A stretch of 64,000 nucleotides of DNA, taken from Bacilli bacterium. Its GTDB lineage: Bacteria; Bacillota_I; Bacilli_A; RFN20; CAG-288. Position numbers and translations under genes: made by a program. Below the pieces are notes generated by a model. That model ran no database searches, was not told the origin of the DNA, and worked only from the letters and a program-made list of their open reading frames with translations. The DNA lies in the NCBI GenBank assembly GCA_022652945.1, contig JALCRV010000006.1, forward strand, positions 62,001-126,000, written 5' to 3'. This document shows, piece after piece, positions 1-64,000 of this stretch (within the stretch, counting starts at the first letter, position 1; each line of letters opens with the position of its first letter).

Positions 1-46
1 TGACTCCGATTCCCAAAGCCAGCATCGCTAATATTACATATCCCAT
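1..46 (-). CDS. N-terminus of a divergent membrane protein (partial; PlsY?)
   Basis: Only the first 15 codons are inside the window. They read MGYVILAMLALGIGV, a hydrophobic N-terminus like a first membrane segment. A GGAGG box lies at 54-58, seven bases before the ATG at 46-44, so this is a real start. In many Firmicutes the acyl-phosphate glycerol-3-phosphate acyltransferase gene plsY lies divergent to parE, and the position fits that, but the residues are too few to prove it. Confidence 0.6.
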   Translation of the reverse strand, partial: MGYVILAMLALGIGV

Positions 47-90
47 CTTGCTTCCTCCAAAAAAAGGCTACATATAATATAAATATATCA

Positions 91-119
91 TAGATATATA
101 GGGCTGAAATTGCTATAAT
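91..119 (+). promoter_or_regulatory. parE promoter
   Basis: A perfect -10 box TATAAT is at 114-119. A 4/6 -35 box, TAGATA, is at 91-96 with a 17-base spacer. It lies 30 bases before the parE ATG, in AT-rich DNA shared with the divergent gene. Confidence 0.7.
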
Positions 120-148
120 TAAACTTGGAAAAGAAAGCTAAATAAACT

Positions 149-2095
149 ATGAGCGAAAATAAGTATACAGCAGATAACCTAACCTTGCTTAAAGGGTTGG
201 AACCGGTCAGGGAACGTCCGGGCATGTATATCGGCTCGACCGATATCAATGGCCTCCATCATCTGGTCTGGGAAATCGTCGATAACGCGGTGGATGAAGC
301 TAACGCCGGTTACGGGAAAAATATCTACGTGACCATCCACGCCGATAATTCGATCACCATCGAAGATCAAGGCCGCGGTGTCCCCTGCGATTTTAACCAT
401 AAGGAAAAGATGTCGGGCTTTGATATGGTTTACCGCACGTTGCACGCGGGCGGGAAATTCGATGATTCGAACTATAAGACCGCCGGTGGCCTCCACGGGG
501 TCGGCGGAGCGGTTGTTAACGCCTTGTCCTCCTGGATGGAAATCCATTCTTACCGCGATGGGGCTGATCATTTTATCCGTTACGATCACGGCGGGACTAA
601 AGAGTCTCAGGTGGTCGTCACCCCTTTAACCAAAGTCAGTAAAAGAGGGACGAGCGTCACTTTCTTACCTGACCCGAAGATCTTTGAAGATACGAATTTT
701 GATTATCAGAAGATCGCTTCGTCCTTAGATGATCGGGCCTGCCTGACTAAAGGAGTCTCCTTCCATCTGGTCGATGAAAGATCAGGACGTAAGCAGGATT
801 TCCTTTATGAACAGGGCATTTCCGAGTATTTTACTACCCACGCTTTCGGCAAGACTCCGCTTTGCGACCCCATTACGATCGAAGGGGAAGCGGAAACGAT
901 CAGGGTGGAGTTTGTCGGACAGTTCTACTCCGATTCTTATTCGGAAAATATCGCCGCCTTCGCTAACGGGGTCAGGACTCCTGAAGGCGGACATCACGTG
1001 ATCGGCTTGAAGAAGGCCCTCACAGTCACTTTCAATAAATACGCTTCCGACCATAAACTGATCAAGGCTAACCAGTCGCTAGATGGGAGCGATATCCGCG
1101 AAGGTTTCGCCTGCATCCTTTCGGTCTGGGTCCCGGAAAAGATTTTGCAGTTTGAAGGCCAGACTAAGGCCCAACTCGGCACTAAGGAAGCCTTGGTGGC
1201 GGTTGATGAAGTTATCGAAAGCAAACTTTCGTATTACCTTGAAGAACACGCTAACGAAGCTAACGCTATCATCGATAAATGTCTCCAGGCCCAAGAAGCC
1301 CGGGAAAAGGCTAAGGAAGCCAAAGATTCGATCCGCAAGATGTCTAAAGCCGCTTTTAAGGAGGCTAGCAATCTTTCGGGTAAGTTAACTCCGGCTAGCT
1401 CGAAGAATTATAAGCTTAATGAGCTATTTATCGTCGAAGGCGACTCCGCCGGCGGCTCAGCTAAAAAATGCCGTGACCGTGAACATCAGGCCATCTTGCC
1501 TTTAAGAGGCAAGCCGAAGAATGTCGTCGGGGAGGATCGGGGTGACATTTACGATAATAAGGAACTGAATACGATTGTCTTTACAATCGGGGCGGGCGTC
1601 GATGAAGATTTTAAGGTCAAGGATATGCATTATGACAAGATCATCATCATGACCGATGCTGATGATGATGGCTGCCACATCCAAAACCTACTGATGGCTT
1701 TCTTCTTTGAGCACATGAAGCCTTTGATCGAGGCCGGACATCTTTATATCGCTTGTCCTCCTTTATATAGAGTGGCTAAAAAAGGCCAGGAGATCTATTG
1801 CTGGACCGATGAAGATCTTGATGTCGCCAGGCAGAAAATCGGCCCGGGTTACGTCCTTTCCCGTTATAAGGGCTTAGGCGAAATGGATGCTGATCAGCTC
1901 GGGAAGACCACCATGAGCCCCTTATCCAGAAAACTTGTCCAAGTCGTAATCGACGATGTGGATGAATGCGAGGATAAGGTCACTTTGTTCATGTCTAAAT
2001 CCACCGCCGATAAGAGAAGAGAATGGATCGACTCCAATGTCGATTTCGGCTTCCACAAAGACCATTTTGAGGAGATAAAGAACCATGAAGAATAA
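149..2095 (+). CDS. parE: DNA topoisomerase IV subunit B
   Basis: This is the ATPase subunit of topoisomerase IV, which with ParC unlinks daughter chromosomes. The 648 residues contain the GHKL ATP site (E42 and N46 in WEIVDN, D73 in EDQGRG, the GGLHGVGG loop at 113-120), the transducer domain, and a TOPRIM domain with EGDSAGG near 430 and the metal-binding DADDDG near 501. GyrB has the same architecture; the assignment as ParE rests on the parC gene that overlaps it by 11 bases and on the lack of gyrase traits in that partner. The start follows a consensus -10 box by about 30 bases. It is the first gene of the operon. Confidence 0.93.
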   Translation: MSENKYTADNLTLLKGLEPVRERPGMYIGSTDINGLHHLVWEIVDNAVDEANAGYGKNIYVTIHADNSITIEDQGRGVPCDFNHKEKMSGFDMVYRTLHAGGKFDDSNYKTAGGLHGVGGAVVNALSSWMEIHSYRDGADHFIRYDHGGTKESQVVVTPLTKVSKRGTSVTFLPDPKIFEDTNFDYQKIASSLDDRACLTKGVSFHLVDERSGRKQDFLYEQGISEYFTTHAFGKTPLCDPITIEGEAETIRVEFVGQFYSDSYSENIAAFANGVRTPEGGHHVIGLKKALTVTFNKYASDHKLIKANQSLDGSDIREGFACILSVWVPEKILQFEGQTKAQLGTKEALVAVDEVIESKLSYYLEEHANEANAIIDKCLQAQEAREKAKEAKDSIRKMSKAAFKEASNLSGKLTPASSKNYKLNELFIVEGDSAGGSAKKCRDREHQAILPLRGKPKNVVGEDRGDIYDNKELNTIVFTIGAGVDEDFKVKDMHYDKIIIMTDADDDGCHIQNLLMAFFFEHMKPLIEAGHLYIACPPLYRVAKKGQEIYCWTDEDLDVARQKIGPGYVLSRYKGLGEMDADQLGKTTMSPLSRKLVQVVIDDVDECEDKVTLFMSKSTADKRREWIDSNVDFGFHKDHFEEIKNHEE

Positions 2096-4700
2096 AAAAG
2101 AGCCCATCCAGGATAACCAGATCATCGCCCCGACCCCGATGCCGTCGGTCATGGCCGATGATTTCGCCCGCTATGCGAAAGCCGTCTTATCTGAACGTGC
2201 GATCCCGGATGTCCGCGATGGGTTAAAACCCGTCCAAAGAAGAATCATCTACGGCATGTATAAGGAAGGGAATACCTTCGATAAGCCCACCAGAAAGTCT
2301 GCGACGACTGTCGGCTACGTCATGGGTAATTTCCACCCGCACGGGGATTCTTCCATCTACGATGCCTTAGTCCGTCTTTCCCAGGATTGGAAGATGGAAG
2401 CTCCTCTTGTCGCCTTCCAAGGCAATAACGGCTCTATCGATGATGATCCGGCGGCCGCTTCACGTTACACCGAGGCGAAGTTGGCGAAGATTTCCAATCT
2501 TTTAGTCGATGATATCGATAAGAACACCGTACCGATGGTTCTTAACTTTTCTGATGAATTGCTTGAACCCACCGTCCTTCCGGCTCGTTTCCCGAATCTT
2601 TTGGTTAATGGAGCCCAAGGCATCGCGGTCGGGGCAGCGACATTGATCCCGACCCATAATTTAGGGGAAGTCATCGATGCTTCCGTCTACGCCGTGGAAC
2701 ATAAAAGAGCCACGGTTGCGGATTTAAGGCAGTTTATCCTCGGGCCGGATTTCCCGACCGGAGGTCTTATCGACCAACCGGAAGAACTGAATAAACTTTA
2801 TGAGACCGGCTCCGCTTCCTTTTATATCCATGCGACTTGTCAGATCGATCAAACTAAGAACCAAATTGTCATTACCGATATCCCTTACGGGGTGATTAAG
2901 TCCGCTTTCGTCGCCGCCCTTGATAAGTTTAAGGACGATAACCATATCGATAATATCCTGGAAGTCCGGGATGAATCGACTGCGGATGTGAGGATCGCCA
3001 TCGATATCAAAGAGGGCCAAGACCCCGCGCCGATCCTTTCTTTCCTACGCTCTAAAGGTGTCTTAAGAACCACCTTCGCCGCCAATATGTTGGCTATCGA
3101 TAAAGGTCATCCGAAGACGATGAACCTTTTGGAGATTATCCGTGCTTATCTCGATCACCAAGTCGATGTGATCACCAGGCGTTCTAAGTTCGATTTAGAT
3201 AAAGATACTAAACGCCTCGAGGTGGTCGAAGGCCTGATCAAGGCGGTCGATATTATCGATCCTTTGATCCAGATCATTAAGAAGTCTAAAGGGAAGCAGG
3301 AAGCGAAAGACAATATCATCAAAGCGTTCGCCTTCACTCCCGACCAGGCGGAAGCGATCGTCATGCTTAACCTTTATAAGATATCCTCGTTAGATTATCA
3401 GGGCTACGTAGATGAAAAAAAGTCTTTAACAGATGAAATCAGCGAGCTTAATCGCCTTCTTTCCGATCGTGATTACCTCGATCGGCATATCGTTAACGAC
3501 TTAAAGGCCGTGAAGAAAGAATACGCCATTCCGCGTAAGACCCAAATCCTCGATGGGAAGATCAAGACCATCGAAGTTGACCAGACCTCCTTGATCGCCA
3601 AGGAAGACTGCTACGTGGTTTTGACCTCCGATGGCTATATTAAAAGGACCAATGTCCGTTCCTATCAGGCTTCGACGAATGGGAATATCGAGGCCGATTT
3701 ACCGGCCTTGAAGCCGGGGGATGGAATCCGTCTATTGCAGAAATGCTCCACCCACGATGGCATCCTGGCCTTTTTAGGGACCGGGACTTATATCTACTTG
3801 CCGGTTTATCAGCTTCCGGAACTTAAATGGAAGGAAGAAGGCAAGCATCTTAATGTCTTGGTGAAGAACCTGACGGGCGCTGATCAGGTGGTTTCCGCCT
3901 TTGTCATCACCACTTTTGAACCGTTAGTCTATTTGGCTTTGCTGACTAAAGAAGGGAAGATCAAGCGTTGTAAACTAGCTGATTTTACCCAGGTCAAGCT
4001 GACCTCCAGGCCTTTAAGAGCTATCGGGCTTAGTAAAGACGATTCCCTGATTAAGGTCTGCTTAACGACTGGAAATTCCGATTTAGTCATCTGCCAGGAG
4101 AACGGGCTGGTCTGCCGTTATAATGAAAATGAAGTGCCGGTTGTCTCCTTAGGGGCGGCCGGGGTGAAGGCGATGAATCTCGGAAAGGGGAATCCGCCGG
4201 TCTCTTACTTATTGTCTTTAGCCCCCGATGAACATGTGAAGCTTTTGATCTTGGCTGATATGGGAGCGGTGAGAGCCGTGATGTCCACTAACCTCGATGT
4301 CTTGCCACGTCTTTCCTCGAAGCAGGCTATCGTGAAGATCTTTAAGTCCAATCCGATGGCGATCGTCACCCTTTATAAGGCGGAGATCACCAGAGGCGAC
4401 GAACAGAAGATCGTCGCTTATACCGATCGGAGGGATTTTGTCATCGATATCAAGTCTTTGGAGACCGTGTTGCCGGGCTCGGGCATGAAGGCTAACTTGG
4501 ATTTAGAATCCGGGGAGCTTTTAAAAGGCGTCCATGAGGAAGGAAGCCAGATCGATGAGCACGTGAGGGTTGAAAAACCCTTGATTGTGGAGTCGGTGAA
4601 GCCTAAGGATGAGTCCGGGGCTAAGCAGATGTCACTATTCGATTTATTCGAGCAGGATGAGGGCGGGGAAGATCCTTCTTCCTCTTCTAGTGCCTCCTGA
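2085..4700 (+). CDS. parC: DNA topoisomerase IV subunit A
   Basis: This is the DNA-cleaving subunit of topoisomerase IV, 871 residues. The winged-helix region holds QRRIIYGM and the quinolone-interaction segment [12 protein letters not shown] at 84-95, with the usual Ser89 and Asp93, so no classical quinolone-resistance change is visible. The catalytic tyrosine is Y128 in [10 protein letters not shown]. The C-terminal beta-pinwheel region lacks an evident GyrA box, which supports ParC over GyrA. The protein ends in an acidic, Ser-rich tail. The ATG lies inside the end of parE, after a GGAG box in the parE coding sequence, so translation is probably coupled. Confidence 0.93.
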
Positions 4701-4733
4701 TCGATTTTAGGCTATAATCCACTTAGAGGCAGG

Positions 4734-5279
4734 ATGGTTCATAATCTAGTCTCCGATTATCGGGCAAGTTCGGTTTACGAGGTCGATCCCTTAAAGATCA
4801 AGGCCTTGGGGTTTAAGTATATCCTGATGGATTTAGATAATACATTAGCTCCTTACGATATCTTGTTGCCGGAGCAGAGGACTTACACCTTGATGGAAGC
4901 TTACCTGCTGGCGGGGCTAGAAGTCATCTTAATTTCTAATAACACCAAAAAGCGGACTTTGCCCTTCAGTTCCCATCTTTCCTTGAATTGCCTTTATTCG
5001 GCTCATAAGCCTTGTAAAAGGAAAATCGATCGTTTCCTGAAGAAGGCTTCGTTAAGTAAGGAGAAGACCTTGTTGATCGGGGATCAAGTGATCAACGATA
5101 TGTATCTAGCCCATAAGCTGGGTGTGAAAGGATTATTGACCGATCCGATCAGCAAAAAAGACCATATCTCCGCTAAACTGATCCGTCCGCTTGATACTTT
5201 TTTAAGAAATCGTTACCGCAAACAAGGAAGATTAGGCATCCTACTGGAAAAAGATGAAAAGGAGGTCCAGCAACTATGA
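4734..5279 (+). CDS. yqeG: YqeG-family HAD phosphatase
   Basis: This is a HAD superfamily IIIA phosphatase of the YqeG type, 181 residues. Motif I is DLDNTLAPYD (nucleophile Asp near residue 33), motif II is ISNN, the motif III Lys lies in KPCKRK, and motif IV is GDQVINDM. The substrate is not established for the family. It begins the Firmicutes ribosome-maturation cluster yqeG-yqeH-yqeK-rsfS; B. subtilis has aroE, yqeI and nadD in between, which are absent here. The stop overlaps the yqeH start as ATGA, preceded by GGAGG, so the two are coupled. Confidence 0.88.
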   Translation: MVHNLVSDYRASSVYEVDPLKIKALGFKYILMDLDNTLAPYDILLPEQRTYTLMEAYLLAGLEVILISNNTKKRTLPFSSHLSLNCLYSAHKPCKRKIDRFLKKASLSKEKTLLIGDQVINDMYLAHKLGVKGLLTDPISKKDHISAKLIRPLDTFLRNRYRKQGRLGILLEKDEKEVQQL

Positions 5280-6421
5280 GACAGAAAGTCACGTTAACTA
5301 GTCAGATCCGCATTCAGCGTTGCTCCGATTGCGGAGCGATCCTCCAGAGCGAAGATCCTTCCTCCCCGGGTTATTTATCCCAAGAGAGAGTTATTAAAAA
5401 GCAGGATCAAGGCTTATGTGACCGCTGCTACAATCTTAGGCATTATAATTCACCCGGCGACCCGGAATTCGGGGCGGATTATATTAAAATCCTGAAAAAG
5501 GCCACAACGTCAGGGGCTTTAGTCGTCTACGTCCTCGATCTTTTCACCTTGGAATCTTCCTTCGTCCCGGAAATCGGGGCTTATTTAGGGAAGAATGTCT
5601 TAGTTGTCTTAAATAAAAGGGATGTCTTACCGAAAGATGAAGATGATAATAAGCTGATCGGGGATGCGAAAAAACGCTTGGTCTTAGAGCATATCGTTCC
5701 GACCGGCGTGATGGTCACTTCTTCGGCTAAGAATATCAATATCGATGCCTTTTTAAAAGAGATCAACGCCCTGCGTAACGGGAAGGATGTCTACTTTATC
5801 GGGGCCTCTTCGGTGGGGAAGTCGTCGTTAGTCAATTCGATCCTCCGCCGCTATAAAAATGAAACCGATAGGGTAATCCAGACCTTGAAAGTCGAAGGAA
5901 CCAGACTCGAAGTGATGGAGATCCCGCTTGATCAAGAGTCTTCAATTTTTGATACTCCGGGTATCTATAACCCGAAATCGCTTTTAAACCAAGTCGAAAG
6001 AGCGGCCTGGAAGTACTTAGTCCCGAGAGAAGAAATCGCTCCCAGGGTCTACCTTTCCCAGCCGAACCAAGCCTTCGTTTTCGGAGGGGTGGCGGCTTTC
6101 GAACTGGTAAGCGGAGGGAAGACGGAATTCACTTTCGCTTTCTCTAATGAAGTTGCGATCACTAGGACCAAGGCCCTGAATCTTGAGAAGACTTTCGCTT
6201 CCTTAGCTCAGACAGATCAAGTGAAGCCGACTTCCGCTTATATTAAGTCTCTTAGCGATCTTGAGAAGAAAGAAATCGCGATCCCGGCTTCCGGGAAGAT
6301 GGAGCTTTCTTTGTTCGGGTTAGGGAAGATCACTTTCTCCGGGGCGAATCAAAGGATTGCGATCTATCTGCCGCCCCACGTCGGAGTTAAGGCGATCGTC
6401 ACCGATCCTGATTTTAATTAA
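5276..6421 (+). CDS. yqeH: Circularly permuted ribosome-biogenesis GTPase YqeH
   Basis: YqeH is needed for 30S subunit assembly in Bacillus. The 381 residues begin with a zinc finger (C16xxC19 and C48xxC51). The GTPase motifs follow in permuted order: G4 NKRDVL and G5 SSAK first, then G1 GASSVGKSSL, and G3 DTPG. A C-terminal domain of about 150 residues completes the protein, as in other YqeH proteins. It overlaps yqeG by four bases and is followed after one base by the next start, so it sits in the middle of a tight operon. Confidence 0.93.
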   Translation: MRQKVTLTSQIRIQRCSDCGAILQSEDPSSPGYLSQERVIKKQDQGLCDRCYNLRHYNSPGDPEFGADYIKILKKATTSGALVVYVLDLFTLESSFVPEIGAYLGKNVLVVLNKRDVLPKDEDDNKLIGDAKKRLVLEHIVPTGVMVTSSAKNINIDAFLKEINALRNGKDVYFIGASSVGKSSLVNSILRRYKNETDRVIQTLKVEGTRLEVMEIPLDQESSIFDTPGIYNPKSLLNQVERAAWKYLVPREEIAPRVYLSQPNQAFVFGGVAAFELVSGGKTEFTFAFSNEVAITRTKALNLEKTFASLAQTDQVKPTSAYIKSLSDLEKKEIAIPASGKMELSLFGLGKITFSGANQRIAIYLPPHVGVKAIVTDPDFN

Positions 6422-6422
6422 C

Positions 6423-7466
6423 ATGGCGGAAAAAGTCCTGCTTTTCGTTTCTTCTTTCGATCCTTATCTTTTAACTGATCACCTCATCTTATTAAACGGG
6501 GTTAAAAATAAGGCTTTTACAAGGGTGAATTTTCTGGTGAAGAAAGATAAGACCCCCTTTAAAGAGAAAGAAAAGCTGATTAAAGCCGCCGTAGATGGTT
6601 TATCAGGATTAACTTATTCAATTGAAGAATATGAAGAGCTGGAAAAGGGAATCGAAAAAAAACGTTTAGAAGGCTCAGGAGACTTTTATTACCTTTATGC
6701 GCCTATTTTATCTATAGAAGAAAAAAAGAAGCTTACCGCCTCTTATAAAGGGCTTAAAGAGTATTCCTGTGGCTTAGAGGACTCTTTATCCCAAGAAGAG
6801 TATTTAAAAAGGCAGGAAGAGATACGCTTAGGACGTTCTTTTCTCCTTCCTTTAGCTTCGATCAAAGTCCTTTTAGAAGAAAAGATGTACTTTGTTCCGC
6901 AAGTCCTTCCTTATTATAAAGAAAGGCGCTACCAGCACTGCTTAAGGGTCGGAGAAGTCGCCTTCAATATCGCTTTAAAGAATCATTTAGACCCTTATAA
7001 GGCTTATTTAGCTTCTTATTATCACGATATCACCAGGGCGGGAGCTAAGCTCTCCTACGAGAAAAGAGCTAAGGAAGAAGAAGGGCAGTATTTTAAAAAC
7101 TGCGAAGTCCCTTCCTGGGTCTTGCATCAGTTCACCGCACCTATGCTCCTAAAAGAAGAATTCCACTTAGAAGACGAGGAAGTCCTGGAGGCTATTAAGT
7201 ACCATACGACCGGGAAAAAAGAGATGTCGTGGCTCGGGCAGGTGCTCTACGCTTCCGATAAGATCGAACCGGGCAGAGGTTACGCCTCTTCGGGGCTTAT
7301 CGAGAAGATGGAAGAGAATTACCAAACCGGGTTTAAGGCGGTGTTAGAAGCCAATGCGGAGTATTTATTCGAAAGATTAGGTAAAGACGGGATGGACGAT
7401 AAGTTAACCGAAAGCTGTCTCGCTTATTATCTGAAAGGGGATTCTCGATGGACTACGATAGCTTAA
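6423..7466 (+). CDS. yqeK: YqeK-type HD phosphohydrolase with degenerate NadD-like N-terminus
   Basis: The C-terminal half (from about residue 165) is a YqeK HD domain: HCLRVGEVA, the YYHDI metal pair, HQFTAP, YHTTG and SDKIEPGRGY. YqeK enzymes hydrolyse diadenosine tetraphosphate symmetrically. The first 160 residues look like a decayed nicotinate-nucleotide adenylyltransferase: a SFDP remnant near residue 10 and a C-terminal VP/Y-type helix survive, but the HxGH and ISSTxxR motifs do not. The ATG at 6423 was chosen because an upstream in-frame start at 6357 would overlap yqeH by 65 bases; the chosen start lies one base after the yqeH stop. It probably lacks NadD activity. Confidence 0.82.
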   Translation: MAEKVLLFVSSFDPYLLTDHLILLNGVKNKAFTRVNFLVKKDKTPFKEKEKLIKAAVDGLSGLTYSIEEYEELEKGIEKKRLEGSGDFYYLYAPILSIEEKKKLTASYKGLKEYSCGLEDSLSQEEYLKRQEEIRLGRSFLLPLASIKVLLEEKMYFVPQVLPYYKERRYQHCLRVGEVAFNIALKNHLDPYKAYLASYYHDITRAGAKLSYEKRAKEEEGQYFKNCEVPSWVLHQFTAPMLLKEEFHLEDEEVLEAIKYHTTGKKEMSWLGQVLYASDKIEPGRGYASSGLIEKMEENYQTGFKAVLEANAEYLFERLGKDGMDDKLTESCLAYYLKGDSRWTTIA

Positions 7467-7819
7467 AGACCGCTAAAAAGCTCGCTGCCGCCTTGGATTT
7501 CCATAAAGGCGAAGAGGTGAAGTTATACGATGTATCAGCTTTAACACCTTTAGCCTTATACTATATCGTCGCTTCTTTTTCCTCCGCAAGAAGAGCTTCG
7601 GGGGCCGAGGATGAATGCGAAGAGATCATCTATAAAAACGGCGGGAATCTCTCCCACGTAGAAGGGAAATCTTCTTCCCCTTGGATTCTGATCGATGGGG
7701 AAGATATCATTATCCATCTCTTCAGCGAGGAAGAAAGAGCCCGACTAAACTTCGATGAGCTCTTAAAACGCTGTCCTGAGATCGATTTTTCGTCAGAAGA
7801 ACCTGAAAAGGGGGAATAA
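7448..7819 (+). CDS. rsfS: Ribosomal silencing factor RsfS
   Basis: RsfS binds ribosomal protein uL14 and blocks subunit joining when nutrients are scarce. The 123 residues show the family pattern: KLYDVSALTPLALYYIVAS, then VEGKSSSPWILIDGEDIIIHLFSEEERARLNFDEL, which is the WxLlDxGdvvvHxF signature. It overlaps the end of yqeK by 19 bases and is followed closely by mtn. The order yqeK-rsfS is conserved across Firmicutes and makes the call secure despite the short length. Confidence 0.9.
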   Translation: MDYDSLKTAKKLAAALDFHKGEEVKLYDVSALTPLALYYIVASFSSARRASGAEDECEEIIYKNGGNLSHVEGKSSSPWILIDGEDIIIHLFSEEERARLNFDELLKRCPEIDFSSEEPEKGE

Positions 7820-7822
7820 ATT

Positions 7823-8557
7823 ATGAAAACAGCCTTAGTTGTCTGTGCGATGAAGGAAGAGTTAAGTGAATTAATCGGGAAGCTTCCGGAAGCGAAAAAG
7901 ACCAAAATCGGCCTGATTGAAGGGTTTTCTTTCCAGGTCGGAAGCCAGGATTTCTTCGCTTTTGAAGGGATGATAGGGAAATCTAACGTCGGGTTTGATG
8001 TGGGCTACTTAGCCGGGCAGATTGAAATCGAGAGGATTTTTTCTCTCGGGGTCGCCGGCTCTTTAAAAGATGATATCGTGCCTTTAAATGTCGTGGTAGC
8101 CGATAAAGTCTGCTATTACGATGTCGATGTCACCTCGGGTGGGTCGAAATACGTTTTGGGTCAAATGCCCGGCTGTGAGCTTTATTTTAAAGCGGATGAG
8201 AAGCTCGTCAACTCGGTTAAGGACTTGAATACGACCTTGACCATCCACGTGGGGACGATTATCACCGGAGACTCGTTCGCGACTAAGAAGAATATGACTA
8301 GTGACCTCTTAAGCCATTTTGATAATCCTTTAGCGGTCGATATGGAATCCGCTTCCTTAGCTCAGGCCGCTCAAAGACTTCAGGTCCCGTTCATCTCCAT
8401 AAGAGGCATCTCCGACCAGGTGTTCACCCAGGCTGACAATGGCGAGGTCTTCGATGAGTTCTTATCCTTATCAGCCAGAAGAGCTGCCTCGGTCTTCCTT
8501 CATATGGTTAAGAATGAGTTTGTAAGCGATGAAGAAGAGATCGGCGAAGATAAGTAA
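7823..8557 (+). CDS. mtn: 5'-methylthioadenosine/S-adenosylhomocysteine nucleosidase
   Basis: The enzyme cleaves methylthioadenosine and S-adenosylhomocysteine to adenine and the thioribosyl compound, which recycles methyl-cycle and polyamine by-products. The 244 residues carry the expected active-site positions: E12 in AMKEEL, the LGVAGS loop, VDMESASLAQ (ribose-binding Glu) and RGISDQ (catalytic Asp). It starts three bases after rsfS and is the last gene of the + strand operon. An acidic tail (DEEEIGEDK) extends past the usual end. Confidence 0.92.
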   Translation: MKTALVVCAMKEELSELIGKLPEAKKTKIGLIEGFSFQVGSQDFFAFEGMIGKSNVGFDVGYLAGQIEIERIFSLGVAGSLKDDIVPLNVVVADKVCYYDVDVTSGGSKYVLGQMPGCELYFKADEKLVNSVKDLNTTLTIHVGTIITGDSFATKKNMTSDLLSHFDNPLAVDMESASLAQAAQRLQVPFISIRGISDQVFTQADNGEVFDEFLSLSARRAASVFLHMVKNEFVSDEEEIGEDK

Positions 8558-8585
8558 GAAGAAGAAAGAAAAATCAATCTAGCGA

Positions 8586-8614
8586 AAAGACGGTCTTAGG
8601 TGACCGCCTTTTCA
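8586..8614 (+). terminator. Rho-independent terminator after mtn
   Basis: The stem AAGACGGTC (8587-8595) pairs with GACCGCCTT (8602-8610) with one mismatch. The loop is TTAGGT and a TTTT run follows. It ends the + strand operon just before the dif region. Confidence 0.75.
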
Positions 8615-9031
8615 TTTAACCTTAAAGGCTTTATCATTTAATTATAAGGATGAAGTGTCTTAACAGATTTAAAAGATGTCTAAACGGGTCAAAACGGCGT
8701 AGAGAAGGGGCTTCGCTTCCCTTTATATTGTACTTCGTATAATGTCTATTATGTAAACTAAGCAAAACAAAAGACCGAAAGATAGGACTTTTTTAGAAAT
8801 CGGACTAAGCCAATCCACCGCCATGAAGGCTAGGAGAAGAGAACTTATCCACCGATTTTAAAAACTTACAAACGACTAGAAATATACTAATTGCCTACTA
8901 TGATAACCTGTTATCTTTACCCTGTCTAACCTTTTCCCTGCCTCGTCCCAGCTTGTTACTATGGGTAAAACTTGTTCACCGCCTTTAATCGCCTTTTTAA
9001 ATATCGTTTCCCTTTTTAACTTATCTTCCGT
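8615..9031. other. Terminus intergenic region around dif
   Basis: This gap between convergent operons has no credible gene. Besides the dif site it holds a small hairpin (AAGGG...CCCTT near 8705-8723) about ten bases to its left. The rest is AT-rich with no repeat or promoter that I can support. Confidence 0.6.
8732..8759 (+). other. dif site (XerC/XerD chromosome-dimer resolution site)
   Basis: The 28 bases read as XerC arm ACTTCGTATAA, central hexamer TGTCTA and XerD arm TTATGTAAACT. From memory, the B. subtilis dif arms are ACTTCCTAGAA and TTATGTAAACT, so 24 of 28 positions match, and the XerD arm is identical. The site lies exactly at the switch from + strand to - strand genes, as expected at the terminus, and xerD itself is 6 kb away. 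Part of it also resembles loxP, but only one arm does. Confidence 0.93.
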
Positions 9032-9059
9032 AAAAAAAGAGACAGCCTGATGCCGTCTC
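9032..9059 (-). terminator. Terminator of the deoB-permease operon
   Basis: Read on the - strand, GAGACGGC pairs with GCTGTCTC (one G-T pair) around the loop ATCAG, followed by seven T. It lies 33 bases after the ABC permease stop. Confidence 0.85.
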
Positions 9060-9091
9060 CTATCATCCTCTTAGTCTTCTCCTCTTATCTT

Positions 9092-9910
9092 CTATAACCA
9101 GTGGAAGGTCTTAACAGACTTCGTCCCGTAGCGCTTCTCCAGTTCCCCTTTGATCCAGACCCCGAGTAAGTCGAAGAGGCTCATCGTCAAGATCGCAAGC
9201 AAGGTAAGTGAGAAGAGACGAGGCATGTTCACATCTATATAGGCTTGATTGATCATCCCACCTAAGCCCTGGGCGTTAGTGTAGTTCATGAAGACCTCGC
9301 CCATGATTTCGCCTTTTAAAGCTAAGCCGCTAGCCTGGAAGACCCCTAGGAAGATAGAAGGCAGGCTTAAAGGGCATAAGACAAGAACGAAGCTTTTAAG
9401 GGAATTCTTCCCTTCCAAGCTTAAAGGATCGCTGTATTTCTCCATAATGTCTTTCCCGCCTTTTAAAACAGCTTTATAGATCACTGGGAAGGTCAAAAAG
9501 GCCACGATGATATAAGAAGTGATCTTGGTATAGATAATTAAGAAGAGAATCATCGAAACTGTCGGGAAGGCGGTCATCACGTAAATCAAAGGTCGAAAGA
9601 AGGCCTCTAAGGGCTTAAAGAAAGCCGCTAAAAGGCCTAAAAGAGACCCGAGGAAGGTCGAAATCACCAAGGTAAGGATAATCCGCCCTAAGGTCATTAG
9701 AAGCGAGGTTAAGACGTTTTGTTCCCCTAAAAGAAGGAACATCCCACCTAAAGTCCTAAAAAACTCCGGGAAGGTTTCTCCGCCTAAAAGATAGATCGCA
9801 TCCCAAATCAGGACTAAGAAAAGGAAGCCGAGGAGTATATCTAAGGCATGGAAAAGGACTTTTTTCTTCTTTTCTTCTTCCTTTAAAGGATTATGATGTT
9901 CCTCTTCCAT
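9092..9910 (-). CDS. ABC transporter permease, NitT/TauT (SsuC) type
   Basis: The 272-residue protein has a charged cytosolic N-terminus and about six membrane segments. The cytoplasmic EAA-type loop lies around KYSDPLSLEGKNSLKSFVLVLCPLSLPSIFLGV, which contacts the ATPase in this family. Such permeases import nitrate, taurine, alkanesulfonates, or pyrimidine and thiamine precursors. The substrate is not clear here; neighbours deoB and an NCS2 permease point to a nucleobase-like compound (inference). It starts 17 bases after the NCS2 gene. No ATPase gene is present in the window, so the ATPase must be encoded elsewhere. Confidence 0.85.
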   Translation of the reverse strand: MEEEHHNPLKEEEKKKKVLFHALDILLGFLFLVLIWDAIYLLGGETFPEFFRTLGGMFLLLGEQNVLTSLLMTLGRIILTLVISTFLGSLLGLLAAFFKPLEAFFRPLIYVMTAFPTVSMILFLIIYTKITSYIIVAFLTFPVIYKAVLKGGKDIMEKYSDPLSLEGKNSLKSFVLVLCPLSLPSIFLGVFQASGLALKGEIMGEVFMNYTNAQGLGGMINQAYIDVNMPRLFSLTLLAILTMSLFDLLGVWIKGELEKRYGTKSVKTFHWL

Positions 9911-9927
9911 CTTTTAATTCTTCCCTT

Positions 9928-11451
9928 TTAAAGTTTCGGAGCGTGGGTGTCATCGACCCCTTTAGACTTATATTCGACCTCTTCCAGCCTTTCTTCCTTA
10001 GCTTCGTGGATCTTCAAATCCTCCGAGGCGAAATCATTTTTCGCGGTGTCTTTAATCAAATAGCAGAGGACTAAGGAAATCAGGAACATGCTGACCTCCG
10101 GATCCCCCATCATAAAGCCTAGAAGGACATTCTGGCCGGTAAAGGTCGTGGTGTTGAAGAAATACTTACCTAAAAGGCTGGTCCCGTAGCCTAGTCCTAA
10201 GGTGACAGAAAGGACGATGATGTTCTTTCTAGTGAACCCGGCGCGGGAAATCATCTCAAAGCCGATTAAAAGGATCGACATATAGACCATGATCATCGCC
10301 CCGCCTAAGACGCAGGAGGGTATGGATTCAAAGAAAACGGCCACGGGTGGGAAGAAAGAAAGGATAATCATCATCACGCCGCTTAAAAAGGCAACGTAGC
10401 GGTTGATGATCCCGGTTTTCCCCGCGAAGCCGACGTTTTCCGTTGACGTGGTGATCGGCATCCCGCCAAAGAGGCAGGAACAGGCCGAAATCAGCCCGTC
10501 GAGGAACAGTCCCCCGCTGATTTCCCTGTCGTTAGCCGTCCGGTTATAACAGACGTGGGCGGAAGCGACCATATCCCCGGAGCTTTCCGAGGAGGAAACT
10601 AGATAAATCAAGCAGATAAAAAGCACCGCTTCCCAGTTAAACTTCAGCTTAGTAAGGTCAAAAGGGCGCGGGACATTGATATAATCCTCCGCTCCTTTCA
10701 TCCCGAAATAACTGAAATCAATAATATGCAGGGCCGGATAGATGGCGTTAAGGATCAAAGCGCAGATGTAGCCCATCAAAAGCCCGACGATAATATGGAT
10801 GTTCCGCCAGGCTCCTTTGACGTGGAGGTTCCAAATGATGGCGGAGGTCAGACTGATAAAGCCGCAGAGGATAAAAGGCCAACCGTTGCCAAAAGAATAT
10901 AGTTCGTCGGTCGATAACGAAAGGACACTCTCGACGGCGAAGAACTGCTCCGCACCCAATTCAGCTAACTCCAGTCCGACGGCGATTAAAACGACCGCGG
11001 AGACTAAAGGAGGGATAAATCGGCGCCAATATTTAGCAAAAAGACCCATCACCATCAAAAATAAGGCACCAATTAAGGCAGACAGCAAAGTGACTCCAAG
11101 GTCGTTATAGGTGGAGTTCACCTGCATCAAAGCCCCGATAAAGGTGAAGGAGGTGCCCATCAGGTTAGGTAATTTTGACCCGAAGGGATAAAAGCCCAGA
11201 CACTGGAGGATCGTTCCGATCCCCGCCCATAATAAGGCGCCAGTTAAGGCATTGACGGTCAGATAGTGATCGCCCAAAGAGCCGAAGACGACTAAGATCG
11301 GGGTGACGTTAGAAAGAAACATCACCAGAACTTGTTCGAAAGCGAAAACTCCGGCCCGTTTAAAAGGCACGTAGCCGTCGACCGACATCAGGTTCTCATT
11401 TTTCCCTGCTTTAACAAAGTTTTTAAGTCTTTCCAGTGGCCGAACCATCAT
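9928..11451 (-). CDS. NCS2 xanthine/uracil permease
   Basis: This is a nucleobase:cation symporter of the NCS2 (UraA/PbuX) family, 507 residues with about 14 hydrophobic segments. It has the TM8 acid in SSSESSGDMVAS and the family signature ENVGFAGKTG, equivalent to the QNxGxxxxT motif that contacts the base. The xanthine branch is more likely than uracil, but the exact base cannot be read off. Two ATGs in a row start the ORF after AAAGGAAGG. It has its own -10 box and follows a terminator, so it may be transcribed apart from the upstream lipoprotein genes. Confidence 0.88.
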   Translation of the reverse strand: MMVRPLERLKNFVKAGKNENLMSVDGYVPFKRAGVFAFEQVLVMFLSNVTPILVVFGSLGDHYLTVNALTGALLWAGIGTILQCLGFYPFGSKLPNLMGTSFTFIGALMQVNSTYNDLGVTLLSALIGALFLMVMGLFAKYWRRFIPPLVSAVVLIAVGLELAELGAEQFFAVESVLSLSTDELYSFGNGWPFILCGFISLTSAIIWNLHVKGAWRNIHIIVGLLMGYICALILNAIYPALHIIDFSYFGMKGAEDYINVPRPFDLTKLKFNWEAVLFICLIYLVSSSESSGDMVASAHVCYNRTANDREISGGLFLDGLISACSCLFGGMPITTSTENVGFAGKTGIINRYVAFLSGVMMIILSFFPPVAVFFESIPSCVLGGAMIMVYMSILLIGFEMISRAGFTRKNIIVLSVTLGLGYGTSLLGKYFFNTTTFTGQNVLLGFMMGDPEVSMFLISLVLCYLIKDTAKNDFASEDLKIHEAKEERLEEVEYKSKGVDDTHAPKL

Positions 11452-11469
11452 TAAATACCTTCCTTTGAC

Positions 11470-11475
11470 ATTATA
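11470..11475 (-). promoter_or_regulatory. -10 box upstream of the NCS2 permease
   Basis: TATAAT on the - strand lies 19-24 bases before the permease ATG. The -35 position falls inside the preceding terminator and matches poorly, so strength and regulation are unclear. Confidence 0.5.
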
Positions 11476-11482
11476 CTCCTTT

Positions 11483-11513
11483 AAAAAAGCCCTTTTAAGG
11501 GCTTAAAAGGGCT
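11483..11513 (-). terminator. Terminator between lipoprotein and NCS2 permease genes
   Basis: On the - strand AGCCCTTTTAA pairs with TTAAAAGGGCT around the loop GCCC and runs into six T. The perfect 11-base stem separates the deoB/lipoprotein transcript from the permease pair. Confidence 0.85.
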
Positions 11514-11542
11514 AGTAGATGCTTAAAAGGCTGAAAAGCTGT

Positions 11543-12658
11543 TTATGAAGGAAAATATGAAGAAAATAAGCTGGTGTCGATGGAAGGAAAACCCGTGATC
11601 TTGGCATCGCTCAGAAAGTCATTAAGCTTAAAGGACAGCGGGTTAAACCCGAACGGGTTAGCGCTATTAGTAAAAGAAGGAAGGTTGACGATTGACTTAA
11701 TCATGTTTAAGGGCAGATTAAAGACATCCTCGGTCTTATATAAGCCGGAGGAAGTGTCGTTTTCCAAAATCTGGATGGCTTTTTTCCCTTGGTTCAGCTC
11801 AAAATCTTCCCCGGTTTCAGCAATCTTATCTAAAAAGGCGCTGACTTCAGCCTTTTTAGTCTGATCATCCTCCAAGGTCTTGGAGATGAAGATTCCCGCT
11901 TGCGGGAATCCATCGTATCCTAGACCGTTATTCAGCTTTTGCTCTTTTGAATACTCCTGCCACTTTTCAGTTAAGTTAGCGTAGATAGAGGTCGTTAAGG
12001 GGGCGGAAGAAGAATCCGTCGCCTTTTTAAGCATAAGCTTAGTCACCATCGGCTCGCTTAAAAGCACATAATCTACGTCTTCCCCGTTATTTAGCCCCGT
12101 ATCCGCCACCGTATAAGCCACGGAGACATCGCTGACTTCCGTCAATGTGGAGACGTTATAGACCTTCTTAAAAATGCCTGTAAAGAGGGAGTTAGTCCCG
12201 AAAGAGACGATCTTATCCCCTTCTTCAAGGGTTTTATTGGCGTCCTTTCCGGTGGAGATGATAAAGACATTTCCCTTAGTTAAGACCCCGGCCAATTTAT
12301 AATTGAAGGAATTAGCCTTGATAAGCTTAGCTCCGACATTCAGATCGAAGACCACAGCTCCGTATTCTTGAGTGGCAAAGGCCGCTCTGACATTAGCGGG
12401 GGCAGCAAAACTCAACTGGCCTTGGTAACCTTTTAAAAACGGCGTAAAAGCCATCGAAGGGGCGCCTTTCGGGCAGATAGCCTTAAAAGAAAACGGCGTC
12501 ACATCATCTAAGCCGGCTTCTTGTGATGAGGAAGCTGGTAAAGAGCTATTTAAGCTTTCTAAGGAGGAAGAAGAGGCTAAGCTTGAGGAACTTACTTCCC
12601 CGCAGGAAGCTAAAAGACTAAACGATAAAAACGGGACGATCCATAATGACTTCTTCAT
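11543..12658 (-). CDS. Solute-binding lipoprotein of a NitT/TauT-type transporter (paralog 1)
   Basis: This is a 371-residue exported lipoprotein. The lipobox LLASC puts the lipidated Cys at residue 19, followed by a Ser-rich linker to about residue 48. The mature part has CPKGAPSMAF, YGAVVFDLNVGAKLI and DYVLLSEPMVTKLM, features of periplasmic-type domains in SsuA/TauA/NMT1-like proteins. It is clearly paralogous to the next gene upstream (for example KLAGVLTKGNVFI against KLARVNTYGNCFL). It probably delivers substrate to the permease at 9092-9910. Confidence 0.8.
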   Translation of the reverse strand: MKKSLWIVPFLSFSLLASCGEVSSSSLASSSSLESLNSSLPASSSQEAGLDDVTPFSFKAICPKGAPSMAFTPFLKGYQGQLSFAAPANVRAAFATQEYGAVVFDLNVGAKLIKANSFNYKLAGVLTKGNVFIISTGKDANKTLEEGDKIVSFGTNSLFTGIFKKVYNVSTLTEVSDVSVAYTVADTGLNNGEDVDYVLLSEPMVTKLMLKKATDSSSAPLTTSIYANLTEKWQEYSKEQKLNNGLGYDGFPQAGIFISKTLEDDQTKKAEVSAFLDKIAETGEDFELNQGKKAIQILENDTSSGLYKTEDVFNLPLNMIKSIVNLPSFTNSANPFGFNPLSFKLNDFLSDAKITGFPSIDTSLFSSYFPS

Positions 12659-12688
12659 ATCTAATATTTCTCCAGATTCTATTAGCCC

Positions 12689-13759
12689 TTAGGCTACGAT
12701 TCCATTGTAATACGAGGAGTAGGAAGTGTTAAGCACTTCGCTCGTCCAATAGTGCTTAAAGTTCTTCTGGCAGTTCTCCTCGAAGCCTTTTAAATCGACC
12801 GGATAGGAACAAAAGCCCATGGCGTTAACACCATACGGGCTTTTCGAGCTGTTTAAAATCGTATAAAACTCATCTCCGCTCGCCCCAAAAGAGCTTAAAG
12901 GAGAAAAGGTCTTTTGATCTTCCCCTTGATAGAGGTAAGTGATAACTCGGCCCCCGTTATTGCGCTCTAAGGAAGTCACCATATTATCGTAAGATTCAAA
13001 AAAGTTATCGTAGGCCGCCTTAGTCCTCTTATCGGCTTGGTCTAAAGAGGCGGGGACAAAAAGCCCGCTTTCCGGATAGTGGGCATATCCCCCATCCACC
13101 AGCTGATCGGTATTAGACATCTCCTTAAAACGATCCGTAAACGAATAAAGGACTTCATAAGCGTCCGTTTCCTTTAAAAGCCGGCTGACAAAAGGCTCCC
13201 CGAGTAAGGCATAATCGATCTCTTCTTCCCCGTCTTTCCCCGTTTTCAAGGCTTCAAAGACTTCTTGCATATCCGAATAGAAGGTATCGATTAAAGGGGT
13301 TGAAGGATTATAAGAATAAAAGTAATGCAGAAGATTATTCTGGATTCCTTCATTTAGATAGTTAGCTTCGTATTTATCGTTAGCGGCATTAAAGGAGATA
13401 ATATGGGCGGAAGTTGAAACCCCGTCCTCTTTAAGGCCTTTTTTTGCTAAAAGGAAACAATTCCCGTAGGTATTGACCCGGGCTAACTTATAAGGGACAT
13501 GCTCATCTTGGATTAACTTAAGCCCCTTTTCCAAATCGAAGATAATTCCCCCGTAATCCGAACTGAAAAAGGCTTTATAAACTTCCTCGTTTTTTAAAAA
13601 GAGCACGTGGGTAGCATCATCAGCGTAAGAAGCTAAAGAAAGCCCTTTGCCGTCAGAAGGACAAATAAGCTTAAAAGTCAGGCCCTTTTGGACAAAAGAG
13701 CAGCTGGAAAGCCCGACTAGCAAACAAACTAAAGGCCAGGCCAGAGCCGTTTTCTTCAT
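12689..13759 (-). CDS. Solute-binding lipoprotein (paralog 2)
   Basis: This is a 356-residue lipoprotein with the signal peptide MKKTALAWPLVCLLVGLSSC (lipidated Cys at 20). The start at 13759 was chosen because it opens a perfect signal peptide; the longer open frame to 13855 would prefix 32 residues and overlap deoB. Motifs are shared with paralog 1: GGIIFDLEKGLKLI, DYALLGEPFVSRLL and a YPESGLFV segment. The gene begins seven bases after the deoB stop with no good ribosome binding site, so translation may be coupled to deoB. Confidence 0.78.
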   Translation of the reverse strand: MKKTALAWPLVCLLVGLSSCSFVQKGLTFKLICPSDGKGLSLASYADDATHVLFLKNEEVYKAFFSSDYGGIIFDLEKGLKLIQDEHVPYKLARVNTYGNCFLLAKKGLKEDGVSTSAHIISFNAANDKYEANYLNEGIQNNLLHYFYSYNPSTPLIDTFYSDMQEVFEALKTGKDGEEEIDYALLGEPFVSRLLKETDAYEVLYSFTDRFKEMSNTDQLVDGGYAHYPESGLFVPASLDQADKRTKAAYDNFFESYDNMVTSLERNNGGRVITYLYQGEDQKTFSPLSSFGASGDEFYTILNSSKSPYGVNAMGFCSYPVDLKGFEENCQKNFKHYWTSEVLNTSYSSYYNGIVA

Positions 13760-13766
13760 TATCAGT

Positions 13767-14954
13767 TTAAAGAATTTCCTTGACGGGTTTACCGATTTCG
13801 TTAGAAGAAGGGGTAAGTCCAAAGTTAGCCAGAACCGTAGCGCCGATATCAGCAAATGAATCTCTCTCTTCGAGCTTCTTCCCGCCTTCTAGAAGCGGAG
13901 AATAGGCCAAGAAAGGCACCTTTTCTCTCGTATGGTCGGTCCCATGCCAGGTCGGATCGTTACCGTGATCAGCAGTGACAATAAGCAAATCATCGTCTTT
14001 TAAGGCATCCATAAAGGTGTGGAGCCAGACATCGAACTCTTCGATATGTCTTCCGTAGCCGATGACGTTTCTCCGATGCCCGTATTCGGAGTCAAATTCG
14101 ACAAGGTTCACAAAACAAAGCCCGGTGAAAGGATCGTTAGAAGCAAAAGAGGTTGTAATCTTCATGCCCTCTTCATCCGAAACGGTATGGACGGTCTTAT
14201 TGACACCCTGGTGATTGAAGATATTATCGATCTTCCCGACGCAGGAAGTCATAAAGCCGTGGTCTTTTAAATCATCCATCGCGGTTCTTCCCGTCGGGGA
14301 TAAAGCGTAATCTTTGCGGTCCGGGGTTCTTTTAAAGTCTTTAGCCGAGGTTCCGACATAAGGTCGAGCGATAATTCGCCCTAAGCGATATTCCGGACGG
14401 TTGCAGATTTCCCTAGCGATTTCGCAATCCCGATACAGCTCGCTTAAAGGCACATAAGCCGTATTCGCAGCGACCTGAAGGACGGAATCGGCGGAGGTAT
14501 AAACGATCAAAGAACCTTCCTTACATTGCTTTTCGCCTAAGGAAGCGATAATCTCCGTCCCGGAAGCGGCGATATTGCCGATGATCTTACGGCCCCAGCG
14601 TTCCTCTAATTCCTTGATTAAGGCCGGAGGAAAGCCGGTATCGGTAAAAGTCTTAAAGGGCTTAGTGGTCTTAATGCCCATCATTTCCCAGTGCCCGGTC
14701 ATGGTGTCTTTACCGACCGAGGCTTCTCTTAAAGTGGTGCAATAAGCGTGAGGGTGGCTGACTTTGCTGGTGCCCAGAATCGGGGCTAAATCCCCTAAGC
14801 CAAGCGAATTCAAGGTCGGAACATGAAGCCCGCCCATCCTTTCAGCGATATGGACGTAAGTATTAGAGCCCTTATCTCCGTAGGCTTCCGCATCCGGCTC
14901 GGCTCCGATTCCTAAGGAATCAGCGACGATGACAAAGATTCTTTGGTATTTCAT
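13767..14954 (-). CDS. deoB: Phosphopentomutase
   Basis: DeoB interconverts ribose-1- or deoxyribose-1-phosphate and the 5-phosphates, linking nucleoside breakdown to central metabolism. The 395 residues have the alkaline-phosphatase-superfamily metal sites: VIVADSLGIGAEPDA at the N-terminus, the phosphorylated Thr region GKDTMTGHWEMMG, EFDSEYGHRR, VTADHGNDPTWHGTDHTREKVP. It is the first gene of a - strand operon with the two binding lipoproteins. A five-unit tetranucleotide repeat lies in its leader. Confidence 0.93.
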   Translation of the reverse strand: MKYQRIFVIVADSLGIGAEPDAEAYGDKGSNTYVHIAERMGGLHVPTLNSLGLGDLAPILGTSKVSHPHAYCTTLREASVGKDTMTGHWEMMGIKTTKPFKTFTDTGFPPALIKELEERWGRKIIGNIAASGTEIIASLGEKQCKEGSLIVYTSADSVLQVAANTAYVPLSELYRDCEIAREICNRPEYRLGRIIARPYVGTSAKDFKRTPDRKDYALSPTGRTAMDDLKDHGFMTSCVGKIDNIFNHQGVNKTVHTVSDEEGMKITTSFASNDPFTGLCFVNLVEFDSEYGHRRNVIGYGRHIEEFDVWLHTFMDALKDDDLLIVTADHGNDPTWHGTDHTREKVPFLAYSPLLEGGKKLEERDSFADIGATVLANFGLTPSSNEIGKPVKEIL

Positions 14955-14964
14955 ATCTTGGCCT

Positions 14965-14984
14965 CTTTCTTTCTTTCTTTCTTT
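14965..14984 (-). repeat. Tetranucleotide (AAAG)5 repeat in the deoB leader
   Basis: On the coding strand five AAAG units lie between the -10 box TATAAT (14988-14993) and the AGAGG ribosome binding site before the deoB ATG. The repeat therefore covers the likely transcription start and early leader. Confidence 0.75.
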
Positions 14985-15034
14985 TATATTATAAACTAGC
15001 TTCTTAAATAGATAAAGAACGATACATCCTTAAT

Positions 15035-15913
15035 CTACTTTCCCTCCATAAACCTATCATAAGCTGAAATAATCCTTTTGGTAGAGACATGAGTATAAAT
15101 CTGAGTCGTCTCAATCTTGGCATGGCCAAGCATCTCTTGGACCTGCTTTAGATTAGCCCCGTTTTCTAAAAGATGAGTCGCAAAAGAGTGGCGTAAGGTA
15201 TGGGGGCTAATCGGGGTCATCACCCCAGCCCGCAAAGCGTAAAATTTAACTTTACGCCAAAAATACTGCCTTGAAATGGTCTGTCCCTGCTTATTTAAAA
15301 ACAGATACTTACTCCCCCGGCCCGGATTATGGGAACGGACTTCTTCCACGTACTTATCGATATAATCCAAGGCGTATTCCCCGATTGGGACGATCCTTTC
15401 TTTTTCTCCTTTGCCCCTGATCTTGACGTAGCCCTGTTCGAAGTTGATATTGCCACGTTCAAGACTTAAAAGTTCCGAAACACGTAACCCCGAGGCATAC
15501 ATGGTCTCCATCATGGCTTTATCCCTGACTTCCGAGGGATCTTCAAGATTAAACCCATCGAGGAGGTCTTCTACCTCCTCGGTCGTTAAGACATTAGGCA
15601 GATGCCTCTCCCCTTTAGGCAAATAAAGCCCGATTAAGGAAATATGGATCAGATCTTCTTTTGCTAAGAACAGATAAAGGCAACGAATCGTGGTGGCGCG
15701 GCGGATAATCGTCGAGGTCATCAGGCCTTTTTTCGATAAAAACTCAATAAAATCGCTGATATCATCCCTTTTTAAAAGGGAGATATCCTTATCATTGGTG
15801 AAATCCTCAAATTGGATTAAATCATCGGTATACGTCAAAATGGTCGATTTCTCATCGCCCTTTTCAACGCTGAGATAAGCTAGAAACTCATCCCTGACCT
15901 CCGATAGTTTCAT
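15035..15913 (-). CDS. xerD: Tyrosine recombinase XerD
   Basis: This is a site-specific recombinase acting at dif to resolve chromosome dimers. The 292 residues consist of an N-terminal SAM-like domain (1-90) and a catalytic domain with the complete active site: R144, K168, H238-x-x-R241, H264 and nucleophile Y273 in QIYTHVS. The length is that of chromosomal XerC/XerD, and the motif ASGLRVSEL is typical of XerD. XerC versus XerD cannot be fully separated by eye. The ATG overlaps the dinB stop by four bases, so the two are coupled. It is 6.3 kb from the dif site. Confidence 0.88.
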   Translation of the reverse strand: MKLSEVRDEFLAYLSVEKGDEKSTILTYTDDLIQFEDFTNDKDISLLKRDDISDFIEFLSKKGLMTSTIIRRATTIRCLYLFLAKEDLIHISLIGLYLPKGERHLPNVLTTEEVEDLLDGFNLEDPSEVRDKAMMETMYASGLRVSELLSLERGNINFEQGYVKIRGKGEKERIVPIGEYALDYIDKYVEEVRSHNPGRGSKYLFLNKQGQTISRQYFWRKVKFYALRAGVMTPISPHTLRHSFATHLLENGANLKQVQEMLGHAKIETTQIYTHVSTKRIISAYDRFMEGK

Positions 15914-17097
15914 TTTTTCTCTTTCTCCTTAGCCCCCAGAGTCGTGACTAAGCCATTTAAAGAACCTTTATTTAGATCCTTCAAAAGCTTTTCCCTTTCT
16001 ATTTTAGCTTTTTCTTTCTCATTCGGGAGAGTGGAAAGAGGCGAAAATAAGGAAAGCTGGCCATCTTCTTGAACTATTTTGGTATCATCAAGCCCCACCC
16101 CGAGAAGACGCACTTTTTCCCCACGGTAAAAATCGGTAAAGACGGCAAGAGCCGCCAGATAGATGGTCTCAAAATCATTAGTATCAATCCCGATATTGCT
16201 CCTTTTTGACCGCGTGTTAAAATTCTCATCCCTAATCGTAACGACAACCGTATGGGACTTCTTCCCTTCTTTTGCTAATTCCCTACTGATATCCTTACAT
16301 AAGGAGCGTAAAAGGTCCTTTAAGACTAAAGGATCATCGCAATCCTCATATAAAGTCTGAGCCTCGGAGATCGATTTCCTCTCCCAAGAGGAAGTATCAA
16401 CTATGTCATTTCCTTGCCCGTTCGCCCAGTCTTTAAAGGTCTGATAAGAAATCCCCAGGACTTCTTTTAAGGCGGGAGAAGAAGAAGTAGCTAAATCTCC
16501 GATCGTCAGTATGCCGATTTCCCTTAGTTTCGGAGCGGTCTTTTTCCCCACGCCCCACATCTTCTCGATCTCTAAAGGCCAAAAAAGCCTTTTATAATCG
16601 TCTTTAATGACTAAAGTCAGCCCCATCGGCTTTTTATAATCGGAAGCCATCTTGGCTAAAAAGCGGGTGTGAGCATAACCGATGGAGCATTTTAAAGAGA
16701 GATCATTAAAGATTCTCAGTTGCAGATCAGTCAAAAAATCATGGGCGTTCTCATCGTTGATAAATGCGCTCATATCGATGTAACATTCATCGATTGAGGC
16801 CGGCTCCAAAATCGGGAAATCCTTCCTAAGATAGGACATAAAACGATGGGAAACATCAGAATATAAAGAATAATGCCCCGAGACAAAAATCAAACCCGGG
16901 CACATTTTCTTGGCTAGATAGGTAGGCATGGCCGAATGGACGCCAAATTTCCTCGCTTCATAAGAAGCCGTGGAGACAATGCCCCGCTTATGATCCCCGC
17001 CGACGGCGATGGGCTTGCCTTTCAATTCCGGATGCGCATTAATCTCGCACTGGGCGAAAAAGGCATTCAGATCGATATGGACGATGGCTTTTTCCAT
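15910..17097 (-). CDS. dinB: DNA polymerase IV
   Basis: This is a Y-family translesion polymerase, 395 residues. The palm acids lie in HIDLNAFFAQCE and SIDECYIDMS; KMASDYKKPMG and the thumb helix-hairpin-helix MWGVGKKTAPKLREIGI follow. A beta-clamp-binding peptide, QLSLF, sits near the C-terminus, so the protein should load on the sliding clamp. It is translationally coupled to xerD downstream. No LexA box was evident in its short upstream region. Confidence 0.92.
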   Translation of the reverse strand: MEKAIVHIDLNAFFAQCEINAHPELKGKPIAVGGDHKRGIVSTASYEARKFGVHSAMPTYLAKKMCPGLIFVSGHYSLYSDVSHRFMSYLRKDFPILEPASIDECYIDMSAFINDENAHDFLTDLQLRIFNDLSLKCSIGYAHTRFLAKMASDYKKPMGLTLVIKDDYKRLFWPLEIEKMWGVGKKTAPKLREIGILTIGDLATSSSPALKEVLGISYQTFKDWANGQGNDIVDTSSWERKSISEAQTLYEDCDDPLVLKDLLRSLCKDISRELAKEGKKSHTVVVTIRDENFNTRSKRSNIGIDTNDFETIYLAALAVFTDFYRGEKVRLLGVGLDDTKIVQEDGQLSLFSPLSTLPNEKEKAKIEREKLLKDLNKGSLNGLVTTLGAKEKEKK

Positions 17098-17162
17098 CTT
17101 TTAATCTTTTTTTCCCTTCTTGTAAATGATAGCATAAAAGCCGAAGAAAGGACTTTTTAAGG

Positions 17163-17951
17163 ATGAAAAAGACCCTTATCATCTGCTCGGGGATCTGGCT
17201 TTCGGTGATCCTGATCTGCCTAATTGCCGGCTTATTCAATGCCGAGGGGCTTTTTATCGCCCTTTTAACGCTGATTTTCCTCGTGATGGGGGTGACTCTT
17301 CTCGATATTATCATTCAATTTAAGATCCGTAAGGCCTTCCTCCTCTGCTCAAACCAGGGAGCTTACTTAGACTCCTTACAAGCCCTAAAAAAGATGGAAA
17401 AGTGGCCTTTAACAAAAAACGAAAAGGATTTTCTCCTTCTTAGCGAGATTGTCTGTCTGCAGTTATCAGGGGATCCTGATAAAGCTCCCGCTTTAAAAGA
17501 TAAAATCCCCTTTGAAAGCCTAAAAAGCAAGAAAATGCGTTATACCTGGCTGATGGTCATGAAGGATAACGCCTTAATTAAAGAAGATGAAGACGCCTAT
17601 TTAAGTCTCGACCGAATAGAAAGAGAAGATAGAAAGGCTCAGGAAGAAGCCTTAACGAAAGAAGAAAAAGAATCCGCTTTCTACTTCCTCCTTTTAAAAG
17701 GCCAGATCAATAGAGACGAAGAAGAGGAAGTCATGTCATTTTTAAAAGAGGAAGCTTCTTTAGGGAGAGCGGAAGATCTCTTCTACCGCTACATCGGACT
17801 AATGATCAAGCTCCTCCGCCACCAAGAACTGATCGGCTTAGAAGCCTTTATCCGGGATAGCCAAGGGACCTATTTAGAGGAAAAAGGACAAGAATTAAAA
17901 GAAAAAGGTCTAGCCTTAGGTCTGGTTAGCTCAACAGGGCAAAAGGACTGA
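17163..17951 (+). CDS. Unknown protein with two N-terminal membrane helices
   Basis: I do not recognise this 262-residue protein. Two hydrophobic segments (about 4-25 and 31-52) form a hairpin anchor. The rest is a mostly helical, charged cytosolic domain rich in Glu, Lys and Leu, which could be repeat-like helices of the TPR kind, though no clear TPR consensus is seen. It is a lone + strand gene between dinB and recN, with AAGG just before the ATG. Length and codon use fit a real gene. Confidence 0.65.
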   Translation: MKKTLIICSGIWLSVILICLIAGLFNAEGLFIALLTLIFLVMGVTLLDIIIQFKIRKAFLLCSNQGAYLDSLQALKKMEKWPLTKNEKDFLLLSEIVCLQLSGDPDKAPALKDKIPFESLKSKKMRYTWLMVMKDNALIKEDEDAYLSLDRIEREDRKAQEEALTKEEKESAFYFLLLKGQINRDEEEEVMSFLKEEASLGRAEDLFYRYIGLMIKLLRHQELIGLEAFIRDSQGTYLEEKGQELKEKGLALGLVSSTGQKD

Positions 17952-18032
17952 TTTTTCCTTAAAACCGTTGTTTTAGTATTAAATTAGTATATTTATAGTT
18001 GTTTCACAGTCGAACTAGACATTTTCTTCACT

Positions 18033-19691
18033 TTAATGGAAGGAAGCCTTTAAAGCTTTAGCGGCCTTTAAGGCCTCTTTAGTTAGATCGCTTCCGGAGA
18101 TCAAACGGGCGATTTCTTCTTCCCCTTCCTTGGGACTCAATTCCTTAAGGTGGGAGGTCGTTTCCCCGTTAAACGTTTCCTTATAAACGAAGTAACAATT
18201 ATCCGCCCTGGCCGCCACTTGCGGCAGGTGGGAGATCGCTAAGACCAAGGAGGAAGAAGCCAATTCATGCATCTTCTCCGCCGCTTTGGCCGCGATATTT
18301 CCCGAAATCCCGGTATCGATCTCATCAAAAATCAAAGTATCGTAAGGCGTCAGCTTATTGAATACCGCCTTTAAAGCCAAAGTCAGACGCGAGTTTTCCC
18401 CGCCTGAGATGGCTTCTTTTAATGGGAGGAAACGTCCTCCTTCGTTCATCGCGATGGTAAATAAGGCTTTATCAAAGCCTTTTTCCGTAAGCTCTCCCTT
18501 TATTACCTCCGCCTTGAAGCCGCCATCTTTTAAGCCTAAGGAAGCCAGTTCCTCATTAACCATCCCCGTCAGCTTCTTCGCCTCTTTTTGACGTTCCAGA
18601 GTTAAACTCTTCCCTTTTAAAGTAAGCTCATCAAGGGCCTTTTCAGCCTTTTTCTCCAGCTCCTTTTCCTCTTCATCGTAATTTTCCAAGTTCTCTAAGC
18701 GTTTTTTAAAAGAGTCGTAGGCACTTAAGATCTCCGCGGTCGATTTCCCGTATTTCCTTTGGAAGGAAGAAAGCTCAAATAAACGGCTATTCAGCTCTTC
18801 CAGCCGCTCCGGGGAGGCGGAAAGCCCGTTAAAGGACTCCTTTAAGCCATTTAAAGCCTCTTGGAGCTCATTTATACTCCCCTGAGTCCTTTTAGCTTCT
18901 TCTTCTAAACTGGTCCCGAAGAAGCCTTCCAGGCTTCTTAAGGAGGAGGAGAGCCTTTCTTCTAAGCTTCCTTCTTCCTCTTCTTCACCTAAGGCCTCCA
19001 TCAAGTCTTTATAGGCCTTCTCAGCCTTTTCAAAGCCGCTTAAGGCTTCTAGCTCGCTTTCAAGGTCTTCGATCTCGTGGGGCTTAATAGAGGCCTTTTC
19101 CAGCTCCTGGACTTGGAAGGAAAGATAATCCTTCTCAGCTAGGTTATTGTCCTTTTTAAAGTCTTCGATGGCCTTTTTCGCCTCTTGATAGGCAACATAC
19201 GCTTCTTTAAAAGACACCAGTGCTTGTTTTTGCCCCGCTAGACTTACCAAAGCATCCAATAAGGCCAGATGGCTTTGTTCCTGATATAAAAGCAAGGAAT
19301 CGCGCTGGGAATGAATATCGATGATGCTGTCCATCAGCTCTTTTAATTTGCTTAAAGAGACGTTTTCCCCGTTGATCCGAGCGATCGCCGCTTTGGAAGG
19401 CAATAAAGTCCTCGTGACGACCATCGTCTTATCTTCTAAATAAGGAACTAATTCCTCATGTTCAGAAATAAACTGGTCCGTAAAGACAAAAGTGCCTTCG
19501 ACTAAGGCTTTTTTGGTCTCGTCTTTCAGTTTATCGAACTCGGCTCTTTTCCCGCTTAAAAGGCCGATGGCCTCCACCAGCAAGGTCTTCCCGGCCCCGG
19601 TCTGGCCTAAAATCACATCCATCCCAGGTTTAAAAACGACATCCAGATCGGCAATTAAGGCAAAATTAGTGACGCGGAGTTGGGCTAGCAT
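18033..19691 (-). CDS. recN: DNA repair protein RecN
   Basis: RecN is an SMC-like ATPase that tethers broken DNA ends. The 552 residues show Walker A GQTGAGKTLLVEAI near residue 30, a long coiled-coil middle (about 150-360, Glu/Lys/Leu-rich), the ABC signature ISGGENSRLTLALK, and Walker B TLIFDEIDTGISG with the D-loop. In Bacillus recN follows dxs, tlyA and argR; here a PII-like gene takes their place. It lies at the end of the conserved nusB-xse-dxs cluster. Confidence 0.93.
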   Translation of the reverse strand: MLAQLRVTNFALIADLDVVFKPGMDVILGQTGAGKTLLVEAIGLLSGKRAEFDKLKDETKKALVEGTFVFTDQFISEHEELVPYLEDKTMVVTRTLLPSKAAIARINGENVSLSKLKELMDSIIDIHSQRDSLLLYQEQSHLALLDALVSLAGQKQALVSFKEAYVAYQEAKKAIEDFKKDNNLAEKDYLSFQVQELEKASIKPHEIEDLESELEALSGFEKAEKAYKDLMEALGEEEEEGSLEERLSSSLRSLEGFFGTSLEEEAKRTQGSINELQEALNGLKESFNGLSASPERLEELNSRLFELSSFQRKYGKSTAEILSAYDSFKKRLENLENYDEEEKELEKKAEKALDELTLKGKSLTLERQKEAKKLTGMVNEELASLGLKDGGFKAEVIKGELTEKGFDKALFTIAMNEGGRFLPLKEAISGGENSRLTLALKAVFNKLTPYDTLIFDEIDTGISGNIAAKAAEKMHELASSSLVLAISHLPQVAARADNCYFVYKETFNGETTSHLKELSPKEGEEEIARLISGSDLTKEALKAAKALKASFH

Positions 19692-19738
19692 ACATTTTCC
19701 TCCCCATAATTATACTTCGTTTCGGCCCCTATTTTTAG

Positions 19739-19762
19739 GAAAAAAAGAGGCCCGCAGGCCTC
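19739..19762 (-). terminator. Terminator between the PII-like gene and recN
   Basis: On the - strand GAGGCC and GGCCTC pair around the loop TGCG, followed by a run of T. The perfect six-base GC-rich stem stands 30 bases after the PII-like stop, so recN probably has its own promoter. Confidence 0.85.
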
Positions 19763-19790
19763 AAAAGCTTTTAATCAAGGGTGAAAATGG

Positions 19791-20141
19791 TTACTTTTTC
19801 ATCAGACCGTAGACGTTATCGATAGGGAAAGTCATCATGAATCCCGTATCCGGCTTATTGATATCCCCAATCACCTCTAAGGCCAGCTTCACCACGCGCT
19901 GGATTTCCCCTTCCGAGGCTGCCACTAATAAAGTCTTAGAGTGAGAAGGAGAATTCTTAATCAGCGCCCTTAAGGCCTGAAAATGGTTTTCGTCTTTATC
20001 TTCCGCAACGATATGATGAGTCATCCCTTCGGAATCCAAAATCGTGCAGCCGCGGACATCGTTAGCTAAAAAAGTCTTCAGCAGCGGGTCGATTTTGCTC
20101 TGGTCGTTTAAGACGATCAGGAGTCCTTCTAATTGGGCCAT
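19791..20141 (-). CDS. PII-like signalling protein
   Basis: This is a 116-residue protein with a ferredoxin-like PII fold pattern: MAQLEGLLIVLNDQSKIDPLLKTFLANDVRGCTILDSEGM, a variable T-loop-like stretch, then KTLLVAASEGEIQRVVKLALEVIGD and a C-terminal FPIDNVYGL. It lacks the canonical GlnB signatures and the uridylylated T-loop Tyr, so it belongs to the broad PII-like group that binds nucleotides or metabolites. It lies between dxs and recN where Firmicutes usually have tlyA and argR. The ligand is unknown. Confidence 0.7.
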   Translation of the reverse strand: MAQLEGLLIVLNDQSKIDPLLKTFLANDVRGCTILDSEGMTHHIVAEDKDENHFQALRALIKNSPSHSKTLLVAASEGEIQRVVKLALEVIGDINKPDTGFMMTFPIDNVYGLMKK

Positions 20142-20158
20142 ATCTTTTTTCTCCTTTG

Positions 20159-22003
20159 TTAATCTAAGTTTTTAAACCAACTGACGGCAAGGCTGGGGCT
20201 GATTTTCTCCTCTTCCAACTGCTCTTTTTTCGAGGCGTGCTCGATGAAGGCGGTAGGGACTGTCTTATAAGCCAAATGGCCTTGATAGCCGGCTTTTAAG
20301 AGATCTTTAGATAGGGAGGCAGCAAAACCATCTTCGGAAGAAGTCGGATCGTAAAGCGCGATGAGCTTTTTCTTCTTTACAAGGCTAATAAGCTTTTCCG
20401 GCAGCGGATGCAACTTATTCAATAATACCACATCTTGTTCGCCCCTAAGAGACAAAATCGCTTCTTTGCCTTCTTTGCCAAGACCAATCAGAATCTTCCC
20501 ATCCTCTTTGGCCCCCGGAAGATAAATCATCCCGTCTTCTTCCTTTAAAGGCTCACTAGAGGCATTCTTTTCATCAAATTCCCTTTCGATCCTGATAAAG
20601 GTCGGACCCGGAAAAGTAAAATCCGCTTCCGTGATTAGTTTAGTAAGGCTAGCCCCGTCATAAGGGCAATAAAGGGCGGTATTAGGCATGCTTAAGACCA
20701 TACCGGCATCAAAAATCCCCTGGTGAGAAGACCCGTCTTGCCCGATTAGCCCCGCTCTTTCGACCACGATCAAAACGCTAAGCTTCATCCGGCACAGATC
20801 ATTAAGGATTTGATCGTATCCTCTTTGCATAAAGGTTGAATAGATCGAAAGGATCGGATGCAGGCCTTTTAAAGCGAATCCGCCCGCTACTTCGATCGCC
20901 TCCTCTTCCGCAATCCCTAAATCGAAGCACCTTTCAGGGAACGCCTTAAAAGCCTCCTCCAGATGGGCGCCTTTTTTCATCGCCGGGGTAATTAAGACCG
21001 CCGCAGGGTCTTTTTCCATCTTTAACTTAATAGCTTCCCCGGAAAGATGGGAAAAAGAAACGCTATCCGGATGGTTAATTAGAGGAAGCCCGCTTTCCGG
21101 GTCAAAAGGTGAAGTCCCGTGCCAGTAGCCGGATTCATCTTCCTCGGCCGGCAAAAAGCCTTTGCCCTTTTTAGTTCTGACATGTAAAAGCACCGAGCCT
21201 TCGATGTTTTTCGCGCGTAAGAGGAACTTCTCGGTCTTTTTCGAGTTATGGCCATCGATCGGCCCTAAATAGACTAAAGGGAACGAGGAGAAAAAGTTAG
21301 GTGCGGTAAAAACTCTTTTCACAAAGTTCTTAAAATGGACGCCCAGATGATAAAACCAACTTAGCCCTTTATGATCAAAAATCTTCTTGAACTTCCCCGC
21401 CCCTTCCTGATAAAAGACCGAAGTACGGACTTTATTGAAGAAAGTGGATAAGGAGCCTTTAGGCTTAGAAATCGACATATTATTATCGTTAAGGATGATA
21501 ATAAGCTTACCGTAAGTCTTATCATCCAAAGAATTTAACGCTTCGAAAGCTAACCCGTTAGCGATTGAGGCATCCCCGATCACAATCACCGTGGCGGAAG
21601 TATCCCCTTTGAGCTTTTTAGCAGCTGCTAAGCCTAAACCCACCGCTAAAGAGGTCGAAGAATGGCCTGATTCAAACTTATCCGCCTCCGATTCCCCTCT
21701 TTTCTGGAAGCCGGAGACACCGCCTTTTTGACGTAAAGTCGAAAGATCTCTCCCGGTCAGGATCTTATAAGCGTAAGCCTGATGCCCGACATCGAAAAGG
21801 ATATCGTCCTTATAAGGATCGAACTCCTTCAATAAAGCGATCGTCAGCTCCACGATCCCCAGGTTAGATGAAAGGTGACCGCCGTTAAGGGAAACATCAT
21901 TGATTATTTCCTGCCTTAAAGCCGCGGCGAGGGCTTTTTCGTCTGCCTCGCTTAAGGTCTTCAAGGTCTGATAATCGAAGTGTTTTAAGTCAAAAGAGGC
22001 CAT
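20159..22003 (-). CDS. dxs: 1-deoxy-D-xylulose-5-phosphate synthase
   Basis: This is the first enzyme of the MEP isoprenoid pathway, condensing pyruvate and glyceraldehyde-3-phosphate with thiamine diphosphate. The 614 residues contain GGHLSSNLG, FDVGHQAYAYKILTGR, the ThDP motif GDASIANGLAFEALN...NDNNMSIS, the GPIDGHN loop, and the transketolase-like central domain (DLGIAEEEAIEVAGGFALKG, RAGLIGQDGSSHQG). It follows xseB by 25 bases. No Shine-Dalgarno precedes the ATG, and a TATAAA lies about ten bases before it. The usual ispA neighbour is missing. Confidence 0.93.
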   Translation of the reverse strand: MASFDLKHFDYQTLKTLSEADEKALAAALRQEIINDVSLNGGHLSSNLGIVELTIALLKEFDPYKDDILFDVGHQAYAYKILTGRDLSTLRQKGGVSGFQKRGESEADKFESGHSSTSLAVGLGLAAAKKLKGDTSATVIVIGDASIANGLAFEALNSLDDKTYGKLIIILNDNNMSISKPKGSLSTFFNKVRTSVFYQEGAGKFKKIFDHKGLSWFYHLGVHFKNFVKRVFTAPNFFSSFPLVYLGPIDGHNSKKTEKFLLRAKNIEGSVLLHVRTKKGKGFLPAEEDESGYWHGTSPFDPESGLPLINHPDSVSFSHLSGEAIKLKMEKDPAAVLITPAMKKGAHLEEAFKAFPERCFDLGIAEEEAIEVAGGFALKGLHPILSIYSTFMQRGYDQILNDLCRMKLSVLIVVERAGLIGQDGSSHQGIFDAGMVLSMPNTALYCPYDGASLTKLITEADFTFPGPTFIRIEREFDEKNASSEPLKEEDGMIYLPGAKEDGKILIGLGKEGKEAILSLRGEQDVVLLNKLHPLPEKLISLVKKKKLIALYDPTSSEDGFAASLSKDLLKAGYQGHLAYKTVPTAFIEHASKKEQLEEEKISPSLAVSWFKNLD

Positions 22004-22028
22004 ATTTTACTATTTATATACTAATTAT

Positions 22029-22238
22029 CTACTTATCACTTACTATTTCGTTCGTTACGAGGTCTTTTAAGCTCGAAAGCTCTTTTTCGAGCTCCGCTAA
22101 AAGTTTCTTGCCTTCCGCATATAAAAGGCTCGTCTCCTTTAAGGATAAATCAGTCCCGTTTTCGAGCTTCGCGATGATCTCATCAAGTCTTTTTTCCTTA
22201 TCTTCAAAGCTCTCCTCGACCTTTTTCTTTTCCGCCAT
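22029..22238 (-). CDS. xseB: Exodeoxyribonuclease VII small subunit
   Basis: XseB is the 69-residue helical subunit that packs on the XseA coiled coil. The pattern FEDKEKRLDEIIAKLENGTDLSLKETSLLYAEGKKLLAELEKEL is the family core. It lies 15 bases downstream of xseA in the order xseA-xseB-dxs, as in other Firmicutes. Short, but the sequence and context agree. Confidence 0.9.
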   Translation of the reverse strand: MAEKKKVEESFEDKEKRLDEIIAKLENGTDLSLKETSLLYAEGKKLLAELEKELSSLKDLVTNEIVSDK

Positions 22239-22253
22239 AATTACTTCCCCTTT

Positions 22254-23471
22254 CTATTTGATCTCAGCGTTCAAGACGCCATCATGTAAACCGATCTCTA
22301 CTTCATCGCCTTTTTTCACATCTTTAACAGAGCTCACCGGCTTTTCTTTAAAGCGGATTAAGCCGACTCCCGCTTTTAAGCCATTAAGCGGATTCGCTTT
22401 ATCCAGTTCATTCGCTTTCCCTTCTAAGAAGACCTTGCGCTCTAAGAGGCGCTGGAGATATAAAGAGGATAATCGCGCTTGCGCCTGAGAAAGCTTACCG
22501 CCAACTCTAGAAAGGTAATTGACCGGAGAATGCTTATCTAAGATAGACCCGAGGCGGTTAAAATTCAATTCCTTGTCTTTTAAAAAGTTCTCGCCGGCAT
22601 TTTCTAAGGCATTTTTCCGGTCTTGAAGCCCTTTAAGGACTTCGGAAAGATCCGGTAAGGCCACATTAGCGGCCTCGGTAGGGGTGATGGCGTACTTATC
22701 AGCGGCTAGATCGCATAAGGAGCGATCGATCTCATGTCCGATGCCGGTGATAACTGGAATCGGGGAGGATGCTAGGGTCCTTACTAGTTTTTCGTCGTTA
22801 AAGCAACTGAGATCGGTCTTCGAGCCGCCCCCGCGTCCAAAGATAATCACGTCAGCATCCGACTTATAGGCTCTTTTTAAGGCGCGGATTAAAGAAGAAG
22901 GGGCATCTCCTCCCTGGACTAAAGCGTCAAAAAGAACCGTGGAGACAGGAATTTTCTTACTTAAGGTCTCCATGATATCGTGGTAAGCCGCTCCGGAAGC
23001 CGAGGTGATAATGGCAATCTTATGGATATGAGTTGGAAGCGGTCTTTTTTTGGCCGGGTCAAAAAGGCCTTCTTTAGTGAGTTTTTCTTCAAGCCTTTTT
23101 AGCTTAATAAGTTCCAGCCCCTCCCCGTAAAGCGCGATATCCTTGGCGTTAAAGGAAAGCTGGCCAAAAGGCGCGTAATAAGAAAGATCGCCCCGGGCGA
23201 TCACTTCGTCCCCTTCCTTATATTCTTCTTTGATCTGTTTATCATACCACGAGAAAACAATGACCTTGATCACGGCCTTTTTCCCGTCCGGTTTCTCACC
23301 TGGATCGACCAACGTCAAATAGACATTGCCGTTTTTAACTTGCTTAGACAGGATCTCTCCTTGGACTTTGATGTCCATGAAAAGCTCCGAACGCAAGACT
23401 TGGGAAATCAAAGAGGACAATTCCCCGACCGTGAAGACTTCCTGCTTATGAAAATATTCCCCGACGCTCAT
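22254..23471 (-). CDS. xseA: Exodeoxyribonuclease VII large subunit
   Basis: XseA is the catalytic subunit of ExoVII, which degrades single-stranded DNA from both ends. The 405 residues show an N-terminal OB fold (FTVGELSSLISQVLRS...DIKVQGEIL), the catalytic core with ITSASGAAYHDI, IIFGRGGGSKTDLSCFNDEKLV and ITGIGHEIDRSLCDLAADKYAITPTEAA, then a coiled-coil arm that binds XseB and a short C-terminal segment. It starts five bases after nusB. Confidence 0.93.
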   Translation of the reverse strand: MSVGEYFHKQEVFTVGELSSLISQVLRSELFMDIKVQGEILSKQVKNGNVYLTLVDPGEKPDGKKAVIKVIVFSWYDKQIKEEYKEGDEVIARGDLSYYAPFGQLSFNAKDIALYGEGLELIKLKRLEEKLTKEGLFDPAKKRPLPTHIHKIAIITSASGAAYHDIMETLSKKIPVSTVLFDALVQGGDAPSSLIRALKRAYKSDADVIIFGRGGGSKTDLSCFNDEKLVRTLASSPIPVITGIGHEIDRSLCDLAADKYAITPTEAANVALPDLSEVLKGLQDRKNALENAGENFLKDKELNFNRLGSILDKHSPVNYLSRVGGKLSQAQARLSSLYLQRLLERKVFLEGKANELDKANPLNGLKAGVGLIRFKEKPVSSVKDVKKGDEVEIGLHDGVLNAEIK

Positions 23472-23476
23472 CTGGT

Positions 23477-23980
23477 TTATAAGACCTTATCGAGGACCGC
23501 GTTAATGTATTTATAATCCTCAGCGTCGAGATATTTCTTTGCTAAATCCACAGCGCAGGAAATCGCCACTGCCTTAGAAGTGGCTTTCGCGTACTTTTCT
23601 TCGCTGATTGCCTCAAGGAAAATCGCCTGAGCCAGCTCATTAAGACGCTCAAACTTCCACTTATTCAGTTTCGGTTCCACTAAAGCGATGATCTCTTCCC
23701 GATTCTTCAAAGCCTCGTAGAAGACTTGCTGGGCGAAAGGATCGGCATCCGCGAAGTTCTCGACTTTGAAAATGCCTTTAAAGGTCTCCAAAGGATCGAC
23801 TTCGATCGAAGTCTTTTCCTTGATTAAGACCGCATAAAGGGCATCGATGGTCTTTTCCCTTAAGTCATTGCGCGACATTAAAGGCTTTTTAGCATCTTCT
23901 AAAACCGGAGAAGGTTTTTCTTCTTCCGTTTTGGTCGTTTCGACGAGTTTCTCTTCTTCCGTCTTTTTCTTGATAGGCAT
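23477..23980 (-). CDS. nusB: Transcription antitermination protein NusB
   Basis: NusB with NusE binds boxA in rRNA leaders to prevent termination. The 167 residues comprise a charged N-terminal extension of about 35 residues (Lys/Glu-rich, absent from most NusB proteins), then the all-helical core: REKTIDALYAVLI, FAQQVFYEALKNREEIIALVEPKLNKWKFERLNELAQAIFLEA, and AISCAVDLAKKYLDAEDYKYINAVLD. An internal Met at residue 35 is a possible alternative start. The order Asp23-nusB-xseA matches the Bacillus yqhY-nusB-xseA region. Confidence 0.88.
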   Translation of the reverse strand: MPIKKKTEEEKLVETTKTEEEKPSPVLEDAKKPLMSRNDLREKTIDALYAVLIKEKTSIEVDPLETFKGIFKVENFADADPFAQQVFYEALKNREEIIALVEPKLNKWKFERLNELAQAIFLEAISEEKYAKATSKAVAISCAVDLAKKYLDAEDYKYINAVLDKVL

Positions 23981-23999
23981 ATGATTTCCCTTTTAATTT

Positions 24000-24356
24000 C
24001 TAGAAGATCCCGTCGATCTTGATATTGACCTGGCAAGAAGGAATCTCCGTTAAAGAAAGAATCTGTTCGGAAATCTCCTGCTGCAAGCCTTTAGCTAATG
24101 ACGACGCATTCTCATCTTTTCTGATCTGCACATGGATAAAAAGAATCGGCATCCCCTGGTTGATCCAGCAGGTGATCTCTTTAGCTAAGCGGATATTGAT
24201 CCCCGACTCTTTATTAATCTTGGCTTTCGGATCGGTTGCGACATTAGGCATTTCTTCTAAAGCCGCATAAGCCATCTGGGCGAAAGCTTTGCCGGCGATA
24301 AATCCCCCGCCGGTCTTTTCGGCCTGTGCGGTCTTAATGTACTTAGTCTGTGCCAT
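24000..24356 (-). CDS. yqhY: Asp23/Gls24-family protein (YqhY-like)
   Basis: This is a 118-residue member of the Asp23/Gls24 envelope-stress family. YqhY in Bacillus is tied to acetyl-CoA carboxylase control. The family pattern AQMAYAALEEMPNVA...INIRLAKEITCWINQGMPILFIHVQIRKDENASSLAKGLQQEISEQIL...VNIKIDG is visible. It lies directly upstream of nusB, as yqhY does in Bacillus, although accB and accC are absent here. Confidence 0.82.
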   Translation of the reverse strand: MAQTKYIKTAQAEKTGGGFIAGKAFAQMAYAALEEMPNVATDPKAKINKESGINIRLAKEITCWINQGMPILFIHVQIRKDENASSLAKGLQQEISEQILSLTEIPSCQVNIKIDGIF

Positions 24357-24433
24357 ATTCTTTCTCCTTTTAAGCTAATTAAAAGCCTCAAATAAACTAT
24401 ATCACGTCTTTGCTTCTTTGTCGGGGTTATGGT

Positions 24434-26839
24434 TTAACCGATGACAAAATTAATAATCTTGTCCGGGACAAAGATGACTTTTAGAATCTTCTTCCCTTCG
24501 ATGGCGCGGATGACATTTTCTTCTTTTAAAGCCTCATCCATCGCTTTCTTCTGGTCTTTTTCGCCCTTTTGAAGCTTGATATTGGCCTTGTGTTTGCCGT
24601 TTACCATGCAGGCTAAGGTCACTTCGTCTTCCTGGCAAGCCTTTTCATCGTAAGTCGGCCAAGGGACAAAGTCGATAAAACCTTTATAACCTAATAGTTC
24701 ATATAACTCCTCTCCTAAATGCGGGGCGATAGGAGCTATCAGCTGAGCTAAAGACAATAAATAAGGCTTATATAGGCTCTTTTGCTGATAAAGCGCATTG
24801 ACGAATATCATCATCTGGGCAATCGCCGTATTGAAGCGGAGATTTTCAAAATCCTCGCTGATTTTCTTCACGCTCAGATTATAAAGGTGAGTTAAAGACC
24901 CATCATCAATCTCGCTCCAGGTCTTAACGTAATCGGTATCGGCATATAGCCTATAGACCCTATTAAGGAAGCGGTTAGCCCCCGCTAAGCCTTCATCCGA
25001 CCACGGCAAAGACTGTTCAATCGGGCCCTTAAAGAGCTCGTAAAGCCTTAAAGAATCCGCTCCGAAGTCTTCGATGCACTGATTGGGATTCACAACGTTT
25101 CCCAATGACTTTGACATCTTGACCCCGTTTGCGCCGAGAACCATGCCTTGGTGGACGAGTTTTTTAAAAGGCTCTTTGCATTTAACGATTCCTAAATCAT
25201 AAAGGAACTTATGCCAGAAACGAGCGTAAAGCAAATGGAGGACCGCATGTTCCTGCCCGCCGATATAAAGATCGACCGGCAACCAGTGCTCCAAAAGCTT
25301 CCGATCAGCGATTTCTTTCTCATTATACGGATCGAGGTAACGGATATAGTACCAAGAAGACCCAGCCCACTGCGGCATGATATTCGTCTCGCGCTGCCCT
25401 TTTTGGCCATCGATCACGACGTTAACCCAAGAAGTCGCTTTGGCCAGCGGAGGTTTTCCATCCCCTGAAGGTGCGTAATTATCAAGTTCCGGCAGCTCCA
25501 AAGGCAAAGCTTGGTAGCTTACCGGGATCATCTTGCCATTTTCTAGATGGATAATCGGAATCGGCTCCCCCCAGTAACGTTGGCGGGAGAAGAGCCAGTC
25601 GCGAAGCTTATAATTGACTTTTCTTTCCCCTTCGCCGAGTTTTTCTAACTCTTCGGTGATCTTTTCGGAAGCACCTTTAATATCTAACCCATCGGCGTAG
25701 GAAGAATTGATATGCTTACCATCTTTAACCATCGCCTCTTTGGAGATATCCCCTTCCAAGACTTGGATAATGGGTAAAGCGTGCTCTTTAGCGAAGGCGT
25801 AATCTCTTTCGTCGTGGGCTGGGACCGCCATCACGGCGCCCGTCCCATAGGTCGCTAAGACATAAGAACCGATAAAGATCGGGACTTTACGTCCGTTGAT
25901 CGGATTGATAGCGTACGAGCCGATAAAGACCCCGGTTTTCGGCTTATCGACGGCCGTACGAATGGTCTCATCCTCGTTTTTCGCTTCTTCGATATATTTC
26001 TCCGCAGCTTTTTTATTTTCCTCAGTTGTCAGTTCCTCAACTAAAGGATTCTCCGGAGCTAAGACGATATAAGTGCAGCCGAATAAAGTATCGACACGGG
26101 TGGTGTAGACATAAACCTTTTTGTCGCTCCCTTCAACCTTAAAGGCGACTTGGACCCCGGTTGATCTCCCGATCCAGTTTCTCTGCATCGTGACGGTCGA
26201 TTCCGGCCAGTCTAAAAGGCTTAAATCAGTTAAAAGCTTATCCGCATAAGCGGTGATTTTTAAAATCCATTGATCAAGATCCATCTGGATGACCGGGAAC
26301 CCACCGCGCTCAGACTTGCCGTCGATGACTTCCTCGTTAGCTAAGACGGTCCCTAATTCCGGGCAATAATTGACCGGACGTTTATCCATGTAAGCCAGGT
26401 GATTCTCATAAAGCTTTAGAAAGATCCACTGGGTCCATTTATAATAGGAAGGATCGGAAGTCTTCACTTCCTTGGACCAATCGATCGAAAGCCCGCAGGC
26501 ATCCATCTGCTTTTTGAAATTATCGATATTGGCATCGGTGAAAGGGCCGGGGTGCTTATTGTTCTTAATAGCGTATTGCTCCGCCGGCAGGCCGAAGGAA
26601 TCAAAGCCCATCGGATGGAGGACATTAAAGCCTTTTGCTCTCTTATAACGGGAATAGGCATCGGTGGCTGAGTAGCCTTCGATATGACCGACGTGAAGTC
26701 CCTGGGCGGAAGGATAAGGGAACATATCCATGATGTAGCATTTAGGCTTAGAAAAATCGTAGACGTCGCATTTATATAAATCGGCGTCTTTCCATCTCTG
26801 TTGCCATTTGGCTTCTAGGCTTTTGAAATCGTATCCCAT
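24434..26839 (-). CDS. leuS: Leucyl-tRNA synthetase
   Basis: This class Ia synthetase charges tRNA-Leu. The 801 residues have the HIGH-type motif HVGH in PYPSAQGLHVGHIEGY near residue 49, the CP1 editing domain with YTTRVDTLFGCTY and MAVPAHDERDYAFA (discriminating Asp), the KMSKS loop VKMSKSLGNVVNP, and the anticodon-binding and C-terminal domains. The ATG at 26839 was chosen over the longer frame to 26899 because the protein family begins at MGYDFKSLEAKWQQRW and the upstream promoter would lie inside the longer version. No T-box leader was found. Confidence 0.95.
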   Translation of the reverse strand: MGYDFKSLEAKWQQRWKDADLYKCDVYDFSKPKCYIMDMFPYPSAQGLHVGHIEGYSATDAYSRYKRAKGFNVLHPMGFDSFGLPAEQYAIKNNKHPGPFTDANIDNFKKQMDACGLSIDWSKEVKTSDPSYYKWTQWIFLKLYENHLAYMDKRPVNYCPELGTVLANEEVIDGKSERGGFPVIQMDLDQWILKITAYADKLLTDLSLLDWPESTVTMQRNWIGRSTGVQVAFKVEGSDKKVYVYTTRVDTLFGCTYIVLAPENPLVEELTTEENKKAAEKYIEEAKNEDETIRTAVDKPKTGVFIGSYAINPINGRKVPIFIGSYVLATYGTGAVMAVPAHDERDYAFAKEHALPIIQVLEGDISKEAMVKDGKHINSSYADGLDIKGASEKITEELEKLGEGERKVNYKLRDWLFSRQRYWGEPIPIIHLENGKMIPVSYQALPLELPELDNYAPSGDGKPPLAKATSWVNVVIDGQKGQRETNIMPQWAGSSWYYIRYLDPYNEKEIADRKLLEHWLPVDLYIGGQEHAVLHLLYARFWHKFLYDLGIVKCKEPFKKLVHQGMVLGANGVKMSKSLGNVVNPNQCIEDFGADSLRLYELFKGPIEQSLPWSDEGLAGANRFLNRVYRLYADTDYVKTWSEIDDGSLTHLYNLSVKKISEDFENLRFNTAIAQMMIFVNALYQQKSLYKPYLLSLAQLIAPIAPHLGEELYELLGYKGFIDFVPWPTYDEKACQEDEVTLACMVNGKHKANIKLQKGEKDQKKAMDEALKEENVIRAIEGKKILKVIFVPDKIINFVIG

Positions 26840-26870
26840 ATGTTTTTTCTCTCTTTTATAGATAGACTTT

Positions 26871-26899
26871 ATTATAAAAACGAATGGGGAGATAGTCAA
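26871..26899 (-). promoter_or_regulatory. leuS promoter
   Basis: On the - strand there is TTGACT (26894-26899), a 17-base spacer and a perfect TATAAT (26871-26876). Transcription should begin about 25 bases before the leuS ATG, which leaves no room for a T-box. Confidence 0.9.
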
Positions 26900-27163
26900 T
26901 TGACTTAACCCCCTTTAGCCCTTAAAGTAAGCGATTTTAGGCTGGAAAGAGAGATTAAAGTACCTTTTAAAGGATTTAGGCCTCTTTTAAGGTCTTCAAT
27001 CTATTTATCTTCCCTTTTCCTCCTTTAGGGTAATCCTTAATAAATCTTCAAAAATCCAATGGAATTAGCTTACCCAATCTGTTAGGCTAATCTTAAGTAA
27101 GGAGAAACTGATGCTTTACCAGAGGTAAAACTTCACTTACGTGCCTTATGGAGGTACCTATTT
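26900..27163. other. Divergent intergenic region leuS / CvpA-like gene
   Basis: Apart from the leuS promoter at its left end and a GGAGG box before the ATG at 27164, I see no gene, riboswitch or strong hairpin here. It is AT-rich. Confidence 0.5.
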
Positions 27164-27952
27164 ATGGGTTTAGAATTGAAAGTCTTAGCTGACCTCAGCA
27201 ATTATAAGTTCGATTGGATTTCCTTAGTCTATCTGGCGATTATTTTGATTTGGATGATCCTCGGAATCAAAAAAGGATTATTATGGACCATCCTTTCCCT
27301 CTTTGGCGTAGCTTTAGCTGTAGCCGGGGCTTATTTCCTCTGCAAGCCCACCGGGAACTTCATCAAAGGCCTGAATGGCTGGGGCGATAGTTCCCAGCAA
27401 AGTATCTACGATTTTTTGGTCTCGAAGAATTCCGATGTCTCGATGAGTATCCCTAAGTCTTATCTGGAAGATTCCGATAATATGGCTTCCTTGCTTAATT
27501 CCTTAGGAATCCCTTCCGTTTTCCATGGTTACGTCGGAAAGTTCGTCTTGGCAGCGATTCCTGATAGTGGGAGCGAAGCAGTCGGCATCTATATCGCCCA
27601 AGCCGTCAATACGTTCTTCTACACTTCTATCGCCTTCTTAATCCTCTTTATTCTTTTCCTCATCGTGGTCGGGATTCTGAAATTGCTGACTAAAAAGCTT
27701 ATTCAAAATAAAGTCTTTGGCCCGATCGACAGATTATTTGGAGGTATTTTAGGTCTCGCCATCGGGGCGGTCTTCGTTTTAGGTATCTCTTTTGGTCTCG
27801 CCTTTATCGCTACTTCAAATTCCGCGATTTACACCTGGCTAGATGGGATTATCTATCTTTCCGACGATTCCGTCTTCACTATCACTAAGTACCTCTACAC
27901 AGAAAATTTCCTCGTTAAGTTGCTCGGCTTTGCTGGCGTTAGCCTGACTTAA
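27164..27952 (+). CDS. CvpA-like membrane protein
   Basis: This 262-residue protein has about five membrane segments. The first helices (LVYLAIILIWMILGIKKGLLWTILSLFGVALAVAGAYFLC) and the later GPIDRLFGGILGLAIGAVFVLG block match the CvpA / colicin V production family, whose members in Gram-positives have no firm function. A central soluble loop of about 75 residues lies outside or between helices. GGAGG precedes the ATG. It stands alone, divergent from leuS and upstream of rpsD, which has its own promoter. Confidence 0.72.
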   Translation: MGLELKVLADLSNYKFDWISLVYLAIILIWMILGIKKGLLWTILSLFGVALAVAGAYFLCKPTGNFIKGLNGWGDSSQQSIYDFLVSKNSDVSMSIPKSYLEDSDNMASLLNSLGIPSVFHGYVGKFVLAAIPDSGSEAVGIYIAQAVNTFFYTSIAFLILFILFLIVVGILKLLTKKLIQNKVFGPIDRLFGGILGLAIGAVFVLGISFGLAFIATSNSAIYTWLDGIIYLSDDSVFTITKYLYTENFLVKLLGFAGVSLT

Positions 27953-27973
27953 GCCCCTTAGATTAGAATTTTC

Positions 27974-28002
27974 TTGACTAATTTTTCTTTAACCTTTATC
28001 AT
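27974..28002 (+). promoter_or_regulatory. rpsD promoter
   Basis: TTGACT (27974-27979), a 17-base spacer and TATCAT (27997-28002) form a strong promoter. The implied transcript carries a leader of about 130 bases before rpsD. Confidence 0.85.
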
Positions 28003-28007
28003 ATTTA

Positions 28008-28138
28008 CTGCATGCGTAGCATGCGGATATTCTCTTGTCCGACGGACGGCAAACAAGTAACCTTGCTAACAAAGGCGAAACCGCACCACCCGGAGATGAA
28101 GGATCCGCACCTATCCTGCTAGGAAAGGAGAGATAAAC
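28008..28138 (+). promoter_or_regulatory. Structured rpsD leader, probable S4-responsive RNA
   Basis: The leader between promoter and rpsD contains paired elements such as GCATGC repeats around 28012-28023 and a GTCCG-ACGGAC pair near 28038-28048, then an AAGGAGAG site before the ATG. In Bacillus, S4 represses its own synthesis by binding the rpsD leader. The same role is likely here, but I cannot fold or align it. Confidence 0.5.
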
Positions 28139-28753
28139 ATGTCCAGATACACTGGTCCGTCATGGAAAGTCTCACGTCGTCTTGGCTATTCGACCCTCGA
28201 AACCGGAGAGGAGCTTAAAAAGAGAGCTTACGCCCCTGGTCAGCACGGGAATACCGAAAGACGCAAGAAACAATCCGAATACGGCAAGCAGCTCACTGAG
28301 AAACAGAAGCTCAGAATGACCTACGGCGTCTCCGAACGTCAATTCCAGCGTTTGTTCATGATCGCTAAAGCTGATAAACACACTGTCACCGGCTTAGCCT
28401 TTATGCGCATCCTCGAATCCCGTTTGGATAACCTCGTCTTCCGCTTCGGCTTCGCTCGCACCAGAAGACAAGCTAGACAGCTTGTGAACCACGGCCACGT
28501 CCTCGTTAACGGCAAGAAGGTAGATATTCCTTCTTACTTAGTCAGCGTCGGCGATAAAGTCACTTTAAGTGATAAGGCCAAGAAGTTCGCTTTGGTGGCT
28601 GAAGGCATGAAGGCGCAAGTCTCCATGGTCCCTTACGTCAGCTTGAACAAGGATACCTTAGAAGGCACCTTACTCAGACTGCCGGAACGCAACGAACTCA
28701 CCTCGGAAATCAACGAAGCGCAGATCGTCGAGTACTACAACAGAAAGCTCTAA
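28139..28753 (+). CDS. rpsD: 30S ribosomal protein S4
   Basis: S4 nucleates 30S assembly on 16S rRNA and is an autogenous repressor. The 204 residues include MSRYTGPSWKVSRRLGYS, KRAYAPGQHGNTERRKKQSEYGKQLTEKQKLRMTYGVSERQF and the S4 RNA-binding domain RLDNLVFRFGFARTRRQARQLVNHGHVLVNGKKVDIPSYLVSVGD. There are no Cys residues in the N-terminus, so this is the zinc-free type. It is a monocistronic gene with its own promoter, leader and terminator. Confidence 0.97.
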   Translation: MSRYTGPSWKVSRRLGYSTLETGEELKKRAYAPGQHGNTERRKKQSEYGKQLTEKQKLRMTYGVSERQFQRLFMIAKADKHTVTGLAFMRILESRLDNLVFRFGFARTRRQARQLVNHGHVLVNGKKVDIPSYLVSVGDKVTLSDKAKKFALVAEGMKAQVSMVPYVSLNKDTLEGTLLRLPERNELTSEINEAQIVEYYNRKL

Positions 28754-28768
28754 ACCTAAGGCTTGAAG

Positions 28769-28797
28769 ACATGCCGGTTTCCCCGGCATGTTTTTTT
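28769..28797 (+). terminator. rpsD terminator
   Basis: CATGCCGG (28770-28777) and CCGGCATG (28783-28790) form a perfect eight-base stem followed by seven T. Confidence 0.95.
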
Positions 28798-28969
28798 ATG
28801 TCTTAATTCCTTCTCTGCTCTCTTTTATCAAAACACCTTTGTCTGTTTTTACAATTAATTGTCCTTATTAGCAATTAAGCTCTTTCAGGTTTTTTTATAT
28901 TAAAGGTAACTTAAGAGGGAGATGTCTTACGTACTTTTCATCTTAGAAACTGCAAAATGAGCAGAATAT

Positions 28970-30811
28970 ATGAAACAAAAGGCCTTAGCGTTATTTTCTT
29001 CCTTGCTCGCCCTGATGACTTTAGTCTCTTGCCAAGGGCAGACAAGCGTGATTTCTTCCCTTCTATCCGGAAATAGCGGGTCGATTAATTACGAAGGTAA
29101 GTCTACAGATTTCTCGTTCTGGATTGGGACCCAGGGCATCAATGGCGGACTTTACACCTCCTACCAGGATAACCCTGCTGTCAAATGGTTGACCGGGGAA
29201 AATAAGTTCGGCCTTAAGAAGGACCGGAAAGTCTCTTTGACTTTCGATGTTCCGCCTTCAGGGGCTGAGGCTGATAATTTCAATACCTGCATTACGACCG
29301 GCGATTACCGCGATGTCATGATGACTTCCTATACGACCACCCCGATTAAGCAGTATTACGAGGATGGGATTGCGATGGATTTAACTCCTTACGTCGACCA
29401 GTTTATGCCTAATTATAAAAAATGGTATGAGGAGCATCCTAATTATAAGAAGACCATGACGACGAAGATCGATGGGAAAGCCCATTATCTGCTCTTGGCT
29501 AATATCAATAAATCCATCAGTTACTGGGGCGGGTTTATGTACCGCCGTGACTGGATTGCCAAATACGGGACTAATCCGAAGACTAACGCGGCCTTCCACG
29601 GCAGTTGGAATAGCGATAAGACGAAATGGAGCGATGATATTATCTTCCCTAACGGCACTTCCGATCCTCTTTATATTACCGACTGGGAATGGATGTTTAA
29701 GATCTTTAAAAAGGCGATGGCGGATCAGAATGTCAGCGATGGTTACTGCCTTTCAATTCCCTATCCTGGTTATTATGAGACCGGGGATTTAGCTTCCTCT
29801 TTTGGTGGAGAAGGGCCTTATTTTTCCACTTTGAAAGATGGAAGCGTGGATTTTGGTGGGACGAAGGATACGTTTAGGACTTATTTAAAAGCGATGAATG
29901 CGTGGTATAAGGATGGGTATCTAGATAAGAGATTTGCTGAAAGGACCAACGATGCCTTCTATATGATCGATTCTGCGGATGTTTATACCGGTAAAGTCGG
30001 GCTTTTCTATTCTTACTTAGGTCTTTTAGGCCATAATATCGAGGATGAGAACATGCCTCTTACTAAGGATATCTGTATCTATCCGGCTCCTCATCCCATC
30101 AATAATATCTACGGAGATGATAAGGCTCAAAATATCGCCCCGCAATCTTTCTATCAAAGTGATTATGTTTCGACCGAAACCGCCTATATGGTTACTTCAT
30201 CCGCTAAAGATAAGGATCTTGAAGCTTTATTTACGATGTTAGATTATATGTATTCCGATGAAGGGATGATGCTGACGGTCGGGCTGAATAAAAAACAATA
30301 TGAGGCTGAGAAAAGCGACGTCTATCAAAAAGAAGGCTGGACAGATGGAGCTTATACTTATGTGGATAAAGACGGCAAGGAAGTGGAAAACGGCTCCTTA
30401 ACTCAAGAAGGAACCTACTGGAAAAAGAATCCTTATCTAATCAATTCGCCAAATGGCGAGGCAGCCTCCGCGGCGAGAATGCCGGCGATGATGGTTAATT
30501 CTTATAAGGAATATGCCGGTGACTTTGATCAGTTCCAGCTGCTTGCGAGTGAAGTCTTTTCCCGCTACACTCCTAATTACGGCTTATTGAAAAATATTAC
30601 CTCTTATCTTTCTAGCGAAGATGCTGCCTCTTATTCTAAGACTCTCTCCTCCGTCCGCACCTTTATGGCCAAGCAATGTCCGAAGTTTATCAGCGGTTCT
30701 TTAGATCTGAACTCGGATGATTCTTGGAACGGCTTTGTCAGCGCTTTGAAGAAATATAAGGTCCAAGAAGCTCTAGATTACGTCAACAAAGCTATCCAAG
30801 AAAATTCTTAA
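28970..30811 (+). CDS. Extracellular solute-binding lipoprotein, oligosaccharide type
   Basis: This is a 613-residue lipoprotein with a signal peptide ending LMTLVSC (Cys21). The mature part resembles large carbohydrate-binding proteins of the LplA/LipO kind that work with CUT1-type ABC permeases (GDYRDVMMTSY, DLTPYVDQFMPNYKKW, FMYRRDWIAKYG, AADKDLEALFTMLDYMYSDEG-like region). No permease or ATPase gene is adjacent: it is flanked by rpsD and an opposite-strand membrane gene and has its own terminator. The sugar cannot be read from the sequence. Confidence 0.78.
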   Translation: MKQKALALFSSLLALMTLVSCQGQTSVISSLLSGNSGSINYEGKSTDFSFWIGTQGINGGLYTSYQDNPAVKWLTGENKFGLKKDRKVSLTFDVPPSGAEADNFNTCITTGDYRDVMMTSYTTTPIKQYYEDGIAMDLTPYVDQFMPNYKKWYEEHPNYKKTMTTKIDGKAHYLLLANINKSISYWGGFMYRRDWIAKYGTNPKTNAAFHGSWNSDKTKWSDDIIFPNGTSDPLYITDWEWMFKIFKKAMADQNVSDGYCLSIPYPGYYETGDLASSFGGEGPYFSTLKDGSVDFGGTKDTFRTYLKAMNAWYKDGYLDKRFAERTNDAFYMIDSADVYTGKVGLFYSYLGLLGHNIEDENMPLTKDICIYPAPHPINNIYGDDKAQNIAPQSFYQSDYVSTETAYMVTSSAKDKDLEALFTMLDYMYSDEGMMLTVGLNKKQYEAEKSDVYQKEGWTDGAYTYVDKDGKEVENGSLTQEGTYWKKNPYLINSPNGEAASAARMPAMMVNSYKEYAGDFDQFQLLASEVFSRYTPNYGLLKNITSYLSSEDAASYSKTLSSVRTFMAKQCPKFISGSLDLNSDDSWNGFVSALKKYKVQEALDYVNKAIQENS

Positions 30812-30822
30812 TCTTCCTTTCA

Positions 30823-30852
30823 GGCCAGCTCTTTTTCTGGAGTTGGTCTTTT
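30823..30852 (+). terminator. Terminator of the lipoprotein gene at 28970
   Basis: GGCCAGCTC pairs with GAGTTGGTC (two G-T pairs) around a T-rich loop, followed by TTTTT. Confidence 0.8.
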
Positions 30853-30901
30853 TCATGCCCTGAATTTTCTCTTTATCCATTCTATTTTGAGAAGGACAAA
30901 T

Positions 30902-30926
30902 AAAAGAGCGGATTTTTCCGCCCTTT
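30902..30926 (-). terminator. Terminator of the DUF2628-like gene
   Basis: On the - strand AAAG-GGCGGA pairs with TCCGC-CTTT with one internal mismatch, then TTTTATTT follows. It lies 36 bases past the stop at 30962. Confidence 0.7.
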
Positions 30927-30961
30927 AACTAAAGGTAATTATTTAAAGGTAGGCAGTAAAT

Positions 30962-31651
30962 CTATCTTCCCTTTTCCTGATTTCTCTTCTCCAAAATCTC
31001 GTATTGCTCTTTAGAGATGATTCCTCTCGCCAGCAGATCGGCGTTCGAAGCGTGACGGGCTTGCTGCTCGGAAGTCGCCCCATTTAAGGAACTCCCGTTT
31101 GATAATTCCATCTCCTGACGAGAAAGCATCGTGGTATAAGATAAATTCTTGTCTTCCCAGATTTTTTCGGCCTGTTCATGAAGGTGCTCTTTTTCAAACT
31201 TCTCTTTGGCTAAGAGCACATCCGGTTTAACCGCGTGCACGTAGATCAAAGCTCTGGCATCATCCTCGGTGACCGGAGATAGGCCTTTTCTCTTGATTTT
31301 CTTCCCCAGAAGCCAATTATCGCAGCGGAAAGCGAAGGCGATCTGAAAAGCCAGGACTAATGCGATTCCTAAATAAGGAGGAAAAGTATTAAAGCCGGAA
31401 CGGAAATACATCGCAAACGAGTATAGGCCGTTATAAAAGCCCTCATTTAAGTTCCACGTCTTCACCCAAGACATAAATCTTCCCATCCCGGGGAACGGGA
31501 TCAGCCAGCAGTAGAAGCAAAAAAGGAGCAGCCCTTCCCATCTTAACTGAGCTAATAGCCAGATAGGTCCTAAGGTCAAAAAGCCCCACGAAAAACCCAC
31601 TCTCTTACTGAGGCGGTTTCCGGCTTTATCCGCAAGGAAGACTTTGACCAT
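30962..31651 (-). CDS. DUF2628-like membrane protein with SHOCT-like C-terminus
   Basis: The N-terminal part of this 229-residue protein, with KRVGFSWGFLTLGPIWLLAQLRW, matches the DUF2628 pattern of a re-entrant or membrane segment with a GFSW-type motif. Two more hydrophobic segments follow (about 40-60 and 90-110). The cytosolic C-terminus ends with NADLLARGIISKEQYEILEKR, close to the SHOCT motif that is often found at protein ends. Function unknown. It is a single gene, convergent with the lipoprotein gene before it. Confidence 0.6.
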   Translation of the reverse strand: MVKVFLADKAGNRLSKRVGFSWGFLTLGPIWLLAQLRWEGLLLFCFYCWLIPFPGMGRFMSWVKTWNLNEGFYNGLYSFAMYFRSGFNTFPPYLGIALVLAFQIAFAFRCDNWLLGKKIKRKGLSPVTEDDARALIYVHAVKPDVLLAKEKFEKEHLHEQAEKIWEDKNLSYTTMLSRQEMELSNGSSLNGATSEQQARHASNADLLARGIISKEQYEILEKRNQEKGR

Positions 31652-31793
31652 TTTATTACCTTAAAATCAGAGGTTTTTGACTTTCTATTACCAAGTTATC
31701 TTACCATAAAACCGCTTTAGATTAAAAATCTCTGGCTTAAATAGGTGCTTTTAACCGCTTTATCTACGATTCTTAAGCCTTAAATGTCTTCTT

Positions 31794-32549
31794 TCAGTCC
31801 TTGATGCTTTTGGTCGCGATAAAGCACGGGATCCCATTAATAGATAATAAATCATCTTTCCCGGCTACATCTTCGTATAGATCTTCTAACCTGAACCCTT
31901 CTTCAATCTGACCGATGATTTCTTCTCTTAAAGTGTGGGAGAACTGGTAACCGCAGTTTTCTTTTAGGCATTCCTGCCTTTGTTCTTCATTCTTTAAAGG
32001 ATTAAAAGGCAAGGAGCAACAGATCTTATCCCCTTTTTCATTAAAAGCCACACCCACCGCATTCTCAAAGCCAGTCAATAAAACCCCGCCCTTTTTTAAG
32101 ACCCTCGCGCATTCATGCCAAATGGGTTGGATTTCTTCAACGTAACAATTCGCGACCGGATTGATGATTAGATCAAACTCCTCATCTGCAAGAGGAAATC
32201 TTTCCGTCATATCAGCCTTGACGATTTTAATCTTGTAACCTTCCCTTTCAGCCACCATCTTTTCACTTTCAAGTTGGGTGTCGGAAAGGTCCATCACGGT
32301 GCATTGAGCGCCTAGCGCCGTCAAAATGGGCATCTGCTGTCCGCCCCCGGAGGCCAGACCGAGGACTTTTTTACCTTTGATTTCCCCTAACCACTCTTTA
32401 GGCATCGCTTTTACAGGGGTTAAAAGAATCTTAAAATCCCCTTTTAAGGCCTTTAAATATTCTTCGTGGCTAAGAGGTTTTCCCCATTCCCAGCCATTTT
32501 TCACCCATTGATCAATCGTCTTCGCATTTTTATAGGTATACTTTTCCAT
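31794..32549 (-). CDS. SAM-dependent class I methyltransferase
   Basis: This 251-residue protein has a Rossmann-type SAM site: motif I GKKVLGLASGGGQQ, acidic end of beta-2 in CTVMDLSDTQ, motif II region VKADMTERFPLADEEFDLIINPVANCYVEE and RVLKKGGVLL. These fit the Methyltransf_11 group of small-molecule methyltransferases. The substrate is unknown. It has no clear operon partner; the Nudix gene upstream ends 65 bases away behind a terminator. Confidence 0.8.
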   Translation of the reverse strand: MEKYTYKNAKTIDQWVKNGWEWGKPLSHEEYLKALKGDFKILLTPVKAMPKEWLGEIKGKKVLGLASGGGQQMPILTALGAQCTVMDLSDTQLESEKMVAEREGYKIKIVKADMTERFPLADEEFDLIINPVANCYVEEIQPIWHECARVLKKGGVLLTGFENAVGVAFNEKGDKICCSLPFNPLKNEEQRQECLKENCGYQFSHTLREEIIGQIEEGFRLEDLYEDVAGKDDLLSINGIPCFIATKSIKD

Positions 32550-32592
32550 TTTTAAACTCCTTCATTCTTTTAAGACGTCTTTTTCTTTAAAG

Positions 32593-32615
32593 AAAAGCGG
32601 GCCGTCCCCGCTTTT
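32593..32615 (-). terminator. Terminator at the end of the gal operon
   Basis: AAAAGCGGG and CCCGCTTTT pair perfectly around a five-base loop. The hairpin overlaps the last bases of the Nudix gene and could act in both directions. Confidence 0.75.
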
Positions 32616-33015
32616 ATCTTTTCTCTTGATACGCCTTAAAGGCTTTTACTAAGATTTCCTGGTCAGAAGGGAAAGTCAGAATCTTCTTCCCTTCCTCTTC
32701 ATTTAAGAAAAGGATCTCTTGGACTTCGCTTTCCTGGGGACAGATTTTTCCGCCTTTTATAAAGGCCAGAAAATAAGTGACAGTCTTGATAATTCCCGGA
32801 TAAGGAGAATAAGTCTCTTCTTCACGAAAAGACATATCAAGCTTAACATCAAGCCCGGTCTCTTCTTTAATCTCTCTTAAGGCGCATTCTTCTTCGCTTT
32901 CGCCTTTTTCAATATGACCTTTAGGTAAAGAGTAATGTCCTAAAGCCATATGCTCAATTAAGACTAAACCGTCTTTGGAAAAGACGACCGCCCCATATGA
33001 AGATTCTTTTTTCAT
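32614..33015 (-). CDS. Nudix hydrolase, diadenosine-tetraphosphatase type
   Basis: This 133-residue protein has a full Nudix box, GHIEKGESEEECALREIKEETGL, near residues 33-55, preceded by the SLPKGHIE form typical of Ap4A hydrolases of the NUDT2/MutT-like type. It starts two bases after galT, so it is the third gene of the galK-galT operon. Its role there is not obvious; it may clear nucleotide by-products, or simply be co-transcribed. Confidence 0.85.
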   Translation of the reverse strand: MKKESSYGAVVFSKDGLVLIEHMALGHYSLPKGHIEKGESEEECALREIKEETGLDVKLDMSFREEETYSPYPGIIKTVTYFLAFIKGGKICPQESEVQEILFLNEEEGKKILTFPSDQEILVKAFKAYQEKR

Positions 33016-33017
33016 CT

Positions 33018-34499
33018 TTATAAAGTCTTGATAAACCTGATAAATCCGGCTTTGCCTTTCTCGTCTCTTTTAAAGACCCCGGCATCGGAGAGGACTTTTT
33101 CGAAGACCAGACCGACTTCTTCTTTTAAGATCGCTTCCGCGTTCTTTTCATTTAATTCCGGATGCTTAGCTTTAACTTCCATAAGCCAAGGCAGATGTTT
33201 TTCAATCGAGGGATCGATATCTGTCGAAGGTTTAAGAAGCTGGAGGCGGCATAATTCCAGTTCTTTTTGCAGTCTTCCCGGCAGAATCGCTAAGCCGAGG
33301 ACTTCAATCAAGCCGATATTTTCTTTCTTGATATGCCAGTATTCCGGGTGGGAATGGAAAATCCCCAAAGGATATTCTGTCGAGGTCCGGTTATTCCTTA
33401 AAGCCAAATCGAACTGATAAGCCCCGTTTACTCTTCTCCCGATCGGAGAAACGGTATTATGGATTACCTCATCTTTAGCGATGATTCCTAGACTTTCATC
33501 GGAATAATTCCGCCATTTATCTAAGACGTAAGTGCAAAAAGCCACGATTTCTTCTTTTGAAGAGGAAGTGACCCTTAAGACACTTAAAGGCCATTTAACA
33601 ATTGCGGCTTTAATCAGAGGGAATTTCTTAAAGGTGAAGCTTTCTTCCTCCCCCGCTTTAGCTAAGGGGAAAAGATAGTCTCCGCCCTGATAATGCTCAT
33701 GGGTCAAGATCGAACCACCGACGATCGGCAGTTCGGCGTTGGAGCCAAGCATATAGGTAGGGAACATCTCCAGAAAATCGGTGATCCGTTTAAAGGTCTT
33801 CTCGTTCATCGTCATCGGCGAGTGTTCTTTTTTCAACACGATGCAGTGTTCATTAAAATAGCCGTAAGGCGAATACTGCAGATAGAAGTCTTCCCCGTTC
33901 AGTTTTAAAGGGATGATCCGGTGATTAGCTCTCCCCGGATGGGTAAAAGTCCCGTAGTACCCTTCGTTTTCCTTACATAAAAGGCAAAGAGGATAGGAGG
34001 AGGATTTAACCTGTTGGGCTTTAGCGATTTCTTTAGGATCCTTTTCAGGTCTAGAAAGATTAATGGTGATATCTAGATCGATCTTTTCGCCTTTCACTTT
34101 ATAGACGATATTTTTCTTCAGGCGATCAGTCCTGACATATCGAGCGTTAATTGAGAATTGATAGAACCAATCGGTGGCGGCTTTAGGCGATTCTTGATAC
34201 TTCTTAAAGAAGATTTCTTTAACCTGGGAAGGACGAGGCAATAAAGCGTCGATCATCTCTCCTTCAAAGGCATCCTCTTCATTAAGGTTTTCTAATTCGG
34301 TCAGCTTTTTCTCTTTTCCTAAGCCAATCCCTGCTTGGACCGCTTCTTCAATCGAAAAGCTATTTTTCGGCTCTTCGTAACTATCTTCCCTGAACAGACG
34401 TAAAAGCTTATTGATCGCATAGATCCGATCAAGGGGATCTAAAAGCCCTTTTTCTTCCCCGTAATTTACTAAGGAATAAATAATCTCGGAGGGGGTCAT
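33018..34499 (-). CDS. galT: UDP-glucose-hexose-1-phosphate uridylyltransferase, class II
   Basis: GalT moves UMP from UDP-glucose to galactose-1-phosphate in the Leloir pathway. The 493 residues are of the Firmicutes class II type, which lacks the class I zinc-site arrangement: AVNKLLRLF-like start (YAINKLLRLF), HPGRANHRIIP, LTHEHYQGGDY, NRTSTEYPLGIFHSHPEYWHIKKENIGLIEVLGLAILPGRL. It follows galK directly. The epimerase galE is not in the window. Confidence 0.93.
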   Translation of the reverse strand: MTPSEIIYSLVNYGEEKGLLDPLDRIYAINKLLRLFREDSYEEPKNSFSIEEAVQAGIGLGKEKKLTELENLNEEDAFEGEMIDALLPRPSQVKEIFFKKYQESPKAATDWFYQFSINARYVRTDRLKKNIVYKVKGEKIDLDITINLSRPEKDPKEIAKAQQVKSSSYPLCLLCKENEGYYGTFTHPGRANHRIIPLKLNGEDFYLQYSPYGYFNEHCIVLKKEHSPMTMNEKTFKRITDFLEMFPTYMLGSNAELPIVGGSILTHEHYQGGDYLFPLAKAGEEESFTFKKFPLIKAAIVKWPLSVLRVTSSSKEEIVAFCTYVLDKWRNYSDESLGIIAKDEVIHNTVSPIGRRVNGAYQFDLALRNNRTSTEYPLGIFHSHPEYWHIKKENIGLIEVLGLAILPGRLQKELELCRLQLLKPSTDIDPSIEKHLPWLMEVKAKHPELNEKNAEAILKEEVGLVFEKVLSDAGVFKRDEKGKAGFIRFIKTL

Positions 34500-35645
34500 T
34501 TACTTGATTCTCCTGGCACCATCGGATGCTTCAGCGTAATAGCAGTCGCATTTACGCCCACATTCTCTCTTATAGCCTTTGATGACTTCGTTGATGATGC
34601 GTTTAGTATCTCTCTTATCGGAGATGAAAATGGCGCACCCAGCATACCCAGCTCCGGTCATTCTGGCGCCTTTAGCACCATTCTTTAAAGCCAGATCGAC
34701 TAAGGTATCAAGTTCTTTACCCGAGGATTCAAAATCGTAGCGCATCGATTGATGTCCTTCGTTTAAGACCTTGCAGAACTCATCGATCTTCCCTTCTTTT
34801 AATAAAGCGGCGGATTTAAGGACTCTTTGATTCTCTAAAATCAAATGCTTCAGTCTCTTATAAGCGTTCGGATCTTTGATATGGGAGGCGTTCTTTTCAA
34901 ACTCCTCATAATTAAGAAGGCAGGCATCCTTGATTTCCATATAGGGCTTTAAATCAGAAAGGCCCGAAGCGATTTCCTTGACCCTATCATTGTATTTTGA
35001 TTCTGTTAAGCCCCTTTGTTTATTGGAGTTCATGATGATCAGATCATTATTCTTCAAGTCTAAAGGCGAATAAGAGAACTCTAAAGTCCTCGTATCCAAA
35101 AGCATGCAGTTGTCTTTCTTTCCGAACTTGCAGGCGAACTGATCCATAATCCCGGAATTCAGGCCGATGAATTTATTCTCCGTCTCCTTGGCGAACTTAA
35201 CGATATCCCAATCGCTGACTTTTCCTTTTTCGGCCTTAGATTGGATAATCGTCCCAAACAAGACTTCCAGGGCCGCCGAGGAAGAAAGCCCGGAAGCGGT
35301 CGGCAGATCGGAATTCAAGGCTACATCGAAGCCTTTTTCTAACTCGATACCGTGGGTTTTAAATATATAGAAGACCCCGATAATATAATTCAGCCATCTG
35401 ACAGGGCTTTTAACCAGATCATCTAAAGAGAAGGAGGCCTTCTCACCTAAGGAGAAAACATTGACCATCCGGTCTTCACGATCCTTTAAGGAAGCGAAGA
35501 TTCCTAACTGAATCGCAAAGGGTAAGACATTTCCGCCCCCGACATCGGTATATTCTCCGATCAGGTTAGCTCTCCCCGGCGCAAAATACTGTTCTTCGCT
35601 TGCAGTCTTAAAGGCTTGTAAGAAGAGATTATCAGCGGTGATCAT
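34500..35645 (-). CDS. galK: Galactokinase
   Basis: GalK phosphorylates galactose at C1. The 381 residues hold the GHMP-kinase features: substrate motif FAPGRANLIGEYTDVGGGNVLP (a GEHTD variant with Tyr for His), phosphate loop LPTASGLSSSAALEV, catalytic Asp in NSGIMDQFACKFG, and ARMTGAGYAGCAIF near the C-terminus. An AAAGGAG site precedes the ATG. It is the first gene of galK-galT-Nudix. Confidence 0.93.
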   Translation of the reverse strand: MITADNLFLQAFKTASEEQYFAPGRANLIGEYTDVGGGNVLPFAIQLGIFASLKDREDRMVNVFSLGEKASFSLDDLVKSPVRWLNYIIGVFYIFKTHGIELEKGFDVALNSDLPTASGLSSSAALEVLFGTIIQSKAEKGKVSDWDIVKFAKETENKFIGLNSGIMDQFACKFGKKDNCMLLDTRTLEFSYSPLDLKNNDLIIMNSNKQRGLTESKYNDRVKEIASGLSDLKPYMEIKDACLLNYEEFEKNASHIKDPNAYKRLKHLILENQRVLKSAALLKEGKIDEFCKVLNEGHQSMRYDFESSGKELDTLVDLALKNGAKGARMTGAGYAGCAIFISDKRDTKRIINEVIKGYKRECGRKCDCYYAEASDGARRIK

Positions 35646-35762
35646 GTTACTTAGCTCCTTTGATATATTAAGTCCTTCTTAATTTTAGCACAGCCATCTT
35701 CCTTTTGAAGCCATCGAGGCATTTTTTGCATTAACTCTAGCGTTTTTTGCATCCTCTTAAGC

Positions 35763-37331
35763 TTATCTATTTTTCTCTTTTTCTATAGGTTCTTGACAAG
35801 ACGGGCATAAGCCCCTTCCTTTTTCATCGATTTTTGTGATGTTACGGAAGAACATCCCGGATTCGATCTTTCTTTGATAGAGCCATTCTTCATTACGTAA
35901 AAAGTCGCTCCGGTGGACTTCCCGAGGAGGAAGATTAGCAATCGAGGTGATAAAAAACTTTTTCTTATCCTTCGGACAGGTGACTTCTTGAATTTTGGTG
36001 AAGCAGCTTTCACACTGATAATAATCCCCTTCTTTTTGATAAATGAGCTTACTGTGGCAGAAGGGACATTCATCCTTGACCTGATCGGCGTAGACCATGC
36101 CTTTCAGAATCAATTGCTGGATTCTTCTAAAGGATTCGATGCTTTCGACCGAAAGAAAGACGGTCTTTCTTTTAAGATAATCTTCTTCAAAAGGTGAAGC
36201 TAAAATAACTTCTTCATCTTCATTTAAATTAACCGGGGCCTTTTTTATATCATCCTCAGTTAAAACCGGCAGGATGATAAAAGAATATGTCTTCTCTTTA
36301 ACGATCTCCATCCTTAAGACCCACCCCTCTTCTTTAGATAGATGTACTTTCCAGCCTTTAAAGGAAAAATCCGCTTTTAAGGCTGTTAAGTCGAGCTTTT
36401 TAGCCTCTTCGGTCTGGAAATTAAAATGCCCGAGAGCGAAGATAGTAAGGGTCTGAATAAAGTAGAAATAATCTTCTTTCAGCTTCTCTAAGGAGATTTC
36501 TTCTTTTTCTTCGCTTCCCAGGATTTTCTTATCTAGCAAGGACTTATAAAGGACGTAGACCTGATGATAATCTTTCTGCATCAGGAAGATGTTGGTCTTG
36601 CGCAGTTTCAATTTCCGATTGCGGATTTTGTTATTATGGTAAACCGGTTTTTTAAGTCTGGCCTCTAATGGGGCGGAGACCTGTTTTAACTGACCATAAA
36701 GGACTTTAGCTAACGCGTAATACTTATCAAAATCACGGATATACCCGGTATGAAGCTTACCTAGGGCCAGATAATAATCCAGGTGATTCACCCTTTCCAG
36801 AAGGTTGAATTCCATAGTTTCGTTGGCGTATATCAAGTCTTTTAAAGCTCGAGTCGAGGTTCTGACATAAGCTAAGATCTCATCGATGAAGTTACAGAAG
36901 ATCAGGTTTTCATAAATCCCGTAATCATCTTCATAAATCCTCGTCAAAAGTTTTCTCGGCTGGACTCCTCTCGAGGTGAGATTAGCTACATTCTGGGCGT
37001 GGTTAGAAAGATGAGTCAGGGTTTCTTGATTGATGACTCTAACTGTTTCCACCGGTAAAACATCATCGGAGTCTTTTAAGTTGATGATGGGCTTTGAGAA
37101 AATTCTTTTGATCGAGGGGAGGATTTTAATGATCTTCGGCAGGGTCCTTTTTAAAGCCAGAAAATCAAAATCAGGTTCGACGGTAAATAAGGTCAGGTCG
37201 TGGACGGTATAATAGTCGAATTCGATGTAGTTGATAAAAGGGTGCTTAGCGATAAACTCCCCCATCGGACTTAAAAGCTTGCTAGCCCGATAAAGCTCTT
37301 CGGCCTCTTCTTCGGCCTTTTTCCCTTCCAT
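35763..37331 (-). CDS. McrC-like (DUF2357/DUF524-type) protein with zinc ribbons, no visible nuclease
   Basis: This 522-residue protein is coupled to the AAA+ gene upstream. The segment YEDDYGIYENLIFCNFIDEIL (near 140) resembles the YENRFV core of the DUF2357/DUF524 domain found in McrC-like subunits, and NKIRNRKLKLRKTNIFLMQKDYHQVYVLYKSL matches the following part. McrC normally ends in a PD-(D/E)XK nuclease; I see none. Instead there is a zinc ribbon (CPFC near 420, CESC near 438) and a last CPSC near 508. ATG 37331 was chosen because AGGA stands six bases before it and it follows the previous stop by two bases; a TTG at 37337 overlaps that stop. The family link is by pattern only. Confidence 0.62.
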   Translation of the reverse strand: MEGKKAEEEAEELYRASKLLSPMGEFIAKHPFINYIEFDYYTVHDLTLFTVEPDFDFLALKRTLPKIIKILPSIKRIFSKPIINLKDSDDVLPVETVRVINQETLTHLSNHAQNVANLTSRGVQPRKLLTRIYEDDYGIYENLIFCNFIDEILAYVRTSTRALKDLIYANETMEFNLLERVNHLDYYLALGKLHTGYIRDFDKYYALAKVLYGQLKQVSAPLEARLKKPVYHNNKIRNRKLKLRKTNIFLMQKDYHQVYVLYKSLLDKKILGSEEKEEISLEKLKEDYFYFIQTLTIFALGHFNFQTEEAKKLDLTALKADFSFKGWKVHLSKEEGWVLRMEIVKEKTYSFIILPVLTEDDIKKAPVNLNEDEEVILASPFEEDYLKRKTVFLSVESIESFRRIQQLILKGMVYADQVKDECPFCHSKLIYQKEGDYYQCESCFTKIQEVTCPKDKKKFFITSIANLPPREVHRSDFLRNEEWLYQRKIESGMFFRNITKIDEKGRGLCPSCQEPIEKEKNR

Positions 37332-37333
37332 CG

Positions 37334-40090
37334 TCAATCCTCGTTAAGTTTAGAAATAAAATCGGCGCAGCGGAGGAGATTAAGATCGGTGAAATCGCGG
37401 ATCAGCTCTTCTTTATTCTCGATGGTCTTCACTTCCAATTTGGCGACCACCTTGCTTAAAAGGATCGTCTCCACACCTTCCGCTTCGACATTTTTCTCCG
37501 GGAAGCATTCTTCGTAGATATCAACAAAGGTCTCAATCTGGTTCAAAATACGGTTACCAAAAGAGATATTGTAAGGAGAGAGAAGCTCTTCGGTCTTTTT
37601 AATCAAAGGATTATTCTCCGCATCGAAATGATGCTTACTTAAAGCATCCTTAAATAAGGAAGCCAAGGTCGGATAATCATAAAACTGCGAAGGGATCGGA
37701 GCGGAGTAGTCGCGGACCTTTTTCGCGCGCTTATTAAAGTTCATCGTGGCAGCGCGGTCATAGACCTTATCGGAAATGACAAATGTCGATTCATCTCGAT
37801 TCGCGGTCCCGATAAACCAGATATTCGCGGGTACTTTTAAAGTATGCCCTTCAATCAGTTCCTTATAAGGATGCTCCCCGTCCGCTTCTTTACGGGCTAA
37901 GGAGATATTCAAGAGCTTGATTTCCCTCTTATCCTCTTCATTCTCCATCAAGGACAGGAAATCGGAGAAATAATATTCGATACGAGAAAGGTTCATTTCA
38001 TCTAAGACGATAAAGGTCGGGATCTTTTCATTCATCTTGGCTTTATAAAGGTCCTGGGTGAACTTTTTAGGGGTATAAAGCCCGGAGAATTCATTGTAAT
38101 AACCTAAGAGTTCATTCTTATCCTTCCAAGAAGACTCGACTTCCACAATCTCACAATTAGCCTTGATAGCCTCCGCGAAAATCTTCGGCAAGGAAGTCTT
38201 CCCGGTTCCTGACATCCCTTGAAGAATGGAAAGTCTCGCCGCCCCTAGTCCGGAGATAAAGGTAGCGATATCCTCTGGCGTATAGGAAAGATGAAGCCTA
38301 GAGTCTTTGGCGTATTCGACTACGAAATCCACTAAGCCTTTTAAGGAAGCTAGTTTAACTAAGCTTGCTTCTCGAGAAGCTAGATCAGCTTGATAAGCCT
38401 CTTCTTTTTTATCTAACTCGCTAAAAGCCGGGCACGGATCGAATTCCTTAATAAGTTCTTCTTCGCCGTTTAAACCGCTAACTTCTTTACTTTCTCCATT
38501 TACTTCAGAGGCAGAAGGGGTCAGTTCCGGGGCAGCGTTTTCTTTTTCAGGTAAAGAAGCAGAAACTTCACTTGGTGAGGACTTAGAGTTATTGACTTCC
38601 CCTTCCCCTAAGTCTTCGACCTCGATCTTTTCACCGGTCAGAGCCTTTTTAGCCATCATCAGGATCAAAATCACGACATCCACCCCTAAGGCATAGATGA
38701 CATCGGTGGACATCTTATAGTCATAACTTTCATCGTAAGTCAGGTTATAAAGCTTCAAGACGCTGATGAGGTTTTCTTTATTGATCTCTTGAGCGATAGA
38801 AAAATAAAAGCCGGAGATTCCGATCACAAACATGAAGAAGATATTGATGTAACTGGCGGCTTTAGCGATGGTTTTATAGCGCGGATATTTAGCTAAATAG
38901 GCCGCAAATGTCAAAATCAGACCTAGCCCCGAGCAGACTAACATCGTAATTAAGATAAAAGCGAGAATCTGATAGCCGGAACCGAGGGAGGAATAATCAG
39001 TCAGAAGCTTAATCCCGCTGAGGTAAATCGATTGCCCGTAAGCGTCATCGATCACGACTTTAATGACGTTCATAAATAAAGAGCCGACGGTCACCGCACT
39101 AAAAGTCAGAACGTAAAGAAGCGGATCGATCAGCAAGGAACTAAATGGTTTCTTTCCTTCTTCCTCCTCTTCCCCGTAAGAAAATCTTCCGTGGAAGAAA
39201 GCGAAAAAGAGGCCGAAAAAGGCCGTTACAATAAGCGGAATATAAGAAAGGGTCACCGCTTTCTTTTTCTGGAAAGCGTAGACGAAGACCACCACAAAGC
39301 CTAATAACAAATATGTTAAAGAGCTTCCCAGCAATACTTCCATCAAGGTCTTCGACTTTTTAACGAAGATTCTCTTATTCGAGAAGAAGTAAGAGAAGGT
39401 ATTTAAGAAGAAGAAAACACAGGTGATTAAAATAAGGAAGATCGAAAGGAAATAAATCGTATCCTCAATCGGTGCCTCCTGATCAAATAAGATCTGCCCG
39501 AGGATACATACTCTCCCACCGGATGAGGTGTTAACGGCATAAAGCGGCAAAACCAGAACCAAGATAAAAAGCGATATCAATGAAAGGATGTCGATGATCA
39601 AGATTCCTAACGCAGCTTGGCCTTTCGAGTGTTCAATCGGTTCTTTTTCAACCGGTTTTTCTCCCTTAAAGGCGCTTTTAGAAAAGGCGATAACTAGGAA
39701 GGAAGAAAAGACCAAGATAAAAGAGACGACCATCAATATCAAAGCGAAGACGGTGAAGACCGGCTGGAGACATTCAAAGACGAGAAGCGAGATCAAGAAA
39801 CATAAGAAATAACCTTGGCATAAGGTTATGAAGCCATTCTTCTTTTTGATGATTCCCAGGACTCCGACTAATAAAAAGACCAGCTGGAGGAAGTAAGCGA
39901 TGATAATTCCCTGCGAAAAATAAGAATAAGTATTGGTGCTTTTCTGCTCACCTAAGATCCAGATGGAAAGAGAATTATAGTTACCGCTGAAAGGCGTTCT
40001 TAATAAAACCACCTCTAAAAGGAAAGCGATAAGCAAAATACTTAAAGCGACAATTCGTAAGACCAGCGGTTTTTTAACTAGGTTTTTCAT
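37334..40090 (-). CDS. Membrane-anchored McrB-like AAA+ ATPase (12 TM + AAA_5)
   Basis: This 918-residue fusion has residues 10-485 holding about twelve hydrophobic helices, an acidic Ser/Glu-rich linker at 490-575, and an AAA+ domain at about 600-918. That domain has Walker A GMSGTGKT (625-632), Walker B VLDEMNLSRIEYYFSDFLSLME (D697, E698), sensor-1 region WFIGTANRDEST (758-769) and an arginine finger in KVYDRA (R779). The DEMNxxRxEYYFSD form is typical of McrB/AAA_5 ATPases. McrB is normally soluble, so the membrane part is odd. It is coupled to the McrC-like gene and lies between unrelated housekeeping genes. Function is unknown; defence or envelope remodelling are both possible. Confidence 0.78.
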   Translation of the reverse strand: MKNLVKKPLVLRIVALSILLIAFLLEVVLLRTPFSGNYNSLSIWILGEQKSTNTYSYFSQGIIIAYFLQLVFLLVGVLGIIKKKNGFITLCQGYFLCFLISLLVFECLQPVFTVFALILMVVSFILVFSSFLVIAFSKSAFKGEKPVEKEPIEHSKGQAALGILIIDILSLISLFILVLVLPLYAVNTSSGGRVCILGQILFDQEAPIEDTIYFLSIFLILITCVFFFLNTFSYFFSNKRIFVKKSKTLMEVLLGSSLTYLLLGFVVVFVYAFQKKKAVTLSYIPLIVTAFFGLFFAFFHGRFSYGEEEEEGKKPFSSLLIDPLLYVLTFSAVTVGSLFMNVIKVVIDDAYGQSIYLSGIKLLTDYSSLGSGYQILAFILITMLVCSGLGLILTFAAYLAKYPRYKTIAKAASYINIFFMFVIGISGFYFSIAQEINKENLISVLKLYNLTYDESYDYKMSTDVIYALGVDVVILILMMAKKALTGEKIEVEDLGEGEVNNSKSSPSEVSASLPEKENAAPELTPSASEVNGESKEVSGLNGEEELIKEFDPCPAFSELDKKEEAYQADLASREASLVKLASLKGLVDFVVEYAKDSRLHLSYTPEDIATFISGLGAARLSILQGMSGTGKTSLPKIFAEAIKANCEIVEVESSWKDKNELLGYYNEFSGLYTPKKFTQDLYKAKMNEKIPTFIVLDEMNLSRIEYYFSDFLSLMENEEDKREIKLLNISLARKEADGEHPYKELIEGHTLKVPANIWFIGTANRDESTFVISDKVYDRAATMNFNKRAKKVRDYSAPIPSQFYDYPTLASLFKDALSKHHFDAENNPLIKKTEELLSPYNISFGNRILNQIETFVDIYEECFPEKNVEAEGVETILLSKVVAKLEVKTIENKEELIRDFTDLNLLRCADFISKLNED

Positions 40091-40276
40091 AATTTGGACC
40101 TCGATGATAATTATACCGTTTTTTTTAAAAGCTTTGACTTGGTATCACTTGCGAATAAAAAATATCTGTCTTTAGAAAAAGCAAGTAATCCAACAGCCTT
40201 TAATAAGCTTAAAAGACTTGAACCACTAGGATATAAAGGAAGTTTGACTAATATAAAACTGAAGTCTGTTCCTAGC

Positions 40277-41104
40277 TTATTCTTTCTTTTCGCTTTCCGG
40301 CTCTTCCTCTTCTCCAGCTAACCCAGCGACATCATCGACCAGCAAAGCAAAAGCGATCCCTTGTCCTTTGGTATCGATGCCGACTTCCCTATTGACCGCC
40401 GCCATGACTTTATCCTTGATTTCTTTAGGGACCAAAATTAAGACAATCTGTTTTTCAGGGGTGATGATAACCCCGAAGAACTGTTCGATTTCCTTATTTC
40501 CGGTTCCACGGGCCGAAAGGATGGTTCCACCTCTAGCCCCGGCTTTTTTAGCCGCATCCATCACCAAATCGGTCAGGCCTTCATTTACGATGCACATGAC
40601 CAGTTCGTAGTCGTTTCTCTTGATTTGGGGTTCCATCTTTTTTTCCTCCTTCAGTTTACTAGTCTCGATTCCTCGATTGTCCGTCAGCATCTTATAGACA
40701 CTTACGCCGCAGATGGCATCTAATTTAACGATAAAGGCGATACCCTTGGTAAAATCCGAAATGGCAAAGCGCGCCTTTAAGTTAGCTTTAACCGGGAACC
40801 ATGTGGCTTGTTTAATAAGAGAAATCACAATCTGTTTACGATCTTCCCCGATACCGAAGACTTCATAAAAGTCACGGGAAGCCGTACCTTTGCCGTGGGT
40901 TAAAAAGCCGACCGCTCCCTGGGCGGAGATGACTTCTTTAACCACCGCATCCGCCTGTCCATCGGGGACGATGGCCATAAAGAAATAAAGAGGTTCGAGC
41001 TTATGGCTCTTTTCATAAGGAGTAAAAGAGCTTTCGCTCTCTTTTTCCGGGGCGAAAAGGTTATTGGGAGGTAAGACATCCTTGATCTTTCTTAAGTTTG
41101 TCAT
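40277..41104 (-). CDS. Tandem PII-like domain protein
   Basis: This 275-residue protein has two PII-like domains. Domain 2 (about 163-262) is clear: YELVMCIVNEGLTDLVMDAAKKAGARGGTILSARGTG, then FGVIITPEKQIVLILVPKEIKDKVMAAVNREVGIDTKGQGIAFALLVDDVAGL. Domain 1 (about 40-140) has the same order: FFMAIVPDGQADAVVKEVISAQGAVGFLTHGKGTA, GEDRKQIVISLI and FTKGIAFIVKLDAICGV. A charged linker joins them. It lies two bases after the DUF1538 gene, which suggests it gates that membrane protein, as PII proteins do with transporters. Confidence 0.78.
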   Translation of the reverse strand: MTNLRKIKDVLPPNNLFAPEKESESSFTPYEKSHKLEPLYFFMAIVPDGQADAVVKEVISAQGAVGFLTHGKGTASRDFYEVFGIGEDRKQIVISLIKQATWFPVKANLKARFAISDFTKGIAFIVKLDAICGVSVYKMLTDNRGIETSKLKEEKKMEPQIKRNDYELVMCIVNEGLTDLVMDAAKKAGARGGTILSARGTGNKEIEQFFGVIITPEKQIVLILVPKEIKDKVMAAVNREVGIDTKGQGIAFALLVDDVAGLAGEEEEPESEKKE

Positions 41105-41106
41105 CT

Positions 41107-42714
41107 TTAGATGTTCCCTTCCGCTTCAAAGTGGATTATCTGATCATCGTTAGGTTCGATGATCCGCTTTCTGGCCTTGGCTATAATCGCCTTTCTCTTC
41201 AAGACGGCGTATAAGCCGACTAACTGAACGACGATAAGCGGCATCATGGAGATCATCGCGACCACTCCGAAGGCATTTTTATAAATATCCGAGGAGAAAG
41301 AAGCGGACGAACTATCGTATTGCCCCGTGGCAAAACCGATGATAAAAGGCATCGTAAAGGAAGCTGCCATCGGCCCGGAGGCCACCGTGCCCGCATCATA
41401 AGCGATGGAGGAGTAGATATTCGGGACTAAGAAAGATAAGCCGAAAGAGATGATATAACCCGGGACTAAATAATACATGATAGAGAAACGATACTTAGCT
41501 CTGATGACCGCTAAAGCAACACCTAAAGCAATCGCTAAGGCTGTCACCGTTAAGAAGCCTGATTTTTTGATGGTGCCTTCGGAGACGAGTTGAATCTGAT
41601 GGACTAAGACGGCGACGGCCGGTTCAGCTAAGACCGCAAAGCAGCCGAATAAGGCACCGATAAATAAGGCTAAGGAATACCCTTGCTCACTAGAAGATAA
41701 GGCCTTACCGATCGATTGGGCGACCGGGGAGAAGCCCGTCTGGACCGCGGAGAGGAAGAAAACCAAGCCGAAATAACAGAAGAATAAGCCGATGAAGATG
41801 TTCATCAGTTCCTTTAAGTTCATCTTTAAAAACAGAAAATTATAAACTAAAAAGAAAAGCGCAAGGGGGCCGATGGCTAGCCCGACATTACCTAAACTCG
41901 AGATAAATTGCTTACTAAATCCTTCGACCGACAGTTCCAGATTGATTTCCGGAGTCACGTAAGACATCGTAAAGGACGGATTTGCGACGGGGATAAAGAT
42001 CGCTAAAAAGAGGATGGCTAAGATCGGGCCCATAGTGGCGTGAGCTATTAAGCCGAAGTCATCCGAGCCATTTTTCGAGTCCTGGCGAGAAGAGGCGACC
42101 GAGGTGCCGAAAGCGAGGATAAAAGGAATCGTGACCGGGCCGGTGGTGACACCCCCGGCATCAAAGGCGATCGAGTAGAACTCTTCCGGGGCTAAGGCAA
42201 CCAGCATAAAGACCACCGCGTACACCCCTAAAAAGACGACTCTTAAGTCCAACTGGAACAGGATTCTTAAAGTCCCGAGGACCAAAAAGAGACCGACGCC
42301 TAAGGAAACGGAGAGGACGATAATCCAGTCATCGATGCCGACTTCGCTGGAAAGAAGCCGTAAATCAGGCTCGGCGACGGTGATTAAAAAGCCTAAAAGG
42401 AAGGTGACGATTATTAAGAACCACTTCTTCTTTTTCTTGGTTAAGGAGTCGGAGATCACCGAGCCGATCCGCCCGAGTGATTGATCGACGCCGATGGAGA
42501 AAAGCCCCAGGCCAATGGCGACTAAAAAGGCGCAGATCAAAAAGGCAGCCAGTTCATTCAAGTAGCCGAATTTATCAACATCATGACTGTAAGAGAAGGC
42601 GGAATCGATCCCGGCGAAATAAATGATGAGCACCACTAAAGCAATCGGTAGGACGGAGAGGAATGATTCTTTTATTCGTTGCACCCATTGAAGGTTTTTT
42701 CTGCGGTTAAACAT
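41107..42714 (-). CDS. DUF1538 integral membrane protein (duplicated)
   Basis: This 535-residue protein has about twelve to fourteen helices arranged as two repeats. Each repeat has an AEP motif (FLITVAEPDLRLL and FAVLAEPAVAVL) and a later IAxDAGxVxxGPxxxPFIxxF motif (near 195 and 455). This is the DUF1538 pattern; such proteins are often encoded with PII proteins and are presumed transporters of unknown substrate. The gene directly precedes the tandem PII gene. No good ribosome binding site was seen before the ATG. Confidence 0.8.
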   Translation of the reverse strand: MFNRRKNLQWVQRIKESFLSVLPIALVVLIIYFAGIDSAFSYSHDVDKFGYLNELAAFLICAFLVAIGLGLFSIGVDQSLGRIGSVISDSLTKKKKKWFLIIVTFLLGFLITVAEPDLRLLSSEVGIDDWIIVLSVSLGVGLFLVLGTLRILFQLDLRVVFLGVYAVVFMLVALAPEEFYSIAFDAGGVTTGPVTIPFILAFGTSVASSRQDSKNGSDDFGLIAHATMGPILAILFLAIFIPVANPSFTMSYVTPEINLELSVEGFSKQFISSLGNVGLAIGPLALFFLVYNFLFLKMNLKELMNIFIGLFFCYFGLVFFLSAVQTGFSPVAQSIGKALSSSEQGYSLALFIGALFGCFAVLAEPAVAVLVHQIQLVSEGTIKKSGFLTVTALAIALGVALAVIRAKYRFSIMYYLVPGYIISFGLSFLVPNIYSSIAYDAGTVASGPMAASFTMPFIIGFATGQYDSSSASFSSDIYKNAFGVVAMISMMPLIVVQLVGLYAVLKRKAIIAKARKRIIEPNDDQIIHFEAEGNI

Positions 42715-42875
42715 TTTTAAAGGAAGAGTTAGCTTTCTTGAAATTATTCTACCATCTTTAGGTGCTATGAAAAGGGATTTTTACTTTAATTTTCATTTAA
42801 ATTAACAAGGTTAAATAAATGCATTTCCCTTTTTAAAAGAAAACCATTAGAATAAAAGTCAAAGAGGACAAATTT

Positions 42876-44327
42876 ATGGGCAACACTAAGACTCAGGAGA
42901 AATCCGGTTTAGGTTTGAAGACTTGGCTTGTCATTTGGGTGGCGGGCATGGCGGGACAGCTGGCTTGGAATATCGAAAACCAGTGGTTCAACACCTTCGT
43001 GTACGCCAAAATCGCCCCAGATCCTGGCATTATCACCTGGATGGTTGCTTTATCCGCCATCGTATCAACCTTGGCGACTTTCTTCGGAGGTACCCTTTCT
43101 GATCGAGTCGGTAAAAGAAAGATTTTTATCCTAATCGGCTACGTCATGTGGGGTGTTTCCACGATTATCTTCGGTTGCACTCAGTTCTTCCCAGGGGTGG
43201 TGATGGAAGCGGTGATGGTCGTTGTCTTCGATTGTGTCATGTCGATGTTTGGCTCTTTAGGTAACGACTGCGGTTTCAATACTTGGACGACCGATATCTC
43301 GACTCCGAAAAACCGCGGAAGCCTCGGTACCGCGATTGCGATTCAACCGGTCGTAGCGACGATCGTGGGTTCGATCGGCTTTGGAGCCATCATCGATGCC
43401 TTTAAGGATTTTAAGGTCAATGGACAACAACTCGATTACTTCATGATGTTCTTGATCGTCGGGGTGTTTATCGCTTTAGTTGGCGTTAGTACCTATTTCC
43501 TGATTCAGGATTCCCCTTCCTTGAAGCCGCATAAAGATGGAACTTATCTTGAAGCGATGAAGAAACCCTTTAACTTCAAGCTCTTAAAGGAAAACAAGCT
43601 GCTTATTTATGTCCTTTGTGTCTTTATGGCCTTCTTTATATCCTTTAATGTCTATTTCCCGCATATCTTGAATTACTTCATCTATTCCTGTTCTTCGGTG
43701 ACTTGGCTTAACGATAAGCTGCAGATGAATAGCATCAATACGATCGCCGGAGCTATTATGGCGGTCGGACTGCTCTTAGGTGTCCCTTTAGTCATCGTCT
43801 CCGGGAAGGCCTTAAATAAGCAGAAGTTTATCCCGGTGCTGATCCTCTCGGTCGCTTCTAATCTCATCGGTTTAGTTATTCTTTTCTTAGGAGGGATCTT
43901 CGGGGCTATAGAAGGCGGACAGTTAGCGATTCTCTTCATCGGCACTTTCTTTATGGGTGCTGGTTATATGGGTCTTTACCAGGCCTTGATGGTCTGGGTA
44001 AAGGACCTTTATCCAGAAGATATGCGCAGCCAGTTTGAAGGCGTCAGAATGATTTTCTATATCTGCATCCCGATGTTTTTAGGAACCTTGGTCGGGGATG
44101 TGATTGTGAAGAATCTAGGAACCCCGATCTCCTTAACTTATACGACCGGGACCGTGAGTGGCTTCGCTCCGAATCACTGGTTGTTCTTAGTCGCCATCGG
44201 GCTTGGCTTATTGACCTTTATCCCTATCTATCTATGCGATAAAGAAGCTAAAGAACATCCGCCGGTCTATCAGGGTTTAGATGAAGATATGAAGAAAAAT
44301 GAAGTAGACCAAGCCCCCAAAGCATAA
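42876..44327 (+). CDS. MFS transporter, sugar-symporter (SLC45/GPH-like) type
   Basis: This 483-residue protein has twelve predicted helices. The start WVAGMAGQLAWNIENQWFNTFVY and the loop 2-3 motif GTLSDRVGKRK are typical of bacterial SLC45/GPH-like members of the major facilitator superfamily, which usually move sugars or glycosides with a cation. The substrate is unknown. It is a single gene divergent from the DUF1538 gene and ends at a terminator shared with the opposite M13 peptidase gene. Confidence 0.82.
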   Translation: MGNTKTQEKSGLGLKTWLVIWVAGMAGQLAWNIENQWFNTFVYAKIAPDPGIITWMVALSAIVSTLATFFGGTLSDRVGKRKIFILIGYVMWGVSTIIFGCTQFFPGVVMEAVMVVVFDCVMSMFGSLGNDCGFNTWTTDISTPKNRGSLGTAIAIQPVVATIVGSIGFGAIIDAFKDFKVNGQQLDYFMMFLIVGVFIALVGVSTYFLIQDSPSLKPHKDGTYLEAMKKPFNFKLLKENKLLIYVLCVFMAFFISFNVYFPHILNYFIYSCSSVTWLNDKLQMNSINTIAGAIMAVGLLLGVPLVIVSGKALNKQKFIPVLILSVASNLIGLVILFLGGIFGAIEGGQLAILFIGTFFMGAGYMGLYQALMVWVKDLYPEDMRSQFEGVRMIFYICIPMFLGTLVGDVIVKNLGTPISLTYTTGTVSGFAPNHWLFLVAIGLGLLTFIPIYLCDKEAKEHPPVYQGLDEDMKKNEVDQAPKA

Positions 44328-44516
44328 GTCAGTAAGAAGTATTATTAAGTCAAATTCAGGCAGAATCAGCCAAAATAGACTCATTCAGTATTAAATTAGT
44401 CGTTTTATAGTTTTAATTAAGTATTTTCATCTCTTTCTTTAATCCTAATCCGTCTTCTTTCTCCTCGCTTCTTTAAAGCCCGGTTCTTCTTCTCTTACCC
44501 GTCTTTTCATCAAGAA

Positions 44517-44554
44517 AAAACTGCTTCCCCCTTTAAGTCAGGAGAAGCAGTTTT
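44517..44554. terminator. Bidirectional terminator
   Basis: CTGCTTC (44521-44527) and GAAGCAG (44544-44550) pair, flanked by A on the left and T on the right, between the convergent MFS and M13 peptidase genes. It should act in both directions. Confidence 0.8.
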
Positions 44555-44574
44555 CATTTAACCTTCTTCTTTCC

Positions 44575-47118
44575 TTACCAAACTTCCGGAAGGCTCGTCG
44601 GAGCGTTATACATTCCTTCGCCTTCTTTGATATCGAAGGTTGTATAGAACTCAGGCACAGAGCTTACTAAGCAATTGCAGCGTGCTCTGCCATAAGGATG
44701 AGAATCGGAAGCGAAGCCCATGCAATAAAGGACTTGGCTGGTGATAGAGTAGAAAGCTTGAGCCGAGCAGACGAAGAACTTCTTCATATCGAAGTTTTCC
44801 TGCTTCTTAGCTAAATCCACCGTCAGACGGAATCCGGCCACATCGGCGCAAGCCTCGGAGATGACAGTCTGGGCGTTGGTATAAAGCCCCGGCATGATTT
44901 CCCTGCCTTGGTAGAAATCCAAGACGCTTTGGACTCGAGAAGTGTAAGCGGCTTTATCTTCTGAAGAAAGCCAGTTAGTATTACGGACCCCAGCGGAATC
45001 AAAGTTGACGCCATTCGTATCAAAGCCGTGGGTCAGTTCATGCCCGCAAGCGATATAGACCTGGGCGAAGAGTTCCTCTTTAGATAAGGCTTCAAAATCA
45101 CCGTGGGAGGCCAGATAACCCATCAGCATCGAAATCCCGTTAAAGCCCGGATTATAGAAGGCGTTCGGGGTGAATTGAACCTGCTGGCTCTGATAATCCC
45201 AGAAGTCCATCGTCTCATCCTTACTTAAGGAATAGTCCATCTTGGCTTTTCGAGCTAAGCACAGATCCTGATAAAGGTCGTTATCGACGTATTCGGGTAA
45301 AGGCAAGGCCAAACTGGAGCCATTATCATTGCTGGCCATGATGAAGGTACGGACTTTCTCGACTTTATCGATGGCTGCTTTTTTGCCATCTTCGGACAGC
45401 CAGCTCTCTTCCCCGATTCTTCCTTTAAAGGTCATACGTAAATCCCATAAGGCCTTGGAGACCAAAGCGAGGTTATTACGATAACCAGCTGTCTGCATGT
45501 AGTCTTTGATGACGATGTTCTCTAAAGAAGTCGTATAGTTCTTGAACTGAGTATCGCCGAAAAAGAGGGTATCAGCGGTATATGTAGAATCCAAAGCTTG
45601 GTTAGCGCTTAACGGGTTGCAGGCCACGAAAAGCATCGCTTCATTTCTTAAGGCTAACGCCTTGTAGCCTTGGAGATTTTCATCTTTCATCGCTTCGAAG
45701 AAAGCCTTGACCCAAAGGCTATTTTTCGCTATCGCACGGCAGTAATTCCCTTCGGGCATTCCCGAAGCTTCCGCTTCTAATTCTTGCGAGGTATAAGGAG
45801 TAAGTGTAACTCCGCTTTCCTCTAGATGTTGCTGCAGGAGGAAGTTTTGAGGTCCCATGGTCTGGGTGGTCTGATATAAATCAAAATTATCAACCGCTCC
45901 ACCGCTAACCAGTTTTTCATGTTCAGCGATGATGTCATAGGCGGCTTTTCTTCCCGCCACCGCATAGGTCTCCGCCTCAGTTTCACTAAAGCCCAGACCA
46001 TTAATTAAGCCTTTAAGGCTATTTTCCAGATAAGTAGCTTCCGACCCGCCTTCAACCATATCGGTGCTGGGGGCTGTAAAGCTTAAGCCAGTTAATTCGA
46101 TAAAGCTCTTATTTATCAGATTTAATTGGGATTCAGTTTTCACATCGGAGAAAAGCGGATCAAAACGCTGAGTCTTAAAAAGATTAGCGCAGGCGGAGAA
46201 GAAATCGGTATAAGTGGTCGGAGCTAAGATAGCTTGGTAAGCCTTAAAAGCTCCTGAGCAATTCCCAGCGGTCTTTAAAGAATCATCACTATAAGCCTTC
46301 TGGAAGGCAGCGGCCTTCGTTTTAAGACTAGGTAAAGTCAGTTTATTCGTAGCGTAATCTTTAACCCAAGCATTGACATTTAAAGTGGAGACGATAGTGG
46401 AATCTTCGAAGTAGTCACTGCGGGTCTTATCTTTATAAGCCGGATTATCATAAATGAAGGCGCTATTATGGGTATTGGCGAAATCATCTTTCTCCGAGGT
46501 CCCAAAATAGGCGTGGAAACGATCGAGGTAAGTCTTCAGCTGTTCCGCGCTGAATTCTTCATCCCCGTTAAAAGCGGTAATCTGAACTCCCTGTTCATCG
46601 TATTCTGGAGTCAAAAGGCCGATGCCATTAAGGAAATCGACCGCATCTTTAGCCTGACTAGGCAGATCCTGATAAGTCACTTCTCCGGCCATCGCGTATT
46701 TCCTATAGCCGATCTGTTCAGGCATATTCTCATGATAGGCCAGATAGAAAAGATTAAAGGCGATCGTTTTGGTCAACTTCTCTTGTCCGGTGAGTTTAGC
46801 CTTCTCTAAAAGGCCTTTTTTCGTGATGGAAAGACCATCACGAGTCGCATTCTCCGCGATCGTATTAGCAGCTAGTCCGCTTTCCCCATCGCTGACGATT
46901 GAGGAAGAAGAGGAAGAGCTGATAAGAGCGGAAGAGGAGGAAGAGGAGACAACCTGACTTGAAGAAGCGGAAGAGGCAGCGGAAGAGGCAGCGGAAGAGG
47001 CAGCGGAAGAGGCAGCGGAAGAAGCGGAACTGGACTGATTATTATTGCCGCAGCTATTTAGATTTAAAGTCATGAAGACACTAAGTGCTAAAAGGACTAT
47101 TTTCTTGGTTTTAATCAT
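44575..47118 (-). CDS. M13-family (neprilysin-like) metallopeptidase lipoprotein
   Basis: This is an 847-residue secreted, lipid-anchored zinc peptidase. The signal peptide ends in NLNSC (Cys about 23), followed by a Ser/Ala low-complexity linker to about residue 75. The zinc site is HELTH near residue 690, with the third ligand in ISEACADVAG, and the C-terminus ends in EVW, a variant of the usual M13 ending. M13 enzymes cut peptides under about 40 residues. The ATG at 47118 was chosen because GGAGG stands five bases before it; an upstream in-frame Met at 47130 would overlap that site. Confidence 0.9.
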   Translation of the reverse strand: MIKTKKIVLLALSVFMTLNLNSCGNNNQSSSASSAASSAASSAASSAASSASSSQVVSSSSSSALISSSSSSSIVSDGESGLAANTIAENATRDGLSITKKGLLEKAKLTGQEKLTKTIAFNLFYLAYHENMPEQIGYRKYAMAGEVTYQDLPSQAKDAVDFLNGIGLLTPEYDEQGVQITAFNGDEEFSAEQLKTYLDRFHAYFGTSEKDDFANTHNSAFIYDNPAYKDKTRSDYFEDSTIVSTLNVNAWVKDYATNKLTLPSLKTKAAAFQKAYSDDSLKTAGNCSGAFKAYQAILAPTTYTDFFSACANLFKTQRFDPLFSDVKTESQLNLINKSFIELTGLSFTAPSTDMVEGGSEATYLENSLKGLINGLGFSETEAETYAVAGRKAAYDIIAEHEKLVSGGAVDNFDLYQTTQTMGPQNFLLQQHLEESGVTLTPYTSQELEAEASGMPEGNYCRAIAKNSLWVKAFFEAMKDENLQGYKALALRNEAMLFVACNPLSANQALDSTYTADTLFFGDTQFKNYTTSLENIVIKDYMQTAGYRNNLALVSKALWDLRMTFKGRIGEESWLSEDGKKAAIDKVEKVRTFIMASNDNGSSLALPLPEYVDNDLYQDLCLARKAKMDYSLSKDETMDFWDYQSQQVQFTPNAFYNPGFNGISMLMGYLASHGDFEALSKEELFAQVYIACGHELTHGFDTNGVNFDSAGVRNTNWLSSEDKAAYTSRVQSVLDFYQGREIMPGLYTNAQTVISEACADVAGFRLTVDLAKKQENFDMKKFFVCSAQAFYSITSQVLYCMGFASDSHPYGRARCNCLVSSVPEFYTTFDIKEGEGMYNAPTSLPEVW
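46965..47030 (-). repeat. 12-bp tandem repeat coding a Ser-Ser-Ala-Ala linker
   Basis: About five copies of a 12-base unit (GCGGAAGAGGCA on the + strand) encode the SSAA repeats behind the lipidated Cys of the M13 peptidase. Each unit adds four residues, so gain or loss keeps the frame. Confidence 0.8.
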
Positions 47119-47347
47119 ATAAACCTCCATTTACTTTTATTATTCTAAACCTCTTTATTATTAAAGGTAACTTAAGTTTTATGAAAGGGCTTTCTTTTTT
47201 GGCTCTTTCTAAGGTTGTTTTTATTAAAAAGTGGGTTTTATTCTGGCTTATTGATCTTTCTGCTCTTAAGTCCTTTTTAAAGGAAAATGAATCCTTTATC
47301 AGTTTTAATGAGCTCTAAGTGATGTGTCTTTTTTACTCTGTCTCTTA

Positions 47348-48217
47348 TTAAGAGACGGAAGACTCTCTCTTCCGATAGGCTTTAGGAGCTATTCCGTATT
47401 TTTTCTTAAAGGCCCTTGTGAAAAAATTAGCTGATTCGTAACCCACTTCAAAGGCGATAGTCTTAATACTCTCCCCGCTTTCTTTTAACTTCTCGCTTGC
47501 TAAGTCCAGACGGTAATTCGCAAGATACTCCATCGGGCCATAATGGAGATAGTTTCTGAACAGCTTGGTTAAGTAGGAAGTGGAGACGGCTAAGGCCTGA
47601 CTAAAGGAAGAAAGCGAGATATTTTCCATATAATGGGTTCTAAGATAAGAAACAGCGTTTTTTAAGATGGTCAGCGAGGAGGAGGAAGAGGCAGGGTCTT
47701 TAGAGAAATAAGTAAGTGTCTCCTGCCATAAGCGGAAAAGAAGCGAGGAATAGATCAAAGGATTCCCACCTCTGTTTTTTTCTTCCCAGAGTTGATCCAT
47801 CGTTTTCATGGCTAATGAGTCTTTTTTAAAAAGGATGGCGCTTTCTTTATTTAAATAAGGAGCGACAAATTTATCATCGACTTCAGGGCAGTTAGCTAAT
47901 AAGAGGCTTGGGAATAATAAGCAAAGGAAATCGCAGTCCTCTAAACCGATTCCAAATCCGTAATGGATAGCGTTGACGTTGATAAAAATCCCTTCGCCTT
48001 CTTTTAGCAAAAACTTTTTCCCGTTCACTTCATACCCAAGTTCGCCTTGAAGGATCTTGATGTATTCAAAATCCTTATGGTAATGGGGAAAAGCTTTACG
48101 ATTTAAAAAGAAGGAAATCCTTCCCTCGTGGAAATAGATCGGAAAAGAAGGGGAGTCATAGATGATCTTCTCTTCCCCATCAGCATATTGATTAGCCGGG
48201 CATAAAAAGCCATCCAT
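47348..48217 (-). CDS. AraC-family transcriptional regulator
   Basis: This 289-residue protein has an N-terminal cupin sensor domain (HYHKDFEYIKILQGELGYEVNGKKFLLKEGEGIFINVNAIH) and two C-terminal helix-turn-helix motifs (LSSFSQALAVSTSYLTKLFRNY and IKTIAFEVGYESANFFTRAFKKKYG). Such proteins usually sense a sugar. It is divergent from the acetyltransferase operon across an 85-base gap, which makes that operon a likely target. Confidence 0.88.
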   Translation of the reverse strand: MDGFLCPANQYADGEEKIIYDSPSFPIYFHEGRISFFLNRKAFPHYHKDFEYIKILQGELGYEVNGKKFLLKEGEGIFINVNAIHYGFGIGLEDCDFLCLLFPSLLLANCPEVDDKFVAPYLNKESAILFKKDSLAMKTMDQLWEEKNRGGNPLIYSSLLFRLWQETLTYFSKDPASSSSSLTILKNAVSYLRTHYMENISLSSFSQALAVSTSYLTKLFRNYLHYGPMEYLANYRLDLASEKLKESGESIKTIAFEVGYESANFFTRAFKKKYGIAPKAYRKRESSVS

Positions 48218-48302
48218 ACTTTAAAGTGCTACTTTTATCCTTTCTAATCCTACTTCTTATTTATTACTATACGCTAAAATACTATTAAAGGTGGTAATTA
48301 AG

Positions 48303-48944
48303 ATGGAAACAATGCATGAGAGGATGAAGTCGGGTAAGCTTTTCAGCGATGAATGTGAGGGTCTGCCTAAGGAACGAAAAGATGCAAAAAGAAGAATGCG
48401 TGCCTATAACAAAACGAGCGGTGCTGGTCTAGGCCTTATTCGCCGCTTTAAATTGATGAAGCAGATTTTCGGGCAAAGGACTTTCGCTTGGATCGAGCCT
48501 CCTTTTTACTTCTGCTACGGCAGGCATATCAAGATGGGCTCTTATGTTTACGTTAATGTCAATTGTTCTTTTATCGATGATGGCGAGATCGAGATCGGTG
48601 ATATGACCGAATTCGGGCCTAATGTATCCGTAATCACAGTCGGCCACCCCCTTGATCCTGAACATCGGAGTTTGATGTATACGGAGAAAGTCACAATCGG
48701 TAAAAATGTCTGGGTCGGAGCGGGAGTAACGATTTTACCCGGTGTGACCATCGGGGATAATAGCGTCATCGGGGCTGGTTCAGTCGTAACCAAAGATATC
48801 CCTGCTAACGTAGTCGCCTACGGTTCTCCCTGTAAAGCAATCCGTCCACTTAGCGAGGAGGACAAGAAAGTTTACCGTCATGGGAAGAAGATTGACGAAG
48901 ATGATTTAGCTTCCCTTCATGCTTTGGAGGGTAAAAAAAGATGA
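48303..48944 (+). CDS. Sugar O-acetyltransferase (Maa/LacA/NodL type)
   Basis: This 213-residue protein has a maltose-acetyltransferase N-terminal domain (MHERMKSGKLFSDE) followed by left-handed beta-helix hexapeptide repeats: VYVNVNCSFIDDGEIEIGDMTEFGPNVSVIT, the catalytic His in VGHPLDP, and VWVGAGVTILPGVTIGDNSVIGAGSVVTKDIPANVVAYGSPCK. It transfers acetyl from acetyl-CoA to a sugar hydroxyl. An AAAGGTGG box at 48287-48294 selects the ATG at 48303 over the upstream GTG. Its stop overlaps the next start. Confidence 0.88.
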   Translation: METMHERMKSGKLFSDECEGLPKERKDAKRRMRAYNKTSGAGLGLIRRFKLMKQIFGQRTFAWIEPPFYFCYGRHIKMGSYVYVNVNCSFIDDGEIEIGDMTEFGPNVSVITVGHPLDPEHRSLMYTEKVTIGKNVWVGAGVTILPGVTIGDNSVIGAGSVVTKDIPANVVAYGSPCKAIRPLSEEDKKVYRHGKKIDEDDLASLHALEGKKR

Positions 48945-49324
48945 TTGATCATCTCTGTCTGAATGTGAAAGACATCGAAAAAGAAAAAGACTTCTATTGC
49001 AAGTATTTTGGCTTAATTCCTAGTAAGAAATACCATAATGATAAAACCGGCTGGGAGAATTATTTCCTTTCCTTTTTAGAAGGAGGAACCAGATTGGAGC
49101 TTTTAAGCCATAAGGAATTAAAATTTAAGCATACCGATCGAAACAGCACCTGCCTTGTTCATTTTTCTTTCTCTTTAGGAAGCCAAATAAAGGTCGAAGA
49201 GTTGACTGAGAGACTAAAAAAGGATGGTTATCAGATCCTTTCTCAGCCCCGGTTAACAGGAGATAACTATTATGAATCCTCTTTGCTCGATCCGGAAGGA
49301 AATATGATCGAGCTCACGGTATAA
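48941..49324 (+). CDS. VOC-superfamily (glyoxalase-like) protein
   Basis: This 127-residue protein is made of two beta-alpha-beta-beta-beta modules. Metal-ligand positions of the glyoxalase I type are present: H4 in MIDHLCLNV, E in GTRLELL, H in CLVHFSF and E in MIELTV. It could be a lactoylglutathione lyase-like enzyme; the substrate is open. It overlaps the acetyltransferase gene by four bases (ATGA) and precedes the GNAT gene by four bases. Confidence 0.82.
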   Translation: MIDHLCLNVKDIEKEKDFYCKYFGLIPSKKYHNDKTGWENYFLSFLEGGTRLELLSHKELKFKHTDRNSTCLVHFSFSLGSQIKVEELTERLKKDGYQILSQPRLTGDNYYESSLLDPEGNMIELTV

Positions 49325-49328
49325 ATCT

Positions 49329-49892
49329 ATGTTCATGAAAATACGTCCTTACCAAACTAAGGATTTAAAAAATGTAACAGACATTTGTGAGGAGACTGCC
49401 TTTGATTCCTATAAAAAAGACCCCGTGAAGCTTAAGACTGTCCCGATTAACTTCCTCGATTACTTTATCGAACAGGAAAAGGAACATGTTTTAGTCGCCG
49501 TCGATGAGAAGGATGAAGCTATCGGCTATATCGAAGCTACGACTTCTTATCCTAAGTTTGTCCAAGCGATGGAGCAGATTTATCTTCCCCGCCTGCAACA
49601 GATAGATCCCAGTGAAATCGAATTTGAAAAAAGATTTCTTCTCGCTCTTTCATGCATTGAAGATTGGCCTTCGCATCTTCATATTAATCTAAACGGTTCT
49701 TATCAGCATCAAGGAATCGGGACCAAACTAATCCAGGCCTTAATCGACCTCTTAAAGAAAGAAGGTTTTCATTCTTTAGCTATCTGCTGCTGCCAACAAG
49801 GCAGCAACAGTTACGGTTTCTATAAGCATTTCGGCTTTAAGGAAATCTTCGATTACGGAAAAGGAATTGTCTCTTTAGGAATTAAGTTCTGA
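49329..49892 (+). CDS. GNAT-family N-acetyltransferase
   Basis: This 187-residue protein has the GNAT fold: N-terminal MKIRPYQTKDLKNVTDICEET, a central HVLVAVDEKDEAIGYIEA strand and acetyl-CoA loop LNGSYQHQGIGTKLIQALIDLLKKEG (the Q-x-x-G-x-G/A pattern), then FYKHFGFKE. The extra segment before the CoA loop is like that of eukaryotic-type O-GlcNAcase-linked acetyltransferases, but the substrate is unknown. It is the third gene of the operon. Confidence 0.83.
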   Translation: MFMKIRPYQTKDLKNVTDICEETAFDSYKKDPVKLKTVPINFLDYFIEQEKEHVLVAVDEKDEAIGYIEATTSYPKFVQAMEQIYLPRLQQIDPSEIEFEKRFLLALSCIEDWPSHLHINLNGSYQHQGIGTKLIQALIDLLKKEGFHSLAICCCQQGSNSYGFYKHFGFKEIFDYGKGIVSLGIKF

Positions 49893-49922
49893 CTTTTCTT
49901 AAGTAAGTGATATCAGTTTTCT

Positions 49923-49948
49923 AAAAACGGGTTGCTCAGCCCGTTTTT
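49923..49948 (+). terminator. Terminator of the acetyltransferase operon
   Basis: AAAAACGGG and CCCGTTTTT form a perfect nine-base stem around TTGCTCAG, with more T following. Confidence 0.9.
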
Positions 49949-49975
49949 CTTTCCTTAAGATTTAATATATTGTCC

Positions 49976-50035
49976 TTGACACAGGCATTTTAACTAGCTA
50001 TAGTCTAGGAAACGATTTAATTTATAATCGTTTCC
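49976..50035 (+). promoter_or_regulatory. TetR-antiporter promoter with palindromic operator
   Basis: A consensus TTGACA (49976-49981), a 17-base spacer and TATAGT (49999-50004) are followed by a perfect inverted repeat: GGAAACGATT at 50008-50017 and AATCGTTTCC at 50026-50035 with an eight-base spacer. The palindrome covers the likely start of transcription, eight bases before the TetR ATG, the classic place for an autorepressor. Confidence 0.92.
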
Positions 50036-50042
50036 GAGGGTT

Positions 50043-50516
50043 ATGGATAATAACGAGAAAATAGTAAAAGCCGCAATCAGCAGTTTAATTAAAGAAGGGG
50101 TCTCTTTTTCTGTGGATTCCCTTTCGAAGACAATGAGGATGAGCAAGAAAACTATCTACGCTTCTTTCCATGCCAAAAGTGAGCTGGCTTTAGCAATCTA
50201 TGCTCATCTTAAAGATAACTTCACTTTGTCCTTAGATAAACTTGATCTTGATTCTTCCTTTTATGCTTACGCCCTTTACTTATATTTAAGCCGAGAAGAA
50301 ATCATCCGTCGTTTTTCTTTTTCTCGCCCTTTAATAAAAAAGATAAGAACAGATAAAGACGAAATTTTCTTCCTCTTCTACTCCGCCTTTCTTAAAGACA
50401 AAAACGGATTAAAAGAAACTTGGAGACTTATCCTTGAAGCCTCCTTACCTGAAATCTTTAAATCTTCCACTCCTATTAAAGCCGTCAAGGACTTTACCGA
50501 GGTGCTTTTTAAATGA
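50043..50516 (+). CDS. TetR-family repressor (short)
   Basis: This 157-residue protein has an N-terminal TetR helix-turn-helix: IVKAAISSLIKEGVSFSVDSLSKTMRMSKKTIYASFHAKSELALAI. The ligand-binding part is shorter than the usual 190-200 residues. It lies directly behind a promoter with a perfect palindrome and its stop overlaps the antiporter start (ATGA), so it probably represses itself and the transporter until an inducing ion or compound is bound. Confidence 0.85.
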   Translation: MDNNEKIVKAAISSLIKEGVSFSVDSLSKTMRMSKKTIYASFHAKSELALAIYAHLKDNFTLSLDKLDLDSSFYAYALYLYLSREEIIRRFSFSRPLIKKIRTDKDEIFFLFYSAFLKDKNGLKETWRLILEASLPEIFKSSTPIKAVKDFTEVLFK

Positions 50517-51775
50517 ACGAAACCGTTATCCAGATTCTTTCGTGGCTGGGAATTCTTTTTATCGCCTATGTTTCCGGTAAGCTGATCAGCAAGATCAAAT
50601 TACCCGCCATTTTAGGCTGGCTAATCACCGGGATGGTCTTCGGCCCCCATTTAGTAAATCTCGTATCCGTCCAGACCTTGAATCAGACTTACTATTTAGT
50701 AATCGAAAAGGCCGCAGAGTGCTTCGCCGGGGTCATGATCGGGTCAGAAATGGTGATTTCCAAGTTAAAAAAGTACGGGCGCAGCATTCTTATTACGACT
50801 CTTTTTCAGTCTCTAGGGACCTTTTTGGTCGTGAGTCTCGCTTTTGCGTTGGTCCTTTTTCTAACAGGAAAGCCCCTCTGTCTTGCTTTCATTTTCGGCG
50901 GGATTGCTTTAGCTACCGCTCCAGCCCCTGCGCTTTCAATTGTTAAACAATATCATTCTCACGGTCCCGTCACCGATACTTTGCTGCCGATGGCGGCTTT
51001 AGATGATATTGTGGGTATCGTGGTTTTCTTTTCGGTGATGAGTCTAGTTTCCTCTTTTAAAGGCGGGGCTACTACACCGTGGTATCTGACCTTAGCTACA
51101 ATCTTTCTTCCGATTCTTACCGGTTCCCTTTTAGGCTTTCTAGGGGGCCTTCTTCTTAAAAAGGCGAAATCTAAATGGAGCGTAATGCTGGAAGTTATTT
51201 TCTCTCTTGCCCTTACGATAGTTAGCGGTGTTCTTATGGATGTCTTTTTCTTTAAGGCATGGTCTTTTAATTATCTGATGGCGGGTATGTGCGCCTCAGC
51301 TTTTATGGCTAATTTTCTTAGCGAGGAGGAGCTTAATTCTTTCTTAACTTCTTATGACCCTGTGCTTTCTATTTGTTTAATTGTTGTTATTGTTAACCTC
51401 GGGATGCCTCTTGATTACCATACGATTGCCGGAGCCGGGCTTTTCACTTTCGTTTATATTCTTTCTCGAGCCTTAGGAAAATACTTTGGAGCCTTTTTGG
51501 GTAGTCAGCTAACTAAAGCACCTAGGACCGTACGCAATTTCCTCGGCTTTACCTTACTTCCCCACTCCGGTGTTTCTTTAGTCTTTACGGGTATAGCGGT
51601 TTCTACTTTAAACGCTTTTGATCCTTCTTCGGCCCTTTTTATTCAAGGAACCATCGCCTCCGCGGCGATTATCAATGAGATTATCGCGGTGATTATGGCT
51701 AAGGAAGGCTTTAAATGGGCTGGGGAGTTAGATAAGAAAGAAACTAAGGCTGATAATTTAAGTCTAGAAAAATAA
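50513..51775 (+). CDS. CPA2-type cation:proton antiporter
   Basis: This 420-residue protein has about twelve helices. It shows the Na/H exchanger pattern: KLPAILGWLITGMVFGP at the start, and the discontinuous-helix region ATAPAPALSIVKQYHSHGPVTDTLLPMAALDDIVGIVVF with adjacent acids (LDD) in the CPA2 position. It exchanges Na+ or K+ for H+. It is coupled to a TetR gene. It lacks the RCK/TrkA C-terminal domain of many CPA2 proteins. Confidence 0.85.
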   Translation: MNETVIQILSWLGILFIAYVSGKLISKIKLPAILGWLITGMVFGPHLVNLVSVQTLNQTYYLVIEKAAECFAGVMIGSEMVISKLKKYGRSILITTLFQSLGTFLVVSLAFALVLFLTGKPLCLAFIFGGIALATAPAPALSIVKQYHSHGPVTDTLLPMAALDDIVGIVVFFSVMSLVSSFKGGATTPWYLTLATIFLPILTGSLLGFLGGLLLKKAKSKWSVMLEVIFSLALTIVSGVLMDVFFFKAWSFNYLMAGMCASAFMANFLSEEELNSFLTSYDPVLSICLIVVIVNLGMPLDYHTIAGAGLFTFVYILSRALGKYFGAFLGSQLTKAPRTVRNFLGFTLLPHSGVSLVFTGIAVSTLNAFDPSSALFIQGTIASAAIINEIIAVIMAKEGFKWAGELDKKETKADNLSLEK

Positions 51776-52036
51776 AGTCTGGCTTCGCTTATCGTAACTG
51801 AGGTAATGATTCGTTCTATTGAAAGATTTATCGATCCTTTTATCTTTCTTTAAAAGGCCACCGATTAAAAAGATCGTCGTTAAATATAACTAATTAAAGA
51901 ATTTAAGAGCCCAATTTCTCTTTAATCCTTAAAACCTGTTTTCTCTTGCCCTGTTTTCTTAAGAGGTCTAAAGTATTACTAAGTTAATAAGGTCTTCTTT
52001 TTTATCCATCAAAAAAATGTTGAAAGGAGAAGAATC
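51776..52036. other. Intergenic region before the malic enzyme gene
   Basis: I see no gene here. An AAAGGAG ribosome binding site stands before the ATG at 52037. No clear promoter match was found. Confidence 0.5.
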
Positions 52037-53683
52037 ATGATGAAAAAAGGTTATGAATTATTGAATGATCCGTTTTTAAATAAAGGTACAGCCTTTAATG
52101 AAGAAGAAAGAAAAAAATATGGCTTAGTCGGCCTTTTACCTCCTCAGGTTGAAACCATAAAGATCCAAGCTCAACGCGCTTATTTAAATGTGGAAAGCAA
52201 AAAAGACGCGGTGGAAAAACGCCATTATTTGATGAGTATTTTCCGCAGTAATCGTACTTTGTTTTTCAATCTCTTCTCGGAACATATCAAGGAGTTGATG
52301 CCGATTGTTTATGACCCGGGGATTGCGGATAGCATCGAGAATTTCAGCGAGTATTTCCTCTCTCCGCAAAATGCCGCCTATCTTTCTATCGATCATGAAG
52401 AGCAAATGGAAGAATCACTTAAAAACGCTGCCAAAGGGCGTTCGATTGAATTGATTGTCGTCACCGATGCTGAAGCGATCCTCGGAATCGGAGATTGGGG
52501 GACTAATGGAGTAGGAATTGCGATCGGTAAGCTGATGGTCTATACAGCGGCTGCGGGGATCGACCCTTCGAAGGTCTTACCGGTTGTCTTAGATGCGGGG
52601 ACTTCTAGAGTTAGCCTTCTTAATGATCCTTTATATCTGGGTTTACATCATTCGCGGATTAAAGGCGTTTCTTATTATACTTTCGTCGATCAGTTTGTTA
52701 ACTTAGCAGAAAAGCTCTTCCCTAAACTTTATTTGCATTTTGAGGATTTCGGGCGGGATAACGCTCAGAACATCCTCGCTAAATACGTTGATAAATACCC
52801 TGTGTTCAATGATGATATCGAAGGTACCGGCATTATTACTTTGGCCGGAATCCTCGGTGCTTTAAAAATCTCAAAGCAGAAACTCGCCGACCAGAAATAC
52901 CTTTGTTTCGGAGCGGGGACAGCGGGGTATGGGATCATTAAAAGAATCTATCAGGAAATGCTCGATGAGGGGTTAAGCCCAACTGAGGCCAAAAAGCATT
53001 TTTATCTAGTTGATAAACAAGGTCTGCTTTTTGAGGATACGCCTGATTTAACGCCCGAGCAGAAACCTTTTTCCCGTCAACGAAGCGAATTTAAAGACTC
53101 TAGTTCTCTTACCACTCTTTTAGCGGTCGTGAAGGCTATTCATCCTTCGATTCTGGTTGGAACCTCCACCCAGGGCGGGGCTTTTAGTAAAGATGTAGTC
53201 TTGGAGATGGCCTCTTCTACTCCCCGTCCGATTATCTTCCCGCTTTCTAACCCTACCAAGTTAGCGGAAGCGAAAGCCAGCGATTTAATAGAATGGAGTC
53301 AAGGAAAGGCGCTTGTAGCCACCGGGATTCCTTCGCAAGATGTGAAGTTTAAAGGAGTTAATTTTGAGATCGGTCAAGCCAATAACGCTTTAGTCTATCC
53401 AGGGCTAGGGTTAGGTGTTATCGCTTCCGGTTCCAGGCTTTTAACGGATAAGATGATTTCCCTCGCTGCCCATCAGGTAGGTGAAGGAGTTGATACTAGT
53501 TATTTAGGGGCTGCCGTCCTTCCAAATGTCTCCAAAATAAAAGATTTCTCTTTAAATGTTGCTTCAGCCGTGGCGGAAGAAGCCAAAAAGGAAGGACTTA
53601 ACCGCGTTCCATTCACGGATAGCCAAGCTTGCGTCAAAGCTAAGCAATGGTTCCCTGTTTACAAAAAAGTTAAAAGATCTTAA
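52037..53683 (+). CDS. Malolactic / NAD-dependent malic enzyme
   Basis: This 548-residue protein belongs to the malic enzyme family, which decarboxylates L-malate to pyruvate, or to L-lactate in malolactic enzymes. It has [84 protein letters not shown] and the NAD site [11 protein letters not shown]. The whole pattern is very like lactococcal malolactic enzyme as I recall it, so MleA is as likely as MaeA. It is a single gene next to a proton antiporter, which would suit proton-consuming malate use (inference). Confidence 0.88.
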
Positions 53684-53838
53684 AAATTCTAACGGCAAAT
53701 TTAAGTCCTTAACTAAATAACATACTTTTCACTTACTTAGGCAAAACTATGTTCTACTTTCTTTTCCTTCCCTTTCGATTACTTTTCTTTCAAGCCTATT
53801 TTCTAGCTTTCAAGGGATAATCAAACTATCAAACTAAA

Positions 53839-53862
53839 AAACAGGCGTCATTGCCCGTTTCT
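53839..53862 (+). terminator. Probable terminator of the malic enzyme gene
   Basis: AAACAGGC (53839-53846) pairs with GCCCGTTT (53853-53860) with one mismatch, then CTTT. It lies about 155 bases past the stop, so the link is likely but not certain. Confidence 0.5.
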
Positions 53863-53970
53863 TTAGTAAGTTTAAGGTACGAGGTTTTTTATTTATATTA
53901 GTTTATTTTTGATTCCAACTATATTCTCAGAAGGTAAAGTTGGGAAAAGTATCGTTGGGCAAGCAAACTA

Positions 53971-53993
53971 TTTCATATCCGAACCCCTAGGGG
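53971..53993. repeat. Tail fragment of the 138-bp island repeat, plus CCCCTAGGGG palindrome
   Basis: TTTCATATCCGAAC at 53971-53984 equals the end of the 138-bp repeat copy at 61374-61511, and the bases before it are partly alike. It runs straight into the palindrome CCCCTAGGGG (53984-53993). This marks the left border of the accessory island. Confidence 0.55.
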
Positions 53994-54030
53994 CCAAAAC
54001 CAAGTTCTGGTTTAGGCAAATATCTCAGCT

Positions 54031-54297
54031 TTATTCGTAATGTGTCCACATCCTAAGTATGTGGATTTCTTTTTTCGGTTCATCGACTTCGTAAACCAGG
54101 CGGTGCTGAATATTGATTCTCCTAGAATAGCAGCCTTGATAATCTCCCCTTAGTTTTTCGTAAGGAGGAGGATTCTGAAAAGGATTGTCTTGGATAATAC
54201 CTAAGAGTTTTCTTGCTTTCTCCTCGAGTCCAGACTGTTTTAACTTCTTTTTGTCCTTTTCGGAATAAGAAGAAAACTTGATGACATAGTTCACCAC
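54031..54297 (-). CDS. yoeB: YoeB/Txe-type toxin
   Basis: This 88-residue protein belongs to the RelE/ParE fold, YoeB branch. Such toxins bind the ribosomal A site and cut mRNA. It has KFSSYSEKDKKKLKQSGLEEKARKLLGIIQDNPFQNPPPYEKLRGDYQGCYSRRINIQHRLVYEVD and the C-terminal THY in place of the usual HY end; the catalytic-type Arg pair SRRIN, HRLVY and the terminal His-Tyr are kept. Its start overlaps the antitoxin stop by seven bases. Confidence 0.9.
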   Translation of the reverse strand: MVNYVIKFSSYSEKDKKKLKQSGLEEKARKLLGIIQDNPFQNPPPYEKLRGDYQGCYSRRINIQHRLVYEVDEPKKEIHILRMWTHYE

Positions 54298-54545
54298 TTT
54301 TCATCCTCCGAATAAGGCTTCTTCTTCGAATAATCTTCCTTCTTTGCTTTTTTAATCGTATCACCAAGTCCTGGAATTGAGGCTAAAGCTAACGTTTCTT
54401 GGATATCGTTCCAGTCGTCTTCGGAGATCACGACAAAATTGCTCCCTCTGGAATTAACGACAAGGATAGGCGAGGCTGCTTCTTTCGATTTATCAGCCAA
54501 TTCAAAGATGTTTTTTCGGGCATCGGTAATACTAATTGTTGGCAT
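54291..54545 (-). CDS. yefM: YefM/Phd-type antitoxin
   Basis: This 84-residue protein has the N-terminal Phd DNA-binding fold (MPTISITDARKNIFELADKSKEAASPILVVNSRGSNFVVISEDDWNDIQETLAL) and an acidic, Lys-rich C-terminal tail that should wrap the toxin. The ATG at 54545 follows AAGGAG; an upstream in-frame Met at 54596 lies in the operator and is rejected. It precedes the toxin gene, as expected for this family, and should repress its own promoter. Confidence 0.9.
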   Translation of the reverse strand: MPTISITDARKNIFELADKSKEAASPILVVNSRGSNFVVISEDDWNDIQETLALASIPGLGDTIKKAKKEDYSKKKPYSEDEKW

Positions 54546-54560
54546 AGGCTTTCTCCTTAA

Positions 54561-54612
54561 TGTACTTTCAGATGTACATTTATAATGTACATTCAAGCGT
54601 ACTTTAAGTCAA
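54561..54612 (-). promoter_or_regulatory. yefM-yoeB promoter and operator
   Basis: ATGTACAT at 54572-54579 and again at 54585-54592 form a palindromic pair with the spacer TTATA; related half-sites TGTACTTT and CGTACTTT flank them at 54561 and 54599. On the - strand TTGACT (54607-54612), a 17-base spacer and TACATT (54584-54589) form a promoter inside this set. TGTACA cores are the known target of YefM-type antitoxins. Confidence 0.82.
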
Positions 54613-54955
54613 GGGCCAAAACGGGCTTATCGCCAAAATACATCGCTCATTCTCCCATGCACTTTTTTCAAAGCATTTCTCGTACTTTGAAATTTATAAT
54701 AGTTAAAAACCGCGGTCTTAACAAAGCAAAAACAAGCAAGGAATTACCACTTTTTCCAAAATCGTTCCCTAAATATTAATCTAAATGTATATCAAGAAAT
54801 CCTTCAGATGACCTAGAGTTCTTAGTTATTTTGCTGAGCGAATGCGACAACAGACGGACCATTGTCCGAGATTTCCCCTATCGAAGGTTTCACAAAAGTT
54901 GCAATTCAGTTGATTGGATTTATTCTATTTACGGAAATTGTTAAAGGACACAGAA
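54613..54955. other. Intergenic region before the AAA_14 gene
   Basis: This is AT-rich DNA with one small hairpin, CGGAC-CATT-GTCCG at 54855-54868. An AAAGGA box precedes the ATG at 54956. I see no gene. Confidence 0.5.
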
Positions 54956-56260
54956 ATGGAAAGTACAGTTCAAAGAGAAAAATACGTCGAACAATGTCTT
55001 TCCGCCCTCGGTGACGGAAGGGTCAAAGTCATCACTGGCTTAAAGCGTTCAGGAAAAAGCTTTTTGCTGAATCATCTTTTCCGCGACAGACTTCGCGCCA
55101 AAGGGATTCAAGAGAGGGATATCATCTCTCTTCAACTGGATGACGACGAATTTGCTTTTTATCGGAATCCCATCGAGCTTGGGAAGTTTCTTAGAACCAG
55201 GATTCAGGATGACAGCCGCCACTATTTTATCTTTCTCGACGAAATACAGAATGTGGCAACAATCCATAATCCGGCCCTTCCCAAGGAAACTTCCAGAAAT
55301 ATCGGATTTGTTGATGTCTGTCTTTCGCTGATCAAACGAAGCAATGTCGATCTTTTTGTCACCGGAAGTAACTCTATGTTGCTTTCCAAGGAGATAGCGA
55401 CCAGTTTCCGTGACCGTCATACGGATATCCGTGTTTACCCGCTTTCGTTTTCAGAATATAAGTCCGCTTCTTCCCTTCCTGAGGAACAGGCTTTCGAGGA
55501 GTATCTTTACCATGGCGGCATGCCGTTCCTCTTTCAAAAGAAAACGGCTCAGGAGAAGGAAGAATACTTAAAGGATCTCCTTTCCCTCACTTATCTTAAA
55601 GACATCGTAGAGCATCATGGTATAAGGAACAGCAAACAGTTGGATGAGTTGCTAAGCGTTCTGGCCGATAACATCGGTTATTTGACGGATGGAAACAGCC
55701 TGGCCAGTGGCTACAGAAAGAATGGAAGCCTTGGTATCTCCCGTCCCACGATTGATGACTACCTTTCCTATTTTGAAGATGCGTTTCTTGTCGAGAAAGC
55801 CAAAAGGTGGGACATCAAAGGAAACAGAGAAATCGGAGCACCGGTAAAATACTACTTCAGCGACCTCGGACTAAGAAATGCCAAAATGGGTTTCCTTCCG
55901 AGTGACAAAGGGGCAATTTTGGAAAATGCCCTCTACAATGAACTGCTTTTCCGTGGATATCAGGTTTCTGTCGGCAACCTGGAAACGTTTTCCAAAGACA
56001 AGGCAGGTAAGATAATCCGCAAGAATCTGGAAGTCGACTTCATCGCGGTCAAAGGAACCAAGACAATCTATCTTCAGTCAGCCTATCAGATTGATAATCC
56101 CCTGACCCTAGAACGTGAGAGGTCTGTATTAGAAAAAATCGATGACTCCTTCCGGAAAATCATCGTAGTGAACGAAAGAATCGGATTGAGACCTGCCGGC
56201 AAAGGCATTGAGTTGATGGATGTTCTTTACCTTCTTGCCAATCCCCATAGCCTTGATTGA
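54956..56260 (+). CDS. AAA_14/DUF4143 ATPase
   Basis: This 434-residue protein belongs to the large, poorly understood ATPase group with a C-terminal DUF4143 (PD-(D/E)XK-like) domain. Walker A is GLKRSGKSFLLNHL (near residue 30), Walker B YFIFLDEIQNV, sensor FVTGSNSMLL, then YPLSFSEY and YHGGMPFLF. The C-terminal part has KYYFSDLGLRNA, ENALYNELLFRGYQVSVG and EVDFIA. Such genes are common in gut Firmicutes and Bacteroidetes and lie in mobile or toxin-rich regions. A TTG at 54914 is an alternative start; the ATG has the better spacing from AAAGGA. Confidence 0.85.
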   Translation: MESTVQREKYVEQCLSALGDGRVKVITGLKRSGKSFLLNHLFRDRLRAKGIQERDIISLQLDDDEFAFYRNPIELGKFLRTRIQDDSRHYFIFLDEIQNVATIHNPALPKETSRNIGFVDVCLSLIKRSNVDLFVTGSNSMLLSKEIATSFRDRHTDIRVYPLSFSEYKSASSLPEEQAFEEYLYHGGMPFLFQKKTAQEKEEYLKDLLSLTYLKDIVEHHGIRNSKQLDELLSVLADNIGYLTDGNSLASGYRKNGSLGISRPTIDDYLSYFEDAFLVEKAKRWDIKGNREIGAPVKYYFSDLGLRNAKMGFLPSDKGAILENALYNELLFRGYQVSVGNLETFSKDKAGKIIRKNLEVDFIAVKGTKTIYLQSAYQIDNPLTLERERSVLEKIDDSFRKIIVVNERIGLRPAGKGIELMDVLYLLANPHSLD

Positions 56261-56313
56261 AGGAAAACCGCTGACATTCAAATAATCTTATGAAACTCAA
56301 TAGAAGGCCATAG

Positions 56314-56652
56314 CTAATAATCAACGGAGACGTCAGCGATTTCTTAGACGGCATCCACCGGCAGAACTCAACCCTGCTCTATCAGGGCTTCTGCTATTTT
56401 TTCCAAGCCAATGATCTGCCTAATGAAAAGCTTCATTTCATAGGGATGCGTTGGAGAGCCCATACGGATGACCACATCGGAATCATCGACGAGGAGAACC
56501 CCGACGGAACACTGAAGGACTGGTCTATTTTCTATCAGTATGACGGAATGGATGTCGACGATTGTGTCAAGCATTTCCTAGAGGCGAAGATATTCGACAA
56601 CAATACCAAAACATTCTGGGAAGTCCAAGACAAGATGGAATGGCTGGGCTAG
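56314..56652 (+). pseudogene. 5'-truncated hypothetical gene
   Basis: An open frame of 113 codons follows a stop at 56311-56313 and reads LIINGDVSDFLDGIHRQNSTLLYQ and onward to FWEVQDKMEWLG. The first ATG (56446) is well inside the conserved-looking part, so the 5' end seems lost. INGDVSDFLD at the start and a V-x-x-FL-x-AK-I-F-D region at the end recall small hypothetical Firmicutes proteins. Translation from ATG 56446 would give only 68 residues. Confidence 0.55.
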
Positions 56653-56740
56653 AAAGCTAAATCACCAGTTGACCACAAAACCACTTCTTCCGTAAATCGC
56701 CATGCGGGTTTCCCGCTGACGGGCTTTGCCCAGAGATGTA

Positions 56741-56898
56741 GGGTGACGCAAATTGCGCCACCCTCTTTCTTGCTTGTGGTCCTAACTTGTCTTACCGAGG
56801 TAGAACCTTAAGACGAATGCGCCGTCGAGAAACTTGAATTCCGACGGACGGTCCGTCTGGTGTTTCGTTTGCTGGAGCAAGCCGTTTTGTATCCGAAC
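56741..56898. repeat. Island repeat, copy 1: hairpin plus 138-bp conserved block
   Basis: The block 56761-56898 matches 61374-61511 at 130 of 138 positions with no gap (my hand alignment). It is led by a hairpin, GGGTG-A-CGCAA / TTGCG-C-CACCC (56741-56763). Inside, TTGTCTTA pairs with TAAGACGA around an inner GGT-AGA-ACC, and a GACGG...CCGTC palindrome follows. Two small hairpins (CGGGTTTCCCG, GGGCTTTGCCC) lie just before it. It looks like a structured RNA or a non-autonomous element. Confidence 0.8.
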
Positions 56899-57256
56899 CA
56901 CAAAAAGGCCTTGTTTCTATTGTTTTGTTAGGTGACAAGCTAAAGTATACGGGACGAGGCTGACACGATGCTTTCGGACTTTACATGCAATCCTTTTGCG
57001 CTTACCATGTCAAATCTTCGTCATTAATCGCCTTTTGTGCCATATTCTGGGTATGGCGAAAGTGGAGCCTCAGATGAATGTGTCAGACTCATCGCAAAGC
57101 TCTTTTAATAGGTAACTTAGCCCCGCCTCACTCCTCTGTGCAGTAAAACGTGATGAACCAGGTTCTGTTATCGCAGAGCAGCATCCGAACAGCGTCTTCG
57201 CCTCTTCGTCTGTGAACCTGGGTAACACAGGACTTGATCATTTATTCCAAGTCAGC
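56899..57256. other. Non-coding island DNA
   Basis: No open frame, promoter or repeat that I can support lies here. The base composition is more even than in neighbouring genes, which fits decayed mobile DNA. Confidence 0.4.
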
Positions 57257-57291
57257 TTTCACCGATTATGATGGGCGGGCGGAGGGCGGGG
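57257..57291. mobile_element. IS end sequence with adjoining G-quadruplex motif
   Basis: TTTCACCGATTATGATG at 57257-57273 is repeated exactly at 59369-59385, directly behind a transposase remnant, so it is probably an IS end. It runs into GGG-C-GGG-CGGA-GGG-C-GGGG (57273-57291), a textbook G4 pattern. No transposase lies next to this copy, so it is a solo end. Confidence 0.6.
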
Positions 57292-57302
57292 CTAAGATAA
57301 TT

Positions 57303-57358
57303 ATCTCACGAAACGAAAAAAATTTTTTCTAAGCCACTAGTGGCTTAGTGGATGAGAT
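57303..57358. repeat. 20-bp perfect palindrome within an outer inverted repeat
   Basis: CTAAGCCACT and its complement form a perfect palindrome at 57329-57348 after an A7T6 tract. ATCTCA (57303-57308) and TGAGAT (57353-57358) make an outer arm pair. It lies about 70 bases before the promoter of the 292-aa gene and could be a protein site or the foot of a hairpin. Confidence 0.65.
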
Positions 57359-57416
57359 ACATACCCCTTTGCTTTTAACTTGTCACTTAACAAACGACAC
57401 CACGACAAAAGCTTAG

Positions 57417-57445
57417 TTGCTTATGCTGAGGAAATAAAGTAAAAT
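57417..57445 (+). promoter_or_regulatory. Promoter of the 292-aa gene
   Basis: TTGCTT (57417-57422), a 17-base spacer and TAAAAT (57440-57445) stand 33 bases before the ATG. GAGGA follows at the usual leader position. Confidence 0.7.
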
Positions 57446-57478
57446 TGTCTTTATAAGCGAAGCGAGGATGGATTTCAA

Positions 57479-58357
57479 ATGAGCAATGTTTCAGCAAAGC
57501 CAAACGCTAACGAAATCGCTGGGCAATGGGTTCATCAAATGGAGGTTGTCGCCATGCTTAAAGCGACTTCCGACAATGTCGAAAAGGGTTACCGGACCGA
57601 TTTTGCACTTCACATGCAAGTTTTGGTAACCAAAGTTGCCTCAATCGTCTCCGAATGCGTCTATGCTCCAAAATTCAGTTCGGGGTTGTATTGCAATGCG
57701 ATAGTTTATTTATGCAAAAGGGTTCTTGGGGATTCTGGCCTTTATAGTGCGGTACTGAGTGACGGGATCAATCTCAAAGGAAATAAGGTAAAACATGTTT
57801 TGAAGGCAACTCCCAAGGTGGTGAATATTCAGCAAACCGTCAGCCATTACAATGAACTTTTATCCGAATTGGTAAATCGGCTTCACATTAATGCTTTGAA
57901 TGATATGAAGATTCGCTCTTTTTTTCATTCAAGTGCTCAGGGAAATAATGGGCAATCACGAAACGACCAGCATGCCTCTTTTTCGCAACATTCTTCAAGA
58001 AATCAGCAAAGAAAAACGGCTACTATTAGTACTGCAACCGGGCTAACGCTTTCTTGCTCATTCGTCCCTCAAGAGGGACTGATAGAAAAAGGATGGATAA
58101 ACAAGAAAAAATTTGTTCGTTTTGGGTTCAAAGTGAATATCAATTCGCGAGGTTATAAAGTTAAGTCAATCAAAGGCGTCGTAAAATGCTCAGGTCATTC
58201 GCAACCGTTAGGGAACTTGCACACCGGTTTGAATGTTCGTGAGGTGGAACAAACCGTGCTAAGAACTAACCAATTTTCAATAGTGGTAAGCGTTGTCTAC
58301 AAAATATCTTTGTTCACTTCAAAAACTCAAACCGCAACGATTTTAGGAACATATTAA
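57479..58357 (+). CDS. Unknown 292-aa two-domain protein
   Basis: I do not recognise it. Residues 1-145 look helical (AGQWVHQMEVVAMLKATSDNVEKG, ALHMQVLVTKVASIVSECVY). Residues 150-190 are a polar Ser/Gln/Asn/His linker. Residues 195-292 are beta-rich with TGLTLSCSFVPQEG and SIVVSVVYKISLF strands. There is no signal peptide and no membrane helix. It has its own promoter, lies alone between two IS ends, and has a less Glu/Lys-rich composition than the core genes, so it was probably acquired. A cargo or defence role is possible but unproven. Confidence 0.7.
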   Translation: MSNVSAKPNANEIAGQWVHQMEVVAMLKATSDNVEKGYRTDFALHMQVLVTKVASIVSECVYAPKFSSGLYCNAIVYLCKRVLGDSGLYSAVLSDGINLKGNKVKHVLKATPKVVNIQQTVSHYNELLSELVNRLHINALNDMKIRSFFHSSAQGNNGQSRNDQHASFSQHSSRNQQRKTATISTATGLTLSCSFVPQEGLIEKGWINKKKFVRFGFKVNINSRGYKVKSIKGVVKCSGHSQPLGNLHTGLNVREVEQTVLRTNQFSIVVSVVYKISLFTSKTQTATILGTY

Positions 58358-58444
58358 AGAGGTGGCGGTGGAGAGTTTCGCCGCCAGACAGGCCTCAACT
58401 ATGCCTTAGAAAAAAAGCGGGGAAAAAGGCGAAACTCCAGAAGC

Positions 58445-58663
58445 CTAGGCGGCTTCTCTCTTTTGACTCGCCGAGACCAGGACGAGGGCGGCGTCGAGCG
58501 CCTTGCCGAACCTCTTGCGCTCTTCCCAGGTGTTCGCCTCGACGTAACTCTCGGCGATGTCGACCCACATCGGCACCTTCCTCCACCCCTAGGGGGATTT
58601 CACCTCGTCCAGGATGGCGACGGCGGCCAGGCAGGCGGCGCCTTGAATGCGTTCCTCTTTCAT
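58445..58663 (-). pseudogene. Small GC-rich gene split by an in-frame amber stop
   Basis: A good GGAGG site precedes ATG 58663, which reads MKEERIQGAACLAAVAILDE and four more residues, then TAG at 58589-58591. The same frame goes on past the stop, through six codons, to MWVDIAESYVEANTWEERKR and 21 more residues, ending at 58445. A second GGAGG stands before that internal ATG (58570). It is either a gene broken by one base change or two small coupled ORFs (24 and 41 aa). The GC content is well above the surroundings, which suggests transfer. Confidence 0.5.
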
Positions 58664-58751
58664 TAGAAGAACCTCCATTTCCGGAGAATGTCTCTCCACT
58701 TATAAGTAGTGGGGAAAACGCCGTTTATGCCCTTCGAGTTTTCTGGGACTC

Positions 58752-58781
58752 AAAAAAAGACTGTTGGAATCAGCCTTTTTT
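58752..58781. terminator. Hairpin with A and T runs, probable bidirectional terminator
   Basis: AAAAAAG-A-CTG pairs with CAG-C-CTTTTTT around TTGGAAT. It lies between the broken small gene and the IS remnant, and may shield the IS from outside transcription. Confidence 0.55.
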
Positions 58782-58855
58782 GAAATAAATTTTACTCTAT
58801 TTGGCTAAATGGTTGGTAGCCATCGGATTTCTCCCTCTTGGGCTATAATATCTTT

Positions 58856-58956
58856 GCCAGAAAACGCCAGAAAGGTGAGAAGCCTTTAGGCAACCCGTGA
58901 TTCTTTCGGCGTTTTCTGGCGATTATGCCTGAGGGCCGCGGGTTGCCTAAAGGCTT
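58856..58956. repeat. Two interleaved perfect inverted repeats at the transposase start
   Basis: Arm A, GCCAGAAAACGCC (58856-58868), pairs with 58908-58920. Arm B, AAGCCTTTAGGCAACCCG (58880-58897), pairs with 58939-58956. The order is A-B-A'-B', so the stems cannot nest: they form either a pseudoknot or two competing hairpins. A' ends just before the transposase ATG and B' covers its codons 5-10. Confidence 0.85.
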
Positions 58957-59356
58957 TTTCGCACCCATGTTCGAGAAAATGCTCAAAGGTCTTTCGTACG
59001 ACCAACTCTTGGAGCCGGGGAATGAGGTCGTCGCCGAGCTGAAATCCACCGGATTCTCCAAAACGCTCGACCAGCTCGCCTCTTCCGCCGGGAGGAGGAT
59101 CGCCTGCCCAAGATGCGGGTTCGACGCCGTGGAAAGGTATGGGAAAGGGAAGGAAGGCTCGCAGAGATGGCGATGCCTGACCTGCGGGAAGGCCTTCACC
59201 TCCGCGACGGGGACCGCGCTCTCGGGGATGAAGGTGCCTTCGCTCAAATGGCTCGACTCCGTCCGCTGCGAGACCGAGCAGACGGCGCTCAAGGCCGAGT
59301 CCTCGCGCCTCGGGGTCGGGATCCAGACGGCGTTCTACCTCCGCCACCGCTATTAA
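58925..59356 (+). pseudogene. Truncated IS1595/ISXO2-type transposase
   Basis: These 143 residues hold the N-terminal part of an IS1595-like transposase: a zinc ribbon (CPRCGFDAVERYGKGKEGSQRWRCLTCGKAFTSATGT, near 60-97) and the following helical region (SLKWLDSVRCETEQTALKAESSRLGVGIQTAFYLRHRY). Full-length family members have about 300 residues with a DDE-like core, which is missing: the frame stops 12 bases before an IS end. No ribosome binding site precedes the ATG. It is a dead or MITE-like derivative. Confidence 0.75.
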
Positions 59357-59368
59357 TTGCAAGTTGAT

Positions 59369-59424
59369 TTTCACCGATTATGATGTTTTAATTTTCACCA
59401 CAATTGGCAGTTTTTAAAACATCA
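59369..59424. mobile_element. IS end and 11-bp inverted repeat
   Basis: TTTCACCGATTATGATG (59369-59385) is the second exact copy of the presumed IS end. TGATGTTTTAA (59381-59391) and TTAAAACATCA (59414-59424) form a perfect inverted repeat across its outer edge, which may come from a second element abutting the first. Confidence 0.6.
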
Positions 59425-59716
59425 GAAGTGGTAATTATTATTACATCATTAACACTCGCCAACGGTATTGTTTATTCCGATGATTTGCGTACCCATGTAT
59501 TCTAACCTCCGTGGACGACCGGTCCGCCCCTTCCCCTATGGCGAAAAGGCATAATAGCATGCATTCACATGATATTCCGAAACGGCTTGACTTCGCCAAT
59601 CCAATTTTGCTTGATTAAAAAATAGAACCTCAAAGGTGACCCAGGGATAGGCTTGATCTCAACCAGTCATCCTCTTTTCCGCTTTTCTAATTTGGAGCCT
59701 GGGCAAAGAAGGTGCT
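59425..59716. other. Non-coding DNA between IS remnant and repeat array
   Basis: I see no gene, promoter or repeat here. It holds a moderately GC-rich patch near 59510-59545 only. Confidence 0.4.
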
Positions 59717-59822
59717 AGAAGTTACTTCTGCCCAGATTAGAAGTGACATAGAAGTAGTGCTAGAAGTGACTTAGAAGTTGCGATAGAAGTGGCTTAGAAG
59801 TATAATCAAAGTAATTAGAAGT
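59717..59822 (+). promoter_or_regulatory. Phased AGAAGT operator array around a promoter
   Basis: AGAAGT occurs eight times in the same direction, starting at 59717, 59739, 59750, 59762, 59773, 59785, 59796 and 59817. The steps are 22, 11, 12, 11, 12, 11 and 21 bases, that is one or two helical turns. One reverse copy, ACTTCT, lies at 59724-59729 and makes a palindrome with the first. A promoter sits inside: TTGCGA (59778-59783), 17-base spacer, TATAAT (59801-59806). AAGGAGGT and the ATG at 59838 follow. Confidence 0.9.
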
Positions 59823-59837
59823 AAGGAGGTAAAAATA

Positions 59838-61274
59838 ATGATTCTTGAAGAAATTACCAATGCGGATATTCTCGAAAGCAAACAATATGAATGCAAGGCT
59901 CGTTTAAATCGGGATGATTATATCGGTTGGCTAAAAACCATTCCTGGATTTGCTAATGCAAAAGGGGGAGTCTTTTATATTGGTGTAGAGGATAAAACCA
60001 ATAAACTAATCGGATTTGATAAAAAAGACGCCGATGAAGAAAGAAATTATTTCAATAACATGGTGAACCAGCATATTTTTCCGGTTCCCGAATATTCAAT
60101 TGATTTTTTAAAGTATACCAACAATGGAAAAGAGCTCTTTCTCTTGGTCATAGAAATCAGCGAAGCACTGAAAAAGCCCATTATCTTGAAAGATAAAGGA
60201 ATTCCTTCAATCTATCTCCGTCGTGAAGGCTTTACAAACGGAGCAACGTATGAAGAAATCATCCGTATGGCACAATCTTCTGAAGGCGTTCAATATGACA
60301 AGGTGTCAACCGACGTTCCCTTTTGCCTAAAAGATTTCTCAGGAATGGCTGAATTATACAAAAAGAAAACAGATAATGATCTTACGGAGTCTCTTTTGCT
60401 GTCCCATGGTTTTTTTGATAAAAAAACACACTGCTTAACAAAAGGCGCTCTTCTTTTCAGGGACGGCAGCCAAGATTCCTGTAATCTCCAATGTGCTCTC
60501 TATAATGGTCTGACGGCTGGAGACGATAGAATCGTTACCATCAATAAATATAACGGAAATATTCTTGAAGCAATAAAGGCAGGAAAAGAGTTCATTGCTT
60601 CGCGAATGAACCACGGCTTTTTAAAAACGAAAGATGGTCGAATTGATACTTATGCCTATCCAGAAATTGCAATTCACGAAGCGGTTGTCAATGCCTTTGC
60701 CCATCGAGACTACTATTTGAAAGGCACTCAAGTGCAGATTGATATGTTCCGCGATCGCTTAGAAATCTCCTCTCCTGGTAGCTTTTATTTAGGAGATAAT
60801 ATCGTCAATCGTTTTGATTTGACAGGTATTGTCTCGAATCAACGTAATGTATTGATTTGCAATATTCTTTTCCTCTTACGTCAAATGGAGGGCGGTGCAA
60901 CAGGTTTTGACAAGATTGCGGATGCTTATAAGAATGCTGACAATCGCCATAAGCCTTTCGTCTATTCGACTTCTGACCATTTTACTTTGACTCTTCCAGA
61001 TTTAACTTTTGAACAAGGAATTGTGTTAGAAAATATTTCTTTAAATTATGTAAGAAACGCTCCTGGTTCCAAATACGATGATAAAATCCTTTCCTACTGT
61101 TATAATTTTGCTCGTCGTGCCAAAGAGATTGCCGATTATTTGGAAATAAGCAATTCTACTTATTTTAGAGAAACGATTTTAGCTAAACTTGTTGCTAGTA
61201 ATCTCCTAACCAAAGAAGAGAACACCAAAACGCCACTCTACAAAACAAATCTGAGCAATGTTCATTCTCGATAA
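59838..61274 (+). CDS. AlbA_2 (Schlafen-like)/HATPase regulator
   Basis: This 478-residue protein has an N-terminal AlbA_2 domain of the Schlafen group: ESKQYECKARLNRDDYIGWLKTIPGFANAKGGVFYIGVED, a nucleic-acid-binding fold. The middle has an HATPase_c_4-type region, YPEIAIHEAVVNAFAHRDYYLKGTQVQIDMFRDRLEISSPGSF, as in proteins once annotated RecG-related. The C-terminus has a winged-helix look (RRAKEIADYLEISNSTYFRETILAKLVASNLL). It probably binds the AGAAGT array at its own promoter. In some islands such genes take part in defence; that is inference here. Confidence 0.82.
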   Translation: MILEEITNADILESKQYECKARLNRDDYIGWLKTIPGFANAKGGVFYIGVEDKTNKLIGFDKKDADEERNYFNNMVNQHIFPVPEYSIDFLKYTNNGKELFLLVIEISEALKKPIILKDKGIPSIYLRREGFTNGATYEEIIRMAQSSEGVQYDKVSTDVPFCLKDFSGMAELYKKKTDNDLTESLLLSHGFFDKKTHCLTKGALLFRDGSQDSCNLQCALYNGLTAGDDRIVTINKYNGNILEAIKAGKEFIASRMNHGFLKTKDGRIDTYAYPEIAIHEAVVNAFAHRDYYLKGTQVQIDMFRDRLEISSPGSFYLGDNIVNRFDLTGIVSNQRNVLICNILFLLRQMEGGATGFDKIADAYKNADNRHKPFVYSTSDHFTLTLPDLTFEQGIVLENISLNYVRNAPGSKYDDKILSYCYNFARRAKEIADYLEISNSTYFRETILAKLVASNLLTKEENTKTPLYKTNLSNVHSR

Positions 61275-61285
61275 ATAAGAGACGG

Positions 61286-61311
61286 AAACAGTTTTTACTT
61301 TTTCTGTTTTC
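61286..61311 (+). terminator. Terminator of the AlbA_2 gene
   Basis: AAACAG (61286-61291) pairs with CTGTTT (61304-61309) around a T-rich loop, with T following. The stem is short, so confidence is moderate. Confidence 0.5.
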
Positions 61312-61349
61312 AAAAGAAGCTCGTAAAGGGGCACAATATTTGATGTAAA

Positions 61350-61511
61350 GGATTATGGGATTCGTCCCCATAACCCTCTTTCTTGCTTGCGGTCCTAACT
61401 TGTCTTACCGAGGTAGAACCTTAAGACGAATGCGCCGTCAAGAAACTTGAATCCCGTCGGACGGTCCGTCTGGTGTTTCGTTTGTTGGAGCGAGCCGTTT
61501 CATATCCGAAC
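61350..61511. repeat. Island repeat, copy 2: hairpin plus 138-bp conserved block
   Basis: The block 61374-61511 matches copy 1 at 130 of 138 positions. Its leading hairpin, GGATTATGGG / CCCATAACCC (61350-61376, one mismatch), has a different sequence from the hairpin of copy 1 but the same position, ending with the first CCC of the block. It ends 21 bases before the stop of the Fic gene on the opposite strand. Confidence 0.8.
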
Positions 61512-61532
61512 TAATTGGTCCTAAACGAAAAG

Positions 61533-62417
61533 CTAAAGAATGCTAAGATAGGCATCCAAAGCCTCATTTAAATAAGAGGCAAGCAATGATTCCATCGCCT
61601 TAAGATCGCCTCTGAGGTGATATGCATCAAAAGCGTCGTAATACCGTTTTCGGTCCTTGAATTTGATATTGATCGGCGGAAAACCCGCTTTCATCAACTC
61701 CAGATTAACCAAAAGCCTTCCGGTTCGTCCATTCCCATCAATGAAGGGGTGGATGGCTTCAAACTCGATATGAAAACGGGCCAGTCTAGTAACGATATGG
61801 CTTTGATCCGCACGATACCATTCGAGCAATTCCTGCATTTTCGGCTCGATAAGATAAGGCTGAACTGGCTCATGATGGGCCCCCATGATGCGGACGGGGA
61901 TGCGACGATATACACCACGATCTTCGGGCTGATCACCTAAAACCAAAAAATTAATTTGTTTAATCACGCCTTCGTTTAGAGGCACCTTTCCTTTAACGAG
62001 TTCTCTCACGTAATCAAAAGCTTCTTTATGGCCTACCGCTTCAAGATGGTCTTTTAAAGGTTTTTGGTCAATGGTTAACCCGCGAAGCACCATATCCGTT
62101 TCTCTTAGAGTAAGGGTGTTGCCCTCGATAGCGTTAGAATCATAAGTGTATTCGATAGCAAACTGTTCATTAAGACGAGAAAGCTCGCCAGCTGTCAAAG
62201 GGCGCCGGCTTGCCAATTCTTGTTTCTTCTCATCAATTATCGGTAACAAACTCTCCGACTTTTTATAACGCCCATCTGATGGTTTGATGGCTGATTCAGG
62301 GATCAACCAAGTTTTTCCTTGCTTCTCGGCACCACTAATTTTTCCTTGTTGGCAAAGTAGGCGAACCCTTCGCTCGGAAATATTCCATTTGGCTGCGATT
62401 TTTTTAGAATCAAGCAT
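61533..62417 (-). CDS. Fic-domain protein with N-terminal DNA-binding motif
   Basis: This 294-residue protein carries the Fic core HPFIDGNGRTGR (223-234), complete for nucleotide transfer, usually AMPylation of a target protein. An inhibitory-helix motif, SNAIEGN (94-100), lies upstream, so it is a class II Fic protein in which the Glu blocks ATP. Residues 1-45 (KKIAAKWNISERRVRLLCQQGKISGAEKQGKTWLIP) form an excisionase/MerR-like helix-turn-helix with wing. The mix suggests that it binds its own promoter, which carries three phased repeats. Confidence 0.9.
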   Translation of the reverse strand: MLDSKKIAAKWNISERRVRLLCQQGKISGAEKQGKTWLIPESAIKPSDGRYKKSESLLPIIDEKKQELASRRPLTAGELSRLNEQFAIEYTYDSNAIEGNTLTLRETDMVLRGLTIDQKPLKDHLEAVGHKEAFDYVRELVKGKVPLNEGVIKQINFLVLGDQPEDRGVYRRIPVRIMGAHHEPVQPYLIEPKMQELLEWYRADQSHIVTRLARFHIEFEAIHPFIDGNGRTGRLLVNLELMKAGFPPINIKFKDRKRYYDAFDAYHLRGDLKAMESLLASYLNEALDAYLSIL

Positions 62418-62435
62418 CGCTGTTTCCTCACAAAT

Positions 62436-62501
62436 AGCATAACAAGTTTCCGGAATGATATCAACACTATCGGAATAATATTTGCAATGATACGGAATAA
62501 T
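62436..62501 (-). promoter_or_regulatory. fic promoter with three phased CGGAATRAT repeats
   Basis: On the - strand TTGATA (62459-62464), a 17-base spacer and TATGCT (62436-62441) form a promoter. CGGAATGAT (62451-62459), CGGAATAAT (62471-62479) and CGGAATAAT (62493-62501) repeat at 20 and 22 base steps, two helical turns apart, over and upstream of the -35 box. Confidence 0.8.
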
Positions 62502-62733
62502 GATTATTTCGCTAAGAAGTAAGGCAAGAATTTAGGATGAAATCTATAAAAAATCCGAGCCTCTTTCAAGGTTTGGATACGTTTCGTTTTGGTGGAGCAA
62601 GCCGTTTCATATCCGAGCCGTTTTCCAACCAAGATGTGGGGGAATAAAAGGGGGATTAATTGGGGGAATAAACGCCTCCAAGGAAAACCGAACCGACCAT
62701 AAAAAGGGCCAATAAACCAACCATAAGAACAGT
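62502..62733. other. Intergenic DNA with a third, partial repeat copy
   Basis: The stretch 62582-62617 matches the last 35 bases of the 138-bp island repeat with one inserted base (GTTTCGTTT then GGAGCAAGCCGTTTCATATCCGA). An open frame across it on the - strand is judged spurious. Nothing else is evident. Confidence 0.6.
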
Positions 62734-64000
62734 TCAAATACCAGCGATGTCTATCGATATGGCCTTTTTCGACGCTTCCCGGTCTTTCAACAATTCCGCC
62801 ATGTAAATCGGAAGATACAAATTTTCACCATCCCGTTCAAGGTTGAACGGCGAAAAGACAACGCCTTTTTTGAGCCCCGTTTGGGCCAACAAGTTATTCA
62901 GAGCCTTGTGCTTCTTGTAGTCGGCACCCGACTTAATCTCCAAGGGGAGAACCTCGCCGTCTTTCTCGATCAGGAAATCAACCTCACCAACACTCTTGCT
63001 CCGATAGTAATAAGGAACCACGCCGTTGGCGGCCAGCTCCTCGGCGATGAAATTCTCAAAGAGCGAACCCAAATTGACTAATTGTGTCTCGTTTTTCTCA
63101 AGAATCTCTTCCCGCACGGCGAAAGGATAGCACGAGGTCAATAACCCGACGTCCGAAAGAAAAAGCTTAAAGCTGTTCTTCTCTTTAGAATTAACTAACG
63201 GGGCCTTGCAATCGGAGGCAATGTAGACCGGAATGGCCACCCCGGCATCCTTCAGCCAAAGGAAACTGTTCTCGTAACGATCGAACTTCAATTCCTTGTT
63301 CAGATAGGTGAAGATAAATTTGGAGTTGGCTTTGTTGAGTTGGGAAGGAATAGCATCGTAAATCGATATGATCTTCAGTTTCTTGTCGTCTGCTTCGTTT
63401 TGGATGAAATCTGCCTTGTAGTGGCTAACGATGGCCTTTTGTTCCTTATCCACTTCGTATAGATCACGCTTGGTGATAAATGCCTCAACCGCCGAGGGCA
63501 TGCCTCCAGCAATAAGATAGTAATAGAAAACCCCGATCATCTTCTCGTGAACGATGGAATCAACCTTCTGCTCTTTCTCATAGCAATCACGAACATAATC
63601 CAGCGTCTCTTGTTTAACTCCAAGGACCAAAGCGAATTCGAAAAGACTCATCGGGTAAAGGCGCAAGATATCGACGTAGCCCACCGGCATCGAGGTAAGA
63701 CCTTTTAGCTCCACACCAAGAAGTGATCCGCTGAGGGCGTAGCGATAGGTTCCTTCATCGACTAGGAATTTGATTTTGGTGATGATCTCCGGATATTTCT
63801 GAATCTCATCAAAGAAAATGACGGATTTTTTGTCTTCAAGGGGCAAGGGAGATAGCAGTTTAAGCAAAGGAACCAGTTCACGGTTGTCGTGAATGGCCTG
63901 AAGCTTCTCCAAAATGTCAGGCCGCTCAATGAAGTTGATTTCAAAATAAGCAATATGGTTTCGCTTCAGCATTTCTCGGATGATATAAGTCTTCCCAACT
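62734..64000 (-). CDS. AAA_14/DUF4143 ATPase (partial, runs off the window)
   Basis: The coding frame stays open to the window edge; its first visible residues VGKTYIIREMLKRNHIAYFEINF include the end of Walker A (GKT), so only the very N-terminus is missing. Walker B is SVIFFDEIQKYPEIIT, sensor YALSGSLLGVEL, then YPMSLFEFALVLG. The DUF4143 part has KLFLSDVGLLTS, LFENFIAEELAANG and EVDFLIEKDGEVLPLEIKSG, which keeps a nuclease-like EVD...EIK pattern. It is the second ATPase of this group in the island, on the opposite strand and not closely similar to the one at 54956. Confidence 0.88.
   Translation of the reverse strand, partial: VGKTYIIREMLKRNHIAYFEINFIERPDILEKLQAIHDNRELVPLLKLLSPLPLEDKKSVIFFDEIQKYPEIITKIKFLVDEGTYRYALSGSLLGVELKGLTSMPVGYVDILRLYPMSLFEFALVLGVKQETLDYVRDCYEKEQKVDSIVHEKMIGVFYYYLIAGGMPSAVEAFITKRDLYEVDKEQKAIVSHYKADFIQNEADDKKLKIISIYDAIPSQLNKANSKFIFTYLNKELKFDRYENSFLWLKDAGVAIPVYIASDCKAPLVNSKEKNSFKLFLSDVGLLTSCYPFAVREEILEKNETQLVNLGSLFENFIAEELAANGVVPYYYRSKSVGEVDFLIEKDGEVLPLEIKSGADYKKHKALNNLLAQTGLKKGVVFSPFNLERDGENLYLPIYMAELLKDREASKKAISIDIAGI

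Follow-up and report, generated by a model that had tools for sequence, protein, structure and literature searches.

The 28-bp sequence ACTTCGTATAATGTCTATTATGTAAACT, found on the forward strand at positions 8732..8759 of the window (the whole stretch of 64,000 nucleotides from a Bacilli bacterium that was analysed here), was almost certainly the chromosomal dif site, marking the terminus as defined by GC skew and fitting a joint explanation by XerCD, FtsK and topoisomerase IV. The dif site is the spot at the replication terminus that serves to separate linked sister chromosomes. An earlier note on this DNA had read the sequence as dif, and the present analysis confirmed that the site as such was an ordinary one. 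Beyond that reading, we observed that the xerD gene was linked to dif, that the parE and parC genes converged on it from the other side, and that a polar sequence motif changed strand there.

The site consisted of a left (XerC) arm ACTTCGTATAA, the six-base centre TGTCTA and a right (XerD) arm TTATGTAAACT, the arms being assigned to the two recombinases by the convention for Firmicute dif sites. This 11-6-11 layout was close to the Firmicute consensus, as is characteristic of sites of the XerCD type. The dif of Bacillus subtilis, which is used by CodV/RipX together with SpoIIIE/SftA, was alike in its length of 28 bp and in having nearly identical arms; the letters and coordinates given previously were exact, and the reported count of 4 differences from the B. 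subtilis sequence held. The accompanying statement that the centre was the right one was correct for its length, but not for TGTCTA itself, which departed at 2 positions from the B. subtilis centre.

A degenerate dif pattern allowing ≤3 mismatches matched only once, at 8732-8759, in the 2.09-Mb assembly (20 contigs, ~93% complete), and neither a second nor a better match was present elsewhere in it, consistent with one copy per chromosome, although an additional site might be located in an assembly gap. The runner-up on the 135-kb contig had 10 mismatches, and shuffling of the window gave no match at ≤3 mismatches in any of 100 shuffles. Among 59 near relatives, 27 possessed the site in one copy each, and a reversed control pattern produced three matches in two genomes. 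The site was also present in 137 of 198 genomes drawn from the class, mostly as a single copy and again with a low number of reversed-pattern matches, and the sites of the relatives differed from the one described here by 0 to 3 mismatches. About half of the 59 near relatives had no dif match at ≤3 mismatches, which was explained in part by divergence of the arms; the negative genomes included the small-genome families f11 and f22 as well as genomes with diverged arms. Separately, several genomes carried inverted pairs of dif-like sites, 4 to ~100 bp apart (G096:C1:505284-505343, G088:C1:764335-764394, G068:C1:1181635-1181713 and G059:C101:6473-6627). These pairs may represent a duplicated or regulated dif, or they may be remnants of Xer-using elements.

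The position of the site coincided with the replication terminus as defined by skew. GC skew was calculated for the contig in full, with a 2-kb gap read as N, and for selected stretches. The contig-wide cumulative skew, for which a turn at about 8.7 kb had been proposed, reached its peak 22 bp before dif. Of eight terminus regions compared, seven showed such agreement (G000, G002, G003, G009, G038, G051 and G056), the peak being ≤1.5 kb from dif with offsets of -364 to +1460 bp. In the eighth, G043:C1, the cumulative skew had no peak at dif, although gene direction switched there. In the window, the main open reading frames from 149 to 8557 were all on the + strand and those from 9092 to 17097 all on the - strand, as the earlier note had described. 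Over the whole contig, coding sequence to the left of dif amounted to 51.4 kb on the + strand vs 11.2 kb on the - strand, and to the right of it to 17.9 kb vs 36.2 kb. Thus, by its single copy, the turn in skew and the switch of gene direction, the site did fix the terminus in the sense of a terminus defined by dif and skew. Conservation of the site in relatives, the Xer and FtsK-gamma genes of this genome and the polar motif, all described here, lent this reading independent support. Further along the window, positions 41000-64000 had an irregular and partly reversed GC skew, and this part may be rearranged or acquired DNA.

To the left of dif were the two genes of topoisomerase IV, followed by a small + strand cluster. 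Namely, parE (subunit B; 149..2095, + strand) and parC (subunit A; 2085..4700, + strand, ~4 kb from dif) were both transcribed towards dif, and their best NCBIfam families were parE_Gpos (771 bits) and parC_Gpos (733 bits), each below the curated cut-off. The position of parC relative to dif was the same in relatives. The cluster ended in an mtnN-like nucleosidase gene (7823..8557, + strand), which was the final + strand gene ahead of dif and, as its neighbour on the left, was conserved in families f1 and f3. A pattern scan identified a weak stem-loop with a T-rich tail directly before dif (8707..8731, + strand), which may terminate the gene cluster on the left; a stronger terminator candidate in the same scan was located at 8591-8606. 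To the right of dif, all on the - strand, were an ABC-transporter permease gene (9092..9910), a xanthine-permease-like gene, genes for lipoproteins, deoB and xerD. The permease gene was the initial - strand gene past dif, and G002 and G009 likewise had it as the gene next to dif on the right. The deoB gene (phosphopentomutase; 13767..14954, - strand; NCBIfam deoB, 476 bits) was located between xerD and dif, and its adjacency to xerD has a counterpart in the ripX-drm pair of B. subtilis. The ripX gene of B. subtilis is distant from dif, whereas the xerD gene described here (15035..15913, - strand) was 6.3 kb from dif and was transcribed towards it.

The product of this gene scored 324 bits against the XerD family of NCBIfam and 275 bits against XerC, both under the curated cut-offs. 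Its best solved relative was E. coli XerD (1a0p, E 4e-55), and the alignment showed the catalytic residues R..K..HxxR..H..Y. The genome encoded a second recombinase on contig C4, with 332 bits for XerC and 303 bits for XerD (a few bits under the curated cut-off), and, on contig C5, an FtsK that included the gamma domain. Scores slightly under the cut-offs were to be expected of a divergent lineage. Since XerC, XerD and the FtsK gamma domain were all encoded in one genome, the site belonged to a classical two-recombinase system of the ordinary XerCD/dif/FtsK kind. Single-recombinase modules provided the nearest parallel for the gene arrangement, as in XerS/difSL of streptococci and XerH/difH of epsilonproteobacteria the recombinase gene is close to its own site (PMC5357621). 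The genome described here shared with them the linkage of a recombinase gene to the site. However, those systems have one recombinase, and difSL a long central region, whereas here there were two recombinases, the XerC-like one on C4 and the XerD-like one on C6, and a classical 11-6-11 site instead of a lone chromosomal Xer.

The linkage of xerD to dif was widespread in the class. The positions of dif, XerD and ParC were taken from genome searches, in which 106 genomes were searched for XerD, and the class-wide search for XerD and ParC used a sample of 80 genomes. XerD and dif were on one contig in 90 of the 106 genomes. In 73 of these 90, xerD was ≤7.5 kb from dif, while ~0.9 would be expected under random placement. 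It faced dif in all 73 close genomes and was on the side of the XerD arm in 71 of them. The genomes were related, so that such counts were not independent, and fragmented assemblies favoured near neighbours; the fairer figure was therefore that of families, 15 of 19 of which had the close linkage. In families f18, f19, f24 and f28, xerD was 50-240 kb from dif. In 50 of 71 genomes the parC gene was ≤25 kb from dif, in every case directed towards it and often converging from the side opposite to xerD. This proximity of parC extended to Bacillus-group genomes, where loci L057, L067, L094 and L108 were similar to the window in having parC ≤5 kb upstream of dif. As a side observation, in these four loci and in L126, parC was 0.7-4.8 kb from dif and faced it, and xerD was not nearby.

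Twenty neighbourhoods were compared gene by gene, and none to five genes were present between dif and xerD. The deoB gene adjoined xerD in most families examined but was lost in G226, G213, G065 and G221, where xerD was retained. Named Bacilli loci had the same deoB-xerD arrangement as the window. In G020 and G029, dif was inverted relative to the nearby xerD and/or parC or deoB in an unchanged neighbourhood, and the same inversion was observed in L051, L055, L070, L075, L093, L102, L105, L127 and L131. The orientation of dif thus seems to be unconstrained. Across bacteria, xerD has been reported to be located mostly close to the origin (Kono et al., PMC3025954), and Castillo et al., in a review (PMC5357621), suggested that gene-site linkage may be a hallmark of systems with a single recombinase. 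The lineage described here is an exception to both of these general statements, its xerD-dif pattern running contrary to them. A literature search, in which subscription papers were only partly covered, found no earlier report of xerD-dif linkage in Bacilli.

The linkage was probably a frozen ancestral gene order without functional meaning. Chromosomal inversions are mostly symmetric about the axis from origin to terminus, so that genes adjacent to the terminus stay in place. Accordingly, the deoB-xerD pair was usually intact and the order was stable inside families, parC had a similar but weaker linkage to dif, and the four families that lost the linkage of xerD evidently manage. Nevertheless, the variable number of intervening genes, the loss of deoB in several genomes where xerD stayed, and the flips of dif in place indicated that the order was not frozen gene by gene. 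Inherited gene order was the simpler reading of the linkage, and selection was possible.

The octamer RGGGAAGA, with the core AGGGAA, is a candidate FtsK-orienting (KOPS) motif of this genus. The contig contained 70 copies, comprising 38 + strand copies to the left of dif, 30 - strand copies to the right and 2 in the opposite orientation, so that 68 pointed towards dif and 2 away. In the window, six + strand copies to the left of dif (3953..7704; starts at 3953, 4665, 5587, 6115, 6322 and 7697) and 27 - strand copies to the right (9406..55476; starts from 9406 to 55469) were all directed towards dif. No + strand copy was present to the right of dif in the window, and a lone - strand copy to the left, at 7673, was directed away. 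The motif was sparser and less strictly polar in the other sampled stretches of the genome; a lower density away from dif is expected of KOPS, which are concentrated near dif. The point that best split the motif by strand was at dif or within ~1 kb of it, and for bare GGGAAG it was at 1.0-1.9 kb. The best split intervals of the congeners G002 and G003 contained dif or ended ≤300 bp from it, and in G000 dif was inside one of two equal best intervals. In G002, the octamer was not enriched and the AGGGAA core alone was polar. Under a gene-direction control, no k-mer was conspicuous outside the genus, and a motif common to the order was not found.

Known motifs of this kind are GGGNAGGG in E. coli, GAGAAGGG in B. 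subtilis (SRS) and GAAGAAG in Lactococcus lactis (PMC6466248). Like them, the motif described here was short, purine-rich, G-containing and strongly polar, with a strand bias on both replichores that switched at dif and was independent of gene direction; it differed from them in its AGGGAA core, which took the longer form RGGGAAGA in two of three species. On this DNA, the known motifs themselves were rare or tracked gene direction. The E. coli motif was rare and of unclear polarity. A copy of the B. subtilis SRS at 8702-8709, ~22-23 bp before dif, was a coincidence, with three copies on the contig and no significant polarity. GAAGAAG was skewed in G000 yet tracked gene direction, and it was therefore not accepted as a guide.

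An alternative was that leading strands rich in purines, together with coding bias, and not guidance of FtsK, accounted for the polarity of RGGGAAGA. Many purine k-mers were indeed skewed here, GAAGAAG following gene direction as this explanation would have it. We regard it as rather unlikely. Other purine 8-mers with 4-5 G pointed towards dif 1005 times and away 621 times, compared with 68 and 2 for RGGGAAGA (Fisher p 7e-12), and AGGGAA exceeded the remaining A3G3 hexamers with p values of 4e-13 in G000, 2e-4 in G003 and 4e-7 in G002. Under the gene-direction control, AGGGAA was the top of all hexamers in each of these three congeners independently. Moreover, in genes transcribed against replication the motif was antisense, and thus directed towards dif, in nine cases and sense in none, so that gene direction did not explain its polarity, and in non-coding DNA 5 of 5 copies pointed towards dif. 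The bias therefore went beyond gene direction and base composition. Few motif sites were common by alignment (10 of 99 in G003 and 4 of 44 in G002), which also spoke against the compositional explanation. As to the site itself, Xer-exploiting mobile elements are generally known to use dif-like sequences, but an attachment site or dif-like remnant (of the IMEX, pdif or SCC type) was highly improbable: the site was present once, lacked a repeat partner, had a housekeeping neighbourhood that many families conserved, and was exactly at the switch of skew and polar motif.

The XerCD/FtsK pathway of dimer resolution is established, and with a chromosomal dif the present observations could be combined as follows. 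FtsK at the septum, presumably guided by a polar motif of the RGGGAAGA type, would pump DNA until it met XerC and XerD bound at dif. Its gamma domain would then activate XerD, XerCD would turn chromosome dimers into monomers, and topoisomerase IV would remove the catenanes left over. The parEC and xerD genes, which flank dif and converge on it, would have kept an arrangement inherited from an early ancestor, and this arrangement may or may not be selectively maintained.

With the dif site, the terminus of an uncultured lineage can be placed at an exact coordinate. In practice, dif and the terminus can be sought in fragmented Bacilli assemblies just downstream of deoB-xerD, and the gamma domain of FtsK from this genus would allow a direct test of the candidate motif. 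Both this motif and the linkage of xerD to dif deserve the notice of specialists. We put forward only tentatively, as possible rather than probable, the combined proposal that deep-branching Bacilli have a parEC-dif-xerD terminus locus kept by selection and that RGGGAAGA is a previously undescribed FtsK-guiding motif in this genus. If this were true, the selection might act, for example, by having XerD or topoisomerase IV supplied locally, or by keeping transcription facing dif.
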